Source: an uncultured Erythrobacter sp.
GTDB lineage: Bacteria > Pseudomonadota > Alphaproteobacteria > Sphingomonadales > Sphingomonadaceae
Length of the DNA: 64,000 nucleotides
Assembly (NCBI GenBank): GCA_947501215.1
Contig: CANMUS010000002.1
Coordinates: 1-64,000, forward strand
Reading direction: 5' to 3'
The position numbers and the translations under genes were made by a program. Below, piece after piece: positions 1 to 64,000 of this stretch (within the stretch, counting starts at the first letter, position 1; the number at the start of each line of letters is the position of its first letter). Under the pieces are notes generated by a model. The model was not told where the DNA came from, made no database searches, and worked only from the letters and a program-made list of their open reading frames with translations.

Positions 1-3000
1 CGCATCCGAGTACTCGGCCTCCGCATCGACCGCAAAATCACTGTCGTCCACCACCAGCCCAAGCGAGGCTCCGGTCGCGGTGACGCTGGGCACATCGTCG
101 GTCACGTCGATCGTGATCGTGCCCTGCACCGTGTTCCCGTTCTCGTCGGTCGCGGTATAGGTGAAGGTCTCGATATTGTCGTAGACGTTCGCGCCGTTGT
201 CGCCGCCCTGGCTGGGCGACAACGCGTCGCCGTCCACCGGCCCCGTCAGCGTATAGGTCCAATTGCCGTTCGCATCGATCGAGATCTGTCCGTAGGCCCC
301 GGTCTGCCCGGGATCGAGCGCATAGGTGATCGTCCCCACGCCGCCGGTCACGGCCAGCGTGCCGCCGACCGTCTCGCTCGGCGAGGACGGGTTCGAGCCC
401 ACCACCGTGCCGGGCGCAAGATCGCCGGGATCCTGCACCAGATCGAGCGCCGCTTCGAACACCAGCGCATTGCGATCGTCGGCCACCAGCGTAACCTGGT
501 TCACATCGATGGTCAGCGTCGCGGTCGCGATATCGCCATCGCCGTCGACGAAGGTGTAGACGAACACATCGCTTGCCGGATCGTCCGGGATGTCGCTGTT
601 CGCGGTATAGCTGTAGGTGCCGTCGGCATAGAGCATCAGCGTGCCGTAATCGCCCGCGATCGCGGTACCGAGGCCGCCGGTGACGCTGCTGGTCGTATCC
701 GCCGGATCGCCATCCGCACGAACGCCGACCACCCGGCCGATACCGTCCGCACCGCCCCGGTCGTTCGCCAGCACGCTCGCTTCGCTGCCGCGGGCGATCG
801 CGCCGCCTTCGGTCACATCCGCGCTGTCGGCAACCGCCACCGGACTGTCGTCGTCGACCGTCACGGTCAGCGATCCGGTAGCCGTAACGCTGTCGCCATC
901 GGCGTCGGTGCCGACCACGAGGCCGCCGAAGTCGATTGCGATGTCGTCCTCGGTGCCCGCCACGGTGTGGTCGAGCACGCCTTCAAGCGTAAACTGCCAT
1001 GCGCCTGCTGCACTCAGCGTGAGCGTGAACACCGGAGCGCCGCCGGCGGTCGCCACGATCGAACCGGCGGTCACCGCATAGCTCAGCGGCACGCCGCCCG
1101 AGCTCAGGCCCAGCCCTTCCAGATAGGCCGTGCTCGAGGCCGCGGTCTCGAACGCGTAGCTCAGCGGGCTGTCCGCGCCGCTTGCGAACAGCGCTGCAAC
1201 GCTGCCGCCCGTGGTCAGGCCCACCACGCCGATATCGCCCGGACCGCCCTCGATCCCGCCGCCCAGCGCATCCTCGTCCACCGAACCGGTCAGGCTCGCG
1301 CCCGGGGTCGCGGTCGGACTGTCGTCATCGACCGTCACGGTCAGCGAGCCGGTGGCCGTGACGCTGTCGCCATCGGCATCGGTGCCTACCACGAGGCCGC
1401 CGAAGTCGATTGCGATGTCGTCCTCGGTCCCGGCCACAGTGTGGTCGAGCACGCCTTCCAGCGTAAACTCCCATGCGCCCGCCGTGCTCAGCGTGAGCGT
1501 GAACACCGGAGCGCCGCCGGCGGTCGCCACGATCGAACCGGCGGTCACCGCATAGCTCAGCGCCACGCCGCCCGAGGTGAGCCCCAGTCCTTCCAGATAG
1601 GTCGTGCTCGAGGCTGCGGTCTCGAACGCATAGGTGAGCGGACTATCCGCACCGCTCGCGAACAGCGCCGCGACGCTGCCGCCCGTGGTCAGGCCCACTA
1701 CGCCGATATCGCCCGGACCGCCCTCGATCCCGCCCGGCAGCTCATCCTCGTCCACCGAACCGGTCAGGCTCGTACCCGGAGTCGCGGTCGGCGTGTCGTC
1801 GTCGACATTGATCGTCAGCGTGCCGTCGGCCGTGTCGTTGTCGCCATCGGTCATCCGGTAGGTCAGCGTGAACGACGTATCGTTCTCCTCCCCGCCATCG
1901 GCATGCAGCACATTGGCGTTCTGCGTGACCGTATAGGCGCCCGTCGCCGCATCCAGCGTCACCGTCACCAACGTGACCCATGCTCCGCCCTGCCACTGCT
2001 GCACCAGGATATCGCTGCCGCTCGCCACATACTGGAAGCCGGCCGGCGCGCCGCCGGTCAAAAAGGCGATCGAGCCGCCGTCATTGCCGAAGTCGTGCGC
2101 CAGCGTGCCGATGGTGTTCGCCGTATCGGGATCGACATCGCCGATACCGCCCGCGATCCCGCCACCCAGCGTCTCGTCGTCGAGCTGGACATCGTCATTG
2201 GTCCCCGCCACCGGCGCATCGTCGCGGAACACGAGGTCGCCGCCGATCGCGATGGTCGCGCTGTCGGTATCGCCGTCGCCATCGGTCGCGGTCGCGGTCA
2301 GCGTGACGAGATCGCCGCTCGCAAGCCCGGTCGGCTCGTTGTCGGCATTCGGATTATCGTGCACCACCGAACGCCGCTGGTCGAGCGTCACCGTCCCGTC
2401 GCCATCCACTGACAACACGAACACGATCTCGCCGCCGGCACCGGCCCGGCCGACCACCTGGCCGCCCTCCAGGCTCAGTACCACCGCCGCGCCCGACAGC
2501 GTATCGGTCAGACCGCTCGCGCCCGCACCAAGCCCCAGCGCATAACTCTCGCCGCCACCTGCAGCCGCACCGTCCGCACCGAACGCAAACGCGAACGCAT
2601 CCGAGTACTCGGCCTCCGCATCGACCGCAAAATCACTGTCGTCCACCACCAGCCCAAGCGAGGCTCCGGTCGGTTCGACCACCGGCCCGTCATCGGCGAA
2701 GCGAATGTTGCCGCCGAGGTCCAGCGACACCGTCTCGCTCGCGCGGTCGCCATCCCGGTCGACAATGGTTGCAGTACCCTCGAGCGACAGGATCCCTGTG
2801 CCCAGTATCGCGAACTGGTCGTCGTATGGGGCGCCGTTGGCGCCGGGCAAGGGATGATCGATTTCCTCATATTGGGTCAGTGTCACAACGCCGGTCGCAG
2901 GATCGACCGAGAGCCGGAAAACCTCGATTCCGTTGGCCGAGCCGACAACATCGCTACCGTCGAATGCCAGCGTCACAGCCGCGCCGTTGCTGATCAGGCC

Positions 3001-6000
3001 CGAGGCAGTGTTCTCGATCACCAGCGCATAGGTCCAGGAAACGGAGCCGGCGCCATCGGCACCATAGGCCTGACTGGCGACGGAAAATGCGCCGCCGAAA
3101 TCGGCAGTAGTCGTATCGGTATCGAAGGCCGCGCCAATGGTATCGGCGTCCTGCGTGGTCAGCAGGATCGTATCGCCATCGACGGCGCTCGCGTCTATTG
3201 ACGGTCCGTCGTCGCGGAAAGACAGCGCGTTACCGATCGCGACGGTTGCCGTGGCGGTGTCGCCGTCGCCGTCCGTAACGGTCGCCGAGAGAGTGATGAG
3301 ACCAGCGTTCGCAAGCCCGGTCGCGTCGTCCGGATCGGAACCGTCGGCATGCACTACGGCGCGCTGCTGATCGAGCGTAACCGTGCCTGCCGCATCGACG
3401 GTCAGGACGAAGACGACATCGCCGCCGACTTCGGTTCTCCCGACGACCGCGCCATTCTCCAGCGACAGCACGACGGCTTCGCCCGACGCGGTATCGACGA
3501 GCCCTGTCGACCCGGCCGTAATGCCGAGCACGTAATCCGATACGCTACCTGGGCCATCGGCATTGAAGGAAGGAACGAACAGACCTGCGAAACCGGCAAC
3601 GGCATCGATTGACAAGTCGCTCTCGTCGACTTCGAGCGAGCCGATTGCAGGAGACGTGGTGCCGAGGGTGGGAACATCGTCCGACACGCCGAGGGAGACA
3701 GAAGCACTCGCTCGATCTCCGTCGATATCCGTTGCTACGACGAGCACCGAACCGAGATTTGCAAGATCGTCGCCAAGCAACGGATGCGCCGCGTAATTAT
3801 CGTTCAGGGTCATGGTGACGATAGCATTGTCGCCATCGACGGTCAGATCGAGCGTGACGATATCTTCGCCGCAGCTTCGCCCGACGATCTGCGTATCCGA
3901 AATACGCACCCAGGTGAGGCCGCCCCCGAGGTTGTCGAGCGCTCCGGCCGTGTCATCGAATGCGATGGCCACGATGGCGTCCGACCCCGGCGTAAAGGAG
4001 ATCGTCGCACTATCGGTGACCGGCGTTGCCGGGTCGGAACCGTCCGGCAAATTCTCGTCGTCGACCACGAGCGATACCGGATCGCCGGCCGTGGGGCCGA
4101 GACCGTCCGTGATGGTGATCGGCTGCGTTGCCCTATCGAAATCGTCGTCGCCATCCGTCAGCGTGTAGGTGAACGAGGCATCGATCGGGCCATCGGATTG
4201 ATCGAGACCCGCTGCGGGGTCGAAGGTCCAGTTGCCCGAGGCGTCGAACGTGTAGACACCGGTATCCGTCGTCACGGTCGTGATCCCGGTGGCAGCGACG
4301 ACATAGTCGGTGCCGCCGATCGAGACCGAGGTAACGCTTGCACCGTCTGCGCCCTCGACATCGTTTGCCAGGACATTGCCCGCGAGGCCGGAGTTGGCGC
4401 CCTCGACGATCGACAGGGCAGCCTCGTCGACGGCATCGGGAACGTCATCGACGATATTGACCGCGATCGTACCCGATCCGACAAGATTGCCGGCCGTATC
4501 GTAGACTTCGTAGCCGAAGCTATCCGCCCCGTTCACGACATTGCGCGAATTTTCGCCAGTGTCGCTGTCGCTGAACGGTGCCGAGAGAGTATAGCTATAG
4601 GCACCCGTATCGCTGTCGAGCGTGAGCGTGCCGTAGGTTCCATCGGCCGGGCCGGTGAGCACATAGACGAATGGACCGGTGGCATCGGATACGACGATCT
4701 GCCCGCCTGCCGTCTCACTTCCCGATCCCGGATTGCTGCCCGTCGCAAGACCGGCTTCGTCGGCTGTCAGATCGGTATCATCGACTGTGCCTTCGATATT
4801 TGCGACATCGATCGTGAGCGTTGCGGTGGCCGTGTCACCGTCCCCGTCGACGATCGTATACGTGAAGACGTCGACCGCGTCGGCATTGGTCGAATTCGGC
4901 GCAGCGACATAGGTGTAGACGCCGGTCGCTGCATTGAGCGTGAGGGTACCGTATTGACCGACGAGCACGAGGTTGCCGTCGACCAGAGCAACCGTATCTG
5001 TCTGCTGGTTTTCGCTCGACAAGGCCACGATGCCGCCGAAACCGTCGGCCCCCGCGATGTCGTCCGTGCCGTCGGTCAGAACATTTCCGCCGATGGTGCC
5101 ACCCTCGTCGGTGGACGCGACATTGTCGTAAGCGGTCGGCGCATCGTCGTCGAAGACGATGGTGAGCGTGGTTGTGACCTCGTCCCCGTCGCTGTCCGTG
5201 ACGAGGAAAGAAACGACCGTGGACGCATCCACCGCTTCGGCATTCGGCCCGCCTTCGTGCAAGACGTTATCGACCAGCGTCACGCGATAGGCGCCGGTGG
5301 CGTCGTCCAGCAGCTCGACCGTGAACAGCACGCCGCGCGGACCGGTAGCGGTCAGCACATTGCCGGAGATGGAATACGTAACGGTTTCGGTACCGATTAT
5401 CGCGGTGCTGCCATCCAGTGAGGCGTCGAAAGCGATATTCGCCGGAGCATCGCCGCCGACATCGAATTCAAGCGTACCGGTGAAGGTCGCCTCGCCGACG
5501 TCCGAAGGATCGTCGCCCTCATCCGCGTCGAGATCGCCTTCGTCCGATACCGGATTGCCGCGGGCAAGCCCGTCGTCGTCGACAGTGGCCGTCGTATCTC
5601 CACCGTCGGGCTGCGTATCGTCGACCAGGGTGAGCGTCGCTGTCGCGCGCGAGACATCGCCATCACCGTCGGTGATCGTATAATCGAAGGAAACCGTTCC
5701 TTCTTCGCCCGGAGCGGGGAAATAGGTGAATGTGCCGTCGCCGTTGTTGACCAGCAGACCCGCACCACTCAGCGTTCCTGCGACGAGCGCAACAGTGCCG
5801 ATTGCAACACCGTCGGCCCCCGGAGTGTCGTTCGCGAAAACGTCGATGGTAACCGGTGCGCCTTCCGATGCCTGATCGGCTGCATCGTCCCGCGCGATCG
5901 GAGCGTCGTCGACTATGCGGATGTCCAGGCTGGCATCGGCAGTGTCGCCATCGAGGTCGGTCACGGTAACCGCGAAGCTGTCGACTTCGACTCCGATCGT

Positions 6001-6792
6001 GTTGTCGTTGAGGACGTACCGGTATTCGACCCGGCCTGCACCGATCGCGGTGATCGTCAGCGTGCCGTATTCGCCTTCGATCGTCTGGCCGACCCGGGTG
6101 ATCTCGATACCGTTGATGCTGAGGGAAGCGAACCCGTCGGGCGTCGTGTAGACGATGCTTCCATTGGTGATTTCAGCGTCGCTCGCCGCTCGCGTGCCGG
6201 CAGGCTCGTCGCCGCGCGCCGGAAGCCCGGCCTCGTTTACCTCGTCGGTTGCATTCACGGCGCCGACCGGATTGTCGGGCGTGACGATCACGATGTCCGG
6301 ATCGTCTTCGGCAAGGTTCGGAATGATCTCTTCTTCGCGCCGTTCGGGGAACGACAGTTCGGTATAGGGCAGGAGATCGCCCAGCGCGTAGGCATCCTGG
6401 ATATCGCCGACATTCTGTCCGAAATTACCGCCCGAGCTCTGGGGCGCGCCGGCCGCCGGTTGAGGTTCGTTGCCCGTCAGCAACGCAGCGATGTTTTGCG
6501 GAGGGATCTGAACATCGCCGATCACGAATTGCGGGACGATGATCGCCCCGTCGGGCACGCGAATGACCGAACCGTCATCGAGAACGACAATCAGGTCGCT
6601 ACCCTCGGCCCGCAACTCCTGGATAGCAGAGCCTGCCGGGAGGCGAATTACCTCGGTGCTCTTGATTTCGGATTGTGCGACATCGGAGACCGAGCCCGAC
6701 CGACCGGCGTCCACCTGCTGGAGATCCGCAGGGTCCGCATCGGTCGAACGATCCATGAAACCATCCTGGCCGTGCCCTTCGAAATCAACCAT
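1..6792 (-). CDS. Giant repeat-rich surface adhesin (type I secretion type), C-terminus outside window
   Basis: The frame is open from the ATG at 6792 to the left edge: 2264 codons with no stop, so this is the N-terminal part of a larger protein. A strong Shine-Dalgarno (GGAGGTGACGTG) precedes the ATG. The first ~200 residues form a non-repetitive head (VIRLPAGSAIQEL, then a Pro/Gly-rich linker). The rest is acidic beta-sandwich repeats: VCBS/cadherin-like units with DGDGD and VDDDxP junctions, and at roughly residues 1050-1165, 1210-1360 and 1378 onward, units resembling the T1SS-143/DUF5801 family (VDESDL, GTVTLDQ, AVVHADG). Such proteins are large calcium-binding adhesins exported by type I secretion, with the signal at the unseen C-terminus. 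There is no N-terminal signal peptide, which fits that route. The Tad pilus locus lies upstream on the same strand. The exact binding target cannot be told. Confidence 0.85.
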   Translation of the reverse strand, partial: MVDFEGHGQDGFMDRSTDADPADLQQVDAGRSGSVSDVAQSEIKSTEVIRLPAGSAIQELRAEGSDLIVVLDDGSVIRVPDGAIIVPQFVIGDVQIPPQNIAALLTGNEPQPAAGAPQSSGGNFGQNVGDIQDAYALGDLLPYTELSFPERREEEIIPNLAEDDPDIVIVTPDNPVGAVNATDEVNEAGLPARGDEPAGTRAASDAEITNGSIVYTTPDGFASLSINGIEITRVGQTIEGEYGTLTITAIGAGRVEYRYVLNDNTIGVEVDSFAVTVTDLDGDTADASLDIRIVDDAPIARDDAADQASEGAPVTIDVFANDTPGADGVAIGTVALVAGTLSGAGLLVNNGDGTFTYFPAPGEEGTVSFDYTITDGDGDVSRATATLTLVDDTQPDGGDTTATVDDDGLARGNPVSDEGDLDADEGDDPSDVGEATFTGTLEFDVGGDAPANIAFDASLDGSTAIIGTETVTYSISGNVLTATGPRGVLFTVELLDDATGAYRVTLVDNVLHEGGPNAEAVDASTVVSFLVTDSDGDEVTTTLTIVFDDDAPTAYDNVASTDEGGTIGGNVLTDGTDDIAGADGFGGIVALSSENQQTDTVALVDGNLVLVGQYGTLTLNAATGVYTYVAAPNSTNADAVDVFTYTIVDGDGDTATATLTIDVANIEGTVDDTDLTADEAGLATGSNPGSGSETAGGQIVVSDATGPFVYVLTGPADGTYGTLTLDSDTGAYSYTLSAPFSDSDTGENSRNVVNGADSFGYEVYDTAGNLVGSGTIAVNIVDDVPDAVDEAALSIVEGANSGLAGNVLANDVEGADGASVTSVSIGGTDYVVAATGITTVTTDTGVYTFDASGNWTFDPAAGLDQSDGPIDASFTYTLTDGDDDFDRATQPITITDGLGPTAGDPVSLVVDDENLPDGSDPATPVTDSATISFTPGSDAIVAIAFDDTAGALDNLGGGLTWVRISDTQIVGRSCGEDIVTLDLTVDGDNAIVTMTLNDNYAAHPLLGDDLANLGSVLVVATDIDGDRASASVSLGVSDDVPTLGTTSPAIGSLEVDESDLSIDAVAGFAGLFVPSFNADGPGSVSDYVLGITAGSTGLVDTASGEAVVLSLENGAVVGRTEVGGDVVFVLTVDAAGTVTLDQQRAVVHADGSDPDDATGLANAGLITLSATVTDGDGDTATATVAIGNALSFRDDGPSIDASAVDGDTILLTTQDADTIGAAFDTDTTTADFGGAFSVASQAYGADGAGSVSWTYALVIENTASGLISNGAAVTLAFDGSDVVGSANGIEVFRLSVDPATGVVTLTQYEEIDHPLPGANGAPYDDQFAILGTGILSLEGTATIVDRDGDRASETVSLDLGGNIRFADDGPVVEPTGASLGLVVDDSDFAVDAEAEYSDAFAFAFGADGAAAGGGESYALGLGAGASGLTDTLSGAAVVLSLEGGQVVGRAGAGGEIVFVLSVDGDGTVTLDQRRSVVHDNPNADNEPTGLASGDLVTLTATATDGDGDTDSATIAIGGDLVFRDDAPVAGTNDDVQLDDETLGGGIAGGIGDVDPDTANTIGTLAHDFGNDGGSIAFLTGGAPAGFQYVASGSDILVQQWQGGAWVTLVTVTLDAATGAYTVTQNANVLHADGGEENDTSFTLTYRMTDGDNDTADGTLTINVDDDTPTATPGTSLTGSVDEDELPGGIEGGPGDIGVVGLTTGGSVAALFASGADSPLTYAFETAASSTTYLEGLGLTSGGVALSYAVTAGSIVATAGGAPVFTLTLSTAGAWEFTLEGVLDHTVAGTEDDIAIDFGGLVVGTDADGDSVTATGSLTVTVDDDSPTATPGASLTGSVDEDALGGGIEGGPGDIGVVGLTTGGSVAALFASGADSPLSYAFETAASSTAYLEGLGLSSGGVPLSYAVTAGSIVATAGGAPVFTLTLSAAGAWQFTLEGVLDHTVAGTEDDIAIDFGGLVVGTDADGDSVTATGSLTVTVDDDSPVAVADSADVTEGGAIARGSEASVLANDRGGADGIGRVVGVRADGDPADTTSSVTGGLGTAIAGDYGTLMLYADGTYSYTANSDIPDDPASDVFVYTFVDGDGDIATATLTIDVNQVTLVADDRNALVFEAALDLVQDPGDLAPGTVVGSNPSSPSETVGGTLAVTGGVGTITYALDPGQTGAYGQISIDANGNWTYTLTGPVDGDALSPSQGGDNGANVYDNIETFTYTATDENGNTVQGTITIDVTDDVPSVTATGASLGLVVDDSDFAVDAEAEYSDA
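842..1315 (-). repeat. 158-codon tandem repeat of the adhesin, C-terminal copy
   Basis: This 474-nt unit lies immediately next to a near-identical unit at 1316-1789 and in the same frame. The encoded 158 residues differ at only about ten positions (for example VDEDALGG against VDEDELPG). Both end in the linker LTVTVDDDSP. Confidence 0.9.
1316..1789 (-). repeat. 158-codon tandem repeat of the adhesin, N-terminal copy
   Basis: This is the partner of the 842-1315 unit. Long exact DNA blocks are shared, such as around 1500-1555 against 1026-1081. That points to recent duplication or ongoing recombination rather than old divergence. Confidence 0.9.
2596..2672 (-). repeat. 77-nt exact repeat within the adhesin, also at 1-77
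   Basis: Bases 2596-2672 equal bases 1-77 exactly. The offset is 2595 nt, or 865 codons, so the reading frame is kept. The block encodes ATGASLGLVVDDSDF and following residues, the entry to a DUF5801-like unit. The copy at 1-77 is cut by the window edge, so the true repeat may be longer. Confidence 0.9.
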
Positions 6793-7179
6793 CACGTCAC
6801 CTCCGCTTTCGCAATCGAGCACTGGCTCGGCGAGGCCCGCGAAGCAGACGATGGAACGGCACTTGTTGCTCGAACCAGGCCCCCCGCAATCCAAATTGCG
6901 GAAGCTGCTTCGCGGCCCCTGTGTTTTGGCGAGACGAGTCGAGCCCGAATCGCGTTTAATTGAGTCCGTTCAAACATCGTTTCACAGGTTGTTGCAATTC
7001 AATTAACCTATTCTGGAAACGAAATGTTCGGTCGGGTAGAAAGACGAGATAGCCTTTCAACCCTTGGAATTCTCATCTTTTTTGAAGTGCAAGCCGATTG
7101 AACGCAACAGTCCCATTTCGGGATTTGACGAAAATGTAGAGCTTTCGGTTAACCCTGGTTGCAGGCAGAAAACGCCAAT
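6793..7179 (-). promoter_or_regulatory. Upstream region of the adhesin gene, with a GANTC cluster
   Basis: No credible gene lies in these 387 nt. It is more AT-rich than its surroundings and holds three GANTC sites within 31 nt (GAGTC 6936, GAATC 6947, GAGTC 6962), about 145-175 nt upstream of the adhesin ATG. It also holds TTAACC elements at 7003-7008 and within 7146-7154. GANTC is the site of the CcrM cell-cycle methylase in Alphaproteobacteria. No convincing -35/-10 pair was fixed. Confidence 0.5.
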
Positions 7180-7644
7180 TCAGAAAAACCCGGCCAACGA
7201 ATAGGCCTGGATCAGGAAGCCGCAGCAGATCGGAAGCCCGTATGGCAGCGTCCAGCTCCGCCTCTCCTTGCCCGCCGACATCTTGAAACCCCGATACCAG
7301 ATCAGCATCGCGACAACGGCAACAAGACCTGAGATCGCTGTAAAAGCCAGCAAGCCCAAGGCCCCGGACAAAGGCACCCCGAAAGCGGCAGCGCTATAGA
7401 ATTTGGCGTCTCCGCCCCCGATCGCGCGAAGGGCGAAAAGCGCCATTCCCGCGAGAAGAGCGATGAGCGCGTGCAAAGCCGCCGAACCAAGGGCCACCCA
7501 ACCGAAACTGGCAAGTGTCGCCCCCGCTGCGGCAATGGCCAACGCAGCGACCAGGCGGTTGGGTATGCGACGGGATCGAACATCCAGCGCAGCGCCGATT
7601 ACCGCGATAAGCGCGGCAGGCAGGAAAACGATTTCGGGCGTCAT
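7180..7644 (-). CDS. cpaA: Prepilin peptidase of the Tad pilus (CpaA/TadV)
   Basis: This 154-residue integral membrane aspartic protease should cleave the leader of the Flp prepilin and pseudopilins. It is the short TadV/CpaA type without the N-terminal methylase part. One signature is clear at about residue 75: GGGDAKF, the GxGD-type motif holding a catalytic Asp. The second Asp is probably the one in AALDVRSRRIPN near residue 20. Several hydrophobic segments span the chain. It is the last gene of the Tad transcription unit, and its ATG overlaps the stop of the preceding TPR gene by 4 nt (7641-7644), so translation is probably coupled. Confidence 0.92.
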   Translation of the reverse strand: MTPEIVFLPAALIAVIGAALDVRSRRIPNRLVAALAIAAAGATLASFGWVALGSAALHALIALLAGMALFALRAIGGGDAKFYSAAAFGVPLSGALGLLAFTAISGLVAVVAMLIWYRGFKMSAGKERRSWTLPYGLPICCGFLIQAYSLAGFF

Positions 7645-8321
7645 TGTGTAAACGAAACGAGTTTCTGCTTGCCTTCGTCTTCGCTGCCGAGGTCGGTTGC
7701 CGAGGTCTGCTCGTCCTGCAATTCCGGCTCGGCCTTCGTCTCGCGCTCGAGCGAAGGCTTTTCCAGGAACGCGACAGTCATCTTCGGACCTTCGCCCAAT
7801 TGTTCACGCGTCGCGATCTTCACGATACCGTCGGAAATTCGATGGGGCCGCATGGCCAGAGGCGCCGAATCGGTTTTCGGCGCCGGCGCTGCAACCACTC
7901 TCTCCGCGGGCCAGGTCGCCTTGCGCGCGAGCATCACGTGGCGTTGCAGGCGCAGCAGGTTCGCCGTGAAGCGCATGTCCTGCGGGTCGCGAGCCACCGC
8001 GGCCCTGAAATACCGGTCCGCTATGTCGAACCGTCCCAGTTTTGCGTAGGCTACGCCGAGGCCGTTCTCCGCTGCGGCGGCGGTTGCCGGGTCGAGACGT
8101 GCCAGGCGCAGCGTCGCAACCGCGGCCGAGATATGGCCGTCGCGCAGTTGCGCTCGCCCTTCCTCGATGAGCTGGGCGCCGACGATCTCGGGCGGTGCTT
8201 CCGCAGCAGGCCGCTTGTTCTGCTTCTTGGCGAAACCCCAACCGGAAAACGGCGAGGACTGGCAGCCCGCCAACAGCATGGCAGCAACAGCAATCGTTCC
8301 GAATTTGGCGATCTTCGTCAT
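7641..8321 (-). CDS. tadD: TPR lipoprotein of the Tad locus (TadD-like)
   Basis: This 226-residue protein starts with a lipoprotein signal (AAMLLAGC, Cys about residue 19). About three tetratricopeptide units follow, between residues 45 and 130 (GRAQLRDGHISAAVATLRLA, then GLGVAYAKLGRFDIADRYFRAAV). TadD-type TPR lipoproteins are thought to act as pilotins or scaffolds for the secretin of Tad systems. The C-terminal ~80 residues are charged and low-complexity and lie outside the repeats. It sits between tadC and cpaA with a 1-nt gap upstream and a 4-nt overlap downstream. The locus context supports the name more than sequence detail does. Confidence 0.8.
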   Translation of the reverse strand: MTKIAKFGTIAVAAMLLAGCQSSPFSGWGFAKKQNKRPAAEAPPEIVGAQLIEEGRAQLRDGHISAAVATLRLARLDPATAAAAENGLGVAYAKLGRFDIADRYFRAAVARDPQDMRFTANLLRLQRHVMLARKATWPAERVVAAPAPKTDSAPLAMRPHRISDGIVKIATREQLGEGPKMTVAFLEKPSLERETKAEPELQDEQTSATDLGSEDEGKQKLVSFTQ

Positions 8322-8322
8322 C

Positions 8323-9288
8323 TCAACCCCCTCCCATCGCAGGTATCAATTCACGGAAGACCCGAATCATCCCGGGCATCATGAGTACGCCGATCATCGT
8401 GGGCAGCATGTTCACCACCAACGGGATCGATATCAGCACCGGCAGACGGTGCGCTTTTTCCTCTGCGCGCAGTCTGCGTTTCTCGCGCATCTCGGCCGAA
8501 TAGACCCGCAAGGTATCGGCAACGCTGGTGCCGAGCTTGTCGGACTGGATCAGCAGCGTCGCGAAGCTTCTGATTTCGACGACGCCACTGCTTTCGCCCA
8601 TCTTGCGAAGCGCGTCTTCGCGCCGCGCACCGGCACGCAATTGCAAGGTCACTTCGGACAGGATCTTGGCAATCAAGGGATGCGACTCGACCATCTCGCG
8701 ACCGACCCGGTCCATCGCCGCTTCCATACCGAGGCCGGCCTCGACGCAGACGAGCATCAGGTCCAGACAATCCGGGAAGCCGTGCGTTACGGCCTCGCGC
8801 CGCCGGTCCGCCTTGGCGGTGACGACCAGGTTCGGGAGATACAATCCAAGCAGCGCACAGAACGCGGCGCCGAGGTAGAGGGTGAACGTCGAAAGTTCCG
8901 CATCGAGCAACCGCATATAGGCAAGGAATAGCAGCGGGACTGCGAAGACCAGGATGAAGCGCAGCAGGGTGAAGATTTTCGGCGCCGCTGCCGACTGATA
9001 GCCCGCCGCCCGCAGCTTGTCGCGCAACACGTCGCCCTTGGAATCGGCAAGGCTCAATCCCGCACGCTCGACCCGTTCCGCAAGTTCGGCCCAGGCATTG
9101 GTGCGCTTGTCCTGGAGCGTCTCGCGGCGACCAATCCCGCCTCCCGCAATCTCGCGGATGTTCTGCCGCGCCTCGACCCGGCGAGCGGACAGGCGGCCTA
9201 CCGAGACGACGCCGATGATGACCACCGCGAAGATGAGAGCGAGAACCGCAAAGCGTGCCAGCTGGTTGGTGACGAGAAAATCGAACAT
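8323..9288 (-). CDS. tadC: Tad pilus inner-membrane platform protein TadC
   Basis: The 321-residue product belongs to the type II secretion GspF family. A hydrophobic N-terminal segment (LARFAVLALIFAVVIIGVV) is followed by paired membrane segments near residues 115-150 and a C-terminal one (ISIPLVVNMLPTMIGVLMMP). The cytoplasmic GspF domain lies between (DLMLVCVEAGLGMEAAMDRV through RSFATLLIQSDKLGTSVADTL). TadC pairs with TadB to form the platform that transmits ATPase motion to the pilin. Only 1 nt separates it from tadB. Confidence 0.92.
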   Translation of the reverse strand: MFDFLVTNQLARFAVLALIFAVVIIGVVSVGRLSARRVEARQNIREIAGGGIGRRETLQDKRTNAWAELAERVERAGLSLADSKGDVLRDKLRAAGYQSAAAPKIFTLLRFILVFAVPLLFLAYMRLLDAELSTFTLYLGAAFCALLGLYLPNLVVTAKADRRREAVTHGFPDCLDLMLVCVEAGLGMEAAMDRVGREMVESHPLIAKILSEVTLQLRAGARREDALRKMGESSGVVEIRSFATLLIQSDKLGTSVADTLRVYSAEMREKRRLRAEEKAHRLPVLISIPLVVNMLPTMIGVLMMPGMIRVFRELIPAMGGG

Positions 9289-9289
9289 G

Positions 9290-10294
9290 TCAGACCTTCA
9301 GATTGACCATTTTCTTGATCACGAAAACGCCGATCAGGAACCACACGATCATCGCCGGGAATCCGAACATGAAAATCGGATCGGTCGCGACCTCGAGGTA
9401 AAATTGCGGGTTCATGGAGAACAGGAGGACGAATGTAATGATCGGCAAGGCGGTCAGCAGCCAGCCCGTCATCCGCCCTTCCGAACTCAATGCCCGAACC
9501 TTGAGGTACAGGCTGGCGCGCTCCCGGATCACTTTCGACAGGCCGTCGAGTATCTCCGCCAGGTTGCCACCGGTTTCGTTCTGGACCGACAGCGAAACGG
9601 CAAACATCCGCATATCGTCGAGGTCCCAACGCTCCGCCATGTCTTCCAGCGCTTCGTTGAGATCGGCACCGTAAGCGATCTCGTCCGAAATCAGGCCGAA
9701 TTCCGATCCGATCGGATCGGTCATTTCCTGGGTCAGCAGGTCGATCGCTGAGGCGACCGGATGGCCCGCACGCAACGCTCGCACGAATATGTCGAGCGCC
9801 ACGGGAAACTGTTCCTGCATCTTCTTGCGGCGTCGCTGGGCGAGATAGCCGACCGCCAGCACTGGCAGACCGATGGCAACGGCCGCCGCGACTGCCACGA
9901 TCAGCTGGATCACGCCGAATGATAGCGCGAAGCCGGACGATATGGCCAGCATGGTTACGGCCAGCACGACCAGGGCGAAAATCGCCGCCATGCCCAGGAC
10001 GATCTGCGAAAAGTTGAACGGCACCGCCGCCATCATCAGGTTGCGACGGAAGCTGTTGTACGGTGCCGTGAGGAATCCAGCGCTGACGGGATTGCTGAGC
10101 GGATCGTGCTTGCGCAAGCTCCCGAGCACGTCTTCGCGGCGCTTGCCCGTTGCGATCAGCTTCAGGCGCTTGTTCACCGCACCGGCATGTTGGCGGTTTT
10201 CGATACCGAACCTCAACACGACCTGCGAGATCAGGAATATCGAGGCGAACACCGCCGACAGGACGAGAATTCGGGTAACCTCGGCGCTCAGCAT
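9290..10294 (-). CDS. tadB: Tad pilus inner-membrane platform protein TadB
   Basis: This 334-residue GspF-family protein has an N-terminal membrane anchor and two hydrophobic segments near residues 85-150. The conserved cytoplasmic domain includes the PVALDIFVRALRAGHPV region, SVQNETGGNLAEILDGLS near residue 230, and a C-terminal membrane pair. It partners TadC and the ATPase CpaF. Its ATG overlaps the cpaF stop by one base (TGATG), implying tight translational coupling. Confidence 0.93.
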   Translation of the reverse strand: MLSAEVTRILVLSAVFASIFLISQVVLRFGIENRQHAGAVNKRLKLIATGKRREDVLGSLRKHDPLSNPVSAGFLTAPYNSFRRNLMMAAVPFNFSQIVLGMAAIFALVVLAVTMLAISSGFALSFGVIQLIVAVAAAVAIGLPVLAVGYLAQRRRKKMQEQFPVALDIFVRALRAGHPVASAIDLLTQEMTDPIGSEFGLISDEIAYGADLNEALEDMAERWDLDDMRMFAVSLSVQNETGGNLAEILDGLSKVIRERASLYLKVRALSSEGRMTGWLLTALPIITFVLLFSMNPQFYLEVATDPIFMFGFPAMIVWFLIGVFVIKKMVNLKV

Positions 10295-11679
10295 CAGACC
10301 CTCCCCAGATCGAGGTTAGGCCGGAACAGTTCGGGCGAAAGGGCGATGCCGTGATCTGCAGCGGTATCGAGGAACTTTGGACGGATGCCGGTTGCCTCAT
10401 GCCGCCCGAGCACGCTTCCGTCTTCGCCGCGGCCTTCCATCTTGAAGCGGAAGATTTCCTGCATCGTGATGGTCTGGCCTTCCATGCCGACGATCTCGGA
10501 CAGGCTCAGCAGACGCCGCCTGCCGTCGGCCTGGCGCCCGATCTGCACGACGACATTAATCGCCGACGCGATCTGCGCACGGGCCGAAGTGGGCGAAATC
10601 TCGATCCCGCTCATGCCGATCATCTGCTCGACACGCGACAGGGCGTCGCGCGCGGTATTGGCGTGAACCGTCGTCATCGAGCCGTCGTGGCCCGTGTTCA
10701 TCGCCTGGAGCATGTCGAATGCCTCGCCGGAGCGAACCTCGCCCACGATGATGCGATCGGGACGCATGCGCAGGGCGTTCTTCACGAGATCGCGCTGCGA
10801 GACCTCGCCCCGCCCTTCGATATTGGCAGGGCGGGTTTCCAGCCGGGCGACATGTTCCTGTTGAAGCTGCAGTTCTGCGGAATCCTCGATCGTGACGATC
10901 CGCTCCCGCCCGTCGATATTCGCGGAGAGGGCGTTCAGCAGCGTGGTCTTGCCCGAACCGGTACCCCCGGAAATCAGTACGTTGCGCCGCGATTTGACGA
11001 TTGCGGCAAGGACGTCCGCGACCGCTTCCGGAACACTGCCGAGCTCGACCAGCTTGGCCATGTCGATCCGGGTCTTGGCGAATTTACGGATGGAGAGCAG
11101 CGAACCATCGATGGCCAGCGGTGCGACGATGGCGTTGACGCGCGAACCGTCCGCAAGGCGAGCATCGACGAAAGGCGAGGATTCGTCCACGCGCCGGCCG
11201 ACGGCGCTGACGATCTTCTGGATAATCCGCAGCAGGTGCCGCTCGTCCTGGAAACGCACGGAGGCTCGTTCGAGCAGGCCGAATTTCTCGACGAAGACGT
11301 CGCGGTGGCCATTCACAAGAATATCCGTGACGGATTCATCGGCCAGCAGCGGCTCAAGCGGCCCCAACCCGAGCAGCTCGTCCAGCACCTCCCCGGTGAG
11401 CCGTTTGCGCTCGGCCCCGTTCAGCGCAGCGTCTTCCTCGAGCAATAGCGCCAGAATGATATCGCCGATCTCTTCCTCGATCTGCTCGCGAGACATCCGT
11501 TCGAGCAGCGAGAGGTTGATCCGGTCCAGCAGTTTGCGATGGATCGTGGTTTTCAGGTCGAGCAGCTTCTCGGCTTCCTTGTCGACCTCGAAAGTGGTTA
11601 TGCGTTGCGGCGCGAAGCCTTCCTCTTCGATCTCGACTTCGGAGGCTGCGCCGTCCTGCGATCCGAACTGCCACTTCAT
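10294..11679 (-). CDS. cpaF: Tad pilus assembly ATPase CpaF/TadA
   Basis: The 461-residue hexameric secretion ATPase powers pilus assembly, and in Tad systems also retraction. The N-terminal all-alpha part (about 30-110) contains the [20 protein letters not shown] block. Walker A is GGTGSGKTT near residue 240. The Asp-box and Walker B region follow ([31 protein letters not shown]), then the His box in the MTTVHAN segment. All expected motifs are present. It overlaps cpaE by 4 nt upstream and tadB by 1 nt downstream. Confidence 0.95.
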
Positions 11680-12875
11680 TGCTCGCCTCCATCCATACGC
11701 GCGGTGATCGCATCTGCGAGCGCAGCGACATCGGCGACGAACGGGCTCTTGCGACGGATATGTCCGGCCAGCACACCGCGGTCTTGCGCAGCCTCCAGCG
11801 TCTGGGTGTCGCGCGCCAGTTTGGCAGTCACCGGCCGGCCGAGAGCTTCCTCCACGTCATCGATCCCGATCGATTTGAAGAGTTTCTTCTCCACCCGGTT
11901 GACAACGACAGAGACGAGCCGGTGATCGAGGCCGAGGTTTTTGAACAGATCCAGCCTGCGGCGCGCCTGACGCAGACTGGGAAGGGACTGCTCGACGAGC
12001 ATCACGATGCTGTCGGCTTTCGCGAGGATTGCGAGGCCCCAATTGGTCAGGCCGGATGGCATGTCGAGAACCACGTAATCGTATTCGGCACGCGCCAGAT
12101 CGAGAACCCGCGCGAGATCCTCGCTCTTCAGCGCCTCTATCGGGATGATTTCGTTGGGCGCTGCAATCAGGTCGACGCCGCATTCGTGACGTTCGGCAAC
12201 CGTATCGAGCATCGATGCATCGAGCCTTGCGCCAGCTTCGAGCAGATCGGTCAGGGTCCGGCGCGGCGAAACGCCGAACACTTCGCAGATCCGCCCGGCC
12301 TGGATATCGAGGTCGAACAGGCAGACGGTCGGTTCGCCGGGTTCGTTCGCCAGTTCCGCTGCCAAATGGCTGGCAATCGTCGTCGCGCCGGCCCCGCCGA
12401 TCGGCTTGGTGACCGCAATCAGCGGCGCGAGCGAAACGTCCTTCCCGACCGATCCCGCATGCGTTTCGAGCACGGCGATAACGGTTTGCAGGATTTCTTC
12501 GGCGTTGAAGGGCAGTTCGACGACATCGGCCACACCTTCGCGGATCAGTGTCCTCACCAAGCGCATGTCGACATCGCGCATGGCGACGATCTGCGGCATT
12601 TCCGGATACATCCGGCGAATATTGCGAATCCGGTCCATGCTGGCGGGGCTGGCCGGGTCGACTTCGAAAAGCACGACACCGGTTGCATCCAGCGCATTGC
12701 CCGGAATGGGCTCGTCCGGCTGCAACGAAATGAATTGCGCATCGCTTATCCAGCCTGCCCCGGAGGAAGAGCGTAAGTTCTCAAGCTGGCGTTCCGATGC
12801 GATCACCGTCAGCGGTGCGTTCAATTGCAACTCGGACCCCTTCCTTTGGCCGAATATCGTGTGGTCGCGGCCCAT
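11676..12875 (-). CDS. cpaE: Tad pilus localisation ATPase CpaE/TadZ
   Basis: The 399-residue protein has an N-terminal receiver-like domain (to about residue 140) joined to a MinD/ParA-type ATPase domain. The P-loop is the deviant form seen in TadZ proteins (KPIGGAGATTIASHL near residue 155). It is followed by FDLDIQAGRICEVFG and the YVVLDMPSGLTNW segment. CpaE/TadZ marks the cell pole where the pilus machine assembles. Its start overlaps the end of the preceding TadE/G-like gene by one base. Confidence 0.92.
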   Translation of the reverse strand: MGRDHTIFGQRKGSELQLNAPLTVIASERQLENLRSSSGAGWISDAQFISLQPDEPIPGNALDATGVVLFEVDPASPASMDRIRNIRRMYPEMPQIVAMRDVDMRLVRTLIREGVADVVELPFNAEEILQTVIAVLETHAGSVGKDVSLAPLIAVTKPIGGAGATTIASHLAAELANEPGEPTVCLFDLDIQAGRICEVFGVSPRRTLTDLLEAGARLDASMLDTVAERHECGVDLIAAPNEIIPIEALKSEDLARVLDLARAEYDYVVLDMPSGLTNWGLAILAKADSIVMLVEQSLPSLRQARRRLDLFKNLGLDHRLVSVVVNRVEKKLFKSIGIDDVEEALGRPVTAKLARDTQTLEAAQDRGVLAGHIRRKSPFVADVAALADAITARMDGGEQ

Positions 12876-13498
12876 CAGTTCGACACCGTTCCTGCGCCGT
12901 CTTCCATCGTCAGCGTATAATCGAAGCCGGGAAAATCGACGGTCGAGCCGAAGAGAAGGATCGAAGTGAACTCCATGTTCGTCAGGCGAACGGTCACGAA
13001 AGGAGAAACATCCATCCCGTTGGGATTGCCTGCAAAGCCCAGACCGGAACCGGTGTATTCCACCGTGATGTCCTCGTCCGCCACATCGGGCCAGAATGCC
13101 TGTATCCGCTCTGCGAGCTTATCGAAGGCGTTGGAATTAACAGTCAGGGGGACGTCGTCGAGACAGAAGCCGGAAATACACTCACATTCCGTACTCGTGC
13201 AGCTGATCGTGCCGAGCGCATCGACCGGGATCCGGTCGCCCTGCCCCAGCTGGACGCCGCCGACTGTCCGGCCGGAGAAACTGTAGGTCGCCAGCTCCTG
13301 CACCAGCGGATCCGTAACCACGGCAAAGCGCGCGCCGACCTGGCTGGCTTTCTCTCCGCGGTTGAAATCATAGGCGTAGCGGCCCGCATCGATGATGCCG
13401 ACCAGGAACAGCACGATCAGCGGCAGCACGAGTGCGAACTCCGCGGCCGAACCGCGCTGGTCCCGGCAGAACCGGGCGAGGAACGCCGCGCAGCTCAT
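12875..13498 (-). CDS. TadE/TadG-family pseudopilin-like protein
   Basis: The chosen start (ATG 13498) gives 207 residues beginning MSCAAFLARFCRDQRGSAAE. This is the classic TadE-like start: a short basic segment, Gly before the Glu, then one hydrophobic helix (FALVLPLIVLFLVGIIDAGR). The periplasmic part contains a cluster of Cys residues (ISCTSTECECISGFC) that probably forms disulphides. The frame stays open further upstream, but that extension is Arg/His-rich out-of-frame sequence of the neighbour. The start overlaps the end of the preceding tadE-like gene by 4 nt. Confidence 0.85.
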   Translation of the reverse strand: MSCAAFLARFCRDQRGSAAEFALVLPLIVLFLVGIIDAGRYAYDFNRGEKASQVGARFAVVTDPLVQELATYSFSGRTVGGVQLGQGDRIPVDALGTISCTSTECECISGFCLDDVPLTVNSNAFDKLAERIQAFWPDVADEDITVEYTGSGLGFAGNPNGMDVSPFVTVRLTNMEFTSILLFGSTVDFPGFDYTLTMEDGAGTVSN

Positions 13499-13989
13499 AT
13501 GCCCATCACCGGCGATTGCTGGGTGGCATTCAGCGAATAGCTGTCGGTGATGATGCCGACGCCGTCGAACAGGCTCTGGTAATTCACATTCGCCGTCACG
13601 GTTACCACGGGCGCATTGGTCTGCCCGTCGTAAATGCCGGTGGTCACTGCCGTTGTCGGGCATGACACCGCCACGGTCACCTCCGCATTTTCCCAGCCCG
13701 GCACGCGGGTGGTGCCGCCCGAGGGGCGCCCCGTGCGGGTCACCTCTTGGATCGCCGTCTGGACGCCGCTGTCCATGGTGGCGCCGCTCTCGCAATTGAT
13801 CGTGGCGAAGCTCTGCCGGCTGGCATAACGCGCGCCGTCGCGAACGCCCTTCACTACCTGGTGCTGGCTGTAGAAATAGTAGGCAACCTCGATCGCCCCG
13901 AACAGCATGCCAGCCAACAGTGGGAGCAGCAGTGCGAGCTCTGCGGCAGCGGCGCCCTGACGGCAGATCCAGAGATCGCGCAGTCGCAT
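13495..13989 (-). CDS. tadE: TadE-family pseudopilin
   Basis: The 164-residue protein starts at the ATG at 13989, which overlaps the upstream stop codon by one base (TGATG). It opens with MRLRDLWICRQGAAAAELAL and a single membrane helix (LLPLLAGMLFGAIEVAYYFY). A Gly/Ala-Glu context suits cleavage by CpaA. The exported domain contains RYASRQSF and a two-Cys region. TadE-like minor pilins are needed for Flp pilus biogenesis. The longer open frame upstream is a shadow of the neighbouring gene. Confidence 0.87.
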   Translation of the reverse strand: MRLRDLWICRQGAAAAELALLLPLLAGMLFGAIEVAYYFYSQHQVVKGVRDGARYASRQSFATINCESGATMDSGVQTAIQEVTRTGRPSGGTTRVPGWENAEVTVAVSCPTTAVTTGIYDGQTNAPVVTVTANVNYQSLFDGVGIITDSYSLNATQQSPVMGI

Positions 13990-15605
13990 CACTTCACCAG
14001 GAACGGAACATCGCGCCGGATCACGGTGCCCGCCGTCTCCCCAGTGCCGCCGGCATCGGATTCGCCGATGATCTCGACGTAGATATCCTTCTTGTCGGTC
14101 CGGTCGGGGCGATTGAGGCTCGGCTCGACGAGGAAGATGTCGATGAAGCGACGGATGGCGTAGGGTCCGCTCTTCCCTCTCACGTTTTCGGCATGACAGT
14201 TGATGACCGCGACCGACATCCGGCGGCGATCCGCCACGGTGGATGAAGGCGTGGTTCCGCCGGCGCCGCCCTTGCTGGCGCTGCAGATCGGCTGGGCATA
14301 ATTGCCGCGCGTCCCGTTGGTCCACTGGCCAAGGATCGTCGCTCCGTCGATGACGTTGCCCTTGTTCGCGATTTCCCACTGATACACTTCGTAGCGGGTC
14401 GGGCGGTCGGGGCGCGTACCGCTGGCGGTGAAGCCGGTGTTCGTCTGCCAGGCGGCGGAATCCCACCCGTAACGCGAGCGGAAATAGGCGTCGCGATCCC
14501 AGAACCCGTCACCGAAACGGCCGCAGGTATTGTCGTCCGGACCAAGCGAATGGCAGACGTCGCGCGGGTGCCCCATGGGCGACGGCGTGGTCGTCACCGG
14601 CAGCGCGGCATCGGTCGTCGGTGCGTAGGGATTGGCGGGGACCTGCCACCCGGCCGTCTCACCGTTATTGCTGAACTTGCACGCTTTTCCGTCAGAGATG
14701 TCCGGAACGCCCGCAGCGTCCGACTTGTGGGTCACGTCCTTGATAGAATTGATCGAGGCCGGGCACGTGCCTGGTGAAGTCCCGTCCTTGGGGCAGTTGT
14801 CGTAGATGTCGAAGCGGGTGTTGATGGCGTCGATGGTCGAAGTCTTGAGCCCGGGTTCGATCTCCACATCGATCACCTCGGGCCCGTTTACCGGCACGCA
14901 GTTCCCGGTCGGCGAAACCCAGGCGAGCGCTTCTTCCACGCCGTTCGCGCCCAGCCCCAGGTCTAGGAAGCCGAAAGCACCCGGATCCCACTTGCCCTGC
15001 TGCACCACCAGCAGCCCGTCGCCGATATAGTTGTTGGCGTTGAAATCGACCGTCGGATCGGTGTTGTTGAGCGGCTCGTCCGGATTGCAGATCATCAGCG
15101 GCGGGATGCGGCATACGGCCGATCCTATGCCCGCCACCGCTTCGGCATCGATGGTGTCGGAAATCGCCCCGGCGATCGGCGTGAGCGCGTAATTCGCCGT
15201 GCGCGTTTCCACCTGCACGCGAATGAAGCGCGCCTGCTCGTCGGCATCCGGTAGCAATCGATTGAGGTCTCTTTCAGCATCGTCAACGTTGGCGTAGAAA
15301 TAGATCTGGCCGTCGGGGATGCCGACTGCCGCTTCGCCATCGTCATTAGCAAAGCGCGTATCGTTGATGACCAGGCTGCGCGCCTGTGCCGTGGCCCGCG
15401 CGATGGAGCCGGGCAGCTGGTCCAGCTGGGTCGCCCCGGCCAGCGCAGCCTGATCGGCCGCGTTCTGGAGTTCGGTATCCATGGAAACCAGGCGCGAATA
15501 ATCGAAGCCGAGGCCGACCATTCCGACAAGTGCAGGCAGCGCGAGCGCATAGAGCGCCGCGCTGGCCCCGCTTTCGTCTCTTAGGAACTTGCCGAACTTA
15601 CCCAT
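13989..15605 (-). CDS. tadG: TadG-like Flp pilus assembly protein
   Basis: This 538-residue protein starts with the TadG N-terminal domain: MGKFGKFLRDESGASAALYA, a hydrophobic helix (LALPALVGMVGLGFDYSRLV) and the LQNAADQAALAGA helix typical of the family. The large exported remainder is rich in Cys, Pro, Gly and Asn. I see no clear von Willebrand MIDAS motif, so it is probably the type without vWA. It sits between the CpaD-like lipoprotein and tadE. Confidence 0.85.
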   Translation of the reverse strand: MGKFGKFLRDESGASAALYALALPALVGMVGLGFDYSRLVSMDTELQNAADQAALAGATQLDQLPGSIARATAQARSLVINDTRFANDDGEAAVGIPDGQIYFYANVDDAERDLNRLLPDADEQARFIRVQVETRTANYALTPIAGAISDTIDAEAVAGIGSAVCRIPPLMICNPDEPLNNTDPTVDFNANNYIGDGLLVVQQGKWDPGAFGFLDLGLGANGVEEALAWVSPTGNCVPVNGPEVIDVEIEPGLKTSTIDAINTRFDIYDNCPKDGTSPGTCPASINSIKDVTHKSDAAGVPDISDGKACKFSNNGETAGWQVPANPYAPTTDAALPVTTTPSPMGHPRDVCHSLGPDDNTCGRFGDGFWDRDAYFRSRYGWDSAAWQTNTGFTASGTRPDRPTRYEVYQWEIANKGNVIDGATILGQWTNGTRGNYAQPICSASKGGAGGTTPSSTVADRRRMSVAVINCHAENVRGKSGPYAIRRFIDIFLVEPSLNRPDRTDKKDIYVEIIGESDAGGTGETAGTVIRRDVPFLVK

Positions 15606-15623
15606 CTTCGCCTCTTTCGACCC

Positions 15624-15920
15624 TCAATTCGGGCCTTCGCCCCCTTCGCCTACATCGGTCGTGCGGATCGATTCCGGCTGCTTGACCGCATCCTCGCGAT
15701 AGCGCTCGACGGCATCGGCAGCGTGTTCGCCGCTGGTCACCAGCTCATCGGTATAGACCGGGTCCGGATTGACGACCTGCGCCATCATCGTCTGGCGGTT
15801 GGCCTCCCCGAAGGAGGCATCGCCGGGTGCTTCGAAGATCGACTTGTCGGCACAGCCTGCCAGCATCACCAGCGGGAAGGCGGCGAAAATCGCCAGCCGG
15901 GCGGATCGTTCAATATTCAT
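15624..15920 (-). CDS. Small CpaD-like lipoprotein of the Tad locus
   Basis: The 98-residue product has a lipoprotein signal (FAAFPLVMLAGC, Cys near residue 23). A short soluble region follows with FGEANRQTMMAQVVNPDPVY, which recalls the late FG...N...NP segment of CpaD pilus lipoproteins. It occupies the cpaD position between the secretin and TadG genes, yet it is about half the usual CpaD length. Its ATG lies 11 nt inside the cpaC end. It may be a reduced CpaD or an unrelated accessory that replaced it. Confidence 0.7.
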   Translation of the reverse strand: MNIERSARLAIFAAFPLVMLAGCADKSIFEAPGDASFGEANRQTMMAQVVNPDPVYTDELVTSGEHAADAVERYREDAVKQPESIRTTDVGEGGEGPN

Positions 15921-17328
15921 AATCGCTGCCTTCCTCTATCGTCACGGGGGTTTGCGGCGCGGCCAGTTCGCTGGCCGGGACCGGATCGTAAGGTTCGCCC
16001 GTCAGCACGGTGCCCGCTGCTGTCGGATCGCGCACGCGATCGGTCGGCAGACGCACCTGGTCGGGGCGGATCGGCTTCACCAGTCGCGGCGTCACTACGA
16101 TCAGCAGTTCGGTCTCGCCCTTCTGGAATTCGGTCGAGCGGAACAGCGCGCCGAGGATCGGGATATTGCCGAGCAGCGGCACCTGGTTGACCGTGGTCTG
16201 GAAATCCTGCTGCAGCAGCCCGGCGATGGCGAAGCTTTCGCCGTCGCGCAGTTCCAGCGTGGTGGAGGCGCGTCGGGTCTGCAGGCCGGGAATGGCGAGG
16301 CCATTGATCTGGATCGAGGCCGCCGGATCGATCTGGCTGACCTCAGGCTCCACCACCAGGTTGATGGTGTTGTCGCCCAGCACAGTGGGGGTGAAGCCCA
16401 GGCTGACGCCGAAGGGCTTGAATTCGACTGTTACCTGGCCAGCGACGTTTTCACCGCCTCCGCCTCCGCTCGACTGGACGACGGGGATGGGGAATTCCCC
16501 GCCGGCCAAGAACGATGCTCTTTCACCCGACAACGCTACGAGGGTCGGTTCAGCGAGCGTCTTGGCGAAGCCCTTCTCTTCCAGCGCGTTCAGGAAGACA
16601 TCGAAATCGATGCCCAAGGCGCTGAAAGTGGCCCCTATCGCGCCAAAGCTGTTCTGAATTGCGGCTGCATCGAAGACGCCGCCCACCACTTCGGAACCCG
16701 GACCGAACACGCCGCGGAAATCGCCACCGCGATCGGTAAGAAATCCACGCGCGCCTACATCTTCGCCTATTGATCGGTTCACTTCCGCGAACTTGACTTC
16801 CAGCATCACCTGCTGGCTGCTGCCGAGCGCGATCATGTTGACCACCTTCTCACCTGCGTAGGTGCCGGCTAGCCGCACCGCCCGGTCGATCATGCCGACA
16901 TCGGTGGCGAGGCCCGTCAGCACCAGCGAATCGCCGCTGATATGCGCGTCGATCTGGCCGCCGGGAATCAGGCGGGCCGCCTGGCTGCGGAAGGCTTCCG
17001 CATCGGGGCCGACGGCGATGTCCATCACCGACAGAACCCGGCCGCGCGCGTCGTAGAGCGTCAGGCTGGTGGTGCCCATGCCCTTGCCCAGCACGTAGAT
17101 CGAATTTTCGGTGAGCGCGACGATATCGGCGATATCGGCATTGCCGACCAGCGCCTTGGCGATCGGCCGGTCGGCGGTGACCACCTGGCTCTTGTTGACC
17201 GGGATCTCCAGCGTGCCGGCATGGATCTCTCCGGCGGCCGCGAATTGCGCCTGCGCCGGGCTGGCGGCCATCAGGGCGATCGGAAGGGCCGCGGCAAGCG
17301 CACGGCGCATGAAATCAGTTCGTGCCAC
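15910..17328 (-). CDS. cpaC: Tad pilus outer-membrane secretin CpaC/RcpA
   Basis: I choose the GTG at 17328 (472 residues) because AGGAGG lies 6 nt before it. It overlaps the end of cpaB by 14 nt, and an ATG at 17310 is the alternative. A signal peptide ending SPAQA is followed by the pilus/secretin N-terminal domain (KSQVVTADRPIAKALVGNADIADIV), a BON-like segment, and the secretin domain from about residue 210. That domain includes VEPEVSQIDP, the LRDGESFAIAGLLQ block, and VPLLGNIPILGALFRS, the hallmark C-terminal motif. It forms the outer-membrane channel for the pilus. Confidence 0.94.
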   Translation of the reverse strand: MARTDFMRRALAAALPIALMAASPAQAQFAAAGEIHAGTLEIPVNKSQVVTADRPIAKALVGNADIADIVALTENSIYVLGKGMGTTSLTLYDARGRVLSVMDIAVGPDAEAFRSQAARLIPGGQIDAHISGDSLVLTGLATDVGMIDRAVRLAGTYAGEKVVNMIALGSSQQVMLEVKFAEVNRSIGEDVGARGFLTDRGGDFRGVFGPGSEVVGGVFDAAAIQNSFGAIGATFSALGIDFDVFLNALEEKGFAKTLAEPTLVALSGERASFLAGGEFPIPVVQSSGGGGGENVAGQVTVEFKPFGVSLGFTPTVLGDNTINLVVEPEVSQIDPAASIQINGLAIPGLQTRRASTTLELRDGESFAIAGLLQQDFQTTVNQVPLLGNIPILGALFRSTEFQKGETELLIVVTPRLVKPIRPDQVRLPTDRVRDPTAAGTVLTGEPYDPVPASELAAPQTPVTIEEGSDYEY

Positions 17329-18220
17329 GGGACACCTCCTGGCGCGCACCGTCGGTGCCGCGATAGATCGTCATGGTCGGGCCCGAGAAGACGGGCGCGG
17401 ATGGCTGGGATGTCCCTGCCGAAGCGGGCGCCGGGCGATAGGCGACTTGCTGGCGCGGTGCGGGCGCAGGGGCGGATCGCGCCGTGCTGCTGCGAGAGTC
17501 ATAGCGCAGGCGGCCACCGGGCAGGTCGCGCGTGGTTACCACTTGTGCACTGCCGACAGACTGGTTCTCGACATTGCGCAGTGCCAGCGTCAGCCGCCCG
17601 CTCTGCGCCGCCAGCGCCAACCGCTGGGCATCGTATTGATTGGTCAGCAGCGTCGCCATTTTCAGTTCCTGCGGTTCGGTGCTGTCTTCCGAAGCGCGGC
17701 GGTCGATCGCGAGCACCTGCGCGTTCTCCAGCACGACCGATGTCATGAGGTCATCGTCCCCGCCGGGAATCTCGCGCGTCATCATCACGTCGACGACATC
17801 GCCGGGCGTCACGAAACCGGCCACGCCGGCGACGTCGTTTACGGGAATGGTCGTGGCGCGCATATCGTCGGGAATGTTTTCCGACAGGATGGCTCGCGCC
17901 GAAATGCGGGAGCGGAGGATCGGCTCACCCGCCGCAATTGGGCGAATGGCGACATTGCCGCCCGCGAAACTGTTGATGTCGTTGAAGGCGCCTGCGGGCA
18001 CCGATTGCGCGGGCCAGTTGACCAGCCGGACGGTGTCGGTCGTCAGCGGTGCGCCGAACGGAAGATCCTGCGATGCGACCGCGACGCGAACGAGCTGCTG
18101 CTCTTCCGCGATCCGCTCCTGCTCTTCCTCGACGCCGGAAAAATAGGCGTTGGTCAGGTAAACGGCCAGCACGCCCAGAACCAGGGCCGCGCCGATGATG
18201 ATGATATTGCGCCGCTCCAT
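17315..18220 (-). CDS. cpaB: Tad pilus assembly protein CpaB/RcpC
   Basis: The 301-residue product has an N-terminal membrane anchor (NIIIIGAALVLGVLAVYL). A SAF-type domain begins with VRVAVASQDLPFGAPLTTDTV near residue 45. It then has the RcpC/CpaB core, with DVAGVAGFVTPGDVVDVMMT near residue 120. CpaB proteins stabilise or modify the Flp pilus and may bind peptidoglycan or sugar. It follows flp after a GC-rich hairpin and overlaps the secretin gene. Confidence 0.92.
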   Translation of the reverse strand: MERRNIIIIGAALVLGVLAVYLTNAYFSGVEEEQERIAEEQQLVRVAVASQDLPFGAPLTTDTVRLVNWPAQSVPAGAFNDINSFAGGNVAIRPIAAGEPILRSRISARAILSENIPDDMRATTIPVNDVAGVAGFVTPGDVVDVMMTREIPGGDDDLMTSVVLENAQVLAIDRRASEDSTEPQELKMATLLTNQYDAQRLALAAQSGRLTLALRNVENQSVGSAQVVTTRDLPGGRLRYDSRSSTARSAPAPAPRQQVAYRPAPASAGTSQPSAPVFSGPTMTIYRGTDGARQEVSRGTN

Positions 18221-18280
18221 GCGCCGCTCCCCCCGAATAGCTCCTTACAAGCGCAGAAACCCCCGCTGCGCCGGGTAAAG

Positions 18281-18309
18281 TCCGGCCCCGGCACAAAGCC
18301 AGGGCCGGA
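18281..18309 (-). terminator. Hairpin between flp and cpaB (likely partial terminator/attenuator)
   Basis: TCCGGCCC (18281-18288) and GGGCCGGA (18302-18309) form a perfect 8-bp stem just after the flp stop. The following minus-strand sequence has only a short U run. Incomplete termination here would let the pilin mRNA greatly exceed the machinery mRNA, as is common for flp genes. Confidence 0.6.
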
Positions 18310-18316
18310 AGGTGAA

Positions 18317-18535
18317 TTAGTTGCCGCCAGTGCTGGTGCTACCGGGGCAAGTTCCAGTAGAGTCACCATCCGGATCAATACACTTGGAAGTGTCTTGAAT
18401 GGCGTTACTAATTGAGCCCGAGAGCGTAGTCGCGGCCAATACGATTCCAAGGCCGACCACGACGAGTATCAGTGCGTATTCGGCAGCCGAAGCGCCGGAT
18501 TCGTCGGCGGCGAAGTTCTTCAGGAAATTGGTCAT
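18317..18535 (-). CDS. flp: Flp/Fap family type IVb pilin
   Basis: The 72-residue prepilin is the major subunit of the Tad pilus. A short leader precedes the core of the Flp motif: DESGASAAEYALILVVVGLG, with Gly before the cleavage site, the conserved Glu-Tyr pair and a hydrophobic helix. The C-terminal tail carries two Cys (SKCIDPDG, GTCPGS), which could form a disulphide loop, and ends in Ser/Thr/Gly residues that might be glycosylated. It is the first gene of the locus. Confidence 0.96.
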   Translation of the reverse strand: MTNFLKNFAADESGASAAEYALILVVVGLGIVLAATTLSGSISNAIQDTSKCIDPDGDSTGTCPGSTSTGGN

Positions 18536-18973
18536 GATGTTTCTACCCTAGTCCAAGCGGGGATCGTCCCCCCTTCATTCACATGAGGGCTCCGGCCTCT
18601 ATTTCCGGCTCGCCCTGTCCGTGCGGGTAATGCTCTGGAACCGGCGCGACCTTGGTTTATGTTTTTCCGACGGTTACGCCGGATCAGACGCCTGTTCCCT
18701 CACGGAACGCCCTAAGAATCCATCTTATGGCAACCATAGTCAAGATTTTGGCAACCGCGAAAATTTCGGGTTGTTTTCCAAAGCGATAAGGCCGAAAAGC
18801 GTTAAGTGCGACGGTTAACGGCGAATAGATTGTATATTTTCGCCACGTATTCCGAATCAAAAATTTCAGTCCGATTCGCAATTTGTTAACTAAATTCTCG
18901 CAGATTTCCGGCGGTTTCGCGCAAAAGTTGCACCGTTCGAAACCCGATCTAGAGTTCGACGTTGGATTTGAAC
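18536..18973. promoter_or_regulatory. Divergent AT-rich intergenic region upstream of flp
   Basis: No supported gene lies in these 438 nt. Three GANTC sites are present (GAATC 18716, GAATC 18854, GATTC 18873). TTAA boxes occur at 18802-18805 and 18815-18818, and GTTAAC lies near 18885. On the minus strand TTGACT (18743-18738) stands 17 nt before GATTCT (18720-18715), a possible flp promoter whose -10 contains a GANTC site. In Caulobacter the pilin gene is controlled by CtrA. Use of these sites here is inference. Confidence 0.45.
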
Positions 18974-19789
18974 ATGGTTCCAGAACGACACACAAAAGCA
19001 ATAATTGCTGCGTTTTTACGCTATGCGGACGTGCTGGAAGCGAAATCCCGCGCCATCGTCGCGAACCTTCGCCCGTTCGTGGACCGCGCGATTCCATGGT
19101 GGATCGTCGGCTGGCTCGCGCTTGCCAGCCTGCGCATCGCACTCAGCCCTCCGCCCGTGACCGGTATCGCCGACTTCGCCAGCATCTTCCTGCCCTATGC
19201 CCTCATCGCGCTGGCCCCGCCGATGGCCTTCCGCCTCGCCGAAGCCGCGTTTCCGGAAAACGAAACCAAATGGGACAACCGGGTCAGCCTGGCCTTCGTC
19301 GGCCGCTGGACCAAGGTCGATCGCGAAGCTGCCCGCGGCCATCGCATGTTCGGGCCGGTGGGCTTCATGGCATCGCTGATCGTCGGCATGCTGCTCAACG
19401 TCGTAATCCGCAGCGCCGAGTTCCTGCTCGCGGTCCCGGCGATTACCGCCGCTGGTCCCGACTGGGCTCGCGCCATCTTCCTCGCCATGGCCTTCGAAGC
19501 CGTCGCGATGAACTTCCTCTATGTCGTCTGTTTCGTAATGGCCCTGCGGACGATCCCGCTGTTCCCGCGGATGCTGGCCCTTACCTGGGCCTTCGACATC
19601 GGCCTTCAGCTGACGACCGCGAGCGTCGTGAAAGCGCAGGCCGACCTGCCGCCCGAAGTCGGCGCCTCGCTCGCAGGATTGCTGGAGGGCAATATCACCA
19701 AGGTGCTCATCAGCATCATGATCTGGCTGCCCTATCTGCTGCTGTCGGACCGGGTGAACGTCACCTATCGCAGCCGCCTTCCCGGCTGA
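18974..19789 (+). CDS. Unrecognised integral membrane protein (faintly DUF2569-like)
   Basis: The ATG at 18974 gives 271 residues; a TTG 12 nt upstream is possible. A charged N-terminus (about 40 residues) is followed by about five hydrophobic segments (IPWWIVGWLALASLRIAL; FLPYALIALAPPMAF; FMASLIVGMLLNVVI; AIFLAMAFEAVAMNFLYVVC; SIMIWLPYLLLS). The end, YLLLSDRVNVTYRSRLPG, resembles the close of DUF2569-type membrane proteins, but I am not confident. It diverges from the Tad locus. No function is assigned. Confidence 0.7.
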   Translation: MVPERHTKAIIAAFLRYADVLEAKSRAIVANLRPFVDRAIPWWIVGWLALASLRIALSPPPVTGIADFASIFLPYALIALAPPMAFRLAEAAFPENETKWDNRVSLAFVGRWTKVDREAARGHRMFGPVGFMASLIVGMLLNVVIRSAEFLLAVPAITAAGPDWARAIFLAMAFEAVAMNFLYVVCFVMALRTIPLFPRMLALTWAFDIGLQLTTASVVKAQADLPPEVGASLAGLLEGNITKVLISIMIWLPYLLLSDRVNVTYRSRLPG

Positions 19790-19864
19790 GCGAAGCCCCA
19801 TCCCGATTCGCCTGGCGCGCGAAACGGTGTTACAGCGGCATCGCATTTCGGTGGGGCACGGGGA

Positions 19865-20512
19865 ATGGACAGGGTTCGAAACAGGGGAGTGAAGTACCCT
19901 TTCGCAGTCGCGCTGGCTGCGGTGGTGGCCATCGCCGGCGTCTGGCTCGCGATCGACCGCGCGACCGCTACCGGCCCCGTCATGCGGGTGGCAGTACCTC
20001 ACTTTACCCGGATAGAATTGCCCAAGACGACTGCGGCTCGTCCGGTCGGTAACGAGGCCCTCGCTGAACTGGACGCAGGCGATGCCGCCGACGCCGTCGT
20101 AGCCCTGATGCAGAACCCCGACGCAGCGCGGGACATGGCCGCCGCTTCCGAAGGCAATCGGATGGCTACCGGTCCGGCAATGACCGCAGAGGGCCTGATC
20201 CCGCTAAGGTTCGATCTGGTGCAGCCGGGGTCCTCCGGCGAGAGCGTCAGCGCCGATGCCGTCATCGTGCGCAAGCCGCTCAGGATCGGCGCGCGCGAAA
20301 TCGGCAGCCTGCCCGTGCATATCGATGGCGATTCGCGCCTGCTGGTCGATGCCACGGACATCGTCCGCATGCTGGAACGCGCCGGCCGGCCGCGCACAGT
20401 GCGGAAACCGCGCAGGGCGGACAATCTGCTCACATTCACCGAGCTGCGAAACGACGGTGTCGACCTGCGCTACGACCCGAACAGCGACAGTCTCGTGATG
20501 ACCGCCGGGTGA
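19865..20512 (+). CDS. Unrecognised single-pass membrane or exported protein
   Basis: The 215-residue product has a basic N-terminus and one hydrophobic helix (YPFAVALAAVVAIAGVWLAI) that could be an uncleaved signal anchor. The soluble part includes ALAELDAGDAADAVVALM and a C-terminal beta-rich region (PVHIDGDSRLLVDATDIV) that looks a little like a copper-amine-oxidase N-like fold, though nothing decisive is seen. It ends 16 nt from the convergent M23 peptidase gene. Confidence 0.65.
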   Translation: MDRVRNRGVKYPFAVALAAVVAIAGVWLAIDRATATGPVMRVAVPHFTRIELPKTTAARPVGNEALAELDAGDAADAVVALMQNPDAARDMAAASEGNRMATGPAMTAEGLIPLRFDLVQPGSSGESVSADAVIVRKPLRIGAREIGSLPVHIDGDSRLLVDATDIVRMLERAGRPRTVRKPRRADNLLTFTELRNDGVDLRYDPNSDSLVMTAG

Positions 20513-20528
20513 TCCGGACGACCGACGC

Positions 20529-21161
20529 TTATCTCAAGGAAGCAGGATCGACGGGACGACCGTCCACCCGCGTTTCGTAATGGAGATGGGGTCCGGTCGA
20601 GCGCCCGGTGGAGCCGACATAACCGATCGTCTGCCCCGCCTGGACGCGATCGCCTGCCCTCACCGCAACGGCGGAAAGATGGGCATAGCGGGTTTCGACC
20701 GTCCCGCCGTGTGAAAGCCTGACGAGGATGCCGTAACCTCCGCGCCATCCTGCGGAGAGTACCACTCCGCTCGATGTCGCGGCCACCGGCGTGCCCGTTG
20801 CCGCGGCAAGGTCTATCCCGCCGTGAAAGCGTCTGCCGCCGAGCACGGGATGGCCCCGCATACCGAAGCCGCTGGTCAGTCGTCCCGCTGCGAGCGGCCG
20901 TCCCGACGGCATCGCACCCGCTTCGAAATCCGGCCCCCCCATGGCCGAAGACTCGGGCTCGATGTCAGCACCCATCAGATCGACGGCGCGACCGAATCGG
21001 ACAGCGGGACGCGAGGGCGGCTGCAAGGGTTGCTGCTGGACTTGCGGAGCCCCGCTTGCGGCCCCTGCCTCGTCGCCCTCCTCCGCAAGGGCAGCGGGCG
21101 CGAACGGACCGTAGGTGATAGCGAGGCCGATCAGCCCGAAGGCGATACTTGCATTCCCCAT
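20529..21161 (-). CDS. M23 family metallopeptidase (murein endopeptidase type)
   Basis: The ATG at 21161 has a GAGGGG Shine-Dalgarno and gives 210 residues with a signal peptide (FGLIGLAITYGPFAPAALA). The C-terminal LytM domain (about 95-205) is intact. HGGIDLA supplies the zinc His and Asp, RYAHLSAV the next His, and GPHLHYE the last catalytic/zinc His residues. Such enzymes cut peptidoglycan cross-links in the periplasm, or act as activators when degenerate. All metal ligands are present, so it should be active. There is a long Ala/Pro/Gln linker before the domain. Confidence 0.9.
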   Translation of the reverse strand: MGNASIAFGLIGLAITYGPFAPAALAEEGDEAGAASGAPQVQQQPLQPPSRPAVRFGRAVDLMGADIEPESSAMGGPDFEAGAMPSGRPLAAGRLTSGFGMRGHPVLGGRRFHGGIDLAAATGTPVAATSSGVVLSAGWRGGYGILVRLSHGGTVETRYAHLSAVAVRAGDRVQAGQTIGYVGSTGRSTGPHLHYETRVDGRPVDPASLR

Positions 21162-21251
21162 GACAGCTTCCCCCTCGGATGCAGGGCCAGGCCAATACCA
21201 TGGAAACCGCGGTTTCGCGAATCGCAACCGGCAGGCTGTCTTGTTTCGGGA

Positions 21252-22022
21252 TCAGTCCCAGTCGATATCGATGGAAACTTGGGACTCTTCGGTTCCCGCG
21301 AGCCGTGCTATTTTCGCCCGGCTCTGCGAAATGACTTTCGCCAAGGTCTCGGTCGGGGCGTTCGTCGAAGCATTGCCAGGGGTTTGCGGCGAATGGCCGG
21401 CCTGCGGAGCGTCCAGAGCAACCGGTTTGCCATAAAGCAGTTCGGTCGGCGTCACTTCGAGCGCTGCGGCCAAGCGCTGCAAGGCGGCTTCACGCGGCCG
21501 GACCTTGTCGGTTTCCCATTTCCAAAGGGTCGGTTTCGTTACGCCTGCCTGCCGAGCCAGTTCGACCATGGAGAATTTCGACCGCGTCCGCAGCAGCTTC
21601 AGCCTCTCGCCGAAAGTTGCTTCCTCCTGACGTGGCGGCAACCGGCGGGGGCCTTCGGGCATCGAATAGGCGAGGCAGGCTGCTACCTCCGCGCTGTCGA
21701 GAGGCTCGGCAAAACGGCATCCGTAGAGATTTTCGGAATGCCAGACGATCGTCGCCAGCCTCTCCCCGATATCGGGCAGGACGACGGTGATGGGCTCGTC
21801 GAGGTCGAGAGTGCCGGACGTCCCGAGCAGAATTCCGGTTTCGGAGATGTTGAATACATCGACATCGCAACCGGCATCGGTCTGCGAAATGGCGGTGGCA
21901 AGATACAGGCGGCGGCGCGGCGAGGCGCGAGACCGGCCCTTCTCTGCCGAAACTTCTGACTTGTCTTCCAAACGCCCGAGCATGAGCAAACCGCCTTTCC
22001 CGTTCGGGAAGGAGTGAAACAT
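21252..22022 (-). CDS. PilZ-XRE fusion transcriptional regulator
   Basis: The 256-residue protein joins two domains. Residues 35-105 resemble a PilZ domain: SPRRRLYLAT provides the RxxxR-like cluster and NISETGILLG the (D/N)xSxxG motif, the two elements that bind c-di-GMP. Residues 135-195 form an XRE-type helix-turn-helix (RLKLLRTRSKFSMVELARQ, then TKPTLWKWETDKVRP). The ~60-residue C-terminal tail is Ala/Pro/Thr-rich. The start has a clear AGAGGT Shine-Dalgarno. Two TTAACC-centred palindromes lie just upstream. It could link c-di-GMP level to transcription. Actual ligand binding is not shown. Confidence 0.85.
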   Translation of the reverse strand: MFHSFPNGKGGLLMLGRLEDKSEVSAEKGRSRASPRRRLYLATAISQTDAGCDVDVFNISETGILLGTSGTLDLDEPITVVLPDIGERLATIVWHSENLYGCRFAEPLDSAEVAACLAYSMPEGPRRLPPRQEEATFGERLKLLRTRSKFSMVELARQAGVTKPTLWKWETDKVRPREAALQRLAAALEVTPTELLYGKPVALDAPQAGHSPQTPGNASTNAPTETLAKVISQSRAKIARLAGTEESQVSIDIDWD

Positions 22023-22040
22023 TGCGACCTCTTTTCTCGT

Positions 22041-22054
22041 CCGGGTTAACCCGG
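22041..22054. promoter_or_regulatory. Perfect 14-bp palindrome upstream of the PilZ-XRE gene
   Basis: CCGGGTTAACCCGG is a perfect palindrome ending 19 nt before the ATG at 22022, in a place suited to an autoregulatory operator. A second inverted repeat, TTAACCG-GCGA-CGGTTAA, lies at 22108-22125. Confidence 0.5.
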
Positions 22055-22107
22055 CATCGTTAATTTTTGGTTTTGCCGACTTTCGTCGTTGCGTGGATAG
22101 GTAGACC

Positions 22108-22125
22108 TTAACCGGCGACGGTTAA
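22108..22125. promoter_or_regulatory. TTAACCG inverted repeat between the PilZ-XRE and MATE genes
   Basis: TTAACCG and CGGTTAA form 7-bp arms around GCGA. The TTAACC core is shared with the 22041-22054 palindrome. CtrA also recognises TTAA half-sites, but the spacing here is not the usual seven bases. Confidence 0.45.
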
Positions 22126-22272
22126 AGCGAAATCACGGGGAAACCGCCCGACTAGGACACTTGAACTAGCGCCTGAACCTGTGTCCGGCTCGCCTCTTCA
22201 GACTGGGAAAATTCCCGTTTCCGCGCGCCACGCTTTCGCAAACGAAAGACTGCGCCTATCCGGGCCGGCTTC

Positions 22273-23718
22273 ATGGCTTACGACCTGCCCCCCGAGCCCC
22301 TGTCGTCCGATCCGGGCACCGGCAGCGACGGCTGGCGCGACGAGATCCGCGCGACCTTCCGGCTGAGCTGGCCGCTGGCGGCTGCCAATCTGCTCCAGAT
22401 GCTGACCTATGCCATCGACGTGATCTTCATTGCGCGGCTGGGAGAGGAACAGCTGGCCGCATCGGCGCTGGCGATCGCGCTGTTCGGGCTGGTCATGTGG
22501 GCACTGTCCGGCCTTACCGGAGCGGTCGCGCCCGTCGCGGCGGCGGAACTCGGCGAGCGCGCGCCGGCATTGCGGCCCGTCCGGCGCACGGTTCGCATGG
22601 CCCTGTGGCTGGCCGTTTTCTCGGGCCTCGGTGGCGTTGCTTTATGCCTGCTGCTCGGCCCGCTGATGCGGATGACCGGCCAAGAGCCGCGCATCATCGC
22701 GCTGGCGCTGGAGTACAACACCGTCCTCGTCATTTCGATGGTGCCGTTCCTGATCAACAACGTGTTGCGCAGCTTCGTCTCGACGCTCGACCGGCCGATC
22801 TTCGCGACGGCGATCACGGCGGGCGGCATCTTCGTCAACGCACTGGCGAATTATGCCTTTATCTTCGGTAATCTGGGCGCGCCCGAGCTGGGCCTGCGCG
22901 GCGCGGCGGTGGCGACGATCATCACCACGCTCGTGACGCTGCTCGCTTATGTGGTCGCGATCCGCATCGACCCGCGCCTCCACCGTTATCGCATTTTCGG
23001 ACGCTGGTGGTCGCCGGACTGGCCGCGCTTCATGCAGATCGTGCGGGTGGGCACACCCATTGCGCTGACGATCACAGCGGAGGCCGGAATTTTCGGCGCG
23101 GCCGCCTTCCTGATGGGAAATATCGGCGCGACCCAACTGGCTGCACACACGGTCGCGCTGCAGATCGCCGCGCTCGCCTTCCAGGTGCCGTTCGGCGTAG
23201 GCCAGGCGGCAACTATCCGCGTCGGCTACTTCTACGGCGCGCGCGACACCGACGGCATGAAGCGCGCCGGGTGGAGCGCAATCGTGATCGGTACCGGCTT
23301 CATGCTGCTGACGGCGATTGCCATGGTCGCGATCCCCAAGCCGCTGTTGGCGATCTATATCGACCCGTGGGACCCGGCCAATGCGGAACTGGTGGGCTTC
23401 GCGCTTACCTACATCGTGGTCGCCGCGGCCTTCCAGCTGTTCGATGGGATGCAAGCGGTCGCTGCCGGGGCCCTGCGCGGGCTACAGGACACGCGCATCC
23501 CGATGTGGATTGCCGCCTTTGCCTATTGGGTGCCGGGGATCGGCACGGCGCTGGTGCTCGGCTTCGCCACACCGCTCGCTGGCATGGGCGTATGGATCGG
23601 ACTTGCGACGGGGCTCACATTTGCCGCGCTGTTGCTCGGCTGGCGCTGGCACCGGCGCGATGCACTGGGCCTGACGGTCAGGCCTGTGGGCGTGCCGCCT
23701 ATGCCGCCCGCTGCGTGA
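22273..23718 (+). CDS. MATE family multidrug/metabolite exporter
   Basis: The 481-residue protein has the twelve-helix MatE architecture in two halves. The first half opens with RLSWPLAAANLLQMLTYAIDVIFIARLG. The second opens near residue 250 with IVRVGTPIALTITAEAGIF and includes MGNIGATQLAAHTVALQIAALAFQVPFGVGQA. MATE pumps export cationic drugs or metabolites using Na+ or H+. The substrate cannot be predicted. Its stop overlaps the convergent MscS gene by 20 nt. Confidence 0.93.
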   Translation: MAYDLPPEPLSSDPGTGSDGWRDEIRATFRLSWPLAAANLLQMLTYAIDVIFIARLGEEQLAASALAIALFGLVMWALSGLTGAVAPVAAAELGERAPALRPVRRTVRMALWLAVFSGLGGVALCLLLGPLMRMTGQEPRIIALALEYNTVLVISMVPFLINNVLRSFVSTLDRPIFATAITAGGIFVNALANYAFIFGNLGAPELGLRGAAVATIITTLVTLLAYVVAIRIDPRLHRYRIFGRWWSPDWPRFMQIVRVGTPIALTITAEAGIFGAAAFLMGNIGATQLAAHTVALQIAALAFQVPFGVGQAATIRVGYFYGARDTDGMKRAGWSAIVIGTGFMLLTAIAMVAIPKPLLAIYIDPWDPANAELVGFALTYIVVAAAFQLFDGMQAVAAGALRGLQDTRIPMWIAAFAYWVPGIGTALVLGFATPLAGMGVWIGLATGLTFAALLLGWRWHRRDALGLTVRPVGVPPMPPAA

Positions 23719-24532
23719 TCTCGCGCTGCGGGAACGGGATCGAGATACCGACATCGTCGAAGCGCGCCTTGGCCGCTTCTGTGAGATCCCACCCCAATTT
23801 CAGATAATCGCCCGTGGCGCACCAGACGCGCATACCGATACCGACGGAACTGTCATCGAGCGACGCAACGAAGGTAACAGGGGCGGGATCGTCGATAATG
23901 CGCTCGTCCGCGGCGGCCAGCGCCAGCAATTCGGTACGTGCCTGCTCCATACTGTCGTCATAGCCGATTCCCACCACCAGCTCGAACCGGCGGATCGGGT
24001 GGCGATTGAAATTGACGATGGCTTGATTCCATAGCTCGGAATTCGGGACCATTACGAACAAGCCGTCGAACTGCTTGAGCTCCGTGGTAAAGAGGCCGAT
24101 CTGCATGACGGTACCGGTAACCGAACCGGCAGTAATTCCCTCGCCCACCTTGAAGGGTTTTTGCACCAGGATCATCACCCCCGACGCGACATTGCTCAGC
24201 GTGCCTTGCAGGGCGAGGCCGATAGCCAGCGCCATGCCGCCAAGCGCGGCGAGAATGCTCGTGGTCTCGACGCCAAACTGGCCGAGTACAGTGATGAGGA
24301 CCAGCGCCCACAGCGCATATTTGACGAGATTGGACAGGAAGTTCGCCACCGTCGGTTCGAAGCGCGGCGATTTCGTGAGGGCTTTTTCAACCCAGCCCGA
24401 TAAGAGCTTGGCGACGATCAGGCCGATGACGAGCACGGCGAAGGCTCCGGCAATATCCATCATGTTGAGCCGCAGCCACAACAGGATCTGCTCGGGCACG
24501 GTCAGGGCGGATACGGTCTGATCGGTCGTCAT
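23699..24532 (-). CDS. Small-conductance mechanosensitive channel (MscS type)
   Basis: From the ATG at 24532 the protein has 277 residues; an in-frame ATG at 24550 is the alternative. Three membrane segments are seen, the last being the pore helix of the family (ETTSILAALGGMALAIGLA, then LQGTLSNVASGVMIL). The beta domain (PFKVGEGITAGSVTGTVMQIGLFTT) and C-terminal cage follow. It is close to E. coli MscS in length. It should open under membrane tension after osmotic downshock. It diverges from groES. Confidence 0.93.
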   Translation of the reverse strand: MTTDQTVSALTVPEQILLWLRLNMMDIAGAFAVLVIGLIVAKLLSGWVEKALTKSPRFEPTVANFLSNLVKYALWALVLITVLGQFGVETTSILAALGGMALAIGLALQGTLSNVASGVMILVQKPFKVGEGITAGSVTGTVMQIGLFTTELKQFDGLFVMVPNSELWNQAIVNFNRHPIRRFELVVGIGYDDSMEQARTELLALAAADERIIDDPAPVTFVASLDDSSVGIGMRVWCATGDYLKLGWDLTEAAKARFDDVGISIPFPQREITQRAA

Positions 24533-24653
24533 ATGAGGCGGTCTCGTCATTGAAAAACGTCGGATTTGCGCGGCCAATAAGGAATCCAAGGCCATTTGGC
24601 CACCCTCGGGCACGGCTCGTCCGGGCGAGCGAAAATTTTTACATGAACCCCCG

Positions 24654-24682
24654 TTGACTCGCCGAAGGCGCAACCCCAAATG
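24654..24682 (+). promoter_or_regulatory. Heat-shock-like (RpoH-type) promoter of groESL
   Basis: TTGACTC (24654-24660) is followed after 13 nt by CCCCAAAT (24674-24681). This resembles the sigma-32 -35/-10 pattern (CTTGAA...CCCCAT). The CIRCE operator lies immediately downstream. Confidence 0.55.
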
Positions 24683-24690
24683 CGCCGCGC

Positions 24691-24715
24691 TGGCACTCTC
24701 GCCGAGTGAGTGCCA
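24691..24715 (+). promoter_or_regulatory. CIRCE operator (HrcA site) of groESL
   Basis: TGGCACTC-N9-GAGTGCCA forms a perfect 8-bp inverted repeat with the diagnostic nine-base spacer. CIRCE elements bind the HrcA repressor. It lies 36 nt before the groES ATG. Confidence 0.93.
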
Positions 24716-24751
24716 ACACCTGTTTCACACTCTACAGAAGAGGTCACACAC

Positions 24752-25039
24752 ATGGCATTTCGTCCGCTTCACGACCGCGTACTGGTCCGTCGCATCGAAG
24801 CCGATCAGAAGACCGCCGGCGGGATCATCATTCCCGACAGCGCCCAGGAAAAGCCGAGCGAAGGCGAAATCGTCGCCGTCGGCAACGGGGCCAAGGCGGA
24901 TGACGGCAAGGTCACTCCGCTCGACGTCAGCGCCGGCGACCGTGTCCTGTTCGGCAAATGGTCGGGCACCGAAGTCAAGATCGACGGCGAAGACCTGCTG
25001 ATCATGAAGGAAAGCGACATCATGGGGATCATCGGCTGA
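24752..25039 (+). CDS. groES: Co-chaperonin GroES
   Basis: The 95-residue protein starts [20 protein letters not shown] with a GAGGT Shine-Dalgarno. It carries the mobile loop ([18 protein letters not shown]) that contacts GroEL and the closing [12 protein letters not shown]. Seven subunits cap the GroEL cavity. It is the first gene of the groESL operon under CIRCE control. Confidence 0.97.
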
Positions 25040-25042
25040 TGA

Positions 25043-26803
<1,761 letters not shown>

Positions 26804-26836
26804 GTCCAGCCATCCAGCCTACAGGCTTAAAACAGG

Positions 26837-26870
26837 AAGGCCCGGCGGAGCGATCCGCCGGGCCTTTCTT
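26837..26870 (+). terminator. Intrinsic terminator of groESL
   Basis: A near-perfect stem (AAGGCCCGGCGGA pairs with TCCGCCGGGCCTT) is followed by TTCTT, 33 nt after the groEL stop. Confidence 0.9.
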
Positions 26871-26927
26871 GTGTTACGTGCATGCTTAACCCGCCGGTAA
26901 GTCCGATGGGCTATCGAACCCTGTAAC

Positions 26928-27338
26928 ATGGGGAATTTCTTAATGATCCAATTGGCTTACAGCAGCGACGCACGCGGCGATCTTGCTTCGAACGAGGTTT
27001 TCGAAATCATCGAAACCTCGGCCAGAAACAACCTGCGCGACGATCTTACGGGAATGCTGATTTTCGCAAACGATCGGTTCTTCCAGATTATCGAAGGCGA
27101 ACCCGCTGCGATCGACGGCCTGATGGCGCGTCTTCAGGCCGATCCCAGGCATCACTCGATCGAGGTCCTGCATCGGCAGGAAATCGGCGAGCGGAGCTTC
27201 CCGCGGTGGCGGATGGAGCGCGTGCAGATTGCGAACGGGTCCGTCCCCGAAGCGGCTTTGGCCAATGTCTCTTCCAATATGCGGGCACTGGTAAGGCAGT
27301 TCCTCGATGGTTCGGTCGCCAACGAGAAAGCCGCCTGA
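26928..27338 (+). CDS. BLUF-domain blue-light photoreceptor
   Basis: The 136-residue protein is a single BLUF domain that binds FAD. All key residues are present with the spacing of AppA: Tyr11 (LAYSS), Asn35 (ARNN), Gln53 (FFQIIEG), and Trp94 and Met96 (FPRWRM). The segment LTGMLIFANDRFFQ is typical. An ATG at codon 6 could be the true start. There is no output domain, so it must signal through a partner protein, which is not evident among its neighbours. Confidence 0.94.
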   Translation: MGNFLMIQLAYSSDARGDLASNEVFEIIETSARNNLRDDLTGMLIFANDRFFQIIEGEPAAIDGLMARLQADPRHHSIEVLHRQEIGERSFPRWRMERVQIANGSVPEAALANVSSNMRALVRQFLDGSVANEKAA

Positions 27339-27369
27339 TCTAGTGGACTTACCCTGAGGGCATAACTCT

Positions 27370-28389
27370 TTAGCTGTCGCCAGTCGGTAGAACGCTGCCC
27401 ACATCGGCATCCTCCGACATCGGATCGACGCAGACCTTCGCCAGTACGGGCAGATGATCGGATCCGACATCCTCGCCGATCTCCAGTGTTTCGACCTTCA
27501 CCCCCTCCTTCACGAAAATCTGATCGAGGGGCCAGCCGAACAGGGCGTAGTCCGCCGGAAAGGTCGCGAAACTTCCACGCCCAGCGCGCGGGTCGCTAAA
27601 GCCGCCGTCATGGACGAATTTCTGGGTGGTGCTCGACCAAGGCACATCGTTGAAATCGCCGATCGCCAGCACATTGGACAGCATGTCCGGCGTGCGCGAC
27701 CCGGCGCGGGCGATATTGGCATCGCGTTGAGCGGTGCTCTCTCCGGGCAGGGGCGGGCGCGGGTGCAGGCCGATCAATTCGAACCGTGCGCCGTCGCCCA
27801 TCCGCAGCGTTGCGTAGAGTGTGGGCGTATTCGAACTCGTGTTGGCCACCATTTCTGCGCGGTCGACTTGGAGCGTGGTCGCAAAGACCATGCCGTATTT
27901 GTTCTCCAGCGGCCGGGCCAGCGTATAGCCGTAGCGTGCGAGCTGGGGCTGGAGCGCGTCGAGCCACACCTGGTTCGTTTCCATCAGCAGCAGGATGTCG
28001 GGTCGTTCGGCCTCGATCAGCTTCGCCGTCGCATCGTGGCGGTCATTGGTCTGAAGCACATTGAACGACAGCACTTTGGCGCAGCTCATGCCATTTACTT
28101 CGTCTGGCAGCGGGACCTGCGCGGGAGCAAGGAAAGTGTACGGCCAGATGCGCCAGAGATTGATACCGATGGAGATAAGTCCGAGCGCCACAACAAGCGC
28201 CATCTTCGATCTCGCGACGAACAGCCCCAAGACGACGAGCGTCGCAGCGAGATAGATCGACGGTTCGCGCAATGTGTCGAGCAGGCGCACCGCGCCGCGG
28301 TTGGTACCCCATAGCGACACCAGTGCTGCTATCAGCAGCACAGCCAGCCCACCGATCACGATCTTCCCTGCGACGGATCGCATGGTCAT
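27370..28389 (-). CDS. Membrane-anchored endonuclease/exonuclease/phosphatase family protein
   Basis: From the ATG at 28389 (GGGGAAG Shine-Dalgarno) it has 339 residues. Three N-terminal membrane helices (about 8-95) precede an EEP domain. Catalytic features are visible: LSFNVLQTND, the metal-binding Glu in LLMETNQ, IGDFNDVPWS with Asp/Asn, and the final SDHLPVLA with the Asp-His pair. Members hydrolyse phosphodiesters or phosphates, and the substrate is unknown. The active site should face the periplasm. Confidence 0.88.
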   Translation of the reverse strand: MTMRSVAGKIVIGGLAVLLIAALVSLWGTNRGAVRLLDTLREPSIYLAATLVVLGLFVARSKMALVVALGLISIGINLWRIWPYTFLAPAQVPLPDEVNGMSCAKVLSFNVLQTNDRHDATAKLIEAERPDILLLMETNQVWLDALQPQLARYGYTLARPLENKYGMVFATTLQVDRAEMVANTSSNTPTLYATLRMGDGARFELIGLHPRPPLPGESTAQRDANIARAGSRTPDMLSNVLAIGDFNDVPWSSTTQKFVHDGGFSDPRAGRGSFATFPADYALFGWPLDQIFVKEGVKVETLEIGEDVGSDHLPVLAKVCVDPMSEDADVGSVLPTGDS

Positions 28390-28426
28390 TGGTCTTCCCC
28401 TGTTTTTGCCCCGGGCCCGAAAGAGA

Positions 28427-28459
28427 ACGGGCCGCGGCACCATTACTGCCGCGGCCCGT
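28427..28459 (-). terminator. Intrinsic terminator after the DUF305-LVIVD gene
   Basis: ACGGGCCGCGGCA and TGCCGCGGCCCGT form a perfect 13-bp stem with a 7-nt loop. Read on the minus strand it is followed by TCTCTTT, consistent with termination of the gene ending at 28487. Confidence 0.8.
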
Positions 28460-28486
28460 CCATGTTCCGAATTCTACTCTGCTTGG

Positions 28487-30727
28487 TCAACCGCCCATGC
28501 GGCTCGCTTCCGCTGCGGCCACCACCTCGTCCGGCCAGGTCACCTGCGTCTGCGTTTGCGGATTGAACACGTCTCCTTCGTAGACGGCTGCTTCCGCCGC
28601 CGCGATCTCTTCCGCCGTCAGGAATTCGCTCGGCTCGAGCGCGAAGACGTCGAGCCCGCGGCTGATCTCGGTCGCGTAGATTCGGCCCTTATACCAATAG
28701 GCCGACCAATACCCGCCGGTGACCAGCTGGTCTTCGTCCACCGGACCGCGGTCGAAATAGGCGATTTCGAACGGATTGGTGGCATCGGTGAAATCGATGA
28801 TCGACAACCCGCCCTGGTACCAGGCCTGCACGAAGATATCGCGCCCGGGCACCGGGATGATCGAGCCGTTGTGCGCGACGCAGTTCTCTTTGTCGCCCTG
28901 CGGCGCGGGCAGCTTGTACATGCCACGATATTCGAGCTTGCCGTTCTCGATCGCGTAGAAGGCATCGGCACCCCAGTTCATCGGATCGCCAGCCTGGCAG
29001 CGCGGCCGCCCGCCGCCGCCCCATTCGTCGGTGAACAGCACCTTGGTGCCGTCATTGTTGAAGGTGGCCGAGTGCCAGTAGGCGAAGCCCTTGTCGGTCA
29101 CGTCGTCGATGCGCTGCGGCTTGAGCGGATTGGAAATGTCCATGATGATGCCATTGCCCGAGCATGCCCCGGCAGCGAGGTTCTTCGCCGGGAACACCGT
29201 GATATCGTGGCACTGGTTGGTGTCATTGGTTTCCTGCGTCCGGCTGCCGTCCGGGTTCAGGCCGTGGTCGCCGCCCCGCCACAGGCCGGCGATCTGCCCG
29301 TCCTTGGCGAAGACGCGCGGGCTGTCGACGATGCGGGCCTTGGAGGGATCCGCCAGCGGGATTTCGATCACGTCGATGCTGAAAAGCGCGGTTTCGTCGC
29401 CCGCCGTATCGAAACAGCCGGGCAGTTCCTCGGCATCGCGGACATAGCTGGTGCCCGAGTTATAGACGATCAGGCGCGTGTCGTCGGCGCTGACGATGGA
29501 GTGAGTGTGGCTGCCGCGGCAGGTCTGCACCTGGCCAATCTGGCGCGGGCGGGTGATGTCGGAAATGTCGAAGATGCGGATTCCGCGGAAGCGCTCTTCG
29601 CTGACATTGCCGGTGACCCCCTGCAACCCGCAATCGATCCGCGCGCGGCTGTCCTGAACGCTCATCACGAGAATATCGCCTGCGATGGAGACGTCGCCCT
29701 GACCGCCGGGGCAGACGGTCGAGCTGACCAGCGTCGGCACCCCGTCATCACCGAGGCGATAGGCGTTGAAGCCGTGATAATTGCCCGCGACCATGATGTC
29801 GCCGGAGAAGGCAATGTCGGTATTGGCGAAGCTCAGCAGCGAGCCGCGCTCGCCGAAGCGGGGCTCTTCTTCCTCTGCATCGGCATCGGCTTCGGCGCTG
29901 TCGGTCGGTTCTTCGACCTTCGTATCGGCGGCTTCCTCGTCTTCATCGTCTTCGATCAGCGGCTGGAGCTGGGCGGGATTGGCAGGATCGAAAAAGCCGG
30001 CAGGCTTGGGCTGCGCTGCAACGAGCCGCAGGTTCAGGATCGCCTCTTCGGCATCGCGGAAGCCTGCTGCGAGCGTCGCGCGCGGATCGGTGGAGAGGTT
30101 AGCCGCGACCGCGTTCATCCGGTCGATCTCCGCCTGCTGGTCGGTCACCACCTCGTTGGTGAACTCGAACATCACCGGCTCGTAAGCGCTGCCCGGCGCC
30201 TTGTGCAGTTCATCGACCATGTCGATCGCGCCGAGGTGGTGGGCGGTCATCAGCTGGAGGAACATGCGGTCGAATTCGGTGCCGTTGGCGGCAGCGAGCG
30301 CCTGCATCTGGCTGGGGGTTGCCATCCCCTTCATCAGGCTGTGCGCGCCGTGGCCCATGTGCATCGAATGCGGTCCCTCGAGCTTCTCTCCGCGCTCTTC
30401 GAGCCAGGTCGTCATGAACCCGATCTCGTCCTTCTGGCTCGCATTGATCCGCTCGGCGATCTTGACGATAGCGTCGTTGTTCGTGCGCCCTTCGACGAGG
30501 TCGGCCATGGCCACGGCCTGCCGGTGATGGACGATCATGCCCTGCATGAAGGCGACGTCGGCCGGCGAGTAGGCCGTCTTCGACAGGGCGATCGCCTCGT
30601 CCTCGCCGATAACGCGCGGCGCCTCGCCCGGTGCGCCGGGCAGCACGATGGGCACCTCTTGAGCCAGTGCGGCTGTGGAGGTCGTAAGCAGCAGGCCGGC
30701 GGCCAGCGCCCGGAACGAATGTGTCAT
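28487..30727 (-). CDS. Secreted DUF305 plus LVIVD beta-propeller fusion
   Basis: The chosen ATG (30727) gives 746 residues with a signal peptide ending ALAQE. Two His-rich helical segments of DUF305 type follow (VHHRQAVAMADLVEG near residue 65 and TAHHLGAIDMVDELHK near 165). A very acidic linker (about residues 265-290) comes next. The C-terminal ~450 residues form an LVIVD-repeat propeller (GIRIFDISDITRP, SIIDFTDATNPFEIAYFD). DUF305 domains are ferritin-like and often metal- or copper-associated. No enzymatic role is proven. It is a monocistronic unit with its own terminator. Confidence 0.87.
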   Translation of the reverse strand: MTHSFRALAAGLLLTTSTAALAQEVPIVLPGAPGEAPRVIGEDEAIALSKTAYSPADVAFMQGMIVHHRQAVAMADLVEGRTNNDAIVKIAERINASQKDEIGFMTTWLEERGEKLEGPHSMHMGHGAHSLMKGMATPSQMQALAAANGTEFDRMFLQLMTAHHLGAIDMVDELHKAPGSAYEPVMFEFTNEVVTDQQAEIDRMNAVAANLSTDPRATLAAGFRDAEEAILNLRLVAAQPKPAGFFDPANPAQLQPLIEDDEDEEAADTKVEEPTDSAEADADAEEEEPRFGERGSLLSFANTDIAFSGDIMVAGNYHGFNAYRLGDDGVPTLVSSTVCPGGQGDVSIAGDILVMSVQDSRARIDCGLQGVTGNVSEERFRGIRIFDISDITRPRQIGQVQTCRGSHTHSIVSADDTRLIVYNSGTSYVRDAEELPGCFDTAGDETALFSIDVIEIPLADPSKARIVDSPRVFAKDGQIAGLWRGGDHGLNPDGSRTQETNDTNQCHDITVFPAKNLAAGACSGNGIIMDISNPLKPQRIDDVTDKGFAYWHSATFNNDGTKVLFTDEWGGGGRPRCQAGDPMNWGADAFYAIENGKLEYRGMYKLPAPQGDKENCVAHNGSIIPVPGRDIFVQAWYQGGLSIIDFTDATNPFEIAYFDRGPVDEDQLVTGGYWSAYWYKGRIYATEISRGLDVFALEPSEFLTAEEIAAAEAAVYEGDVFNPQTQTQVTWPDEVVAAAEASRMGG

Positions 30728-30834
30728 GATGTGCAGTCCCCGAAGTATGAAAGTGCGATAAGCCCCCCGCGCGCCCGCGCGGTCAAGCGATTGTTCTACG
30801 AACGGCGCTCTCGCCCTGATAAAAACGGATGCAA

Positions 30835-32127
30835 TCAACCGGATGCGAACTTGCCGCGCCGCGGGCCGAGATAGCCGAACAGATATGCGCCCACCTTGCG
30901 CATCTGGATTTCCTCGGCCCCCTCGGTGATGCGATAGCGGCGGTGGTGGCGGTAGATATGCTCGAACGGCTTGTGCCGCGAATAGCCGATACCGCCGTGC
31001 ACCTGCATCGCGCGATCCGCCGCCTCGCACACCAGCCGGTTCGCCCAGTAATTGCACATGCTGACCTTGTCGGAGATCGTTTTCTCGATCTCCTCATGCG
31101 GCAAGTTGTCCATTTCCCAGGCCGTCTTGTAGATCAACAGGCGCAGCATCTCGCACTGGGTCGCCAGCTCGACCAGCGGGAACTGGATACCCTGGTTGCG
31201 CGCCAGCTCCTGCCCGAACGGCTTGCGTTCGCGGGCGTACTTAACGCTTTCCTCGACACAATACTGCGCCGCGCCGCAGCTGCTCGCGGCCTGGCGGATG
31301 CGGTTCTGGTGGACGAAGCTCTGTGCCAGCGAAAGGCCCCTGCCCTCGACGCCGAGGATGGCGCTGTCGGGCACCCAGACGTTCGTGACGCTGAGGCGCG
31401 GGTGGTCGGTGGGCATGTTGAAGGTCCACAGCCACTCCTCGATCTCCAGCCCCTCGGTCGGGTTGGGGACGAGGAAGCAGGTGATCCCGCTGGCATCGCC
31501 ATCCTCGCCGGAGGTGCGGGCGAACATCGCGCAATGGGTGGCGACATGCATGCCGGTGATCCACATCTTCTCTCCGTCGATCCGCCAGCCTTCGACCCCG
31601 TCGCGCGTTTCGCGCACCGCCTTGGTCTCCATATGCGTGGCGTCGGAACCGTGATGCGGTTCAGTCAGGCCGAAAGCGACGCGGCGCTTGCCTTCGAACC
31701 CGCCGAGGATGAATTCCTGCTTCTGCTCCTCCGTGCCCCATTGTTCGAACATTTCGACGAAGGGGAAGTTGCCGACGATGCTGTGCTCGTTCTGCAGGTC
31801 GTTATGCAGTCCCAGGCCACGCTGGGCGAAGCGATCGCGGATTACCGCCATCCAGAGGTTCGAGCCATCCTTGCCGCCGTATTTCTTCGGCGCGCTGAAG
31901 CGCCAGTGGCCGGCGGCATCGGCACGCTTGCGGGCTTCGCGGAGCAGCTCTTCCCAATCCTCGCGCGGCAGGCCGCCCTTCTCGAAGTCGGTGCGTGCAT
32001 ATTCGCGGCGGTGGTCGAAGAAGCGGATGTTGTCGTCCTGCTGTTCGAGCGGGATGATTTCCGTCTCGATGAAGCCGACCAGCTCCTCGTAATACTTTTC
32101 GAGATCCTCGGGGATCGTGAAGTCCAT
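30835..32127 (-). CDS. Acyl-CoA dehydrogenase family protein (ACAD10/11 or LvaC-like)
   Basis: The start at 32127 overlaps the stop of the upstream kinase gene (TGATG) and has AGAGGA before it, giving 430 residues. The FAD acyl-CoA dehydrogenase fold is clear: AFGLTEPHHGSDAT, WITGMHVA, and the C-terminal QVHGGIGYSRHKPFEHIYRHHR with the usual GG-G motif. Pairing with an APH-type kinase is characteristic of 4-hydroxyacyl-CoA catabolism, where the kinase phosphorylates the hydroxyl and this protein eliminates phosphate. It may instead be an ordinary beta-oxidation enzyme. Confidence 0.9.
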   Translation of the reverse strand: MDFTIPEDLEKYYEELVGFIETEIIPLEQQDDNIRFFDHRREYARTDFEKGGLPREDWEELLREARKRADAAGHWRFSAPKKYGGKDGSNLWMAVIRDRFAQRGLGLHNDLQNEHSIVGNFPFVEMFEQWGTEEQKQEFILGGFEGKRRVAFGLTEPHHGSDATHMETKAVRETRDGVEGWRIDGEKMWITGMHVATHCAMFARTSGEDGDASGITCFLVPNPTEGLEIEEWLWTFNMPTDHPRLSVTNVWVPDSAILGVEGRGLSLAQSFVHQNRIRQAASSCGAAQYCVEESVKYARERKPFGQELARNQGIQFPLVELATQCEMLRLLIYKTAWEMDNLPHEEIEKTISDKVSMCNYWANRLVCEAADRAMQVHGGIGYSRHKPFEHIYRHHRRYRITEGAEEIQMRKVGAYLFGYLGPRRGKFASG

Positions 32128-33476
32128 CAGTCCTCTCCAGTCCATTTGGCGCGGGCTAGCGCGAGCATCGGGTATTTCGGCACGTCAGCCGCCAGCTTGT
32201 CCAGCGCGGAGCGGCGCAACAGCGCGAGCAGGCCGGGGGTCGCCAGCGAGCGTTCCCCGTCCAGAAGCTCCTGCGCCAGCAGATCGTCGGCGAATTCGAC
32301 ATCGACCCGGTCGCCGCGCGAAATCATGCCCAAAGCATTACGGGCGACAGCCAGCTGGAAACGGTTGTGCCCTTCCATGCGGTCCTTGATTGTGGCGAGC
32401 CATTCGGAAATCGCCTCAGCGATCTCGCCGACGCTCGCTTCGCCCATCGGATCGAGCTTCACATCGCTTGGCGGGAGCGGCCGAGCCTGTTCTTCCTCCG
32501 GCGCCTCGTCCTCCAGCAGCAGCAAAAGATCGAGCTCCTGTTCGCTGGTGCGACGCGAGATCACGACGCGCTCCAGCATCCGGTCTTCGCCGCTGCGCCA
32601 GAAATCGGCCATGCGGATGCAGCCGAGCGCCCACCACACGGTGCGGTAGACCAGCCAGAAGCGGAACCGGCCGGCATCCAGCGACACGCCGCTTTCCGCC
32701 TCATAGGCTTCGACATAGTCTTCGAGCGAGCCGAGACCCAGCGCCGGGCGATCGACCCTGGCGAAGCGCCAGACCGCCATGCAGCCGAAAGCGAGATCCT
32801 CGTGCCGGTCGCCGAAATGCGCGAGCTCCCAGTCGAGCACGCCGGTGAGGTGCGAATCCTCGGCCAGCAGATTGCCGAGGCGGAAATCACCATGATTGAG
32901 GACTGGCTCGACGCGCTCGGGCAGATTGTCGCGCAACCATTTGAGGCCCAGCGCGATGATCGGGCGGTCGCCGCCCACTTCTTCGAACTGCTCCGCCAGC
33001 CCTTCGACGGCCTCGGCATAGTCCATTTCGGGGACGTCGTCGGGGAGCGTCGCCGGATCGAGCGCATGGATGCGCGCCAGGTCGCGGGCCACTTCGCGCA
33101 GCAATTGCACGGGATCGTCCATCGCCAGGATCGCGCGGGGATCGGGCGTGCCGGGGAGAGCGCGCATCACGAAGCCGCTGCCTATCCCGTCATCCGGCTC
33201 GAGCACCAGGACGACTTCGGGTGCCGTGACCCCGGCCTCGAACGCCGCGCCGATGATCGCCGCTTCGCTGTCGTGACCGTAGGGCCGACCTTCCATGAAC
33301 TCGAGGCTCGGCGCGCGGCGCAGGACGTAGTCTTCCCGGTCGCAAGCAAAACGCCAGCTTTCCATGGTTGCCCCGCCGGTTAGGCGCGCGAGCCCGCTGG
33401 CCTCCCCCATGTCCGCCCGCGCGAGCGCCTCGTTCAAGCCGCGCTCGATCGCGCTTCGGCTGCCATCCGTTCCCAT
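32127..33476 (-). CDS. APH-family phosphotransferase (probable hydroxyacyl-CoA kinase)
   Basis: The 449-residue protein has an aminoglycoside phosphotransferase/choline-kinase fold. A nucleotide-binding N-lobe (GGATMESWRFACDREDYVLRR) precedes the catalytic VLNHGDFRLGNLL (Brenner motif, HGD) and the DFG-like GVLDWELAHFGD. The C-terminal ~120 residues are helical and outside the kinase. An in-frame TTG at 33497 is the alternative start. It is translationally coupled to the downstream acyl-CoA dehydrogenase, which argues for a lipid or CoA-ester substrate rather than antibiotics. Confidence 0.87.
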   Translation of the reverse strand: MGTDGSRSAIERGLNEALARADMGEASGLARLTGGATMESWRFACDREDYVLRRAPSLEFMEGRPYGHDSEAAIIGAAFEAGVTAPEVVLVLEPDDGIGSGFVMRALPGTPDPRAILAMDDPVQLLREVARDLARIHALDPATLPDDVPEMDYAEAVEGLAEQFEEVGGDRPIIALGLKWLRDNLPERVEPVLNHGDFRLGNLLAEDSHLTGVLDWELAHFGDRHEDLAFGCMAVWRFARVDRPALGLGSLEDYVEAYEAESGVSLDAGRFRFWLVYRTVWWALGCIRMADFWRSGEDRMLERVVISRRTSEQELDLLLLLEDEAPEEEQARPLPPSDVKLDPMGEASVGEIAEAISEWLATIKDRMEGHNRFQLAVARNALGMISRGDRVDVEFADDLLAQELLDGERSLATPGLLALLRRSALDKLAADVPKYPMLALARAKWTGED

Positions 33477-33578
33477 GCAGTCGATGCTTGCAGGCAAACG
33501 CTTCGCCGCTCAAGCCCGGACCCCTCCAAGGCCTCGTTCGTTGATGGTGCAGAAACAGACACAGCAGGAGAAATCTGG

Positions 33579-33986
33579 ATGAAACTTCCCAACAAGGCGC
33601 ATGTCGCAATCGTGGACGGCGAGAACTTTACGGTGATGCGCAATTCGGGGCAGATGTTCGAACCCAAGCTGGAGGATGCCCAGAAGCCCGATCTGACGGC
33701 GACCAACTACAGCGCCGGTGTGAAGCACCAGGACGATATCGGTCAGGAGCATGGTCGGACCGATTTGGAAGAACTCGCCCACGGCGCGGCTGCCGCCAAA
33801 TGGCTGAACGCCAAGGCCATCTCCGGGGAGATCAGCGACGTGCTCGTCATTGCCGACCCGAAGACGCTGGGCGAAATGCGGCGCCACTATCACGGCGAAC
33901 TCGAGAAAAAGCTGGTCGGCGAGATCGACAAGACGATGACGGGGGAGCCTGTCGACCGCATCGAAAAGGCTATCGCCGACGCTTAA
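33579..33986 (+). CDS. Host-attachment family protein
   Basis: The 135-residue protein resembles the small family annotated as required for attachment to host cells. It starts MKLPNKAHVAIVDGENFTVM, has the central DLEELAHGAAAAKWLNA segment, then VLVIADPKTLGEMRRHY and the GEIDKTMTG motif. AGGAGAAA precedes the ATG. It is soluble with no export signal. The fold resembles eRF1-type domains in related families, and the name should not be taken as proof of host interaction. Confidence 0.85.
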   Translation: MKLPNKAHVAIVDGENFTVMRNSGQMFEPKLEDAQKPDLTATNYSAGVKHQDDIGQEHGRTDLEELAHGAAAAKWLNAKAISGEISDVLVIADPKTLGEMRRHYHGELEKKLVGEIDKTMTGEPVDRIEKAIADA

Positions 33987-34126
33987 CGTTCGCGCCGCAT
34001 CCCGTTTGTTCCCGTTGTGACGAATCGATTGTCGTATTCGCGCCACTTTCTGTCGCTATATCCCTTGTTGCCGACGCTTGAGCTATCTTAAGCATCGGTA
34101 AACCACGTAAAGGGTAACAGGACGGG

Positions 34127-35149
34127 ATGCGGACAGGACTTTTCGGAAAGATTATTGCGGCGGGGGCCATCGCCCTGGCATCTCCCGCTATTGCCAACAG
34201 CGATACGCAGGCGTTCGAATCAGCCTTCGACAGGACCCTCGGGACCGAAGTTCGCGAACCTTCGTCGATGGTCGCACGCTACGAGACCGACTTCGAGCGG
34301 CAGATTGCGCGTCTCGCAGAAGGTTCACGCGGGCGCATCGGCGTTTACGCCGTCGACCTGACGACGGGCCAGGAAGTCGGCGTTCTCGCCGACCAGCGCT
34401 TTCCGATGGCCAGCACCAGCAAGGTCGCGATCGCCGCGACCTATCTTGCCGGTGTCGATGCGGGCAAATGGAGCCTGACAAGCGAATGGCAGCTGCCACG
34501 TCCGGGCGGTGCCTATATGCCTGCGTCTCGTCACATCAGCCTGATGATCAGCAAGAGCTGCAACGATTGCACCGACGCCATGCTCAATGCCGTCGGTGGC
34601 CCTGCTGCGGTGAATGCGTGGATGCAGAAGGCCGGGATCGAGGGCTTTACGCTTTCGCGCGATATCAAGACGCTGATCCGCGAAGACGGACGAAGCGATC
34701 CGGCATCGTCGATCGACATCCGCGACAGCGCGACTCCGCGCGCGATGGGCCAGCTGCTCGCGGGGATATACCAGGGCCGTTGGCTGAGCGACAAATCACG
34801 CCGCGTTCTGGTCGATGCCATGCTGGAGACGACGACCGGCAAGCGGCGGATGCGCTCCGTCCTGCCGATGAGCGCCATGCTCGCTCACAAGACCGGGACG
34901 CTCAGCCGCACCGCAAGCGATATCGGGATATTCCATATGCCGGACGGACGCGCGATCGCGGCCGCGATATACGTAACCGGGCAGAGCCCTTCGATGGCGG
35001 TCGAGAACGGCAGCAGGGCGCAGAAGCTGGAAGCGCGGCGCTTGCGCGACGGGCGGATCTCCACGATCACCGATGCGCTGTATCGTGGGTTCGGGCGCGC
35101 AGCCAATGATGGCCGCGCCTGGGCCAATGCGGATTATGGCGGCGAGTAA
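34127..35149 (+). CDS. Class A beta-lactamase-like serine hydrolase
   Basis: The 340-residue exported protein (signal ending SPAIAN) has the transpeptidase/beta-lactamase fold. STSK with the nucleophile Ser lies near residue 97 (FPMASTSKVAIAATYL), and KTG is present (AHKTGTLSRTASDIG). The SDN motif is changed to SCN (ISKSCNDCTDAML). RDSATPRAMGQLL matches class A enzymes, but the omega-loop WEPELN with the deacylating Glu is missing. It may be a penicillin-interacting or other serine hydrolase rather than a true resistance enzyme. Confidence 0.85.
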   Translation: MRTGLFGKIIAAGAIALASPAIANSDTQAFESAFDRTLGTEVREPSSMVARYETDFERQIARLAEGSRGRIGVYAVDLTTGQEVGVLADQRFPMASTSKVAIAATYLAGVDAGKWSLTSEWQLPRPGGAYMPASRHISLMISKSCNDCTDAMLNAVGGPAAVNAWMQKAGIEGFTLSRDIKTLIREDGRSDPASSIDIRDSATPRAMGQLLAGIYQGRWLSDKSRRVLVDAMLETTTGKRRMRSVLPMSAMLAHKTGTLSRTASDIGIFHMPDGRAIAAAIYVTGQSPSMAVENGSRAQKLEARRLRDGRISTITDALYRGFGRAANDGRAWANADYGGE

Positions 35150-35202
35150 GGCTCGCCAGGCCAGCTTACCGGACCTCTTCGACCAAGTGTGATGACAAAG
35201 GA

Positions 35203-35232
35203 AAAGGGCGGTGCCTTGCGGCACCGCCCTTT
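35203..35232. terminator. Bidirectional terminator between convergent genes
   Basis: AAAGGGCGGTGCC-TTGC-GGCACCGCCCTTT is a perfect 13-bp stem flanked by A and T runs. It can serve both the hydrolase gene (plus) and the small lipoprotein gene (minus). Confidence 0.9.
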
Positions 35233-35273
35233 CCTGTTTCGAAACGATAAACCGTTCCGAAGCGCTGGCGCGA

Positions 35274-35546
35274 TTAGTCGGCCTGTGCTTCAGCTTCGGT
35301 TTCGCCTTCGACTTCAGCTTCGACTTCAGCAGCGGCTGCGTCGGCGTCGGCGGCCATTTCTTCAGCACCGGCTTCCATTTCGGCGCCAGCAGCTTCCATG
35401 GAGTCGCCAGCGGCTTCCATGTTTGCTTCGGTGTCGGCAGCAGCCGAATCCATGGTGGTTTCAGCCGAGTCTTCGGTGGCTTCCGAGCAAGCGGCGAGCG
35501 AGAGAGCAGCGGCCGAAGCGGCAGCAACAAGAGCGATCTTACGCAT
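35274..35546 (-). CDS. Small acidic Ala/Glu-rich lipoprotein
   Basis: The ATG at 35546 with a GAGGA Shine-Dalgarno gives 90 residues. A lipobox (LSLAAC, Cys near residue 20) is followed by a low-complexity tail of Ala, Glu, Asp and Met (DSMEAAGAEMEAGAEEMA) that should form a highly acidic amphipathic helix. Its function is unknown. It recalls entericidin-like or Lpp-like small envelope lipoproteins only in general design. Confidence 0.8.
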   Translation of the reverse strand: MRKIALVAAASAAALSLAACSEATEDSAETTMDSAAADTEANMEAAGDSMEAAGAEMEAGAEEMAADADAAAAEVEAEVEGETEAEAQAD

Positions 35547-35786
35547 AATATAATTCCTCAAACAGCGAGTTTGGAGCATCGGGGCGACCCTTGGCCGACC
35601 CTTTGCGCGAGTCCCAAATCAGGCCTCACGATGTCTAAATAAGGGCGACAATGTGGCAGCGCAAGCGATTAGCGACCAATTTCGCCTTTTTTCTGCCTTA
35701 TTTTTTCGAAAATGCCGGATTTCTGCCATATTTTGGTAGGCGTGAAATTTCTCCCCATGCCGCAGTCACGCTGCTAAGTCGCCCCG

Positions 35787-38621
35787 ATGGCCGCTCAACC
35801 GCACCTCTATCTCGTCGATGGCTCCGCCTACATATTTCGAGCCTACCATCGGCTGCCGCCGCTCACCGACCCGGAAGGCACTCCGGTCGGCGCTGTATAC
35901 GGCTACACGACAATGTTGTGGAAGCTGGCCGAGGATCTCGACAAGGCCGACGGCCCGACGCATCTGGCGGTGGTCCTCGATAAATCGAGTTATTCCTTTC
36001 GCAACGAGATTTACGACCAGTACAAGGCCAATCGCCCCGATCCACCGGAGGACCTCGTCCCGCAATTCCCGCTGATCCGCGATGCCACCCGCGCCTTCAG
36101 CCTGCCCTGCATCGAGGAACCGGATGTCGAGGCGGACGACATGATCGCCTCCTACGCCCGCGCCGCGCAGGAGCAGGGCTGGAATGTAACGATCGTCAGT
36201 TCCGACAAGGATCTGATGCAGCTCGTCGGCGAGAAAGACGGCGCCAAAATCGACATGCTCGACACGATGAAGAGCGCGCGCATCTATATCGAGGAGGTCG
36301 AGGAGAAATTCGGCGTGCCCCCCGAAAAGGTGGGCGATGTCCTCGCGCTGATGGGCGATTCGGTCGACAACATTCCCGGCATCTTCGGCGTCGGACCGAA
36401 AACCGCGAGCAAGCTGATCGCGGAACATGGCGACCTCACGGCTGCACTCGATTCCGCCGAAGGCATGAAGAAGTCCAAGCTGAAGGAGCGGCTGATCGAG
36501 CATCGCGCGGATGCGCAACTCAGCCGGGTGCTCGTGACGCTGAAGGAAGATTGCGAACTGCCTGTCGCGCTCGACGACATGAAGCTGGATGGCGTACCGA
36601 GCGAACCTCTGGCCGCTTTCCTCGAAAAGCATGGCTTCACCAGCCTTCTGAAGCGCCTCGAAGCAGGCACCGGCAGCCCGACGCGCGCCAACAATCTCAA
36701 TCCGGCTAAACAGGACACGAAAGGGGCGGAAGCGAGCAGCGACGGCAATCGCCAGCCGCTGCCGGACATGCCGGATGTCGACCGGTCCGCCTACGAATGC
36801 GTGCAGACGATGGAGCGGCTGGAGCACTGGATCGCGCGCGCCAAGGCCGCGCGGCTGGTGGCGGTGGACACGGAAACCAGCTCGCTCGACTGCATGCAAT
36901 GCGATCTCGTCGGCATCAGCCTCGCGCTTGGTCCGAACGATGCCTGCTATATCCCGCTGCGGCACGGCGGAAGCGACATGTTCGCCGACAGGCCGGAGCA
37001 GATCGAGGTATCGGCAGCGCTGGATGCCCTACGCCCGTTGCTCTCCGACGACGCCGTGCTCAAGGTCTTCCACAATGGCAAATACGACCTCAATGTCCTC
37101 GCTCGCAACGACGTGGCGGTCCATCCGATCGACGATACCATGATCATCAGCTTCGATCTCGACGCCGGGCGCGCGCTCGACGGGATCGGCGGCGGGCACG
37201 GGATGGACGAGTTGGCCGAACGGCACCTCGGCCACAAATGCCTGACCTTCAAGGAGCTGTGCGGCACGGGCAAGAAGGCGATCCCCTTCGGCGAAGTCCC
37301 GCTCGACAAGGCGACCGAATATGCCGCCGAGGATGCCGACGTGACCTGGCGGTTGCACACCATGCTCAAACCGCGGCTGGCGACCGAAGGAGGTACGCGG
37401 GTTTACGAGCGGGTCGATCGCCCGCTGGTCCCGGTCGTCGCGCAGATGGAGCGCTATGGCATCAAGGTCGACCGTGCGCGGCTGGCCAGGCTGTCGGAGG
37501 AATTCGCCAAGGAAATCGGCCGGCTCGAAGGCGAAATCCACGAGATCGCCGGGACCGAATTCACCGTCGGCAGCCCCAAGCAGCTCGGCGAGGTGCTGTT
37601 CGATACGCTCGGCTACAAGGGCGGCAAGAAGGGCAAGAGCGGGCAGTATTCGACCGACCAGAGCGTGCTTGAGCGCCTGTCCGGCGAAGGGGCGGAGATC
37701 GCCGACAAGGTGCTCGAATGGCGCCAGCTGGCGAAGCTCAAATCGACCTATACCGACGCGCTGCAGGAAGCGATCAACCCTGATACAAGCCGCGTGCATA
37801 CCAGCTACAGCCTGGTGGGCGCGCAGACCGGGCGGCTCTCCTCCACCGATCCGAACCTGCAGAACATCCCGATCCGCACCGAGATCGGCCGCCAGATTCG
37901 CGAAGCCTTCGTGGCCGAAGAAGGCAACGTGCTGCTTGCCGCCGACTATTCGCAGATCGAGCTGCGCCTCGCTGCCCACATGGCGGACGTGCCGAGCCTC
38001 AAGGAAGCTTTCGAGGAGGGCGAGGACATCCACTCGCGCACGGCGAAGGAGATGTTCGGCGAGGTCAATCGCGACACGCGCGGCCGGGCCAAGACGATCA
38101 ACTTCGCCATCCTTTACGGCATCTCTCGCTGGGGCCTCGCAGGCCGTCTGGGCGTGGAGGCGGACGAGGCGCAGGACATGATCGACACCTATTTCCAGCG
38201 CTTTCCCGGCATCCAGCGCTACATCCTCGAAACCACCGAGCGGGTGCGCGAGTGCGGCTATTCGGAGACGCTGTTCGGCCGCAAGACGTGGTTTCCGCGG
38301 ATCAATTCCAAGAACCCGAACGAGCGGCAGGGCAGCGAACGTGCCGCGATCAATGCGCCGATCCAGGGCACCAGCGCCGATATCATCAAGCGCGCAATGG
38401 CCCGCATGATGCCCGCGCTGGAAGAGGCGGGGCTCGGCCATGTCCGCATGCTGCTGCAGGTGCATGACGAACTCGTCTTCGAACTGCCCGAGAGCGATGT
38501 CGAGCAGGCCAGGCCGGTGATCGAGCGCGTGATGGCCGAGGCTGCGCAGCCTGCGGTCGAGCTCACCGTGCCGCTGGGCGTCGAGATCGGCACTGGCAAG
38601 AGCTGGGGCGCGGCGCATTGA
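35787..38621 (+). CDS. polA: DNA polymerase I
   Basis: The 944-residue protein has all three domains. The 5'-3' exonuclease occupies 1-290 (LYLVDGSAYIFRAYH, YARAAQEQGWNVTIVSSDKDLMQLV). The 3'-5' proofreading domain spans about 340-530 with its catalytic DxE intact (AVDTETSSLD). The polymerase domain contains motif A near residue 718 (LAADYSQIELR), motif B (GRAKTINFAILYG) and motif C near 890 (LQVHDELVFELP). It fills gaps after primer removal and repair. Its stop overlaps the start of a histidine kinase gene by 4 nt. Confidence 0.97.
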   Translation: MAAQPHLYLVDGSAYIFRAYHRLPPLTDPEGTPVGAVYGYTTMLWKLAEDLDKADGPTHLAVVLDKSSYSFRNEIYDQYKANRPDPPEDLVPQFPLIRDATRAFSLPCIEEPDVEADDMIASYARAAQEQGWNVTIVSSDKDLMQLVGEKDGAKIDMLDTMKSARIYIEEVEEKFGVPPEKVGDVLALMGDSVDNIPGIFGVGPKTASKLIAEHGDLTAALDSAEGMKKSKLKERLIEHRADAQLSRVLVTLKEDCELPVALDDMKLDGVPSEPLAAFLEKHGFTSLLKRLEAGTGSPTRANNLNPAKQDTKGAEASSDGNRQPLPDMPDVDRSAYECVQTMERLEHWIARAKAARLVAVDTETSSLDCMQCDLVGISLALGPNDACYIPLRHGGSDMFADRPEQIEVSAALDALRPLLSDDAVLKVFHNGKYDLNVLARNDVAVHPIDDTMIISFDLDAGRALDGIGGGHGMDELAERHLGHKCLTFKELCGTGKKAIPFGEVPLDKATEYAAEDADVTWRLHTMLKPRLATEGGTRVYERVDRPLVPVVAQMERYGIKVDRARLARLSEEFAKEIGRLEGEIHEIAGTEFTVGSPKQLGEVLFDTLGYKGGKKGKSGQYSTDQSVLERLSGEGAEIADKVLEWRQLAKLKSTYTDALQEAINPDTSRVHTSYSLVGAQTGRLSSTDPNLQNIPIRTEIGRQIREAFVAEEGNVLLAADYSQIELRLAAHMADVPSLKEAFEEGEDIHSRTAKEMFGEVNRDTRGRAKTINFAILYGISRWGLAGRLGVEADEAQDMIDTYFQRFPGIQRYILETTERVRECGYSETLFGRKTWFPRINSKNPNERQGSERAAINAPIQGTSADIIKRAMARMMPALEEAGLGHVRMLLQVHDELVFELPESDVEQARPVIERVMAEAAQPAVELTVPLGVEIGTGKSWGAAH

Positions 38622-39895
38622 GACAGCTTGCCAAGACCCTCAAGCGCACGCGGCGCTGGCCGAATGCGATCATTCTCCTGGTCCTCTTCGGGGCGATGGT
38701 CGGGCTAATCTACCTCGTATACCAGACCTTGGAGGCGGAGCGCCGCCAACGCGAGCAGGCGACGCAGACTGCCTCCGTGGTGCGGGTTCTGGAAGAGATC
38801 GACCGCGCCGCATTGCGGGCCGAAACCGGACAGCGCGGCTATATCATCACGCTCGATCGGCGATACCGATCTTCCTACGAGGAAGGCAGCGAGGAAATCG
38901 ATCCGGCGCTCGATGAATTGCGGCGTCTGCTCGGGACCGAGATCACCCCGCGCCAGGAAGTGCTGGTCGACCAGATCGACATGCTTGCTCGCCTGAAATT
39001 CGACGAGATGGAAGAGACGGTCGGGCTGGTGCAGGAGGGCCGACTGCTGGACGCTCGCCGCGCGGTCCTGTCCGACGAGGGGCAGGAAGCGATGGAGCGC
39101 CTGCGCCGCTCGCTCGACGAGATGCGCGAGATCGAACGGCAGATCCTCGGCGAACAGGCTGCGGACACCGCGCGGCTGGAGGCCCGCGTGCTGCCGTTGC
39201 TTGCCGGGCTGATCTTGTTGATCCTCGTCGCCATCCTGTTCGGCATGCGGGTGGTGTCGCGCGCTGCCCTGGCCGAAGCCCAGGCTGCCCAGGCCGCCGC
39301 CATCGGCGAAGCGCGAGACCGGGCCGATCTCCTGGCGCGCGAACTCAACCACCGGGTCAAGAACCTGTTCGCCGTGGTCCTCGCCATCGTGCAGATGAGC
39401 GCACGCGACAAGCCGGAAGCGAAAGAAGTTACCGAGAGCATCGCCCAGCGCATTCGCGCGCTGCTGACCGCGCATGAAGTAAGCCAAGGCGAGTTGGAGC
39501 GCCCGGTAGCATCGCTTTACCAGCTCGTCGAAACCTCGCTCGCGCCCTATCGTTCGTCGTCTCAGATTGCCGAAATCGAAGGCGACGAAGTTCTACTGCC
39601 GGCCAAGCACGTCACCCCGCTCGGCCTGGTCCTGCACGAACTGACCACCAATGCCGTCAAATACGGCGCGTGGAGCGAAAAGGGCACGGTGCGGGTCAGT
39701 TGGGAGGAGCGCGACGGCCGCGTCTTCATTACCTGGCGAGAAACGGGCAAGGCCATCGAAGGCGAGCCCGACCGACGCGGCTTCGGCAGTATGCTGATGA
39801 ACAGCGCGGCGCGCCAGTTCGGCGGTAGTGTCGAGCGCGAGTTCGGAGCCGACGGGCTTGTCGTCGATATCGACCTCCCGCTCGACGACGCCTGA
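38618..39895 (+). CDS. CHASE3-HWE-type membrane sensor histidine kinase
   Basis: The 425-residue kinase has helices at about 16-36 and 188-210 enclosing a CHASE3-like periplasmic domain (ETGQRGYIITLDRRYRSSY). The phospho-acceptor region is HWE/HisKA_2 type with His near residue 245 (LARELNHRVKNLF). The ATPase domain has LHELTTNAVKYGAWS (N box) and RRGFGSMLM. The start codon is probably TTG within the polA end, and no in-frame ATG lies before the first helix. This class often feeds the general stress response in Alphaproteobacteria. No response regulator is adjacent. Confidence 0.87.
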   Translation: MRQLAKTLKRTRRWPNAIILLVLFGAMVGLIYLVYQTLEAERRQREQATQTASVVRVLEEIDRAALRAETGQRGYIITLDRRYRSSYEEGSEEIDPALDELRRLLGTEITPRQEVLVDQIDMLARLKFDEMEETVGLVQEGRLLDARRAVLSDEGQEAMERLRRSLDEMREIERQILGEQAADTARLEARVLPLLAGLILLILVAILFGMRVVSRAALAEAQAAQAAAIGEARDRADLLARELNHRVKNLFAVVLAIVQMSARDKPEAKEVTESIAQRIRALLTAHEVSQGELERPVASLYQLVETSLAPYRSSSQIAEIEGDEVLLPAKHVTPLGLVLHELTTNAVKYGAWSEKGTVRVSWEERDGRVFITWRETGKAIEGEPDRRGFGSMLMNSAARQFGGSVEREFGADGLVVDIDLPLDDA

Positions 39896-39942
39896 CCGGT
39901 CGGGGTTGTCAGCCCGCGCGGCGGGCCATAAGCGGTCGCCAA

Positions 39943-41022
39943 ATGCTTGAACGCTTCGACCCGCGAAACTGGCCGATTTCCTACGAGGCCCTTCTCGAGC
40001 ATCTGATCGTGCTCGGTGGGTCGGTGGCGATTGCGCTGCTGGTGCACTGGGTCGTGTTCGCCCTGCTTCGGCGAATAGTTCGCAAATCCTCGAGCCAGGT
40101 CGACGACATCGTCTTCGACACCGTCCGTCGCCCCTTGCGCTGGGCGATGGTCGGCTTCGCGATTTCCGTCGCCGCCGAGAACGATGCACTGGTCGGGCGC
40201 GGCTGGGACATCTTCGCATCTTTCATAGTTCCGGCGCTGGTCGGGTGGCTCGCGTTTGCCGCCGTAAAGGGCGCGGCGCTCGGCTACGAAAAGCAGTCGC
40301 TCGAAAGCGAAGACCCGGTTGCCCAGCGCGGGCGGATGACGCGCATCGCGATACTTTCGCGCACTCTGCGTGTCGCGATCATCATCATCACAATCTCGCT
40401 GATCATGCTGAACATTCCCGGAGTGCGGGACGTTGGCACGACCATGCTGGCCTCCGCCGGTCTCGCCGCTCTCGCGGTCGGTGCAGCCGCACAGCCCGCG
40501 CTCAAATCGCTGATCGCGGGCTTGCAGATGGCGCTGACCCAGCCGTTGCGGATCGGCGATCTCGTCAAGGTCGACGGGCAGGCCGGCCGGGTCGAGGAAA
40601 TCCGCATGAGCTTCGTGACCGTGCGGACCTGGGACGAACGGGTCCTCGTCGTGCCGACCAGCCGCTTCCTCGACCAGAGTTTTGAAAACTGGTCGCGGGT
40701 CAGCGAGAAGCTGACCGCTCCGGTGATGCTTCATCTCGATCCGATTGCCGACATCACGCCGATCCGCGAGGAATTCGAGCGGTTCGTAACCGATCATCCG
40801 TTATGGGACGGGCGCAATCTCGCTTTGCAGATGACCGAAGCTTACCCCGAGAGCATCGAATTGCGCCTGGCAATGAGTTCGGCGACGATCGGCGATCTGT
40901 GGACGCTGCGCTGCGACGTGCGCGAGCACATGCTCGGCTGGCTCAAGGAAAACCAGCCCGAAGCGCTGATCCGCCACCGGCTCGAAGTCGAGGCGGCGAA
41001 CCAGCGCGTCATGGGCGGTTAG
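39943..41022 (+). CDS. MscS-family mechanosensitive channel
   Basis: The 359-residue protein has about four hydrophobic segments. The pore helix and beta domain are clear: MLASAGLAALAVGAAAQPALKS, then QPLRIGDLVKVDGQAGRVEEI, and VLVVPTSRFLDQSFENWSR. The C-terminal cage domain ends in charged residues. It is the second of three MscS-type genes in the window. Its stop overlaps that of the convergent CDC48 gene by 4 nt. Confidence 0.92.
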   Translation: MLERFDPRNWPISYEALLEHLIVLGGSVAIALLVHWVVFALLRRIVRKSSSQVDDIVFDTVRRPLRWAMVGFAISVAAENDALVGRGWDIFASFIVPALVGWLAFAAVKGAALGYEKQSLESEDPVAQRGRMTRIAILSRTLRVAIIIITISLIMLNIPGVRDVGTTMLASAGLAALAVGAAAQPALKSLIAGLQMALTQPLRIGDLVKVDGQAGRVEEIRMSFVTVRTWDERVLVVPTSRFLDQSFENWSRVSEKLTAPVMLHLDPIADITPIREEFERFVTDHPLWDGRNLALQMTEAYPESIELRLAMSSATIGDLWTLRCDVREHMLGWLKENQPEALIRHRLEVEAANQRVMGG

Positions 41023-43364
41023 TCTGCGGCGTTTTCGCTGCCGTCGGCATCGACCTCGACGCCATGCTTCCGGTCGCGCGTCGGCTCGACCATCCCTTCG
41101 TGGATGAAGCCGATGGGCTGGATGTCGGCGGCGCGTTTCTTCAGTTCACCGCGCATCTTCTTGTACTCCGCCTCCATCTTGCTGGTGACGGTCGCACGGC
41201 TGTCCTTCAGCGCCTCGGTGAAGTCGGCTGCGGTGACGTTCTGCACGTCCCCGCCCGCCCGCTGGAGCGCGTTGAGGCCAGCGCGACGGACGACATCTTC
41301 GAGGTCCGCCCCGGTAAAGCGCGCCGTCTCGCCAGCGACATCGGCAAGGCTGACATCGTCGGCGAGCGGCATGTCCTTGGTATGGATGCCGAGGATCTGC
41401 TCGCGCCCTGCCTTGTCGGGCGTACCGACATAGACGAGCTCGTCGAAGCGGCCCGGGCGTAGCAACGCCGGATCGACCAGCGTCGGCCGATTGGTGGCAC
41501 CGATGACGACGACCGATTGCAGCTCTTCCAGCCCGTCCATTTCGGCAAGGATGGTGTTGACGACACGGCCGGTGACCTGCGGTTCGCCCTGCCCCGACCC
41601 GCGGGCGGGCACGAGGCTGTCGATCTCGTCGATGAAAACGACGCAGGGCGCAACGGCCCGCGCGCGCTTGAACATGCGGGCGATCTGCTGCTCGCTTTCG
41701 CCATACCATTTGCTGAGCAGGTCGGAGCTTTTCATCGAAATGAAGTTCGCTTCCGCTTCCTTGGCGACGGCCTTGGCCAGCAGGGTCTTGCCGGTGCCGG
41801 GAGGGCCATAGAGCAGGAAGCCCTTGGCCGGACGAATGCCGAGCCGGTGGAAGGCGTCCGGGTTCTTCATCGGAAGCTCGATACCTTCCTTCAGCTTCTC
41901 GATCGATTCGCCGACGCCGCCGATGTCGGACCAGCCGACATTGGGAACCTGCACCATCACCTCGCGCATGGCCGAGGGCTGGATGCGCTTCAGCGCGGAG
42001 AGGAAATCTTCGCGGCCGACGTAAAGCTCGTCGAGCACTTCGGGCGGAATGGTCCGCTCGTCGAGGTCGATCTTGGGCATGATCCGCCGCACCGCGTCGA
42101 TCGCAGCCTCACGCGCCAGCGCGGCGATATCCGCGCCGACGAAGCCGTAAGTGCCCTTGGCCAGCTCGTTGAGATCCACCTTGTCGCCGAGCGGCATGCC
42201 GCGCGTGTGGATGCCGAGAATTTCGCGGCGACCTTTTTCGTCGGGTACGCCGATGATGATCTCGCGGTCGAAGCGGCCGGGACGGCGGAGCGCCTCGTCG
42301 ATGGCATCCGGGCGGTTGGTCGCCGCGATGACCACGAGATTGGATCGCGCCTCCAGCCCATCCATCAGCGTGAGCAGCTGGGCTACGAGGCGCTTTTCCG
42401 CCTCACCCGGCACGCGGTCGCGCTTGGGAGCGATCGAATCGATCTCGTCGATAAAGACGATGGCGGGGGCGGACTTGCTCGCCTGTTCGAACACTTCGCG
42501 CAGCGCCTTCTCGCTTTCGCCATAGCCCGAACCCATGATTTCGGGGCCGTTGATGGTGAAGAAGTTGGCGTCGCTCTCGTTGGCGACCGCCTGCGCCAGC
42601 CGCGTCTTGCCGGTCCCCGGCGGGCCGTGCAGCAGCACGCCCTTGGGCGGATCGACGCCGAGGCGCGTGAACAGCTCGGGATAGCGCAGCGGCAGCTCGA
42701 CCATCTCGCGAAGTTGCTGGATCGTATCGCCCATGCCGCCGACGTCGTCGTAATTGATGATCGCGCGGGCATCGCGCGGCTGCTCGAATTCGGCGCGCAG
42801 CTCGACCTCGGTATTCTCGTCGATATGGACGATACCCTTGGGCGTGGTCGACACGACGCTGAGGCGGATCTGGGTGAGCGCGTAGGCAGGCGCGTTGAAC
42901 ATGCGGCGCACTTCCTGCGGCATGTTCTGCACCGGCTGCTGCCCGGTCGTGGCGACGAGATCGCCCGCGACGAGCGGCTTGCGGAAAAAATTGCGCTTCA
43001 GCGCCTGGGCCGGGCCTTGCAGCCGCATCTCGCGCTGGGCGGGCGCAAATACTACGCGCGTCGCAGGGCGCGATTCCGCCACGGCGACCTTCACATGCTC
43101 GCCCGAGCCGACCTCGGCATTACCCCGCTGGAGGCCATCGAGACGGATGACCTCGAGGCTCTGGTCCTCGTCGTAGGCCGCCATGGCGACGGCGGCGGTC
43201 GTGCGCTTGCCGGTGATCTCGACGACATCGCCTTCGGTAATGCCCAGCGCCTGAAAGGTGGTTCGCGGCATGCGGGCGATGCCCTGTCCGCTTTCCTCGT
43301 TCCGCGCGGCTGCAACCTGCAACCTGACCGTCCTGTCCGCTACTGCGGCGTCCGCATCTGCCAT
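41019..43364 (-). CDS. CDC48/VCP-family double AAA+ ATPase
   Basis: The 781-residue protein has an N-terminal double-psi barrel region (about 1-190, [16 protein letters not shown]). Two AAA modules follow, with Walker A GPPGTGKT near residues 246 and 519. Walker B motifs are [15 protein letters not shown] and [15 protein letters not shown], and the Arg-finger regions are in place. This is the layout of archaeal and eukaryotic CDC48/p97 unfoldases and is found in some bacteria. It should unfold or extract proteins using ATP, perhaps for a protease. A minus-strand terminator-like hairpin lies about 100 nt upstream of the ATG. Confidence 0.95.
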
Positions 43365-43700
43365 GTGGGCAATTTCCCTTCGTCCATTGTCGTATCCGGC
43401 CCTAGCTGGGAACTGGACCTCTTCGATGCAATGAACGAGCCCCTGCGAGAGGTCCGCAGCAGCCAGAAAAAAGCCCGACTGGAAAACCAGCCGGGCTATG
43501 AAAGTCTTGGGAGAGGATGCCTAAAAGGCACGCTCTATGTGCACTGCAGCATCGATTTGTGCAAATGCGAAAAGAACAAGCTATGTTGCGCGGATTGCAA
43601 CTGGTGACTCGATCGAATCTCCAATGTCAGCTTACTCGCAATCGACGACCCTACGGCATGCAGGTGACAGGGCTTCGCGAAGCGGTTAAGCGCTCGGCGC
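43365..43700. other. Intergenic region with a possible minus-strand small RNA
   Basis: No convincing protein gene lies in these 336 nt between the divergent CDC48 and CoA-transferase genes. The notable element is a terminator-like hairpin on the minus strand (43472-43497). No minus-strand gene lies upstream for it to serve. Upstream of it the minus strand reads CCTCTCCC, an anti-Shine-Dalgarno-like stretch. A candidate -35 TTGCAC near 43563 was seen but its -10 is poor. Confidence 0.4.
43466..43497 (-). terminator. Orphan intrinsic terminator upstream of the CDC48 gene
   Basis: Read on the minus strand, AGCCCGGCTGG-TTTT-CCAGTCGGGCT is an 11-bp stem with one G-U pair, followed by a run of six T. 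It ends about 100 nt before the CDC48 ATG on the same strand. It could end a small RNA or act as a leader attenuator. Confidence 0.75.
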
Positions 43701-44423
43701 ATGAACAAGCTCTATCCCGACGCCGCCGCCGCCCTCGATGGGCTTCTGAAGGACGACATGCTGATCGCCAGCGGAGGTTTCGGCCTCTGCGGCATCCCCG
43801 AACGCCTGTTGGAAGCGATCCGCGATTCGGGTGTGAAGAACCTGACCTTCGCCAGCAACAATGCCGGCATCGACAATGAAGGCATCGGAATGCTCCTGCG
43901 CACGCAGCAGGTAAAGAAGATGATCTCCAGCTATGTCGGCGAGAACAAGGAGTTCGAACGGCAATTCCTCTCCGGCGAGCTGGAAGTCGAATTCTGCCCC
44001 CAAGGCACGTTGGCCGAGCGCATGCGCGCCGGCGGTGCAGGCATCCCCGGTTTCTACACCAAGACCGGCGTCGGCACGCAGGTGGCCGAGGGGAAGGAGG
44101 TGAAGGAATTCGCCAACCGGGACGGGCAAATGGAGGAGTATATCCTCGAGCGGGGCATCTTCGCCGATCTTGCCATCGTCAAGGCGTGGAAGGCGGACGA
44201 GACCGGCAATCTCGTCTTCCGCAAGACCGCGCGCAACTTCAACCTGCCCGCCGCGACCTGCGGCAAGGCCTGCGTCGTCGAAGTCGAAGAAATCGTGCCG
44301 ACCGGCAGCCTCGACCCGGACTGCATCCATTTGCCCGGCGTCTATGTCCAGCGCATGATCGTGGGCGCGCCCTACGACAAGAAGATCGAATTCGTCACCA
44401 CGCGCGAGCGGGAGACGGCGTGA
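43701..44423 (+). CDS. scoA: 3-oxoacid CoA-transferase subunit A
   Basis: The 240-residue alpha subunit has the family pattern LIASGGFGLCGIPERLLEAI near the N-terminus, NNAGIDNEGIG, and KTGVGTQVAEGKEVKEF. With the B subunit it moves CoA from succinyl-CoA to acetoacetate or similar acids. The B gene is not adjacent: an acid phosphatase gene lies between them and starts inside the scoA stop (TGATG). Confidence 0.93.
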   Translation: MNKLYPDAAAALDGLLKDDMLIASGGFGLCGIPERLLEAIRDSGVKNLTFASNNAGIDNEGIGMLLRTQQVKKMISSYVGENKEFERQFLSGELEVEFCPQGTLAERMRAGGAGIPGFYTKTGVGTQVAEGKEVKEFANRDGQMEEYILERGIFADLAIVKAWKADETGNLVFRKTARNFNLPAATCGKACVVEVEEIVPTGSLDPDCIHLPGVYVQRMIVGAPYDKKIEFVTTRERETA

Positions 44424-45367
44424 TGCGGAGCCTGCTCGTCACGGCCGCGGCACTGGCGCTATCGGCCTGCGCCACGACGGTCGCGGACCCGGTCACGCCG
44501 CAAGTCGCGGCGGATGTCCCGCCCTCTCTCCCGGCAGGAGAACGCGCAGCGCCCGACGGCATGCGCTGGCTCTATGCCTCGGGCGAAGCGGCCGGTGCGT
44601 CGATCCAGACATGGCGGCAGCTGGCCGACTATGCGATCGCCGTCAGCCGCCAGCGCAAGGTCCCGCAATCGGTTCCGATGGGTCTGCCCGATGCGCAAGG
44701 CGGCATCGGCACCCCGTCCTGCGTCGCTGCCGACGGAACCATGAAGCCCTTCGCCGCCGTTTTCGATGTCGACGAGACGGTGCTGCTCAACAACGGCTAC
44801 GAGTATTGGGCGGCCTATTCCGGTAAGCCTTTCGTGCCCGAGGAATGGGCACAATGGGCCGATGGCGGTGCCGGGATCGCCGCGCCGGTGCCGGGCGCCG
44901 TCACCGGCCTGCGCCGCCTGCGCGACGCCGGAATAACGGTAATCTTCAACACCAATCGCAATAGCGAGAATGCTACCGGGACCGCAGCCGCGATCGAGGC
45001 CGTCGGTGCCGGACCTGCCGTCCATCTCGACAACCTCTTCCTGCGCGGCGACGACGCCATGGGCGGGCGCAAGGACGGCCGCCGCGCGACCATCGCGGAG
45101 CGGTTCTGCGTCATCGCGCTGGCAGGCGACAATCTCGGCGACTTCGCCGACGTCTTCAATGCCGACGAGGATGCGATTCAGGCCCGCCGCGCCATGGTCG
45201 CGCGCGGAGAATACGCACAGCTCTGGGGCAATGGCTGGTTCCTCATGCCCAACCCCGTGTACGGCGCATGGCAGAAAGGCTCGCTGGACGAGGTCTTCCC
45301 GCCGGAAACGCGTTGGATGCCTTCCGACGCGAGCACCGCACCGAATATCATGAACGAAAGCGAATAA
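44423..45367 (+). CDS. HAD-type acid phosphatase lipoprotein (class B/C, e(P4)-like)
   Basis: The 314-residue protein has a lipobox (AALALSAC, Cys near 17). The HAD phosphatase core is complete: [11 protein letters not shown] supplies the two catalytic Asp near residue 115, NTNRNS motif II, and LAGDNLGDF the acidic motif IV. The e(P4) family are outer-membrane phosphomonoesterases that recover nucleosides or NMN. The gene is inserted between the two subunit genes of a CoA-transferase, with a 1-nt overlap upstream and 2 nt downstream, so it should be co-translated with them. Confidence 0.9.
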
Positions 45368-45369
45368 GC

Positions 45370-46026
45370 ATGAGCGAGACCGCAGAAAAGACCGGCTGGG
45401 ACCGCAACCAGATGGCCGCCCGCGCCGCGCAGGAGCTGGAAGACGGCTATTACGTCAATCTCGGCATCGGCATCCCGACGCTGGTCGCCAACCACATTCC
45501 CGACGGCATGCATGTCACGCTGCAGAGCGAGAACGGCATGCTCGGCATCGGCCCGTTCCCTTACGAGGGAGAAGAGGACGCCGACCTCATCAACGCCGGC
45601 AAGCAGACCATCAGCGAGCTCGACCACAGCGCCTATTTCGACAGTGCGGCAAGCTTCGCCATGATCCGCGGCGGGCATATCGACCTCACCGTGCTCGGCG
45701 CGATGGAAGTGGCCCAGAACGGCGACATCGCCAACTGGATGATCCCCGGCAAGATGATCAAGGGCATGGGCGGCGCGATGGACCTCGTCGCCGGGGTGAA
45801 GAAGATCATCGTGGTGATGGACCACACTGCAAAGGACGGCAGCCCGAAGTTCATTCCCGAATGCACCCTGCCGCTGACCGGCACCAACGTGGTCGACATG
45901 ATCGTGACCAATCTCGCCGTGTTCCAGCGGCCCGATCACGATAGCCCCTTCAAGCTGATCGAGCTCGCTCCGGGCGTGACGGCAGACGAAGTGGCGGCGA
46001 AGACGACGGCGGAATACGTTTCGTAA
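45370..46026 (+). CDS. scoB: 3-oxoacid CoA-transferase subunit B
   Basis: The 218-residue beta subunit starts at the ATG at 45370. It carries the catalytic Glu in [10 protein letters not shown] near residue 50, [19 protein letters not shown], and the closing [18 protein letters not shown]. It completes the SCOT-type enzyme with the A subunit encoded at 43701-44423. The ATG lies 2 nt after the acid phosphatase stop. Confidence 0.93.
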
Positions 46027-46092
46027 CGCAACGGGACTTGCCAGCCCCGGTCCGATCTCGCACTCTCCCTCCCGAGAAATAAGGAGAGAGAT

Positions 46093-47232
46093 ATGCCGAT
46101 GAACCGCGTGTGCGAAATGACCGGGGCGGAGTTTCCGCTATTCGCTTTCAGCCATTGCCGGGATGTCGTGGCGGCGGTCAGCAAGGCGGGCGGGTTCGGC
46201 GTGTTCGGCGCGACGCGGTTCAGCCCCGACCAGCTGGAGGAAGAACTCGCCTGGATCGACGCGCATGTCGATGGCGCTCCTTACGGCGTCGATGTGCTGG
46301 TGCCGGAGGTCGTCGATGCCAGCGTGCGCGAACTGGCCGACAACAAGAGCCGCGCGGCGGCGATCGATCCGTCCTACCAGGGCTTCGTCAACCAGATGCT
46401 CGGCCAATACGGCATCGCGCCGGAAGCCGAAATGCCGATCCTGAAGGAGCGGATGGGGATCACGCCCGAGAACGGCCTGGCGCTGATGGAGGTGGCATTC
46501 CGCCACCCGATCAAGCTGATCGCCAACGCTCTCGGCATCGCCCCACCCGCGATGATAGAGGAGGGCAAGGCGCGCGGCGTGCCGGTCGCGGCATTGGTGG
46601 GCGCGAAAGAACATGCGATCCGGCAGGCCGAGGCAGGCGTCGATATTATCGTAGCCCAAGGCGGCGAGGCCGGTGGTCATTGCGGCGAAGTCTCGACTCT
46701 GGTGCTTATACCCGAGGTCGTCCGTGCGCTGTCACGGGCCGGCCATAACATCCCGGTGCTGGCGGCTGGCGGCATCATGACCGGCGGGCAGATGGCCGGG
46801 ATGATGGCGGCGGGCGCGCAGGGCGCGTGGACCGGCTCGGTCTGGCTGGCGACGCCGGAAGCGGAAACCAGCGAAGCCTTCCGAGACAAAATGGTAGCCG
46901 CGCGCAGCCGCGACACAGTCCGCTCGCGCAGCCGCACCGGCAAGCCCGCGCGCCAGCTCAAGACCGCGTGGCACGATGCCTGGGACGCGAGCGACGGCCC
47001 CGGCACGCTGCCCATGCCGCTCATGGGGATGGTCTCCGAACCAGCCTTCGCCCGCATCGAGCGCGAGGCGGCAACCGGCAACGCGGAAGCCCGAGAGCTC
47101 GTCAGCTATTTCGTCGGCCAGGGCGTCGGCCTTGTCGAGCAGGTGCGGTCGAGCAGGCAGGTGGTGCAGGATTTCCGCGAGGAATTCCTCGACGCCGTCG
47201 GCTCGCTCGTCGCCAGCGTCGGCATGGAGTGA
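46093..47232 (+). CDS. Nitronate monooxygenase family FMN protein
   Basis: The 379-residue TIM-barrel protein belongs to the NMO/2-nitropropane dioxygenase family. Visible are FSHCRDVVAAVSKAGGFGVF, the FMN-phosphate region IIVAQGGEAGGHCG, and PVLAAGGIMTGGQMAGMMAAGAQGA. AAGGAGAG precedes the ATG. Many members are quinone reductases or enoyl-ACP reductase relatives rather than true nitronate oxidases. Its place between CoA-transferase genes suggests acyl-CoA metabolism, but the substrate is not known. Confidence 0.87.
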   Translation: MPMNRVCEMTGAEFPLFAFSHCRDVVAAVSKAGGFGVFGATRFSPDQLEEELAWIDAHVDGAPYGVDVLVPEVVDASVRELADNKSRAAAIDPSYQGFVNQMLGQYGIAPEAEMPILKERMGITPENGLALMEVAFRHPIKLIANALGIAPPAMIEEGKARGVPVAALVGAKEHAIRQAEAGVDIIVAQGGEAGGHCGEVSTLVLIPEVVRALSRAGHNIPVLAAGGIMTGGQMAGMMAAGAQGAWTGSVWLATPEAETSEAFRDKMVAARSRDTVRSRSRTGKPARQLKTAWHDAWDASDGPGTLPMPLMGMVSEPAFARIEREAATGNAEARELVSYFVGQGVGLVEQVRSSRQVVQDFREEFLDAVGSLVASVGME

Positions 47233-47268
47233 CTTGACCGGGCGCGCGCAGCCCCGCACGGCACGCCC

Positions 47269-48408
47269 ATGTGGCTCGATACCCCGCGTAATCCGAAAGC
47301 TCCGCTCGCCGGGCTGAAAGTCCTCGAACTCGCCCGCGTGCTGGCAGGGCCGTGGGCGGGACAAATACTCGCCGATCTCGGCGCGGACGTCATCAAGGTA
47401 GAAAGCCCCGATGGCGATGGCACCCGCAAATGGGGGCCGCCGTGGATCGAGCGTGACAATGGCGATCGCGAAGCGGCCTATTATCACGCGACCAATCGCG
47501 GCAAGCGCAGCATCGTCGCGGATTTCCGGGACGAGGGCGATCTCGATCGGGTCAGGGAATTGGCTGGCAGCGCCGACGTGGTGCTGGAAAATTTCAAGAC
47601 CGGCGCGCTGGCCAAATTCGGGCTCGATTACGATAAGCTGGCGAAGGCCAATCCGCGGCTGGTCTACTGCTCCATTACCGGGTTCGGCCAGACTGGCCCG
47701 CGCGCGCAAGAGGCGGGCTACGATTTCGTCATTCAGGCGATGGGCGGCTTCATGTCGCTGACCGGAGAGCCCAACGGCCAACCGATGAAGATGGGAATCT
47801 CGATCTCGGACCTGACTTGTGGCCTCTATTCGGTGATCGGCATCCAGGCGGCCCTGGCGATGCGGGAGCGGACGGGGCGCGGGCAGCATGTCGACATGGC
47901 CCTGCTCGATTGTTCGGTCGGCCTGCTTGCCAGCCAGGCGACGCATTTCTTTAGCACCGGGGAAAACCCGCCGCGCATGGGCAATGAACATGCGCAGGTG
48001 AGCGCTTACGGGGTTTTCCCGACCGCCGATGGCGAGGTCGTGCTCGCGCCCGCGAACGACGGACTGTTCCGCAAGCTGCTCACCCTGCTCGGGCGGGACG
48101 ACCTGCTGGGTGACTTGCGCTTCGCAACCAACGAGGCCCGGCTCGCCAATCGCACGGAACTCGACGAAATCATCGCTGCGGAAACGGCCAAGTGGGAAAG
48201 CGCCGAATTGCTGAGCGATTGCGCGGAAGACGGCATCCCGGCAGGGCCGATCAACGCCATCGATGCGGTCTTTGCCGACCCCCAGGTGCAGGCGCGGCAG
48301 ATGCAGATCGAGCTCGGCGGGATCCCGGGCGTGCGCAGCCCCTTCACCTTCTCCGAGGCCGAACTGGCCCTAGACGCGCCGAGCCCACGCAAGGGACAGC
48401 ACGGCTAG
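47269..48408 (+). CDS. CaiB/BaiF (family III) CoA-transferase
   Basis: The 379-residue product has the family III signature: GLKVLELARVLAGPWAGQIL, DLGADVIKVESPDGDGTR, and the catalytic Asp in MGISISDLTCGLYSV near residue 183. Later motifs include GRGQHVDMALLD and AEDGIPAGPINAI. It transfers CoA between carboxylic acids, the pair unknown. It follows the NMO gene by 36 nt and ends 1 nt before the convergent metK. Confidence 0.9.
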   Translation: MWLDTPRNPKAPLAGLKVLELARVLAGPWAGQILADLGADVIKVESPDGDGTRKWGPPWIERDNGDREAAYYHATNRGKRSIVADFRDEGDLDRVRELAGSADVVLENFKTGALAKFGLDYDKLAKANPRLVYCSITGFGQTGPRAQEAGYDFVIQAMGGFMSLTGEPNGQPMKMGISISDLTCGLYSVIGIQAALAMRERTGRGQHVDMALLDCSVGLLASQATHFFSTGENPPRMGNEHAQVSAYGVFPTADGEVVLAPANDGLFRKLLTLLGRDDLLGDLRFATNEARLANRTELDEIIAAETAKWESAELLSDCAEDGIPAGPINAIDAVFADPQVQARQMQIELGGIPGVRSPFTFSEAELALDAPSPRKGQHG

Positions 48409-48409
48409 T

Positions 48410-49648
48410 TCAGCCTAGCGCTGCCTTCAGATCTTCGACGAGGTCGGTGCGCTCCCACGGGAAGCGATCGCCGTCGGCCTGCCGCCCGAAGTGGCCGTAG
48501 GCTGCGCTTTCGCGATAGATCGGCTTGTTTAGACCCAAATGCGTGCGAATGCCGCGCGGGGTCAGGCCGCCGAGCTTTTCGATTCCCCGGATCGCGTTCT
48601 CGAGAGCTTCGTCGGACACGCCATCGGCAGCAGTGCCGTGGGTATCGACATAGAGCGATAGCGGCTTCGACACGCCGATCGCATAGCTGAGCTGGATTGT
48701 GCAGCGCGTGGCAAGGCCGGCGGCGACGATGTTCTTGGCCAGATAGCGCGTGATATAGGCGGCCGAGCGGTCGACCTTGGTCGGGTCCTTGCCGCTGAAC
48801 GCACCGCCGCCATGCGGGGCTGCGCCGCCATAGGTATCGACGATGATCTTGCGGCCTGTCAGGCCGGCGTCGCCATCGGGGCCGCCGATCTCGAAGGCGC
48901 CGGTGGGATTGATGTGCCATTCCGTGTCGCCGGAAATCCAGCCATCGGGCAGGATTTCGGTGACGACCTTCTGGACATAGGCCTTGAGCTCGGCCTCTTT
49001 CTCGCCCTCGTGATAGCCCTTGCCGTGCTGCGTCGAGACGACGATCGCGGTGCAGGCGACGGGCTTTCCGTCTTCATAGCGCAGCGAGAGCTGGCTCTTG
49101 GCATCGGGCTCAAGGAAGGGTGCCGCGCCGCTCTTGCGGTCGGCTGCGAGGCGTTCGAGAATCTTGTGGCTGTAATCGAGCGTCGCCGGCATGAGATCGG
49201 GCGTCTCGTCGCAGGCGAAGCCGAACATGATACCCTGGTCGCCCGCACCCTCGTCCTTGTTGCCGCTGGAATCGACGCCTTGGGCAATTTCCGAAGACTG
49301 ACCGTGAAGGTGGTTTTCGAACGTCAGCGTCTTCCAGTGAAACCCGTCCTGCTCGTAGCCGATCTCGCGGACAGTCTGGCGCACCGCCTGCTCGATTTCG
49401 TCCTTCGCGCCGGGAGCCCAGCCGCCATTGTCGGCCCAGTCGGGATTGTTGTTGTCATACATCGGAGCGCAGCGAATTTCGCCGGACAGGATCACGCGCT
49501 GGGTCGTCGTCATCGTTTCGCAGGCCACGCGAGCTTCGGGATCCTTGCCGAGCATGAGATCGACGATGGCGTCAGAAATCTGGTCGGAAACCTTGTCGGG
49601 ATGGCCTTCCGAAACGCTTTCCGAAGTAAAGAGATAACTTTTACGCAT
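48410..49648 (-). CDS. metK: S-adenosylmethionine synthase
   Basis: The 412-residue enzyme makes SAM from methionine and ATP. Diagnostic pieces include [20 protein letters not shown], the [12 protein letters not shown] motif (near residue 130) and [19 protein letters not shown]. Length is normal. It is the last gene of a run with lnt 48 nt upstream, and a palindrome in that gap suggests regulation by a methionine-regulon repressor. Confidence 0.97.
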
Positions 49649-49666
49649 GCAGCCGATCGTCCCGAT

Positions 49667-49682
49667 ATAAAGATGTCTTTAT
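49667..49682. promoter_or_regulatory. Palindromic operator candidate upstream of metK
   Basis: ATAAAGATGTCTTTAT has 7-bp arms around two bases, 18 nt before the metK ATG. On the minus strand the arms extend to ACATAAAGA and TCTTTATAT. ArsR-family methionine/SAH regulators of Alphaproteobacteria are reported to use similar palindromes. The identity of the binder is inferred. Confidence 0.6.
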
Positions 49683-49696
49683 GTGCTCGTGTCGAC

Positions 49697-51274
49697 CTAG
49701 CCGCGCCGGTGCCGCATTACAACCAGCGATCCGGCACACAGCAGCAGCCCCCATGCAAGAGTCAGCCAATGGCCGAGCTGCGCAAACCAGGTAGGCTCGT
49801 GCGCGGGCGGCACCAGCGTATCGACCCGCGCGGCGATATTGCGCCCGATATGCTCGCGCACCACCCCGCGCGCGTCGATCACCGCGCTGATCCCGGTGGT
49901 GGTGGAGCGGAGCACGGGCAGCCCTTCCTCCGCCGCACGCATCCGCGCCTGGCCGAGATGCTGGGGTGGGCCCCAGGCGCCGAACCAGCCGTCGTTCGAC
50001 GGGTTGAAGATATAGTCGGGCCGGTTGTCGCGATCGGTCACTTCGCCGGAGAAGACGATCTCGTAGCAGATCTGGATGCCAGCCTTGCCGTAGCTTCCGA
50101 GGTCGAGGCTCTGCGGCCCGGGCCCCGGCAGGAAATCGATCGTCCCTGCCACCAGTCGGGTCGCGCCGAGTGGCTCCAGCAGGGCCCGCATGGGGAGGTA
50201 TTCGCCATAGGGCACGAGGTGCGACTTCGCTGCGCTGTCGATGATCTCTCCCTGTCCGTCGATTGCCAGAACGACATTGTAGGCGCCGGTGGCCCGCCGC
50301 AGGCCGCCCACCTCCTCGAGTTCGAGATCTTGCGCGCCGGTCAGCAAAAGCGAACCTTCGCCGATGGTGCTGCCAATGCGGGCACGGGCGAAAGCCGGGT
50401 TCGCGCCAGCCGTCATCCGGTCGTAATAGCGCTGCGGATAGCCGTCGCGCAGGTAGTCAGGGACGCCACTTTCGGGCCACAGAACAAGCCTTTGGCTGAC
50501 CGGTCGCTGCGGCGTGCTGAGACCGGCGATGGTCTGGAACTGGCTTTCGTATTTCGATGCGTCGTCGATCTCTTCCTGCCGCAAATTCGGCTGGACGAGC
50601 GTCAGGGGAAGATAGCCCTCGCGCTCCTCACCGGCAGGTAGATACATTCCTGTGACCAACACCGCAGTTGCCGCAGCGAGCGGGACCCAGCGCTTCGCAA
50701 CCACCAGCATCGCCAGCAGCGCGGCAGCACAGACCGCCATGCCCGAGAGGGCGTAAGTTCCCGCAAAGGGCAACAGCGCGCCAAATCCCGGGCGGTCCCA
50801 CGGCCCCATCAGTGCAAGCGAGAACGGCCCCCAGGAATAGCCGGTGAAGACCCAGCTGCGCAGCCATTCGCCGAGGATCCAGCTGGCACCCAGTGCCAGC
50901 GCGAAGGCTGGACCCGAACCATTGCGAACCAACGCCTTCGCGAGACCGGCTGCGATCGCGGGATAAACCGCGAGGTAGAGCGACAGAAGCGGCACCGCGA
51001 GCCAGCCGAGCGTGGGCGGCATTTCGGCCTGATAGGTGAAGGCCGTCGCGATCCAGTTGTTGGTGACGGTGAAATGCGCGACGCCGAACAGCCAGCCGCG
51101 CTTTGCGGCGATGCCGATAGTCGCGCTGTCGGCAACAATCAGCGCGAAGGCCCCCATAGCGACAATAGCGACGGGCCACAGGCCGAGCGGCGGGTAGCCG
51201 AGCGCGGCCAGCGCGCCGAGCAGCAGCAGCGTTACATTGGGATGACGGCGGGCGAAACCGAGAAGCATATCCAT
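49697..51274 (-). CDS. lnt: Apolipoprotein N-acyltransferase
   Basis: The 525-residue inner-membrane enzyme adds the third acyl chain to lipoproteins. Six or more N-terminal helices (to about 200) precede a nitrilase domain. The catalytic triad is visible as Glu in LVLWPESGVPDYL, Lys in SAAKSHLVPYGEYLP and Cys in IQICYEIVFSG. A final helix lies near the C-terminus (LTLAWGLLLCAGSLVVM). It precedes metK on the same strand. Confidence 0.95.
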   Translation of the reverse strand: MDMLLGFARRHPNVTLLLLGALAALGYPPLGLWPVAIVAMGAFALIVADSATIGIAAKRGWLFGVAHFTVTNNWIATAFTYQAEMPPTLGWLAVPLLSLYLAVYPAIAAGLAKALVRNGSGPAFALALGASWILGEWLRSWVFTGYSWGPFSLALMGPWDRPGFGALLPFAGTYALSGMAVCAAALLAMLVVAKRWVPLAAATAVLVTGMYLPAGEEREGYLPLTLVQPNLRQEEIDDASKYESQFQTIAGLSTPQRPVSQRLVLWPESGVPDYLRDGYPQRYYDRMTAGANPAFARARIGSTIGEGSLLLTGAQDLELEEVGGLRRATGAYNVVLAIDGQGEIIDSAAKSHLVPYGEYLPMRALLEPLGATRLVAGTIDFLPGPGPQSLDLGSYGKAGIQICYEIVFSGEVTDRDNRPDYIFNPSNDGWFGAWGPPQHLGQARMRAAEEGLPVLRSTTTGISAVIDARGVVREHIGRNIAARVDTLVPPAHEPTWFAQLGHWLTLAWGLLLCAGSLVVMRHRRG

Positions 51275-51315
51275 CGGTCTCGCCCTATTCGATCGATCCC
51301 GCCGATCAAGCGCGA

Positions 51316-52008
51316 TCAGGCGGCGTTGGCCTCTTCGTCGGCATCTTTCTTGCGGCGACGGCGCGGGGCAGGCTTGGCCTCGCCCTCGTCGGCGGCGCTG
51401 ATCGAGGGCGGCAGCACGGTCGCGTCGATCTCGCCTTCGCTACCGGCCTGGCCTTCTTCATTCTTCTTGGCCTTGCGCGGAGCCCGGCGCTTCTTGGGCT
51501 GATCGTCCTCGTCGTCGCGGCGCACGAAGGGGTTCTCGTCGGGCTCGTAGGAATTGGAGTCGTCCTCGGCGTCCTTCTTGCGCGAGCGCTTGGGGGGCTT
51601 GTCCCCGCGATCCTTCCGGCCGCCCTCGTCGTGATCGTCACGACGCGAGCGCTGGCGGCGATTGTTGTCGCGGCGATCGTCATTGTCGTCGCCATCGTCG
51701 TCGTCCGACTGGTTCTGGCCGCGATCGTCCTGGCGCTTGGCCTTCTGCTCGTCCTGCCGTGCCTTGTTGTCGGCGATCACGCGGAAATAGTGGTCGGCGA
51801 ACTGGAGATAATATTCCGCCTGCACCCGGTCGCCGTTGTGCTGGGCGTCCTGGGCAAGCTTCTTGTACTTGTCGAGCAGCTGGGGCGCATTGCCCCGCGC
51901 GCGACTGTCGATCCGGTTGGCCGAGTTGCCGCCGCCCTGGTTACGGTTGTTGCGACCGCGACGACGGTTATTGCGATTGTTGTTCAAGGGTAGGTAATCC
52001 TCATTCAT
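51316..52008 (-). CDS. DUF4167 domain protein
   Basis: From the ATG at 52008 it has 230 residues; a TTG at 51987 (LNNNRNNRRRGR) with GAGGA before it is an equally good start. The conserved part is at the N-terminus: Asn/Arg-rich NNRNNRRRGRNNRNQ, then APQLLDKYKKLAQDAQHNGDRVQAEYYLQFADHYFRV. The remainder is very charged and disordered (runs of Asp, Arg, Lys). The family is common in Alphaproteobacteria beside prmC/prfA and may bind RNA or ribosomes. Its function is not established. Confidence 0.85.
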   Translation of the reverse strand: MNEDYLPLNNNRNNRRRGRNNRNQGGGNSANRIDSRARGNAPQLLDKYKKLAQDAQHNGDRVQAEYYLQFADHYFRVIADNKARQDEQKAKRQDDRGQNQSDDDDGDDNDDRRDNNRRQRSRRDDHDEGGRKDRGDKPPKRSRKKDAEDDSNSYEPDENPFVRRDDEDDQPKKRRAPRKAKKNEEGQAGSEGEIDATVLPPSISAADEGEAKPAPRRRRKKDADEEANAA

Positions 52009-52225
52009 GGCGCGGCGCGGACCCTCGGTCCGCCTATGGCCGCCTTGCCCCTTGCGCGCCCGCGCTTGTCGCATGGCGCGTGCCCCGTTTTCCTGCATGG
52101 TATGCGAGGCTTGAAAGGCCGCGCACCGGAACTGCATATGTCGGGGCTTAGGCCACCGGGTCGGACATGCCGCGCACCACTGGCCTGTGGCCAGAGGTAA
52201 AGTGTCGAATCGGCTTTGCCAACCC

Positions 52226-53047
52226 CTATCTGAGAATCAGTGCACGGGGGCGGCCCGCTAGGTCCCTGCGCAGCTCGGTTCCGAACCCCGATTCGCGGGC
52301 GATAGCCGACACCGCGTTCGCCTGCTTCCAGCCGATTTCGAGCACGGCGATGCCGTCCGGCAAAAAGAGCTTGCCAAGGTCCGGGACGATCGCGCGATAG
52401 TCGTCAAGCCCCTCGGGACCGGCGAACAAGGCGGAGGCTGGCTCGAAATCGCGCACATCGGGATCGAGCTGGGCATCGTCCTCGACATAAGGCGGGTTGC
52501 ACAGGATCAGATCGAACTTGCCGAGATCGTCGGCCCAGCCATCGTCCAGCCAGCTTGTGACGCGGAATTCCGCTCGATCTTGAAGCCCGAGCGTTTCGCT
52601 GTTGCCCTGCGCCACGGCCAGCGCCGCACTTGAAATATCGATCCCGATACCCGTCGCGACCGGGCGCGCGGAGAGAAACGCCAGCAGCAACGCGCCGCTC
52701 CCGGTGCCCATGTCCAGCACCCGCGCATTGAGTCTCGCATGATCGAGAGCGGCCTGCACGATGGTCTCGCTGTCACCGCGCGGGATGAGCGTGTCTTTCG
52801 TGACGACGAAGTCGAGCCCGAAGAACTCCTGCCGCCCGAGAATATGAGCAACGGGTTCATTTGCCGAGCGCCGCTCGACATAACCACCGAAGCTGGCAGG
52901 CGCCTCGTCCCGCATATACTTCATCAGCAAGTCCGAGCGCGATGTACCGAGCGCATGCGCCATCAGCAGTTCGGCATCCAGCCGTGCGGTGTCGCTAGTG
53001 GCGGAGAGGCGCTGTGCGGCTTCGCGGATTGCCTGGTGGACGTTCAA
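52226..53047 (-). CDS. prmC: Release factor glutamine methyltransferase
   Basis: The 273-residue enzyme methylates the Gln of the GGQ motif in release factors. The SAM-binding segment VLDMGTGSGALLLAFLS (near residue 115) and the catalytic NPPY (DLILCNPPYVEDD near 185) are intact. The N-terminal helical domain is normal. It follows prfA, its substrate gene, after a gap that carries a dispersed palindrome. Confidence 0.95.
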   Translation of the reverse strand: MNVHQAIREAAQRLSATSDTARLDAELLMAHALGTSRSDLLMKYMRDEAPASFGGYVERRSANEPVAHILGRQEFFGLDFVVTKDTLIPRGDSETIVQAALDHARLNARVLDMGTGSGALLLAFLSARPVATGIGIDISSAALAVAQGNSETLGLQDRAEFRVTSWLDDGWADDLGKFDLILCNPPYVEDDAQLDPDVRDFEPASALFAGPEGLDDYRAIVPDLGKLFLPDGIAVLEIGWKQANAVSAIARESGFGTELRRDLAGRPRALILR

Positions 53048-53068
53048 CTCCGCATACCCGGTGCCTGT

Positions 53069-53142
53069 CCTTCGACAAGCTCAGGACGAGCGGAAATGGT
53101 TCGCAATTTTCCCTCCACCCGCTCAGCCTGAGCCTGTCGAAG
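53069..53142. repeat. Dispersed palindromic element, copy 1
   Basis: CTTCGACAAGCTCAGGACGA at one end and a matching inverted arm (53118-53142, ending CTGTCGAAG) flank a 24-nt centre. The right arm is identical over 25 nt to the right arm of the element at 60874-60948. Similar elements are common in sphingomonad genomes. Confidence 0.85.
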
Positions 53143-53168
53143 ACCACGCGCAGCCGCCGGAAACACGC

Positions 53169-54236
53169 TCACTCCGCCATCGCCGCGAGGCGCTTGGCCT
53201 CGTCCTCGGCAATCAGCGCGTCGACCAGTTCGCCCAAGCCAGGCCCGGCGATGATCTGCGGCAGCTTCTGCAGCGTCAGGCCGATGCGGTGGTCGGTCAC
53301 GCGCCCCTGAGGGAAGTTGTAGGTGCGGATGCGTTCGGAGCGGTCGCCGCTGCCGACCATCGCCTTGCGCGCCTCGGCCTCGGCACCCTGCGTCGCCTCG
53401 CGCTGCTGCTCGTAAAGCCGCGCGCGCAAGACCTGCATCGCCTTTTCCTTGTTCTTGTGCTGGCTGCGCCCGTCCTGGCAGGTGACCACCAGGCCGGTCG
53501 GCTCATGCGTGATGCGGATCGCGGAATCAGTGGTGTTGACGTGCTGGCCGCCCGCTCCGCTGGCGCGATAGGTGTCGATCTTGAGATCGCCCGGATCGAT
53601 CTGCACATCGACCTCGTCCGGCTCCGGCAGCACCGCTACGGTCGCTGCCGAGGTGTGGATCCGCCCGCCGCTCTCGGTTTCGGGCACGCGCTGGACGCGA
53701 TGGACGCCGCTTTCGAACTTGAGCTTGGCGAAGACCCCGCTGCCAGTGACGTTCGCCACAATTTCCTTGAAGCCGCCCACCTCGCTGGCGCTCATGCTGA
53801 CCGGCTCCACCCTCCAGCCCTGCTCGGCAGCAAAGCGTTCGTACATGCGATAGAGATCGCCTGCGAACAGCGCCGCCTCGTCTCCGCCAGTGCCCGCGCG
53901 GATTTCGAGCATCGCAGGCTTGTTGTCGGCCGAATCGCGCGGCAGCATGGCCACGGCCAGTTCGCGCTCCGCCTCGGGCAGGCGCTTGCGGAGGGAGCCC
54001 AGCTCCTCCTCAGCCATCGCTTTCATTTCCGGATCGGCAAGCATCTCCTCGAGGCTCGCAATCTCCTCGCGCGCGGCCTTTACCTCGGCGGCGACCTTCG
54101 CCACCGGCTCCAGCTCGGCATAATCGCGCGATGCCTGGACGAACGCCTCCCCCTCGAGCTGGCCCGACGCCATGCGCGCCTCGAGCTCGGCGAAGCGATG
54201 GGCGATCTGGTCGAGACGTTCTGCTGGGATGGTCAT
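53169..54236 (-). CDS. prfA: Peptide chain release factor 1
   Basis: The 355-residue factor reads UAA and UAG. The codon-recognition PxT motif is PET ([17 protein letters not shown]), and the catalytic GGQ is present ([18 protein letters not shown] near residue 230). The helical N-terminal domain is complete. The gene lies between hisS and prmC. Confidence 0.97.
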
Positions 54237-54541
54237 GGGTCATTTCGGGCGACAGATGGGCGACAAAGGCGACAGTGTGTCGCCTGCGTGAGATTGAATT
54301 AAGTGACTATTCCAAAGAGCTTTTCATAGTCCAGAAGCGGGTTGACATACTGCGGGGGACCCCCCGCCCATGCCTTTCCCGGCAGCTACCGGGCTTCCCC
54401 TAGCGAATGACCCGGCCAGTAGGAAAGGCTTTCGAATACTCGTCCTCCCGGTCCCCAAGACGGGATCCCGCCTTTCTGCTAACGCCCCGCCGAAGCCGCT
54501 GGACCCCGGATCGAGTTCGGTGTGACGATAGGAAGTGAGGG
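54237..54541. other. Intergenic stretch with several short palindromes, no gene
   Basis: These 305 nt separate hisS from prfA. They hold GCGGGGGACCCCCCGC (54351-54366 region), a GCCTTTCC/GGAAAGGC inverted pair around 54375-54435, and a GGACCCCGGATCGAG stretch ending GTGACG (about 54499-54526) like dispersed sphingomonad repeats. No gene and no clear terminator are seen. Confidence 0.45.
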
Positions 54542-55771
54542 TCAGTACTGCCTTATTGCCTTAAGAACGGACTCGTCAGAATTGTCATGCGAGACGCTGT
54601 GTCCACCTTCCGGCTGGAGGGAAAGAATGACTTTGGGAGAACGTTTTACCGCTTTATCATAGCGTTTCTTGCGTGAGCCACCGGACACCATTTCACCAGT
54701 GAAGCCTGCAGCGCGGATATCCTTGAGGACGCCGATCGCTTCCGAGATTCTCTCGTCGTCCTCTACAACCACGATCAAGTCGCACTCCGGTTCGCCCTTC
54801 TCTCCTACCAACATCGCCAGCCGCTCGATGCCGGCAGCCCAGCCGACAGCGGGCGTTGGCGATCCGCCGAGGCTTTCCATCAGCCCGTCGTAGCGGCCGC
54901 CGCCCAGGATGGTGCTCTGCGAGCCCAGTTTTCCCGCAGCCTCGCTGACCTCGTCGGGAATGAATTCGAACGCCGTGTGCCGGTAATAGTCGAGGCCGCG
55001 TACGAGGCTTGTCGCGCGCGTCCACTTCACGCCCGCAGCATCGAGGCCGCTCGTCACCGCATCGAAGAACGCGCGTGCATCGTCGGACAGGAACTGGTCG
55101 ATCTTAGGCGCATCCGCCACGAACCGCTGGTCGCGGCGATCTTTGCTGTCGAGGATGCGGAGCGGGTTCTTCTCGAGCCGCTCCTGCGAATCCGCCGAAA
55201 GCTCGTCTTTCACCGCGCGGAAGTGCTCGACCAGCGCCGCGCGCCAGGCTTCGCGGCTGTCGCCGTCGCCCAGCGTGTTGAGGTGTAGCGTCACGCCCTC
55301 GATGCCGAGCTCCTTCAGCAGCTGATCGGCCATCGCAAGCAGTTCGACATCCGCTTGCGGCTCGGCCGCGCCGATGATCTCCGCGTCGATCTGGTGGAAC
55401 TGGCGATAGCGGCCTTTCTGCGGCCGCTCGTAGCGGAACAGCGGGCCGTGCGTCGCGATCTTGAGCGGCGCGTGCTGCTGCCAGCCGTTCGAGAGGTAGG
55501 CGCGCGCGATCCCGGCAGTGAACTCGGGGCGCAGCGTCAGGCTGTCGCCGCCGCGATCCTCGAAGCTGTACATTTCCTTGGAGACCACATCGGTCGTCTC
55601 GCCGATCGCGCGGCTGAACACCTCGGTCTTCTCGAACACCGGCATCTCCACCCGGCGAAAGCGGTAGAGCTTGCGCACGCGCTCGAAGGTCTCGACGACG
55701 AAGGCGAAGGCTTCGGCATCGGGGCCGAAGATGTCCTGCGTACCGCGGATGGCTTGGGGTGTTTTCGACAT
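54542..55771 (-). CDS. hisS: Histidyl-tRNA synthetase
   Basis: The 409-residue class II synthetase has motif 1/2 elements ([52 protein letters not shown]). Motif 3 is [14 protein letters not shown] with the [10 protein letters not shown] segment. The C-terminal anticodon domain is present ([16 protein letters not shown]). It charges tRNA-His. It is the first gene of the minus-strand run toward prfA and prmC. Confidence 0.96.
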
Positions 55772-55819
55772 GGCGCGCCTTTAGGTGCGTTGGCCGCCAG
55801 CAGCAAGTTGCTGGCTCGC

Positions 55820-55899
55820 ACTGTTCCATTCCGCCCCCCTCTCGACCCCACGGAAGTATGCTCAACGGGTAGTCGGGAGGGGGAGCGGGTTGGAACAGT
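55820..55899. repeat. Imperfect ~28-bp inverted repeat
   Basis: ACTGTTCCA (55820-55828) pairs exactly with TGGAACAGT (55891-55899). Pairing continues inward with a few mismatches and one bulge through the C-rich and G-rich stretches (CCGCCCCCCTCTCGAC against GTCGGGAGGGGGAGCGG). Confidence 0.7.
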
Positions 55900-56032
55900 C
55901 AAAGGGAAGTGCGGATGCTCTTCACGCACGCAGTAAACAGACTGTTGCCGCAATATACACACGAGGCTAGAGGCCCCCGCGAAGTCTTTCTGGGGAGAGG
56001 GGCGTTTAGTCTTTCCGCTTAACGGCGGGACG

Positions 56033-56109
56033 GCACCGGCCCTCTCCCCCGCCCGGCCACCCGATCAGCATCGTGCCGTGGGTGGCCGGGCGGGGGAGAG
56101 GGCCGGTGC
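56033..56109. repeat. Perfect 30-bp inverted repeat in the ppa leader
   Basis: The arm at 56033-56062 (starting GCACCGGCCCTCTCCC) is the exact reverse complement of 56080-56109, around a 17-nt loop. It ends 27 nt before the ppa ATG. Any RNA crossing it would fold into a very stable GC-rich hairpin. Confidence 0.95.
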
Positions 56110-56136
56110 GGCAACCTGTAAATAACGAGAGCATCA

Positions 56137-56670
56137 ATGCGCATCGACATGATCCCCGTGGGCGACAATCCGCCCGAAAGCCTCAACGTCATCATCGAAG
56201 TGCCGACCGGGGGCGAACCGGTGAAGTACGAGTTCGACAAGGACAGCGGCGCGCTGTTCGTCGACCGGATCCTGCACACCCCGATGCGCTATCCGGCGAA
56301 CTACGGCTTCGTGCCCCACACACTCAGCCCCGATGGCGACCCGCTCGATGCGCTGGTGATCGCCCGCTCGCCCTTCATTGCCGGCTGCGTCGTGCGCGCC
56401 CGGCCGATCGGCGTGCTGAACCTGGAAGACGAGCATGGCGGCGACGAGAAGCTGATCTGCGTGCCGGTCGACACGACCTTCCCTTATTATTCCGATGTCG
56501 GCGAGACCAAGGACCTGCCGAGCATCATCTTCCAGCAGATCGAGCACTTCTTCACCCACTACAAGGATCTCGAAAAAGAGAAGTGGGTCCGCATCGGTGC
56601 CTGGGGCGACGCCGCCGAAGCGCGTCGGATCGTGCTCGAAAGCATCGAGCGTTACGAAAACGAAAAATAG
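56137..56670 (+). CDS. ppa: Inorganic pyrophosphatase
   Basis: The 177-residue family I enzyme hydrolyses pyrophosphate. The signature DGDPLDALV (near residue 66) supplies metal-binding Asp residues. The flanking FVDRILHTPMRYPANYGFVPHTL and the Lys/Tyr residues of KYEFDKDSG are normal. Its leader is unusual because a perfect 30-bp inverted repeat ends 27 nt before the ATG. Confidence 0.97.
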   Translation: MRIDMIPVGDNPPESLNVIIEVPTGGEPVKYEFDKDSGALFVDRILHTPMRYPANYGFVPHTLSPDGDPLDALVIARSPFIAGCVVRARPIGVLNLEDEHGGDEKLICVPVDTTFPYYSDVGETKDLPSIIFQQIEHFFTHYKDLEKEKWVRIGAWGDAAEARRIVLESIERYENEK

Positions 56671-56673
56671 GCG

Positions 56674-58053
56674 TTACTCGACCGGGCGGCTTTGATCGAG
56701 CAAGTCCTTTTCCTGCTCGCTGCCGCCCTCGCGCCGCTCGGCGTCGACCATCTGCGCGATCTCGTCTGTCGGGCGGACGTCCTCGTCTGCTTCGGTCACG
56801 GTTATCTGGCGGACGGGTTTGGTTGGCTGCCCGTCGCGCGGCTTCGCCTCGGCCGATGCCGTTCCGCTCTCGAACGGTACGCTGGCGGAGCGCGGGTCGA
56901 AGCGAAGGCGATAGATCGGCTCGGGCAGGCCGAATCCGGCATCCTCGAGCGCGGTTTTTACCGCCGGGATCGCGATGGTTTGCGCCTTCCACCAATCTGT
57001 CTGGCCCTGGTCGATCCAGCCGAGGAAGCGGATCACCACGTTGGAATCGCCCACTTCGATGATCCGCGCTTCGGGCGGTGGATCGGCGAGCACGAAGTCC
57101 AGCCCCGCCAGCGTATCGCGGCCAAGCTTGCGCGCAGCCCGTGCATCATCGTCCGCATCGACGCCCAGGTCGAACTCGAAGCGGCGCTGCGGATTGCGGG
57201 TGTAGTTGGTGATGACCGCCTTGAATACCTGACCGTTCGGAATGCGCAGGTGATTGCCGTCGAGCGTCATCAGAACCGTTGCCCGGCTGGTCAGGCGGAT
57301 GACGCGGCCTTCGAGATCGTCGATCAGCACGTGGTCGTTGGCGCGGAAGGGCTGGCGCAGGCTCAGCATCAGCGAGGCGACGTAGTTCTCGACCGTCTCG
57401 CGCATGGCGAAGCCCAATGCGAGGCCGATGACGCCCGCCCCGCCCAGCACTGCGCCGAGCAGCGCCGTCGCCCCGATCATGTCCAGCGCGATCACGAGAC
57501 CGCCGACGACGGCAATGAAGCGGATGGCGCTCGCGATCAGTTCGGCAAGGAAGCCGTTGGGCGCGATCCGGTGCCAGAGCGATCCGAGGCCCGCGATCAG
57601 ATAGCCGAGCAGCACGATCGCCGCCCACACCAGCAGCGCGACGGCAATCAGCGGCAGCATCCTGACCAGATCGCTCCACCGGTCAGCAAGGCTGGTCAAG
57701 CCCGCCGTGCCCGCAGCCAGCGAAACGTCGCGCTCCAGCCCGTTCTCGACCGTCACCACGCCTGCAACGCGCGATGCAATTTCCTCCGCGCGGGCGACAT
57801 CGTCCTCCGCCGGCACGGTGCCCGCCAGAGAAACGACACCTTCGTTCACCTCGACCGACACCTGCTCGAAGGCTGGCAGCGCGGCGAAGATGCCGGAGAT
57901 GCGGTTTGCAATTCGCTCGTCGTCGCCCGCGCCTTGCGTCGCGGCGATCGTTTGCGTCGGTGTGGGCTGCGGCTCCTCGCTCGGCGCAGGTTCTACGAGT
58001 TGCGCGGACAGCGGAGCGGCAATCAGCAGCGCAAGGAGGAAGATGAGCCGCAC
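56674..58053 (-). CDS. BON-domain MscS-family mechanosensitive channel
   Basis: I choose the GTG at 58053, seven nt after GGAG, giving 459 residues; a GTG at 58059 overlapping the pmbA stop is the alternative. A signal peptide (FLLALLIAAPLSAQ) is followed by a BON domain (about 45-105, VSVEVNEGVVSLAGTVPAEDD). Membrane helices and an MscS core come next (LLGAVLGGAGVIGLALGFAM, then RANDHVLIDDLEGRVIRLT). The C-terminal tail is long and charged. BON domains may contact the envelope. It is coupled to pmbA. Confidence 0.9.
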   Translation of the reverse strand: MRLIFLLALLIAAPLSAQLVEPAPSEEPQPTPTQTIAATQGAGDDERIANRISGIFAALPAFEQVSVEVNEGVVSLAGTVPAEDDVARAEEIASRVAGVVTVENGLERDVSLAAGTAGLTSLADRWSDLVRMLPLIAVALLVWAAIVLLGYLIAGLGSLWHRIAPNGFLAELIASAIRFIAVVGGLVIALDMIGATALLGAVLGGAGVIGLALGFAMRETVENYVASLMLSLRQPFRANDHVLIDDLEGRVIRLTSRATVLMTLDGNHLRIPNGQVFKAVITNYTRNPQRRFEFDLGVDADDDARAARKLGRDTLAGLDFVLADPPPEARIIEVGDSNVVIRFLGWIDQGQTDWWKAQTIAIPAVKTALEDAGFGLPEPIYRLRFDPRSASVPFESGTASAEAKPRDGQPTKPVRQITVTEADEDVRPTDEIAQMVDAERREGGSEQEKDLLDQSRPVE

Positions 58054-58055
58054 GA

Positions 58056-59402
58056 TCACTCTCCCGCCACCGCCATGCCGTCGATGCGGAAGGTCGGCAC
58101 ATCGATGCCACGCTGCAATTCGAGGTCGTTCGCCGGGGTCAGCGCGCGGAACATCTCCGGCAGTGTACCGGCAATCGTGATCTCCGATACAGGACCGGCG
58201 ATCTCCCCGCCCCGTATGCGAAAGCCGCTCGCCCCCCGGCTGTAATCGCCGGTCACGAGGTTGACCCCCTGGCCGAACAGCCCGGTGACATAAAGACCGT
58301 CTTCGATGTCGGCGATAAGCTCTTCGACCGAGACCGTGCCGGGATCGAGCACGATATTGCTGGCCGATACGCCCGGCGCCCCGCCTCCGCCGCGTCCGGC
58401 ATGACCCGTCAGGTCGAGATCGAGCTGGTTGGCCGATGCGACATTGGTCAACCAGCCACCGATCTTCCCGTCCTCGACCAAGAGACGCTCGCTGCACGGC
58501 ACGCCTTCGCCGTCGAAATGGCGCGAGCGCAGGCCACGCGTGCGGAACGGTTCCTCGCGTACGCGGATAGCGCTGTCGAACAATTGCTCGTCCTCGCGCC
58601 CGATCAGGAAGCTGGATTTGCGGGCGATCGCAGGTCCGCTCATCGCGGCGAGTAGGTGCCCGAGCACGCCATTGCCGACTCGCGGTTCGAACACGACCGG
58701 CATCTTGCGCGAGGGCATGGAGGTCGAGCCTGTCTTGCGCACCGCCCGCTCGCCCGCCTCGCGGCCGATTTCCTCCGCCCCGGGCAGGTCGGAGCGAAAG
58801 CGCTGCGTGCGGTAGGCGTAATCGGTTTCCATGCCGCCGCCCTCGCCCGCGACGACGCTTGCGGATAGCGTGTGCGATCCGCTGGCATAGCCGCGCGCAA
58901 AGCCGTTCGAAGTGGCGAGGCCGAATACGCTGCGCGAGGCACCGGCACTGCCCCCGTTGGAATTGGTTACGCCATTCACCGCGCGGGCGGCATCTTCTGC
59001 TGCCAATGCCGTAGCGCGCAACTCTTCGGGCGACGGATCGTCCGGATCGAGCAGCTCGAGATCGGGCGCCTCGCCGGTGAACAGCCGGTCTTCCGGGGCG
59101 AGCCCGCCATAGGGATCCTCCGGAGCCAGCCGCGCCATTTCCACCGCACGCTCGGCAAGGATGGCGAGGCCCTCGGGCGCGAAGTCGCTGGTCTGGATGG
59201 AGGACGATCGCCTGCCAACGAAAACCCGCAGGCTTATCTCCTCGCTTTCGGAGCGCTCGACCTCTTCCAGTTCCCCCAGTCGGACCGAGACGCTTTCCGA
59301 TGCTCCGGCGCGACAGGCGGCGTCGGCAGCATCGGCACCGCGTGCCCGGGCGAGGTCGACGAGTTCCTGGCAGCGCGCAACCGCGGCGGCGCTATCGATC
59401 AT
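58056..59402 (-). CDS. pmbA: TldD/PmbA family metalloprotease
   Basis: The 448-residue protein matches PmbA (TldE), partner of TldD in peptide maturation and protein turnover. The N-terminal part (VSVRLGELEEVERSESEEISLRVFVG) and the C-terminal GASGFRIRGGEIAGPVSEITIAG segment are characteristic. PmbA itself lacks the HExxxH zinc site found in TldD, and none is seen here. No tldD gene is adjacent. Confidence 0.93.
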   Translation of the reverse strand: MIDSAAAVARCQELVDLARARGADAADAACRAGASESVSVRLGELEEVERSESEEISLRVFVGRRSSSIQTSDFAPEGLAILAERAVEMARLAPEDPYGGLAPEDRLFTGEAPDLELLDPDDPSPEELRATALAAEDAARAVNGVTNSNGGSAGASRSVFGLATSNGFARGYASGSHTLSASVVAGEGGGMETDYAYRTQRFRSDLPGAEEIGREAGERAVRKTGSTSMPSRKMPVVFEPRVGNGVLGHLLAAMSGPAIARKSSFLIGREDEQLFDSAIRVREEPFRTRGLRSRHFDGEGVPCSERLLVEDGKIGGWLTNVASANQLDLDLTGHAGRGGGGAPGVSASNIVLDPGTVSVEELIADIEDGLYVTGLFGQGVNLVTGDYSRGASGFRIRGGEIAGPVSEITIAGTLPEMFRALTPANDLELQRGIDVPTFRIDGMAVAGE

Positions 59403-59494
59403 TGCGAAGGCTTACGGATAATAGTCATCCGTTTGCAGGTAGGCACGGGCGGATGGCGTGGCAACTGCCAGCCAGCACGGAGCGATTGCCTCGC

Positions 59495-59869
59495 TCAGCC
59501 GAAAATGAGCCGGAAGAAGGCGGTCAGCGCCAGCGGCGTGACGATTGCCAGCGCCCACAGCGCGATCTGGTCGCGGCGAAAGGCGCCGGACAGTGCTGGG
59601 TCGTGCGCGTCCTCATCCGAAAGACGTGTCCAGCGATGCTCGAACTTGCGGCAGAATGGAATGATGCCGACAACAAGGGCAACGAGAAGAAGATACGGCG
59701 CGATCGAGCTCATGCCCTGCTTCATCGCATGGACGGTCACGAAAATCTGGAGGCCGGTATAGACCAGCAAAGCGAGCGCGACATTGTCGCTCATCGATTT
59801 GCGCCAGTCCCGCAGATACGCGCGGCGGCCGGTGTGTGCGTCGTGCTCGTCGTGTAGCGCCTTGTTCAC
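59495..59869 (-). CDS. Unrecognised small membrane protein
   Basis: The 124-residue protein starts at a GTG with GGAGAG before it. Three hydrophobic segments are visible (VALALLVYTGLQIFVTVHAM, SSIAPYLLLVALVVGIIPFC, IALWALAIVTPLALTAFFRL), with charged linkers. The pattern resembles other short proteins of unknown function in Erythrobacteraceae. No function is assigned. Confidence 0.72.
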   Translation of the reverse strand: MNKALHDEHDAHTGRRAYLRDWRKSMSDNVALALLVYTGLQIFVTVHAMKQGMSSIAPYLLLVALVVGIIPFCRKFEHRWTRLSDEDAHDPALSGAFRRDQIALWALAIVTPLALTAFFRLIFG

Positions 59870-60052
59870 GGCACTCTCCCCGAATGTCTCTACCCGAGTC
59901 GCATTGTTTCAAACTTATTGCGGGCTGGCAAGCGCACGCAATGAACGTGCGCAAATCCGTCCCGGATCGGCATGGAAGTCGTCCATGCAGGATTCCTGCC
60001 AATTCGTCGAAGAACACGCGCCCGAGGGTTTTCACCTGCGATCTGTCTGCGT

Positions 60053-60850
60053 ATGGCGCGCAACATGGCCGATATCGATCCCGCCGCCGTCGCCGACCCG
60101 GTTCACGACGCTGCCCCGCCGATCCCGCAGGGCGGCCTCGAAGTCGTTTCCATTGCGAAGAGCTACGATAAGCGCGCCGTTCTGACCGACATTTCGCTGA
60201 GCGTCGGGAAGGGCGAGGTGCTCGGCCTGCTCGGTCCGAACGGGGCCGGCAAGACGACCTGCTTCTATTCGATCATGGGCCTCGTGCGCCCTGACGCCGG
60301 GCGCATCATGATGGATGGGCAGGACGTCACCAACCTGCCGATGTACCGCCGCGCGATCCTGGGCCTCGGCTACCTGCCACAGGAAACCAGCATTTTTCGC
60401 GGCATGACGGTGGAGCAGAATATCAACTGCGTGCTCGAAATGGTCGAGCCCGATGCAGATACGCGCGCTGCCGAACTCGAACGCCTGCTCGACGAATTCG
60501 GCCTGACGCGGCTGCGCACCAGCCCGGCCATGGCGCTGTCCGGCGGTGAGCGGCGCCGCTGCGAAATCGCCCGCGCGCTGGCCGCCAAGCCATCGATCAT
60601 GCTGCTCGATGAGCCATTCGCCGGCATCGACCCGCTCTCGATCAGCGATATCCGCGATCTGGTGAAGGATCTGAAGACGCGCGGCATCGGCGTGCTGATC
60701 ACCGACCACAATGTGCGTGAGACGCTGGAGATCGTGGACCGGGCCTGCATCATCTACGGTGGTCAGGTTCTGTTCGCGGGCACACCGCAGGCACTGGTGG
60801 CCGATGAGAACGTGAAGCGGCTGTATCTGGGCGAGAACTTCACGCTGTGA
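60053..60850 (+). CDS. lptB: LPS export ABC ATPase LptB
   Basis: The 265-residue ATPase drives lipopolysaccharide transport from the inner membrane with LptF/G/C. Walker A (GPNGAGKTT), the signature LSGGERRRCEIARAL and Walker B LLDEPFAGIDP are complete, and the closing GENFTL is typical. The ATG at 60053 is chosen; an ATG at 60065 is possible. It precedes rpoN, a conserved order in Proteobacteria. Confidence 0.95.
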   Translation: MARNMADIDPAAVADPVHDAAPPIPQGGLEVVSIAKSYDKRAVLTDISLSVGKGEVLGLLGPNGAGKTTCFYSIMGLVRPDAGRIMMDGQDVTNLPMYRRAILGLGYLPQETSIFRGMTVEQNINCVLEMVEPDADTRAAELERLLDEFGLTRLRTSPAMALSGGERRRCEIARALAAKPSIMLLDEPFAGIDPLSISDIRDLVKDLKTRGIGVLITDHNVRETLEIVDRACIIYGGQVLFAGTPQALVADENVKRLYLGENFTL

Positions 60851-60873
60851 GTGCGGCAGGACCAGCGCGTGTG

Positions 60874-60948
60874 CTTCGACAGGCTCAGCATGAGCGGGTG
60901 CGGCACATGGAGGCCGCGAAAAGCCCGCTCAGCCTGAGCCTGTCGAAG
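60874..60948. repeat. Dispersed palindromic element, copy 2
   Basis: The left arm starts CTTCGACAGGCTCAGCATGA and the right arm (60924-60948) ends CTGTCGAAG, separated by 25 nt. The right arm is identical to that of copy 1 at 53118-53142. It fills the gap between lptB and rpoN. Confidence 0.85.
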
Positions 60949-60974
60949 GCCGCGCGCTAACCTGAGGACTTCCG

Positions 60975-62426
60975 ATGGCGCTGACCCCTCGCCTCGACCT
61001 CCGGCAAACCCAGTCGCTGGTGATGACGCCGCAATTGCAGCAGGCGATCAAGCTGCTGGCGCTGTCGAATCTCGAGATCGAGACCTTCGTCGGCGAGGCG
61101 CTGGAATCCAATCCCCTGCTCGAAATGGGCGAAGTGCGGCGCGAGGCGGGCGAGGACGCTCCGCAGCGTCCGGACGAGCACGACAGCGCGCCGGACATGG
61201 GTGGCACCGAGGCGCTCGACGTTTCCGACCGCGCGCTCGACCCCGAAGCGGCCCCCGGCGACGGCGGGGACTGGGGCCGCGCCGCCAGCGCAGGAGCCTT
61301 GTCCGGCGACGAGCTGCCGGACCTCGAAAACCGCTCTTCCGACGGCCCGACGCTGGCCGAGCACCTTTCCGACCAGGTCGGCGCGGCGTCCTATTCGCAG
61401 GCCGAAGCACTGATCGCCCTGCGGATCATCGGCGAGCTCGACGAGGCAGGATACCTCCACACCGATCTGGGCAGGATCGCGCAGGAACTCGGCGCAAGCG
61501 AAGAGGACGTCGAAGATGCGCTACTGCTCGTCCAGTCGCTCGACCCGACCGGCGTCGGCGCACGCAGCCTGGCGGAATGCCTGACACTGCAGGCGAAGGA
61601 AGCCGATCGCTACGACCCTTGCATGGCGGCGCTGATCGAGAATCTCGATCGCCTCGCCGCTGGCGATGTTGCACGCCTCAAGCGCATCTGCGGCGTCGAC
61701 GACGAGGACTTCGCCGATATGCTGGCCGAACTGCGCAGTTACGATCCCAAGCCCGGCTGCCGCTACGGCGGAGGGCGCGAGGCCGCGATCGTGCCGGATG
61801 TATTGCTCAATCCGAAAGGCGAAGGCTGGGACATCAGGCTCAACGAAGCGAGTCTGCCGCGCCTTGTCGTGAACCGCGAATATTATCTCGAGCTCAAGGC
61901 CGGTGCGCGCGACAAGGCTTCGACCGCATGGCTCAACGAGCAATTGGGCGAAGCCGACTGGCTCATCCGCGCGCTCGACCAGCGTCAGCGGACAATCCTG
62001 AAGACCGCCGCCGAAATCGTAAAACGACAGGAGGGCTTCTTTCGCCAAGGCGTCACCGCCATGCGGCCACTGACCTTGCGCGAAGTTGCCGAAGAAATTG
62101 AGATGCACGAAAGCACGGTCAGCCGCGTGACCAGCAACAAGTACCTCGCCTGCCCGCGCGGGACCTTCGAACTGAAGTATTTCTTCTCCAGCGGGGTGGC
62201 TGCGGCCGATGGCGAAGGCGCCAGCAGTGAAGCGATCAAGGCACGCATCAAGGCGCTGTGCGATGGCGAAGACCCGAAGAAGGTCCTGTCCGACCAGAAG
62301 CTCGCCGACACGCTCAACGAGGAAGGCTTCGACCTCGCCCGGCGCACGGTGGCCAAATACCGCGAAGCCATAGGAATCGGATCATCGGCACAGCGCCGGC
62401 GCCAAAAAAAGCTTAAGAATCTGTGA
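60975..62426 (+). CDS. rpoN: RNA polymerase sigma-54 factor
   Basis: The 483-residue factor has the Gln/Leu-rich activator-interaction region I (LRQTQSLVMTPQLQQAIKLL), the acidic region II (about 55-110) and core-binding domain. The DNA-binding HTH (REVAEEIEMHESTVSRVTSN) is followed by the RpoN box ARRTVAKYREAIGIG near the C-terminus. It directs enhancer-dependent promoters. It follows lptB after the palindromic element. Confidence 0.96.
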   Translation: MALTPRLDLRQTQSLVMTPQLQQAIKLLALSNLEIETFVGEALESNPLLEMGEVRREAGEDAPQRPDEHDSAPDMGGTEALDVSDRALDPEAAPGDGGDWGRAASAGALSGDELPDLENRSSDGPTLAEHLSDQVGAASYSQAEALIALRIIGELDEAGYLHTDLGRIAQELGASEEDVEDALLLVQSLDPTGVGARSLAECLTLQAKEADRYDPCMAALIENLDRLAAGDVARLKRICGVDDEDFADMLAELRSYDPKPGCRYGGGREAAIVPDVLLNPKGEGWDIRLNEASLPRLVVNREYYLELKAGARDKASTAWLNEQLGEADWLIRALDQRQRTILKTAAEIVKRQEGFFRQGVTAMRPLTLREVAEEIEMHESTVSRVTSNKYLACPRGTFELKYFFSSGVAAADGEGASSEAIKARIKALCDGEDPKKVLSDQKLADTLNEEGFDLARRTVAKYREAIGIGSSAQRRRQKKLKNL

Positions 62427-62565
62427 CGCGTTAATGCCACAGCCAAAAAAGTTAACGCGCTTTACCCGCTGTTAACCTTTTCCCTTCAGACCTTGTGTGG
62501 TTAATACAGGTCAACACCTCTTAGCGAGGGGTTACCGGACACTAGGGACCAACGGGGGATTTCCC
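62427..62565 (+). promoter_or_regulatory. ctrA promoter region with GANTC and GTTAAC elements
   Basis: A GANTC site (GAATC, 62417-62421) lies at the end of rpoN. GTTAAC occurs at 62451-62456 and again at 62471-62476, exactly 20 nt apart, and TTAA at 62501-62504. In Caulobacter, ctrA has a methylation-sensitive promoter and binds its own product through TTAA half-sites. Confidence 0.5.
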
Positions 62566-63261
62566 ATGCGTGTACTGCTGATCGAAGACGAACCGACCAC
62601 CGCCAAGGCGATCGAGCTCATGCTCACGACCGAAGGCTTCAATGTCTATTCGACCGATCTTGGCGAAGAAGGCCTCGATCTGGGCAAGCTGTATGATTAC
62701 GATATCATCCTGCTCGATTTGAACCTGCCCGACATGCATGGTTACGATGTGCTCAAGAAGCTGCGCGTTGCCAAGGTGCAGACCCCGGTCCTGATCCTGT
62801 CCGGCATTGCCGAGATGGACAGCAAGATCCGCAGCTTCGGCTTCGGTGCCGACGATTACGTGACCAAGCCCTTCCACCGCGAAGAGCTTGTTGCCCGCAT
62901 CCACGCCGTGGTGCGCCGTTCGAAGGGCCACAGCCAGTCGGTCATCCGTACCGGCAAGCTGGCCGTCAACCTCGACGCCAAGACCGTCGAAGTCGATGGC
63001 GCCCGCGTTCACCTCACCGGCAAGGAATACGCCATGCTGGAGCTGCTTTCGCTCCGCAAGGGCACCACGCTGACCAAGGAAATGTTCCTCAACCACCTTT
63101 ATGGCGGCATGGACGAACCCGAACTCAAGATCATCGACGTCTTCATCTGCAAGCTGCGCAAGAAGCTCAGCCACGCATGCGGCGGCGAGAACTATATCGA
63201 GACCGTATGGGGCCGCGGCTATGTTCTGCGCGACCCGAACGAAGAGGCGGAAGCGGCTTAA
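62566..63261 (+). CDS. ctrA: Cell-cycle response regulator CtrA
   Basis: The 231-residue OmpR-type regulator starts [20 protein letters not shown]. The phospho-acceptor is Asp51 ([18 protein letters not shown]), with [20 protein letters not shown] and a winged-helix domain ([32 protein letters not shown]). It matches CtrA in length and receiver sequence. The C-terminus ends EEAEAA. The gene is monocistronic after rpoN. Confidence 0.95.
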
Positions 63262-63284
63262 TTTGATTAGCCTCAAGCGCCGGC

Positions 63285-63360
63285 GGGGCCATCCGGCCCC
63301 TTAGGCTACCGCGCCAGCAGGCGCGACGGCCAGTCGGCCTTGCCGATCGCGAGCGATCGG
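63285..63360. repeat. Run of four short hairpins downstream of ctrA
   Basis: GGGGCC-ATCC-GGCCCC (63285-63300), GCGCC-AGCA-GGCGC (63311-63324), GGCC-AGTC-GGCC (63328-63339) and CCGATCGC-GA-GCGATCGG (63343-63360) follow one another. The first could terminate ctrA weakly. Together they make an unusually structured 3' region. Confidence 0.6.
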
Positions 63361-63394
63361 AAACGAAGATTACTCTTGGACGGGAATAGCGAGG

Positions 63395-63427
63395 ACGCCC
63401 GGCAGCCACTGGCCGCCGGGCGTTTTC
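63395..63427 (+). terminator. Intrinsic terminator downstream of ctrA
   Basis: ACGCCCGGC (63395-63403) pairs with GCCGGGCGT (63415-63423), followed by a T run. It lies before the permease gene. Confidence 0.75.
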
Positions 63428-63515
63428 GTATCTTGCATGCTGCGCAATCTATCTTGGCAGCCCTGATGTTCTCTGCGATTTGGCGCCGACAACATGCGAA
63501 GGTGCATCGGGCCGT

Positions 63516-64000
63516 ATGGCGATTCTCTCGGATTACTCGGCCCAGATCGGCTGCTTGCTACTGGCCGCTACCTTTATCGCCTTCCTGCTCGAGCGCCAGC
63601 CGCCGGTCGTCATCGCCATCGCCTCGGCCGCGCTGATGATTGCGCTGGGCTATCTGCCGGCGAAAGACATGCTCGGCACATTCGCCAATTCCGCGCCGAT
63701 CACGATTGCAGCGATGTTTATTCTCTCGGGCGCGCTGCTGCGGACCGGAACCCTCGAGTGGGTATCCGGCTGGGTCATCCGGCGCACATCGCGTAGTCCG
63801 AAGACGGCGGTAGCGGAGATCGGCGCGGGCACCCTGCTCGCCTCGGCCTTCATGAACAACACCCCGGTCGTCATCGTGATGATCCCCGTCGTGCGCAAGC
63901 TGGCACAGGTTCTGAAGGTGGCCGCAACCCGGTTGCTGATCCCGCTGTCCTACATCACCATTCTCGGCGGCACGATGACGCTGATCGGCACCTCGACCAA
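63516..64000 (+). CDS. SLC13-type permease, N-terminal part
   Basis: The frame is open from the ATG at 63516 to the right edge, 161 codons. It begins MAILSDYSAQIGCLLLAATF and shows helices (VVIAIASAALMIALGYLP, SAPITIAAMFILSGALLRTG), then ASAFMNNTPVVIVMIPVV, the helical hairpin with the SxxNNTP motif typical of SLC13/ArsB-like sodium symporters, and LGGTMTLIGTST. The substrate (dicarboxylate, sulphate or other anion) is not evident because the C-terminal part lies outside. Confidence 0.85.
   Translation, partial: MAILSDYSAQIGCLLLAATFIAFLLERQPPVVIAIASAALMIALGYLPAKDMLGTFANSAPITIAAMFILSGALLRTGTLEWVSGWVIRRTSRSPKTAVAEIGAGTLLASAFMNNTPVVIVMIPVVRKLAQVLKVAATRLLIPLSYITILGGTMTLIGTST

Follow-up and report, generated by a model that had tools for sequence, protein, structure and literature searches.

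PilZ domains usually act after translation. The 64,000-nucleotide stretch of DNA from an uncultured Erythrobacter sp. that was analysed here as a whole (the window) carries a gene in which such a domain is joined to an XRE-type DNA-binding domain, with TTAACC palindromes just upstream. This raises the question whether the encoded protein could pass a c-di-GMP signal directly on to transcription, which genes it might control and which regulator the palindromes serve. The gene and the parts of its product are:

21252..22022, minus strand: PilZ-XRE regulator gene, 256 aa; matches the profile of its own family with E 1.1e-74
21687..21929, minus strand: PilZ domain, aa 32-112 (Pfam PF07238); R36 and N58-x-S60-x-x-G63 are present, Tyr40 occupies the position of the second Arg (residue columns, 65 members)
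21438..21614, minus strand: XRE/Cro-type HTH, aa 137-195 (Pfam PF13560/PF01381); recognition region GVTKPTLWKWE
21255..21347, minus strand: conserved C-terminal tail, approximately aa 226-256 (alignment); occurs also on PilZ-only and HTH-only relatives

The fusion postulated in the preliminary description of the locus is real. Both domains lie in one open reading frame of 256 aa and exceed the curated Pfam cut-offs, PF07238 with 31.7 bits (cut-off 22.5) and HTH_3/HTH_31 with 49.1 and 39.6 bits (cut-off 27 for the 49.1-bit match). All 22 aligned members have the HTH match and 20 of them the PilZ match. In the alignment of these 22 members, conservation extends to a third part at the C-terminus, where a tail of some 30 residues follows the pattern S-R-x-x-I-A-x-x-x-G-T-x-x-x-x-V-x-I-x-I. 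Visual inspection showed this tail also on L039, a PilZ protein of 172 aa that lacks the HTH, and on L038 and L037, which have the HTH and lack PilZ; it may therefore constitute a pairing module. Genome G042 encodes both kinds, stand-alone HTH-tail and stand-alone PilZ-tail proteins. Solved XRE domain structures match the family profile (best E 1.2e-11), and only HTH structures were among the matches listed; when compared with structures by sequence, the PilZ part alone matched no PilZ structure, the best hits being unrelated proteins (E 0.14). An AlphaFold prediction for the window protein and its 93% identical counterpart L005 from a close relative, a Qipengyuania (Erythrobacteraceae), reached a mean pLDDT of 39.7 and a pTM of 0.20. 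Taken together, the domain assignments support classification as a PilZ-XRE one-component regulator.

Similar proteins are not confined to this genome. In the taxonomic family, 69 of 119 genomes contain a match at E <= 1e-3, and both domains are recognized at E < 1e-21 in 20 genomes, the own genome included. In the order, 154 of 296 genomes match at 1e-12 and at least 72 hold at least one full-length member, which is a lower bound because scoring covered the ten best candidates of each genome. A second member is encoded on another contig of the own genome (C4:30354-31010). For the residue-column counts given below, 80 full-length rows were condensed to 65 different members. We found no title or abstract opening describing a PilZ-XRE fusion; subscription papers mostly fell outside the coverage of this search, and absence from the literature is hence unproven. 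We conclude that this is a real, little-studied family of PilZ-XRE regulators.

The idea that the fusion acts as a direct c-di-GMP switch depends on the ligand site. The (D/N)xSxxG motif is complete in the window protein (N58-I-S60-E-T-G63), and the RxxxR motif is incomplete (R36-R-R-L-Y40). Among the 65 members, the first Arg and the N/D residue are each kept in 64 and Ser and Gly in all 65, while the second Arg is present in 33; at this position R, Q, K, Y, F and V are found even among orthologs from the same locus. In Alg44, the exchanges R17A, R21A and D44A each abolish c-di-GMP binding, according to the accessible part of a review (PMC12564702), and the available text on PlpA indicates that even complete motifs need not confer binding (PMC8316039). 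As the second Arg is replaced by Tyr40 and a single Arg exchange suffices to eliminate binding in Alg44, c-di-GMP binding by the window protein appears doubtful and we lean against strong binding. For about half of the family, where RxxxR is complete, a direct c-di-GMP switch is possible on the basis of the motifs.

The neighbourhood of the gene provides information about possible targets:

18317..18535, minus strand: Flp/Fap pilin (Pfam PF04964)
7180..18220, minus strand: Tad/Flp pilus assembly genes (CpaB/RcpC, secretin, Tad protein, AAA, T2SSE ATPase, two T2SSF, prepilin peptidase; Pfam)
22273..23718, plus strand: MATE transporter, divergent neighbour (Pfam MatE); all 14 loci of this type in the genus are arranged in this way

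The window gene resides 3 kb from the Tad/Flp cluster, and its paralogue at C4:30354-31010 is divergent from a spore-coat-U/chaperone/usher operon. The survey covered the 79 genomes that have full-length members. Of these, 35 encode CpaF of the window type (class A, at least 71% identity), and in 14 of these 35 a full-length PilZ-XRE gene lies within 11 kb. Eleven of the 14 cases belong to the genus of the window and one each to three other genera, so that four genera are represented. A second CpaF type (about 49%), which is present in all 79 listed genomes, was left out of the counts. Chaperone-usher loci were located with the own usher protein; the Pfam usher model detected ushers in 4 of the 79 genomes at 1e-15 and missed those of the own genome (E 1.5e-9 when compared directly with the own usher protein). 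This search yielded 25 usher genes, distributed over 22 of the 79 genomes. Nine of them, in three genera, have a full-length PilZ-XRE gene within 3.3 kb; seven of these PilZ-XRE genes are divergent from the fimbrial operon, one is in tandem and one convergent; one further usher adjoins an HTH-tail protein. About 0.4 (Tad) and 0.1 (usher) cases would be expected by chance according to our own arithmetic from genome lengths, compared with 14 and 9 observed, whereby counts by genome depend on descent and the cases are not independent. PilZ-XRE members adjoin Tad and chaperone-usher loci far above chance, an association that is newly found here. In the tree, each of the labels Tad-side and fimbria-side requires at least two changes, and the Tad-adjacent L150 is nested inside a clade containing fimbria-side members. 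The association is not strict: class-A Tad lies away from a PilZ-XRE member in 21 of the 35 genomes having it, and three genomes of the same genus (G275, G306, G274) retain the PilZ-XRE gene and have no class-A Tad cluster. A separate observation concerns PilZ-XRE proteins that are 98% identical (L145/L107 versus L053) and adjoin very unlike fimbrial operons, whose ushers are 67% and 36% identical to the own usher, which suggests that the fimbrial operon was exchanged.

The following elements are relevant for the control of the PilZ-XRE gene itself:

22041..22054, no strand assigned: perfect palindrome CCGGGTTAACCCGG, position confirmed exactly; contains a further TTAA half-site; kept in L125, one change in L005
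22108..22125, no strand assigned: inverted repeat TTAACC-N6-GGTTAA; one arm lost in L005, both arms with another centre in L125
22053..22076, minus strand: CtrA-type box AAAA-N7-TTAA (GCAAAACCAAAAATTAACGATGCC), 12.4 bits, second in the window; 54 bp before the PilZ-XRE start codon
62459..62482, plus strand: CtrA-type box before ctrA, 14.2 bits, best in the window
62566..63261, plus strand: response regulator (Pfam Response_reg and Trans_reg_C), identified as CtrA from its sequence

Both palindromic elements of the preliminary description exist at exactly the positions named there. Conservation is another matter, as the exact 14-mer occurs in 2 of 17 same-genus upstream regions (window and L125), is changed at one position in L005 and is missing from the other 14, and the repeat has lost an arm in L005. 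The TTAACC sites noted upstream of the adhesin gene (7003 and 7147) and near ctrA (62472) are likewise present, and the 64-kb window holds 12 copies of TTAACC against 5.6 expected. A distance of 253 bp separates position 7147 from the start of the giant adhesin-like open reading frame (1-6894, minus strand), a repeat protein with DUF5801, Big_9 and cadherin-like domains that runs off the window. Other repeats occur at other members. In the spacer between a paralogous PilZ-XRE gene and its fimbrial operon (L061:10000-10480, L127), CTTAACACTTTGTTAAG-like and CTTAAC-N6-GTTAAG repeats are kept in two genomes. Upstream of the PilZ-XRE gene, five same-genus loci (L129, L132-L135) differ from the window promoter in sharing a conserved GTGACAAACTGGCACCGC/GTGACAAACTGGCACCGCTTTGCCACA element that contains a TGGCA...TGCCA repeat.

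The motif GGTTAACC is found twice in the window (0.17 expected from shuffling) and four times in the 3.04-Mb genome, compared with 37 occurrences of the reversed control. The four sites are located at the PilZ-XRE promoter, in the adhesin upstream region, 53 bp before a GGDEF gene and 62 or 140 bp, depending on the start chosen, before a GGDEF-EAL gene; the genome has 12 GGDEF matches in total. As two of the four sites revealed by this genome search are just upstream of GGDEF genes, the earlier guess of a c-di-GMP-related regulon was a fair one. Sites directly before GGDEF genes are G000:C1:522036 (L001), G000:C3:31908 (L004), L217 and L247. In all 27 genomes of the genus GGTTAACC is rarer than its reversed control (4-15 versus 14-79 per genome), as if it were avoided. 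We inspected 84 different sites in the genus. At fourteen of them a GGDEF or PilZ gene, as recognized by motif or eye, begins no more than 350 bp downstream, and five of these were confirmed by Pfam or are the query itself (L001, L003, L004, L194, L247); one further fragment with the motif, L258, gave no Pfam match. Most of the other sites are at unrelated genes. The orthologous positions of G365 and G371 carry the GGDEF-EAL site as well. Genome G371 has no PilZ-XRE member at 1e-20, and in G363, which has the PilZ part only and no full-length PilZ-XRE protein, GGTTAACC precedes a PilZ gene. We therefore rejected GGTTAACC/TTAACC as the operator of the PilZ-XRE protein: some TTAACC regulon is supported, but the fusion protein is probably not the owner of the motif. 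With the motif kept where the protein is missing, a better candidate is CtrA or some other conserved regulator.

Several observations point to CtrA. The form AAAA-N7-TTAA is described as a CtrA box in the accessible part of PMC11264516, and the candidate box at 22053-22076 is of the TTAA-N7-TTAA type expected near the -35 region of CtrA target promoters. The direct repeat [C/T]TAAC (CTAA/TTAA pairs) at a distance of 11 bp is exact in 8 of 21 family members. The exact box pattern is not enriched genome-wide, as the reversed control is more common (41 versus 89 in nine other genomes, 3 versus 10 in the own genome). Within the nine-genome set, all six genomes whose member has the box show the pattern there, and many other matches are just upstream of genes, including those for a RAMA-domain adenine methylase, which we take to be CcrM-like, a Tad protein, a CheA-like kinase and a polysaccharide export protein. 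The box upstream of the CheA-like kinase gene is found in G014, a genome without a PilZ-XRE member. A matrix was trained on 18 of 33 loci, none of them PilZ-XRE. Four PilZ-XRE loci were deliberately kept out, and 11 loci were dropped owing to a site inside a frame, lack of a convincing downstream gene on the same strand or unclear status; several of the 18 kept overlap some frame. In 130-bp upstream regions, the matrix scores at least 8 bits for 32 of 63 members, i.e., those of the 65 with usable start and upstream sequence (starts were picked by a simple Shine-Dalgarno rule), compared with 11 of 416 control promoters. Three of these 11 are PilZ-XRE members missed by the filter, and the top one is ctrA. 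At 12 bits, 19 members are opposed by 3 controls. The single score of 12.4 bits in the window is no proof, because maxima of 7.9-13.3 were obtained for five random 64-kb sequences. Twelve of the 14 same-locus orthologs in the genus lack the box (negative scores), the exceptions being the window and L125. For the own paralogue the matrix score is close to zero, though its spacer to the fimbrial operon has a conserved TTAA-N7-TTAA; the site upstream of the adhesin gene, at 7.8 bits, is a weak CtrA box. From the matrix scores we consider the PilZ-XRE gene, in the window and in roughly half of the family, to be probably a CtrA target, and the promoter palindromes more likely belong to CtrA than to the PilZ-XRE protein.

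Where the PilZ-XRE protein itself would bind was approached through its recognition helix and through shared words. At residue 168 of the HTH, 19 of the 65 members have Lys, 43 have Ala and 3 have Gly. Lys168 marks the window type, L043 and L151, which both adjoin Tad, as well as L140/L141, and in several fimbria-side members S-A-W replaces W-A-W. Such helix variation fits operators that have diverged. The word TAACCGTCG, which occurs upstream of both flp and the PilZ-XRE gene, appeared promising in the window (4 versus 0.29 expected), but was discarded on the genome scale (25 versus 38 for the control). The longest word common to these two regions is an 11-mer, no more than expected by chance (9 of 150 simulations), and a search for words common to the PilZ-XRE upstream regions and the rest of the 14 loci gave nothing consistent.

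In principle, these data can be explained by different functions of the protein. In the preliminary description, it binds c-di-GMP and the TTAACC palindromes, regulates its own gene and controls the adhesin gene and ctrA. In its favour, short palindromes close to the start of their own gene are common binding sites of XRE dimers, the 14-mer is both unique and perfectly palindromic, the four genomic GGTTAACC sites belong to the PilZ-XRE gene, the adhesin gene and two GGDEF genes, and R36 and N58-x-S60-x-x-G63 are kept. Against this, the palindrome is exact in just 2 of 17 same-genus promoters, GGTTAACC precedes c-di-GMP genes in G371 and G363 without the full-length protein, most of the remaining sites of the genus belong to unrelated genes and Tyr40 replaces the second Arg, which leaves the odds of the full model low and makes it improbable. 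A local function would be control of efflux through binding in the 250-bp spacer to the divergent MATE gene, with the pili as bystanders in gene order. Divergent gene pairs often mean local control, and the MATE gene is the most constant neighbour within the genus, where the pair occurs in 14 of 14 loci, even without Tad, which adjoins 11 of the 14. However, the whole conserved region from rplL to groESL shares this constancy, so that the pairing may be mere old synteny; a marker search found no MATE gene adjoining the family in the loci tested outside the genus, and the pilus association recurs in other genera. We give this explanation only a small chance.

A further alternative is that the PilZ domain no longer senses c-di-GMP and serves as a platform for dimerization or a partner, the regulator answering to that partner or to its own abundance as set upstream. 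Loss of the second Arg in 32 of 65 members, variable among same-locus orthologs, agrees with this, as do precedents: the available text of PMC10333796 describes PilZ domains that do not bind the ligand and work through partners, and the PilZ domain of the enhancer-binding protein MXAN_2902 is predicted not to bind (PMC8316039, seen in excerpt form). On the other hand, near-invariance of the first Arg, N/D, Ser and Gly looks like selection on a ligand site, and half of the family has a complete RxxxR. We regard this alternative as unlikely. The computation itself yields the architecture, the family, the recurrent location at pilus genes and the CtrA-type box at about half of the promoters including that of the window. 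The best explanation of the whole, for which we consider the chances about even, is a one-component regulator of neighbouring pilus genes, here Tad/Flp, which in this organism is probably under CtrA. Phosphorylated CtrA would time transcription of the PilZ-XRE gene, the TTAACC palindromes being half-sites of this CtrA input rather than a PilZ-XRE operator. The protein would then bind a putative operator via its HTH and switch the neighbouring pilus operon on or off. The PilZ domain would tune this switch, with c-di-GMP as a putative ligand in members with full RxxxR; in the window protein, weakened binding or a protein partner may take its place.

Comparison with characterized systems helps to place the family. 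MrkH from Klebsiella pneumoniae, a PilZ transcription factor encoded beside fimbrial genes, controls chaperone-usher fimbriae (PMC3161979, accessible part), and PilZ-XRE genes also reside beside fimbrial genes (9 of 25 ushers, 14 of 35 Tad genomes, the window gene beside Tad). MrkH is the PilZ representative among the c-di-GMP-responsive transcription factors listed and combines PilZ with a novel, non-HTH DNA-binding domain (PMC12564702, in the part of the review available), whereas a canonical XRE HTH is present here. In addition, PilZ-XRE neighbours include Tad as well as chaperone-usher loci, and the dependence on c-di-GMP is putative. Because the DNA-binding part differs, the PilZ-XRE proteins do not belong to the MrkH family; they are MrkH-like in the outline of their role, not in build. 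The Caulobacter proteins RtrA, RtrB, CdxA and CdxB are likewise XRE regulators steering a surface adhesin in an alphaproteobacterium, in a network that includes CtrA, as far as the searched text of PMC10688885 describes them. They differ by acting on hfiA and the holdfast; the term 'PilZ domain' had no occurrence in the search of that paper, and the comparison is one by description only. In MXAN_2902 from Myxococcus xanthus, PilZ is also fused to a DNA-binding transcription regulator, which is, however, an enhancer-binding protein and not XRE, and its PilZ domain is predicted not to bind c-di-GMP (PMC8316039, excerpt). The CtrA regulon resembles the present case in its box, CTAA/AAAA-N7-TTAA, and in having pilin genes among its Caulobacter targets, according to the available portions of PMC11264516 and PMC9437464. 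The difference is that the assignment here is drawn from sequence comparison and that the role of the PilZ-XRE gene would be that of a target instead of the regulator.

A more far-reaching scenario, which is speculative and on balance rather unlikely, would have the family read c-di-GMP directly and, in the many members under CtrA, join cell-cycle and second-messenger inputs to choose between Tad and chaperone-usher pili. Specificity would have shifted with the pilus locus (WKW, WAW and SAW helix types), and split PilZ-tail and HTH-tail proteins would pair via the tail. The half-and-half state of the RxxxR motif represents a natural experiment on the loss of ligand binding. A widespread PilZ-HTH family beside Tad and chaperone-usher loci would offer a simple genetic handle on the coupling of c-di-GMP, the CtrA cell cycle and pilus choice in alphaproteobacteria.
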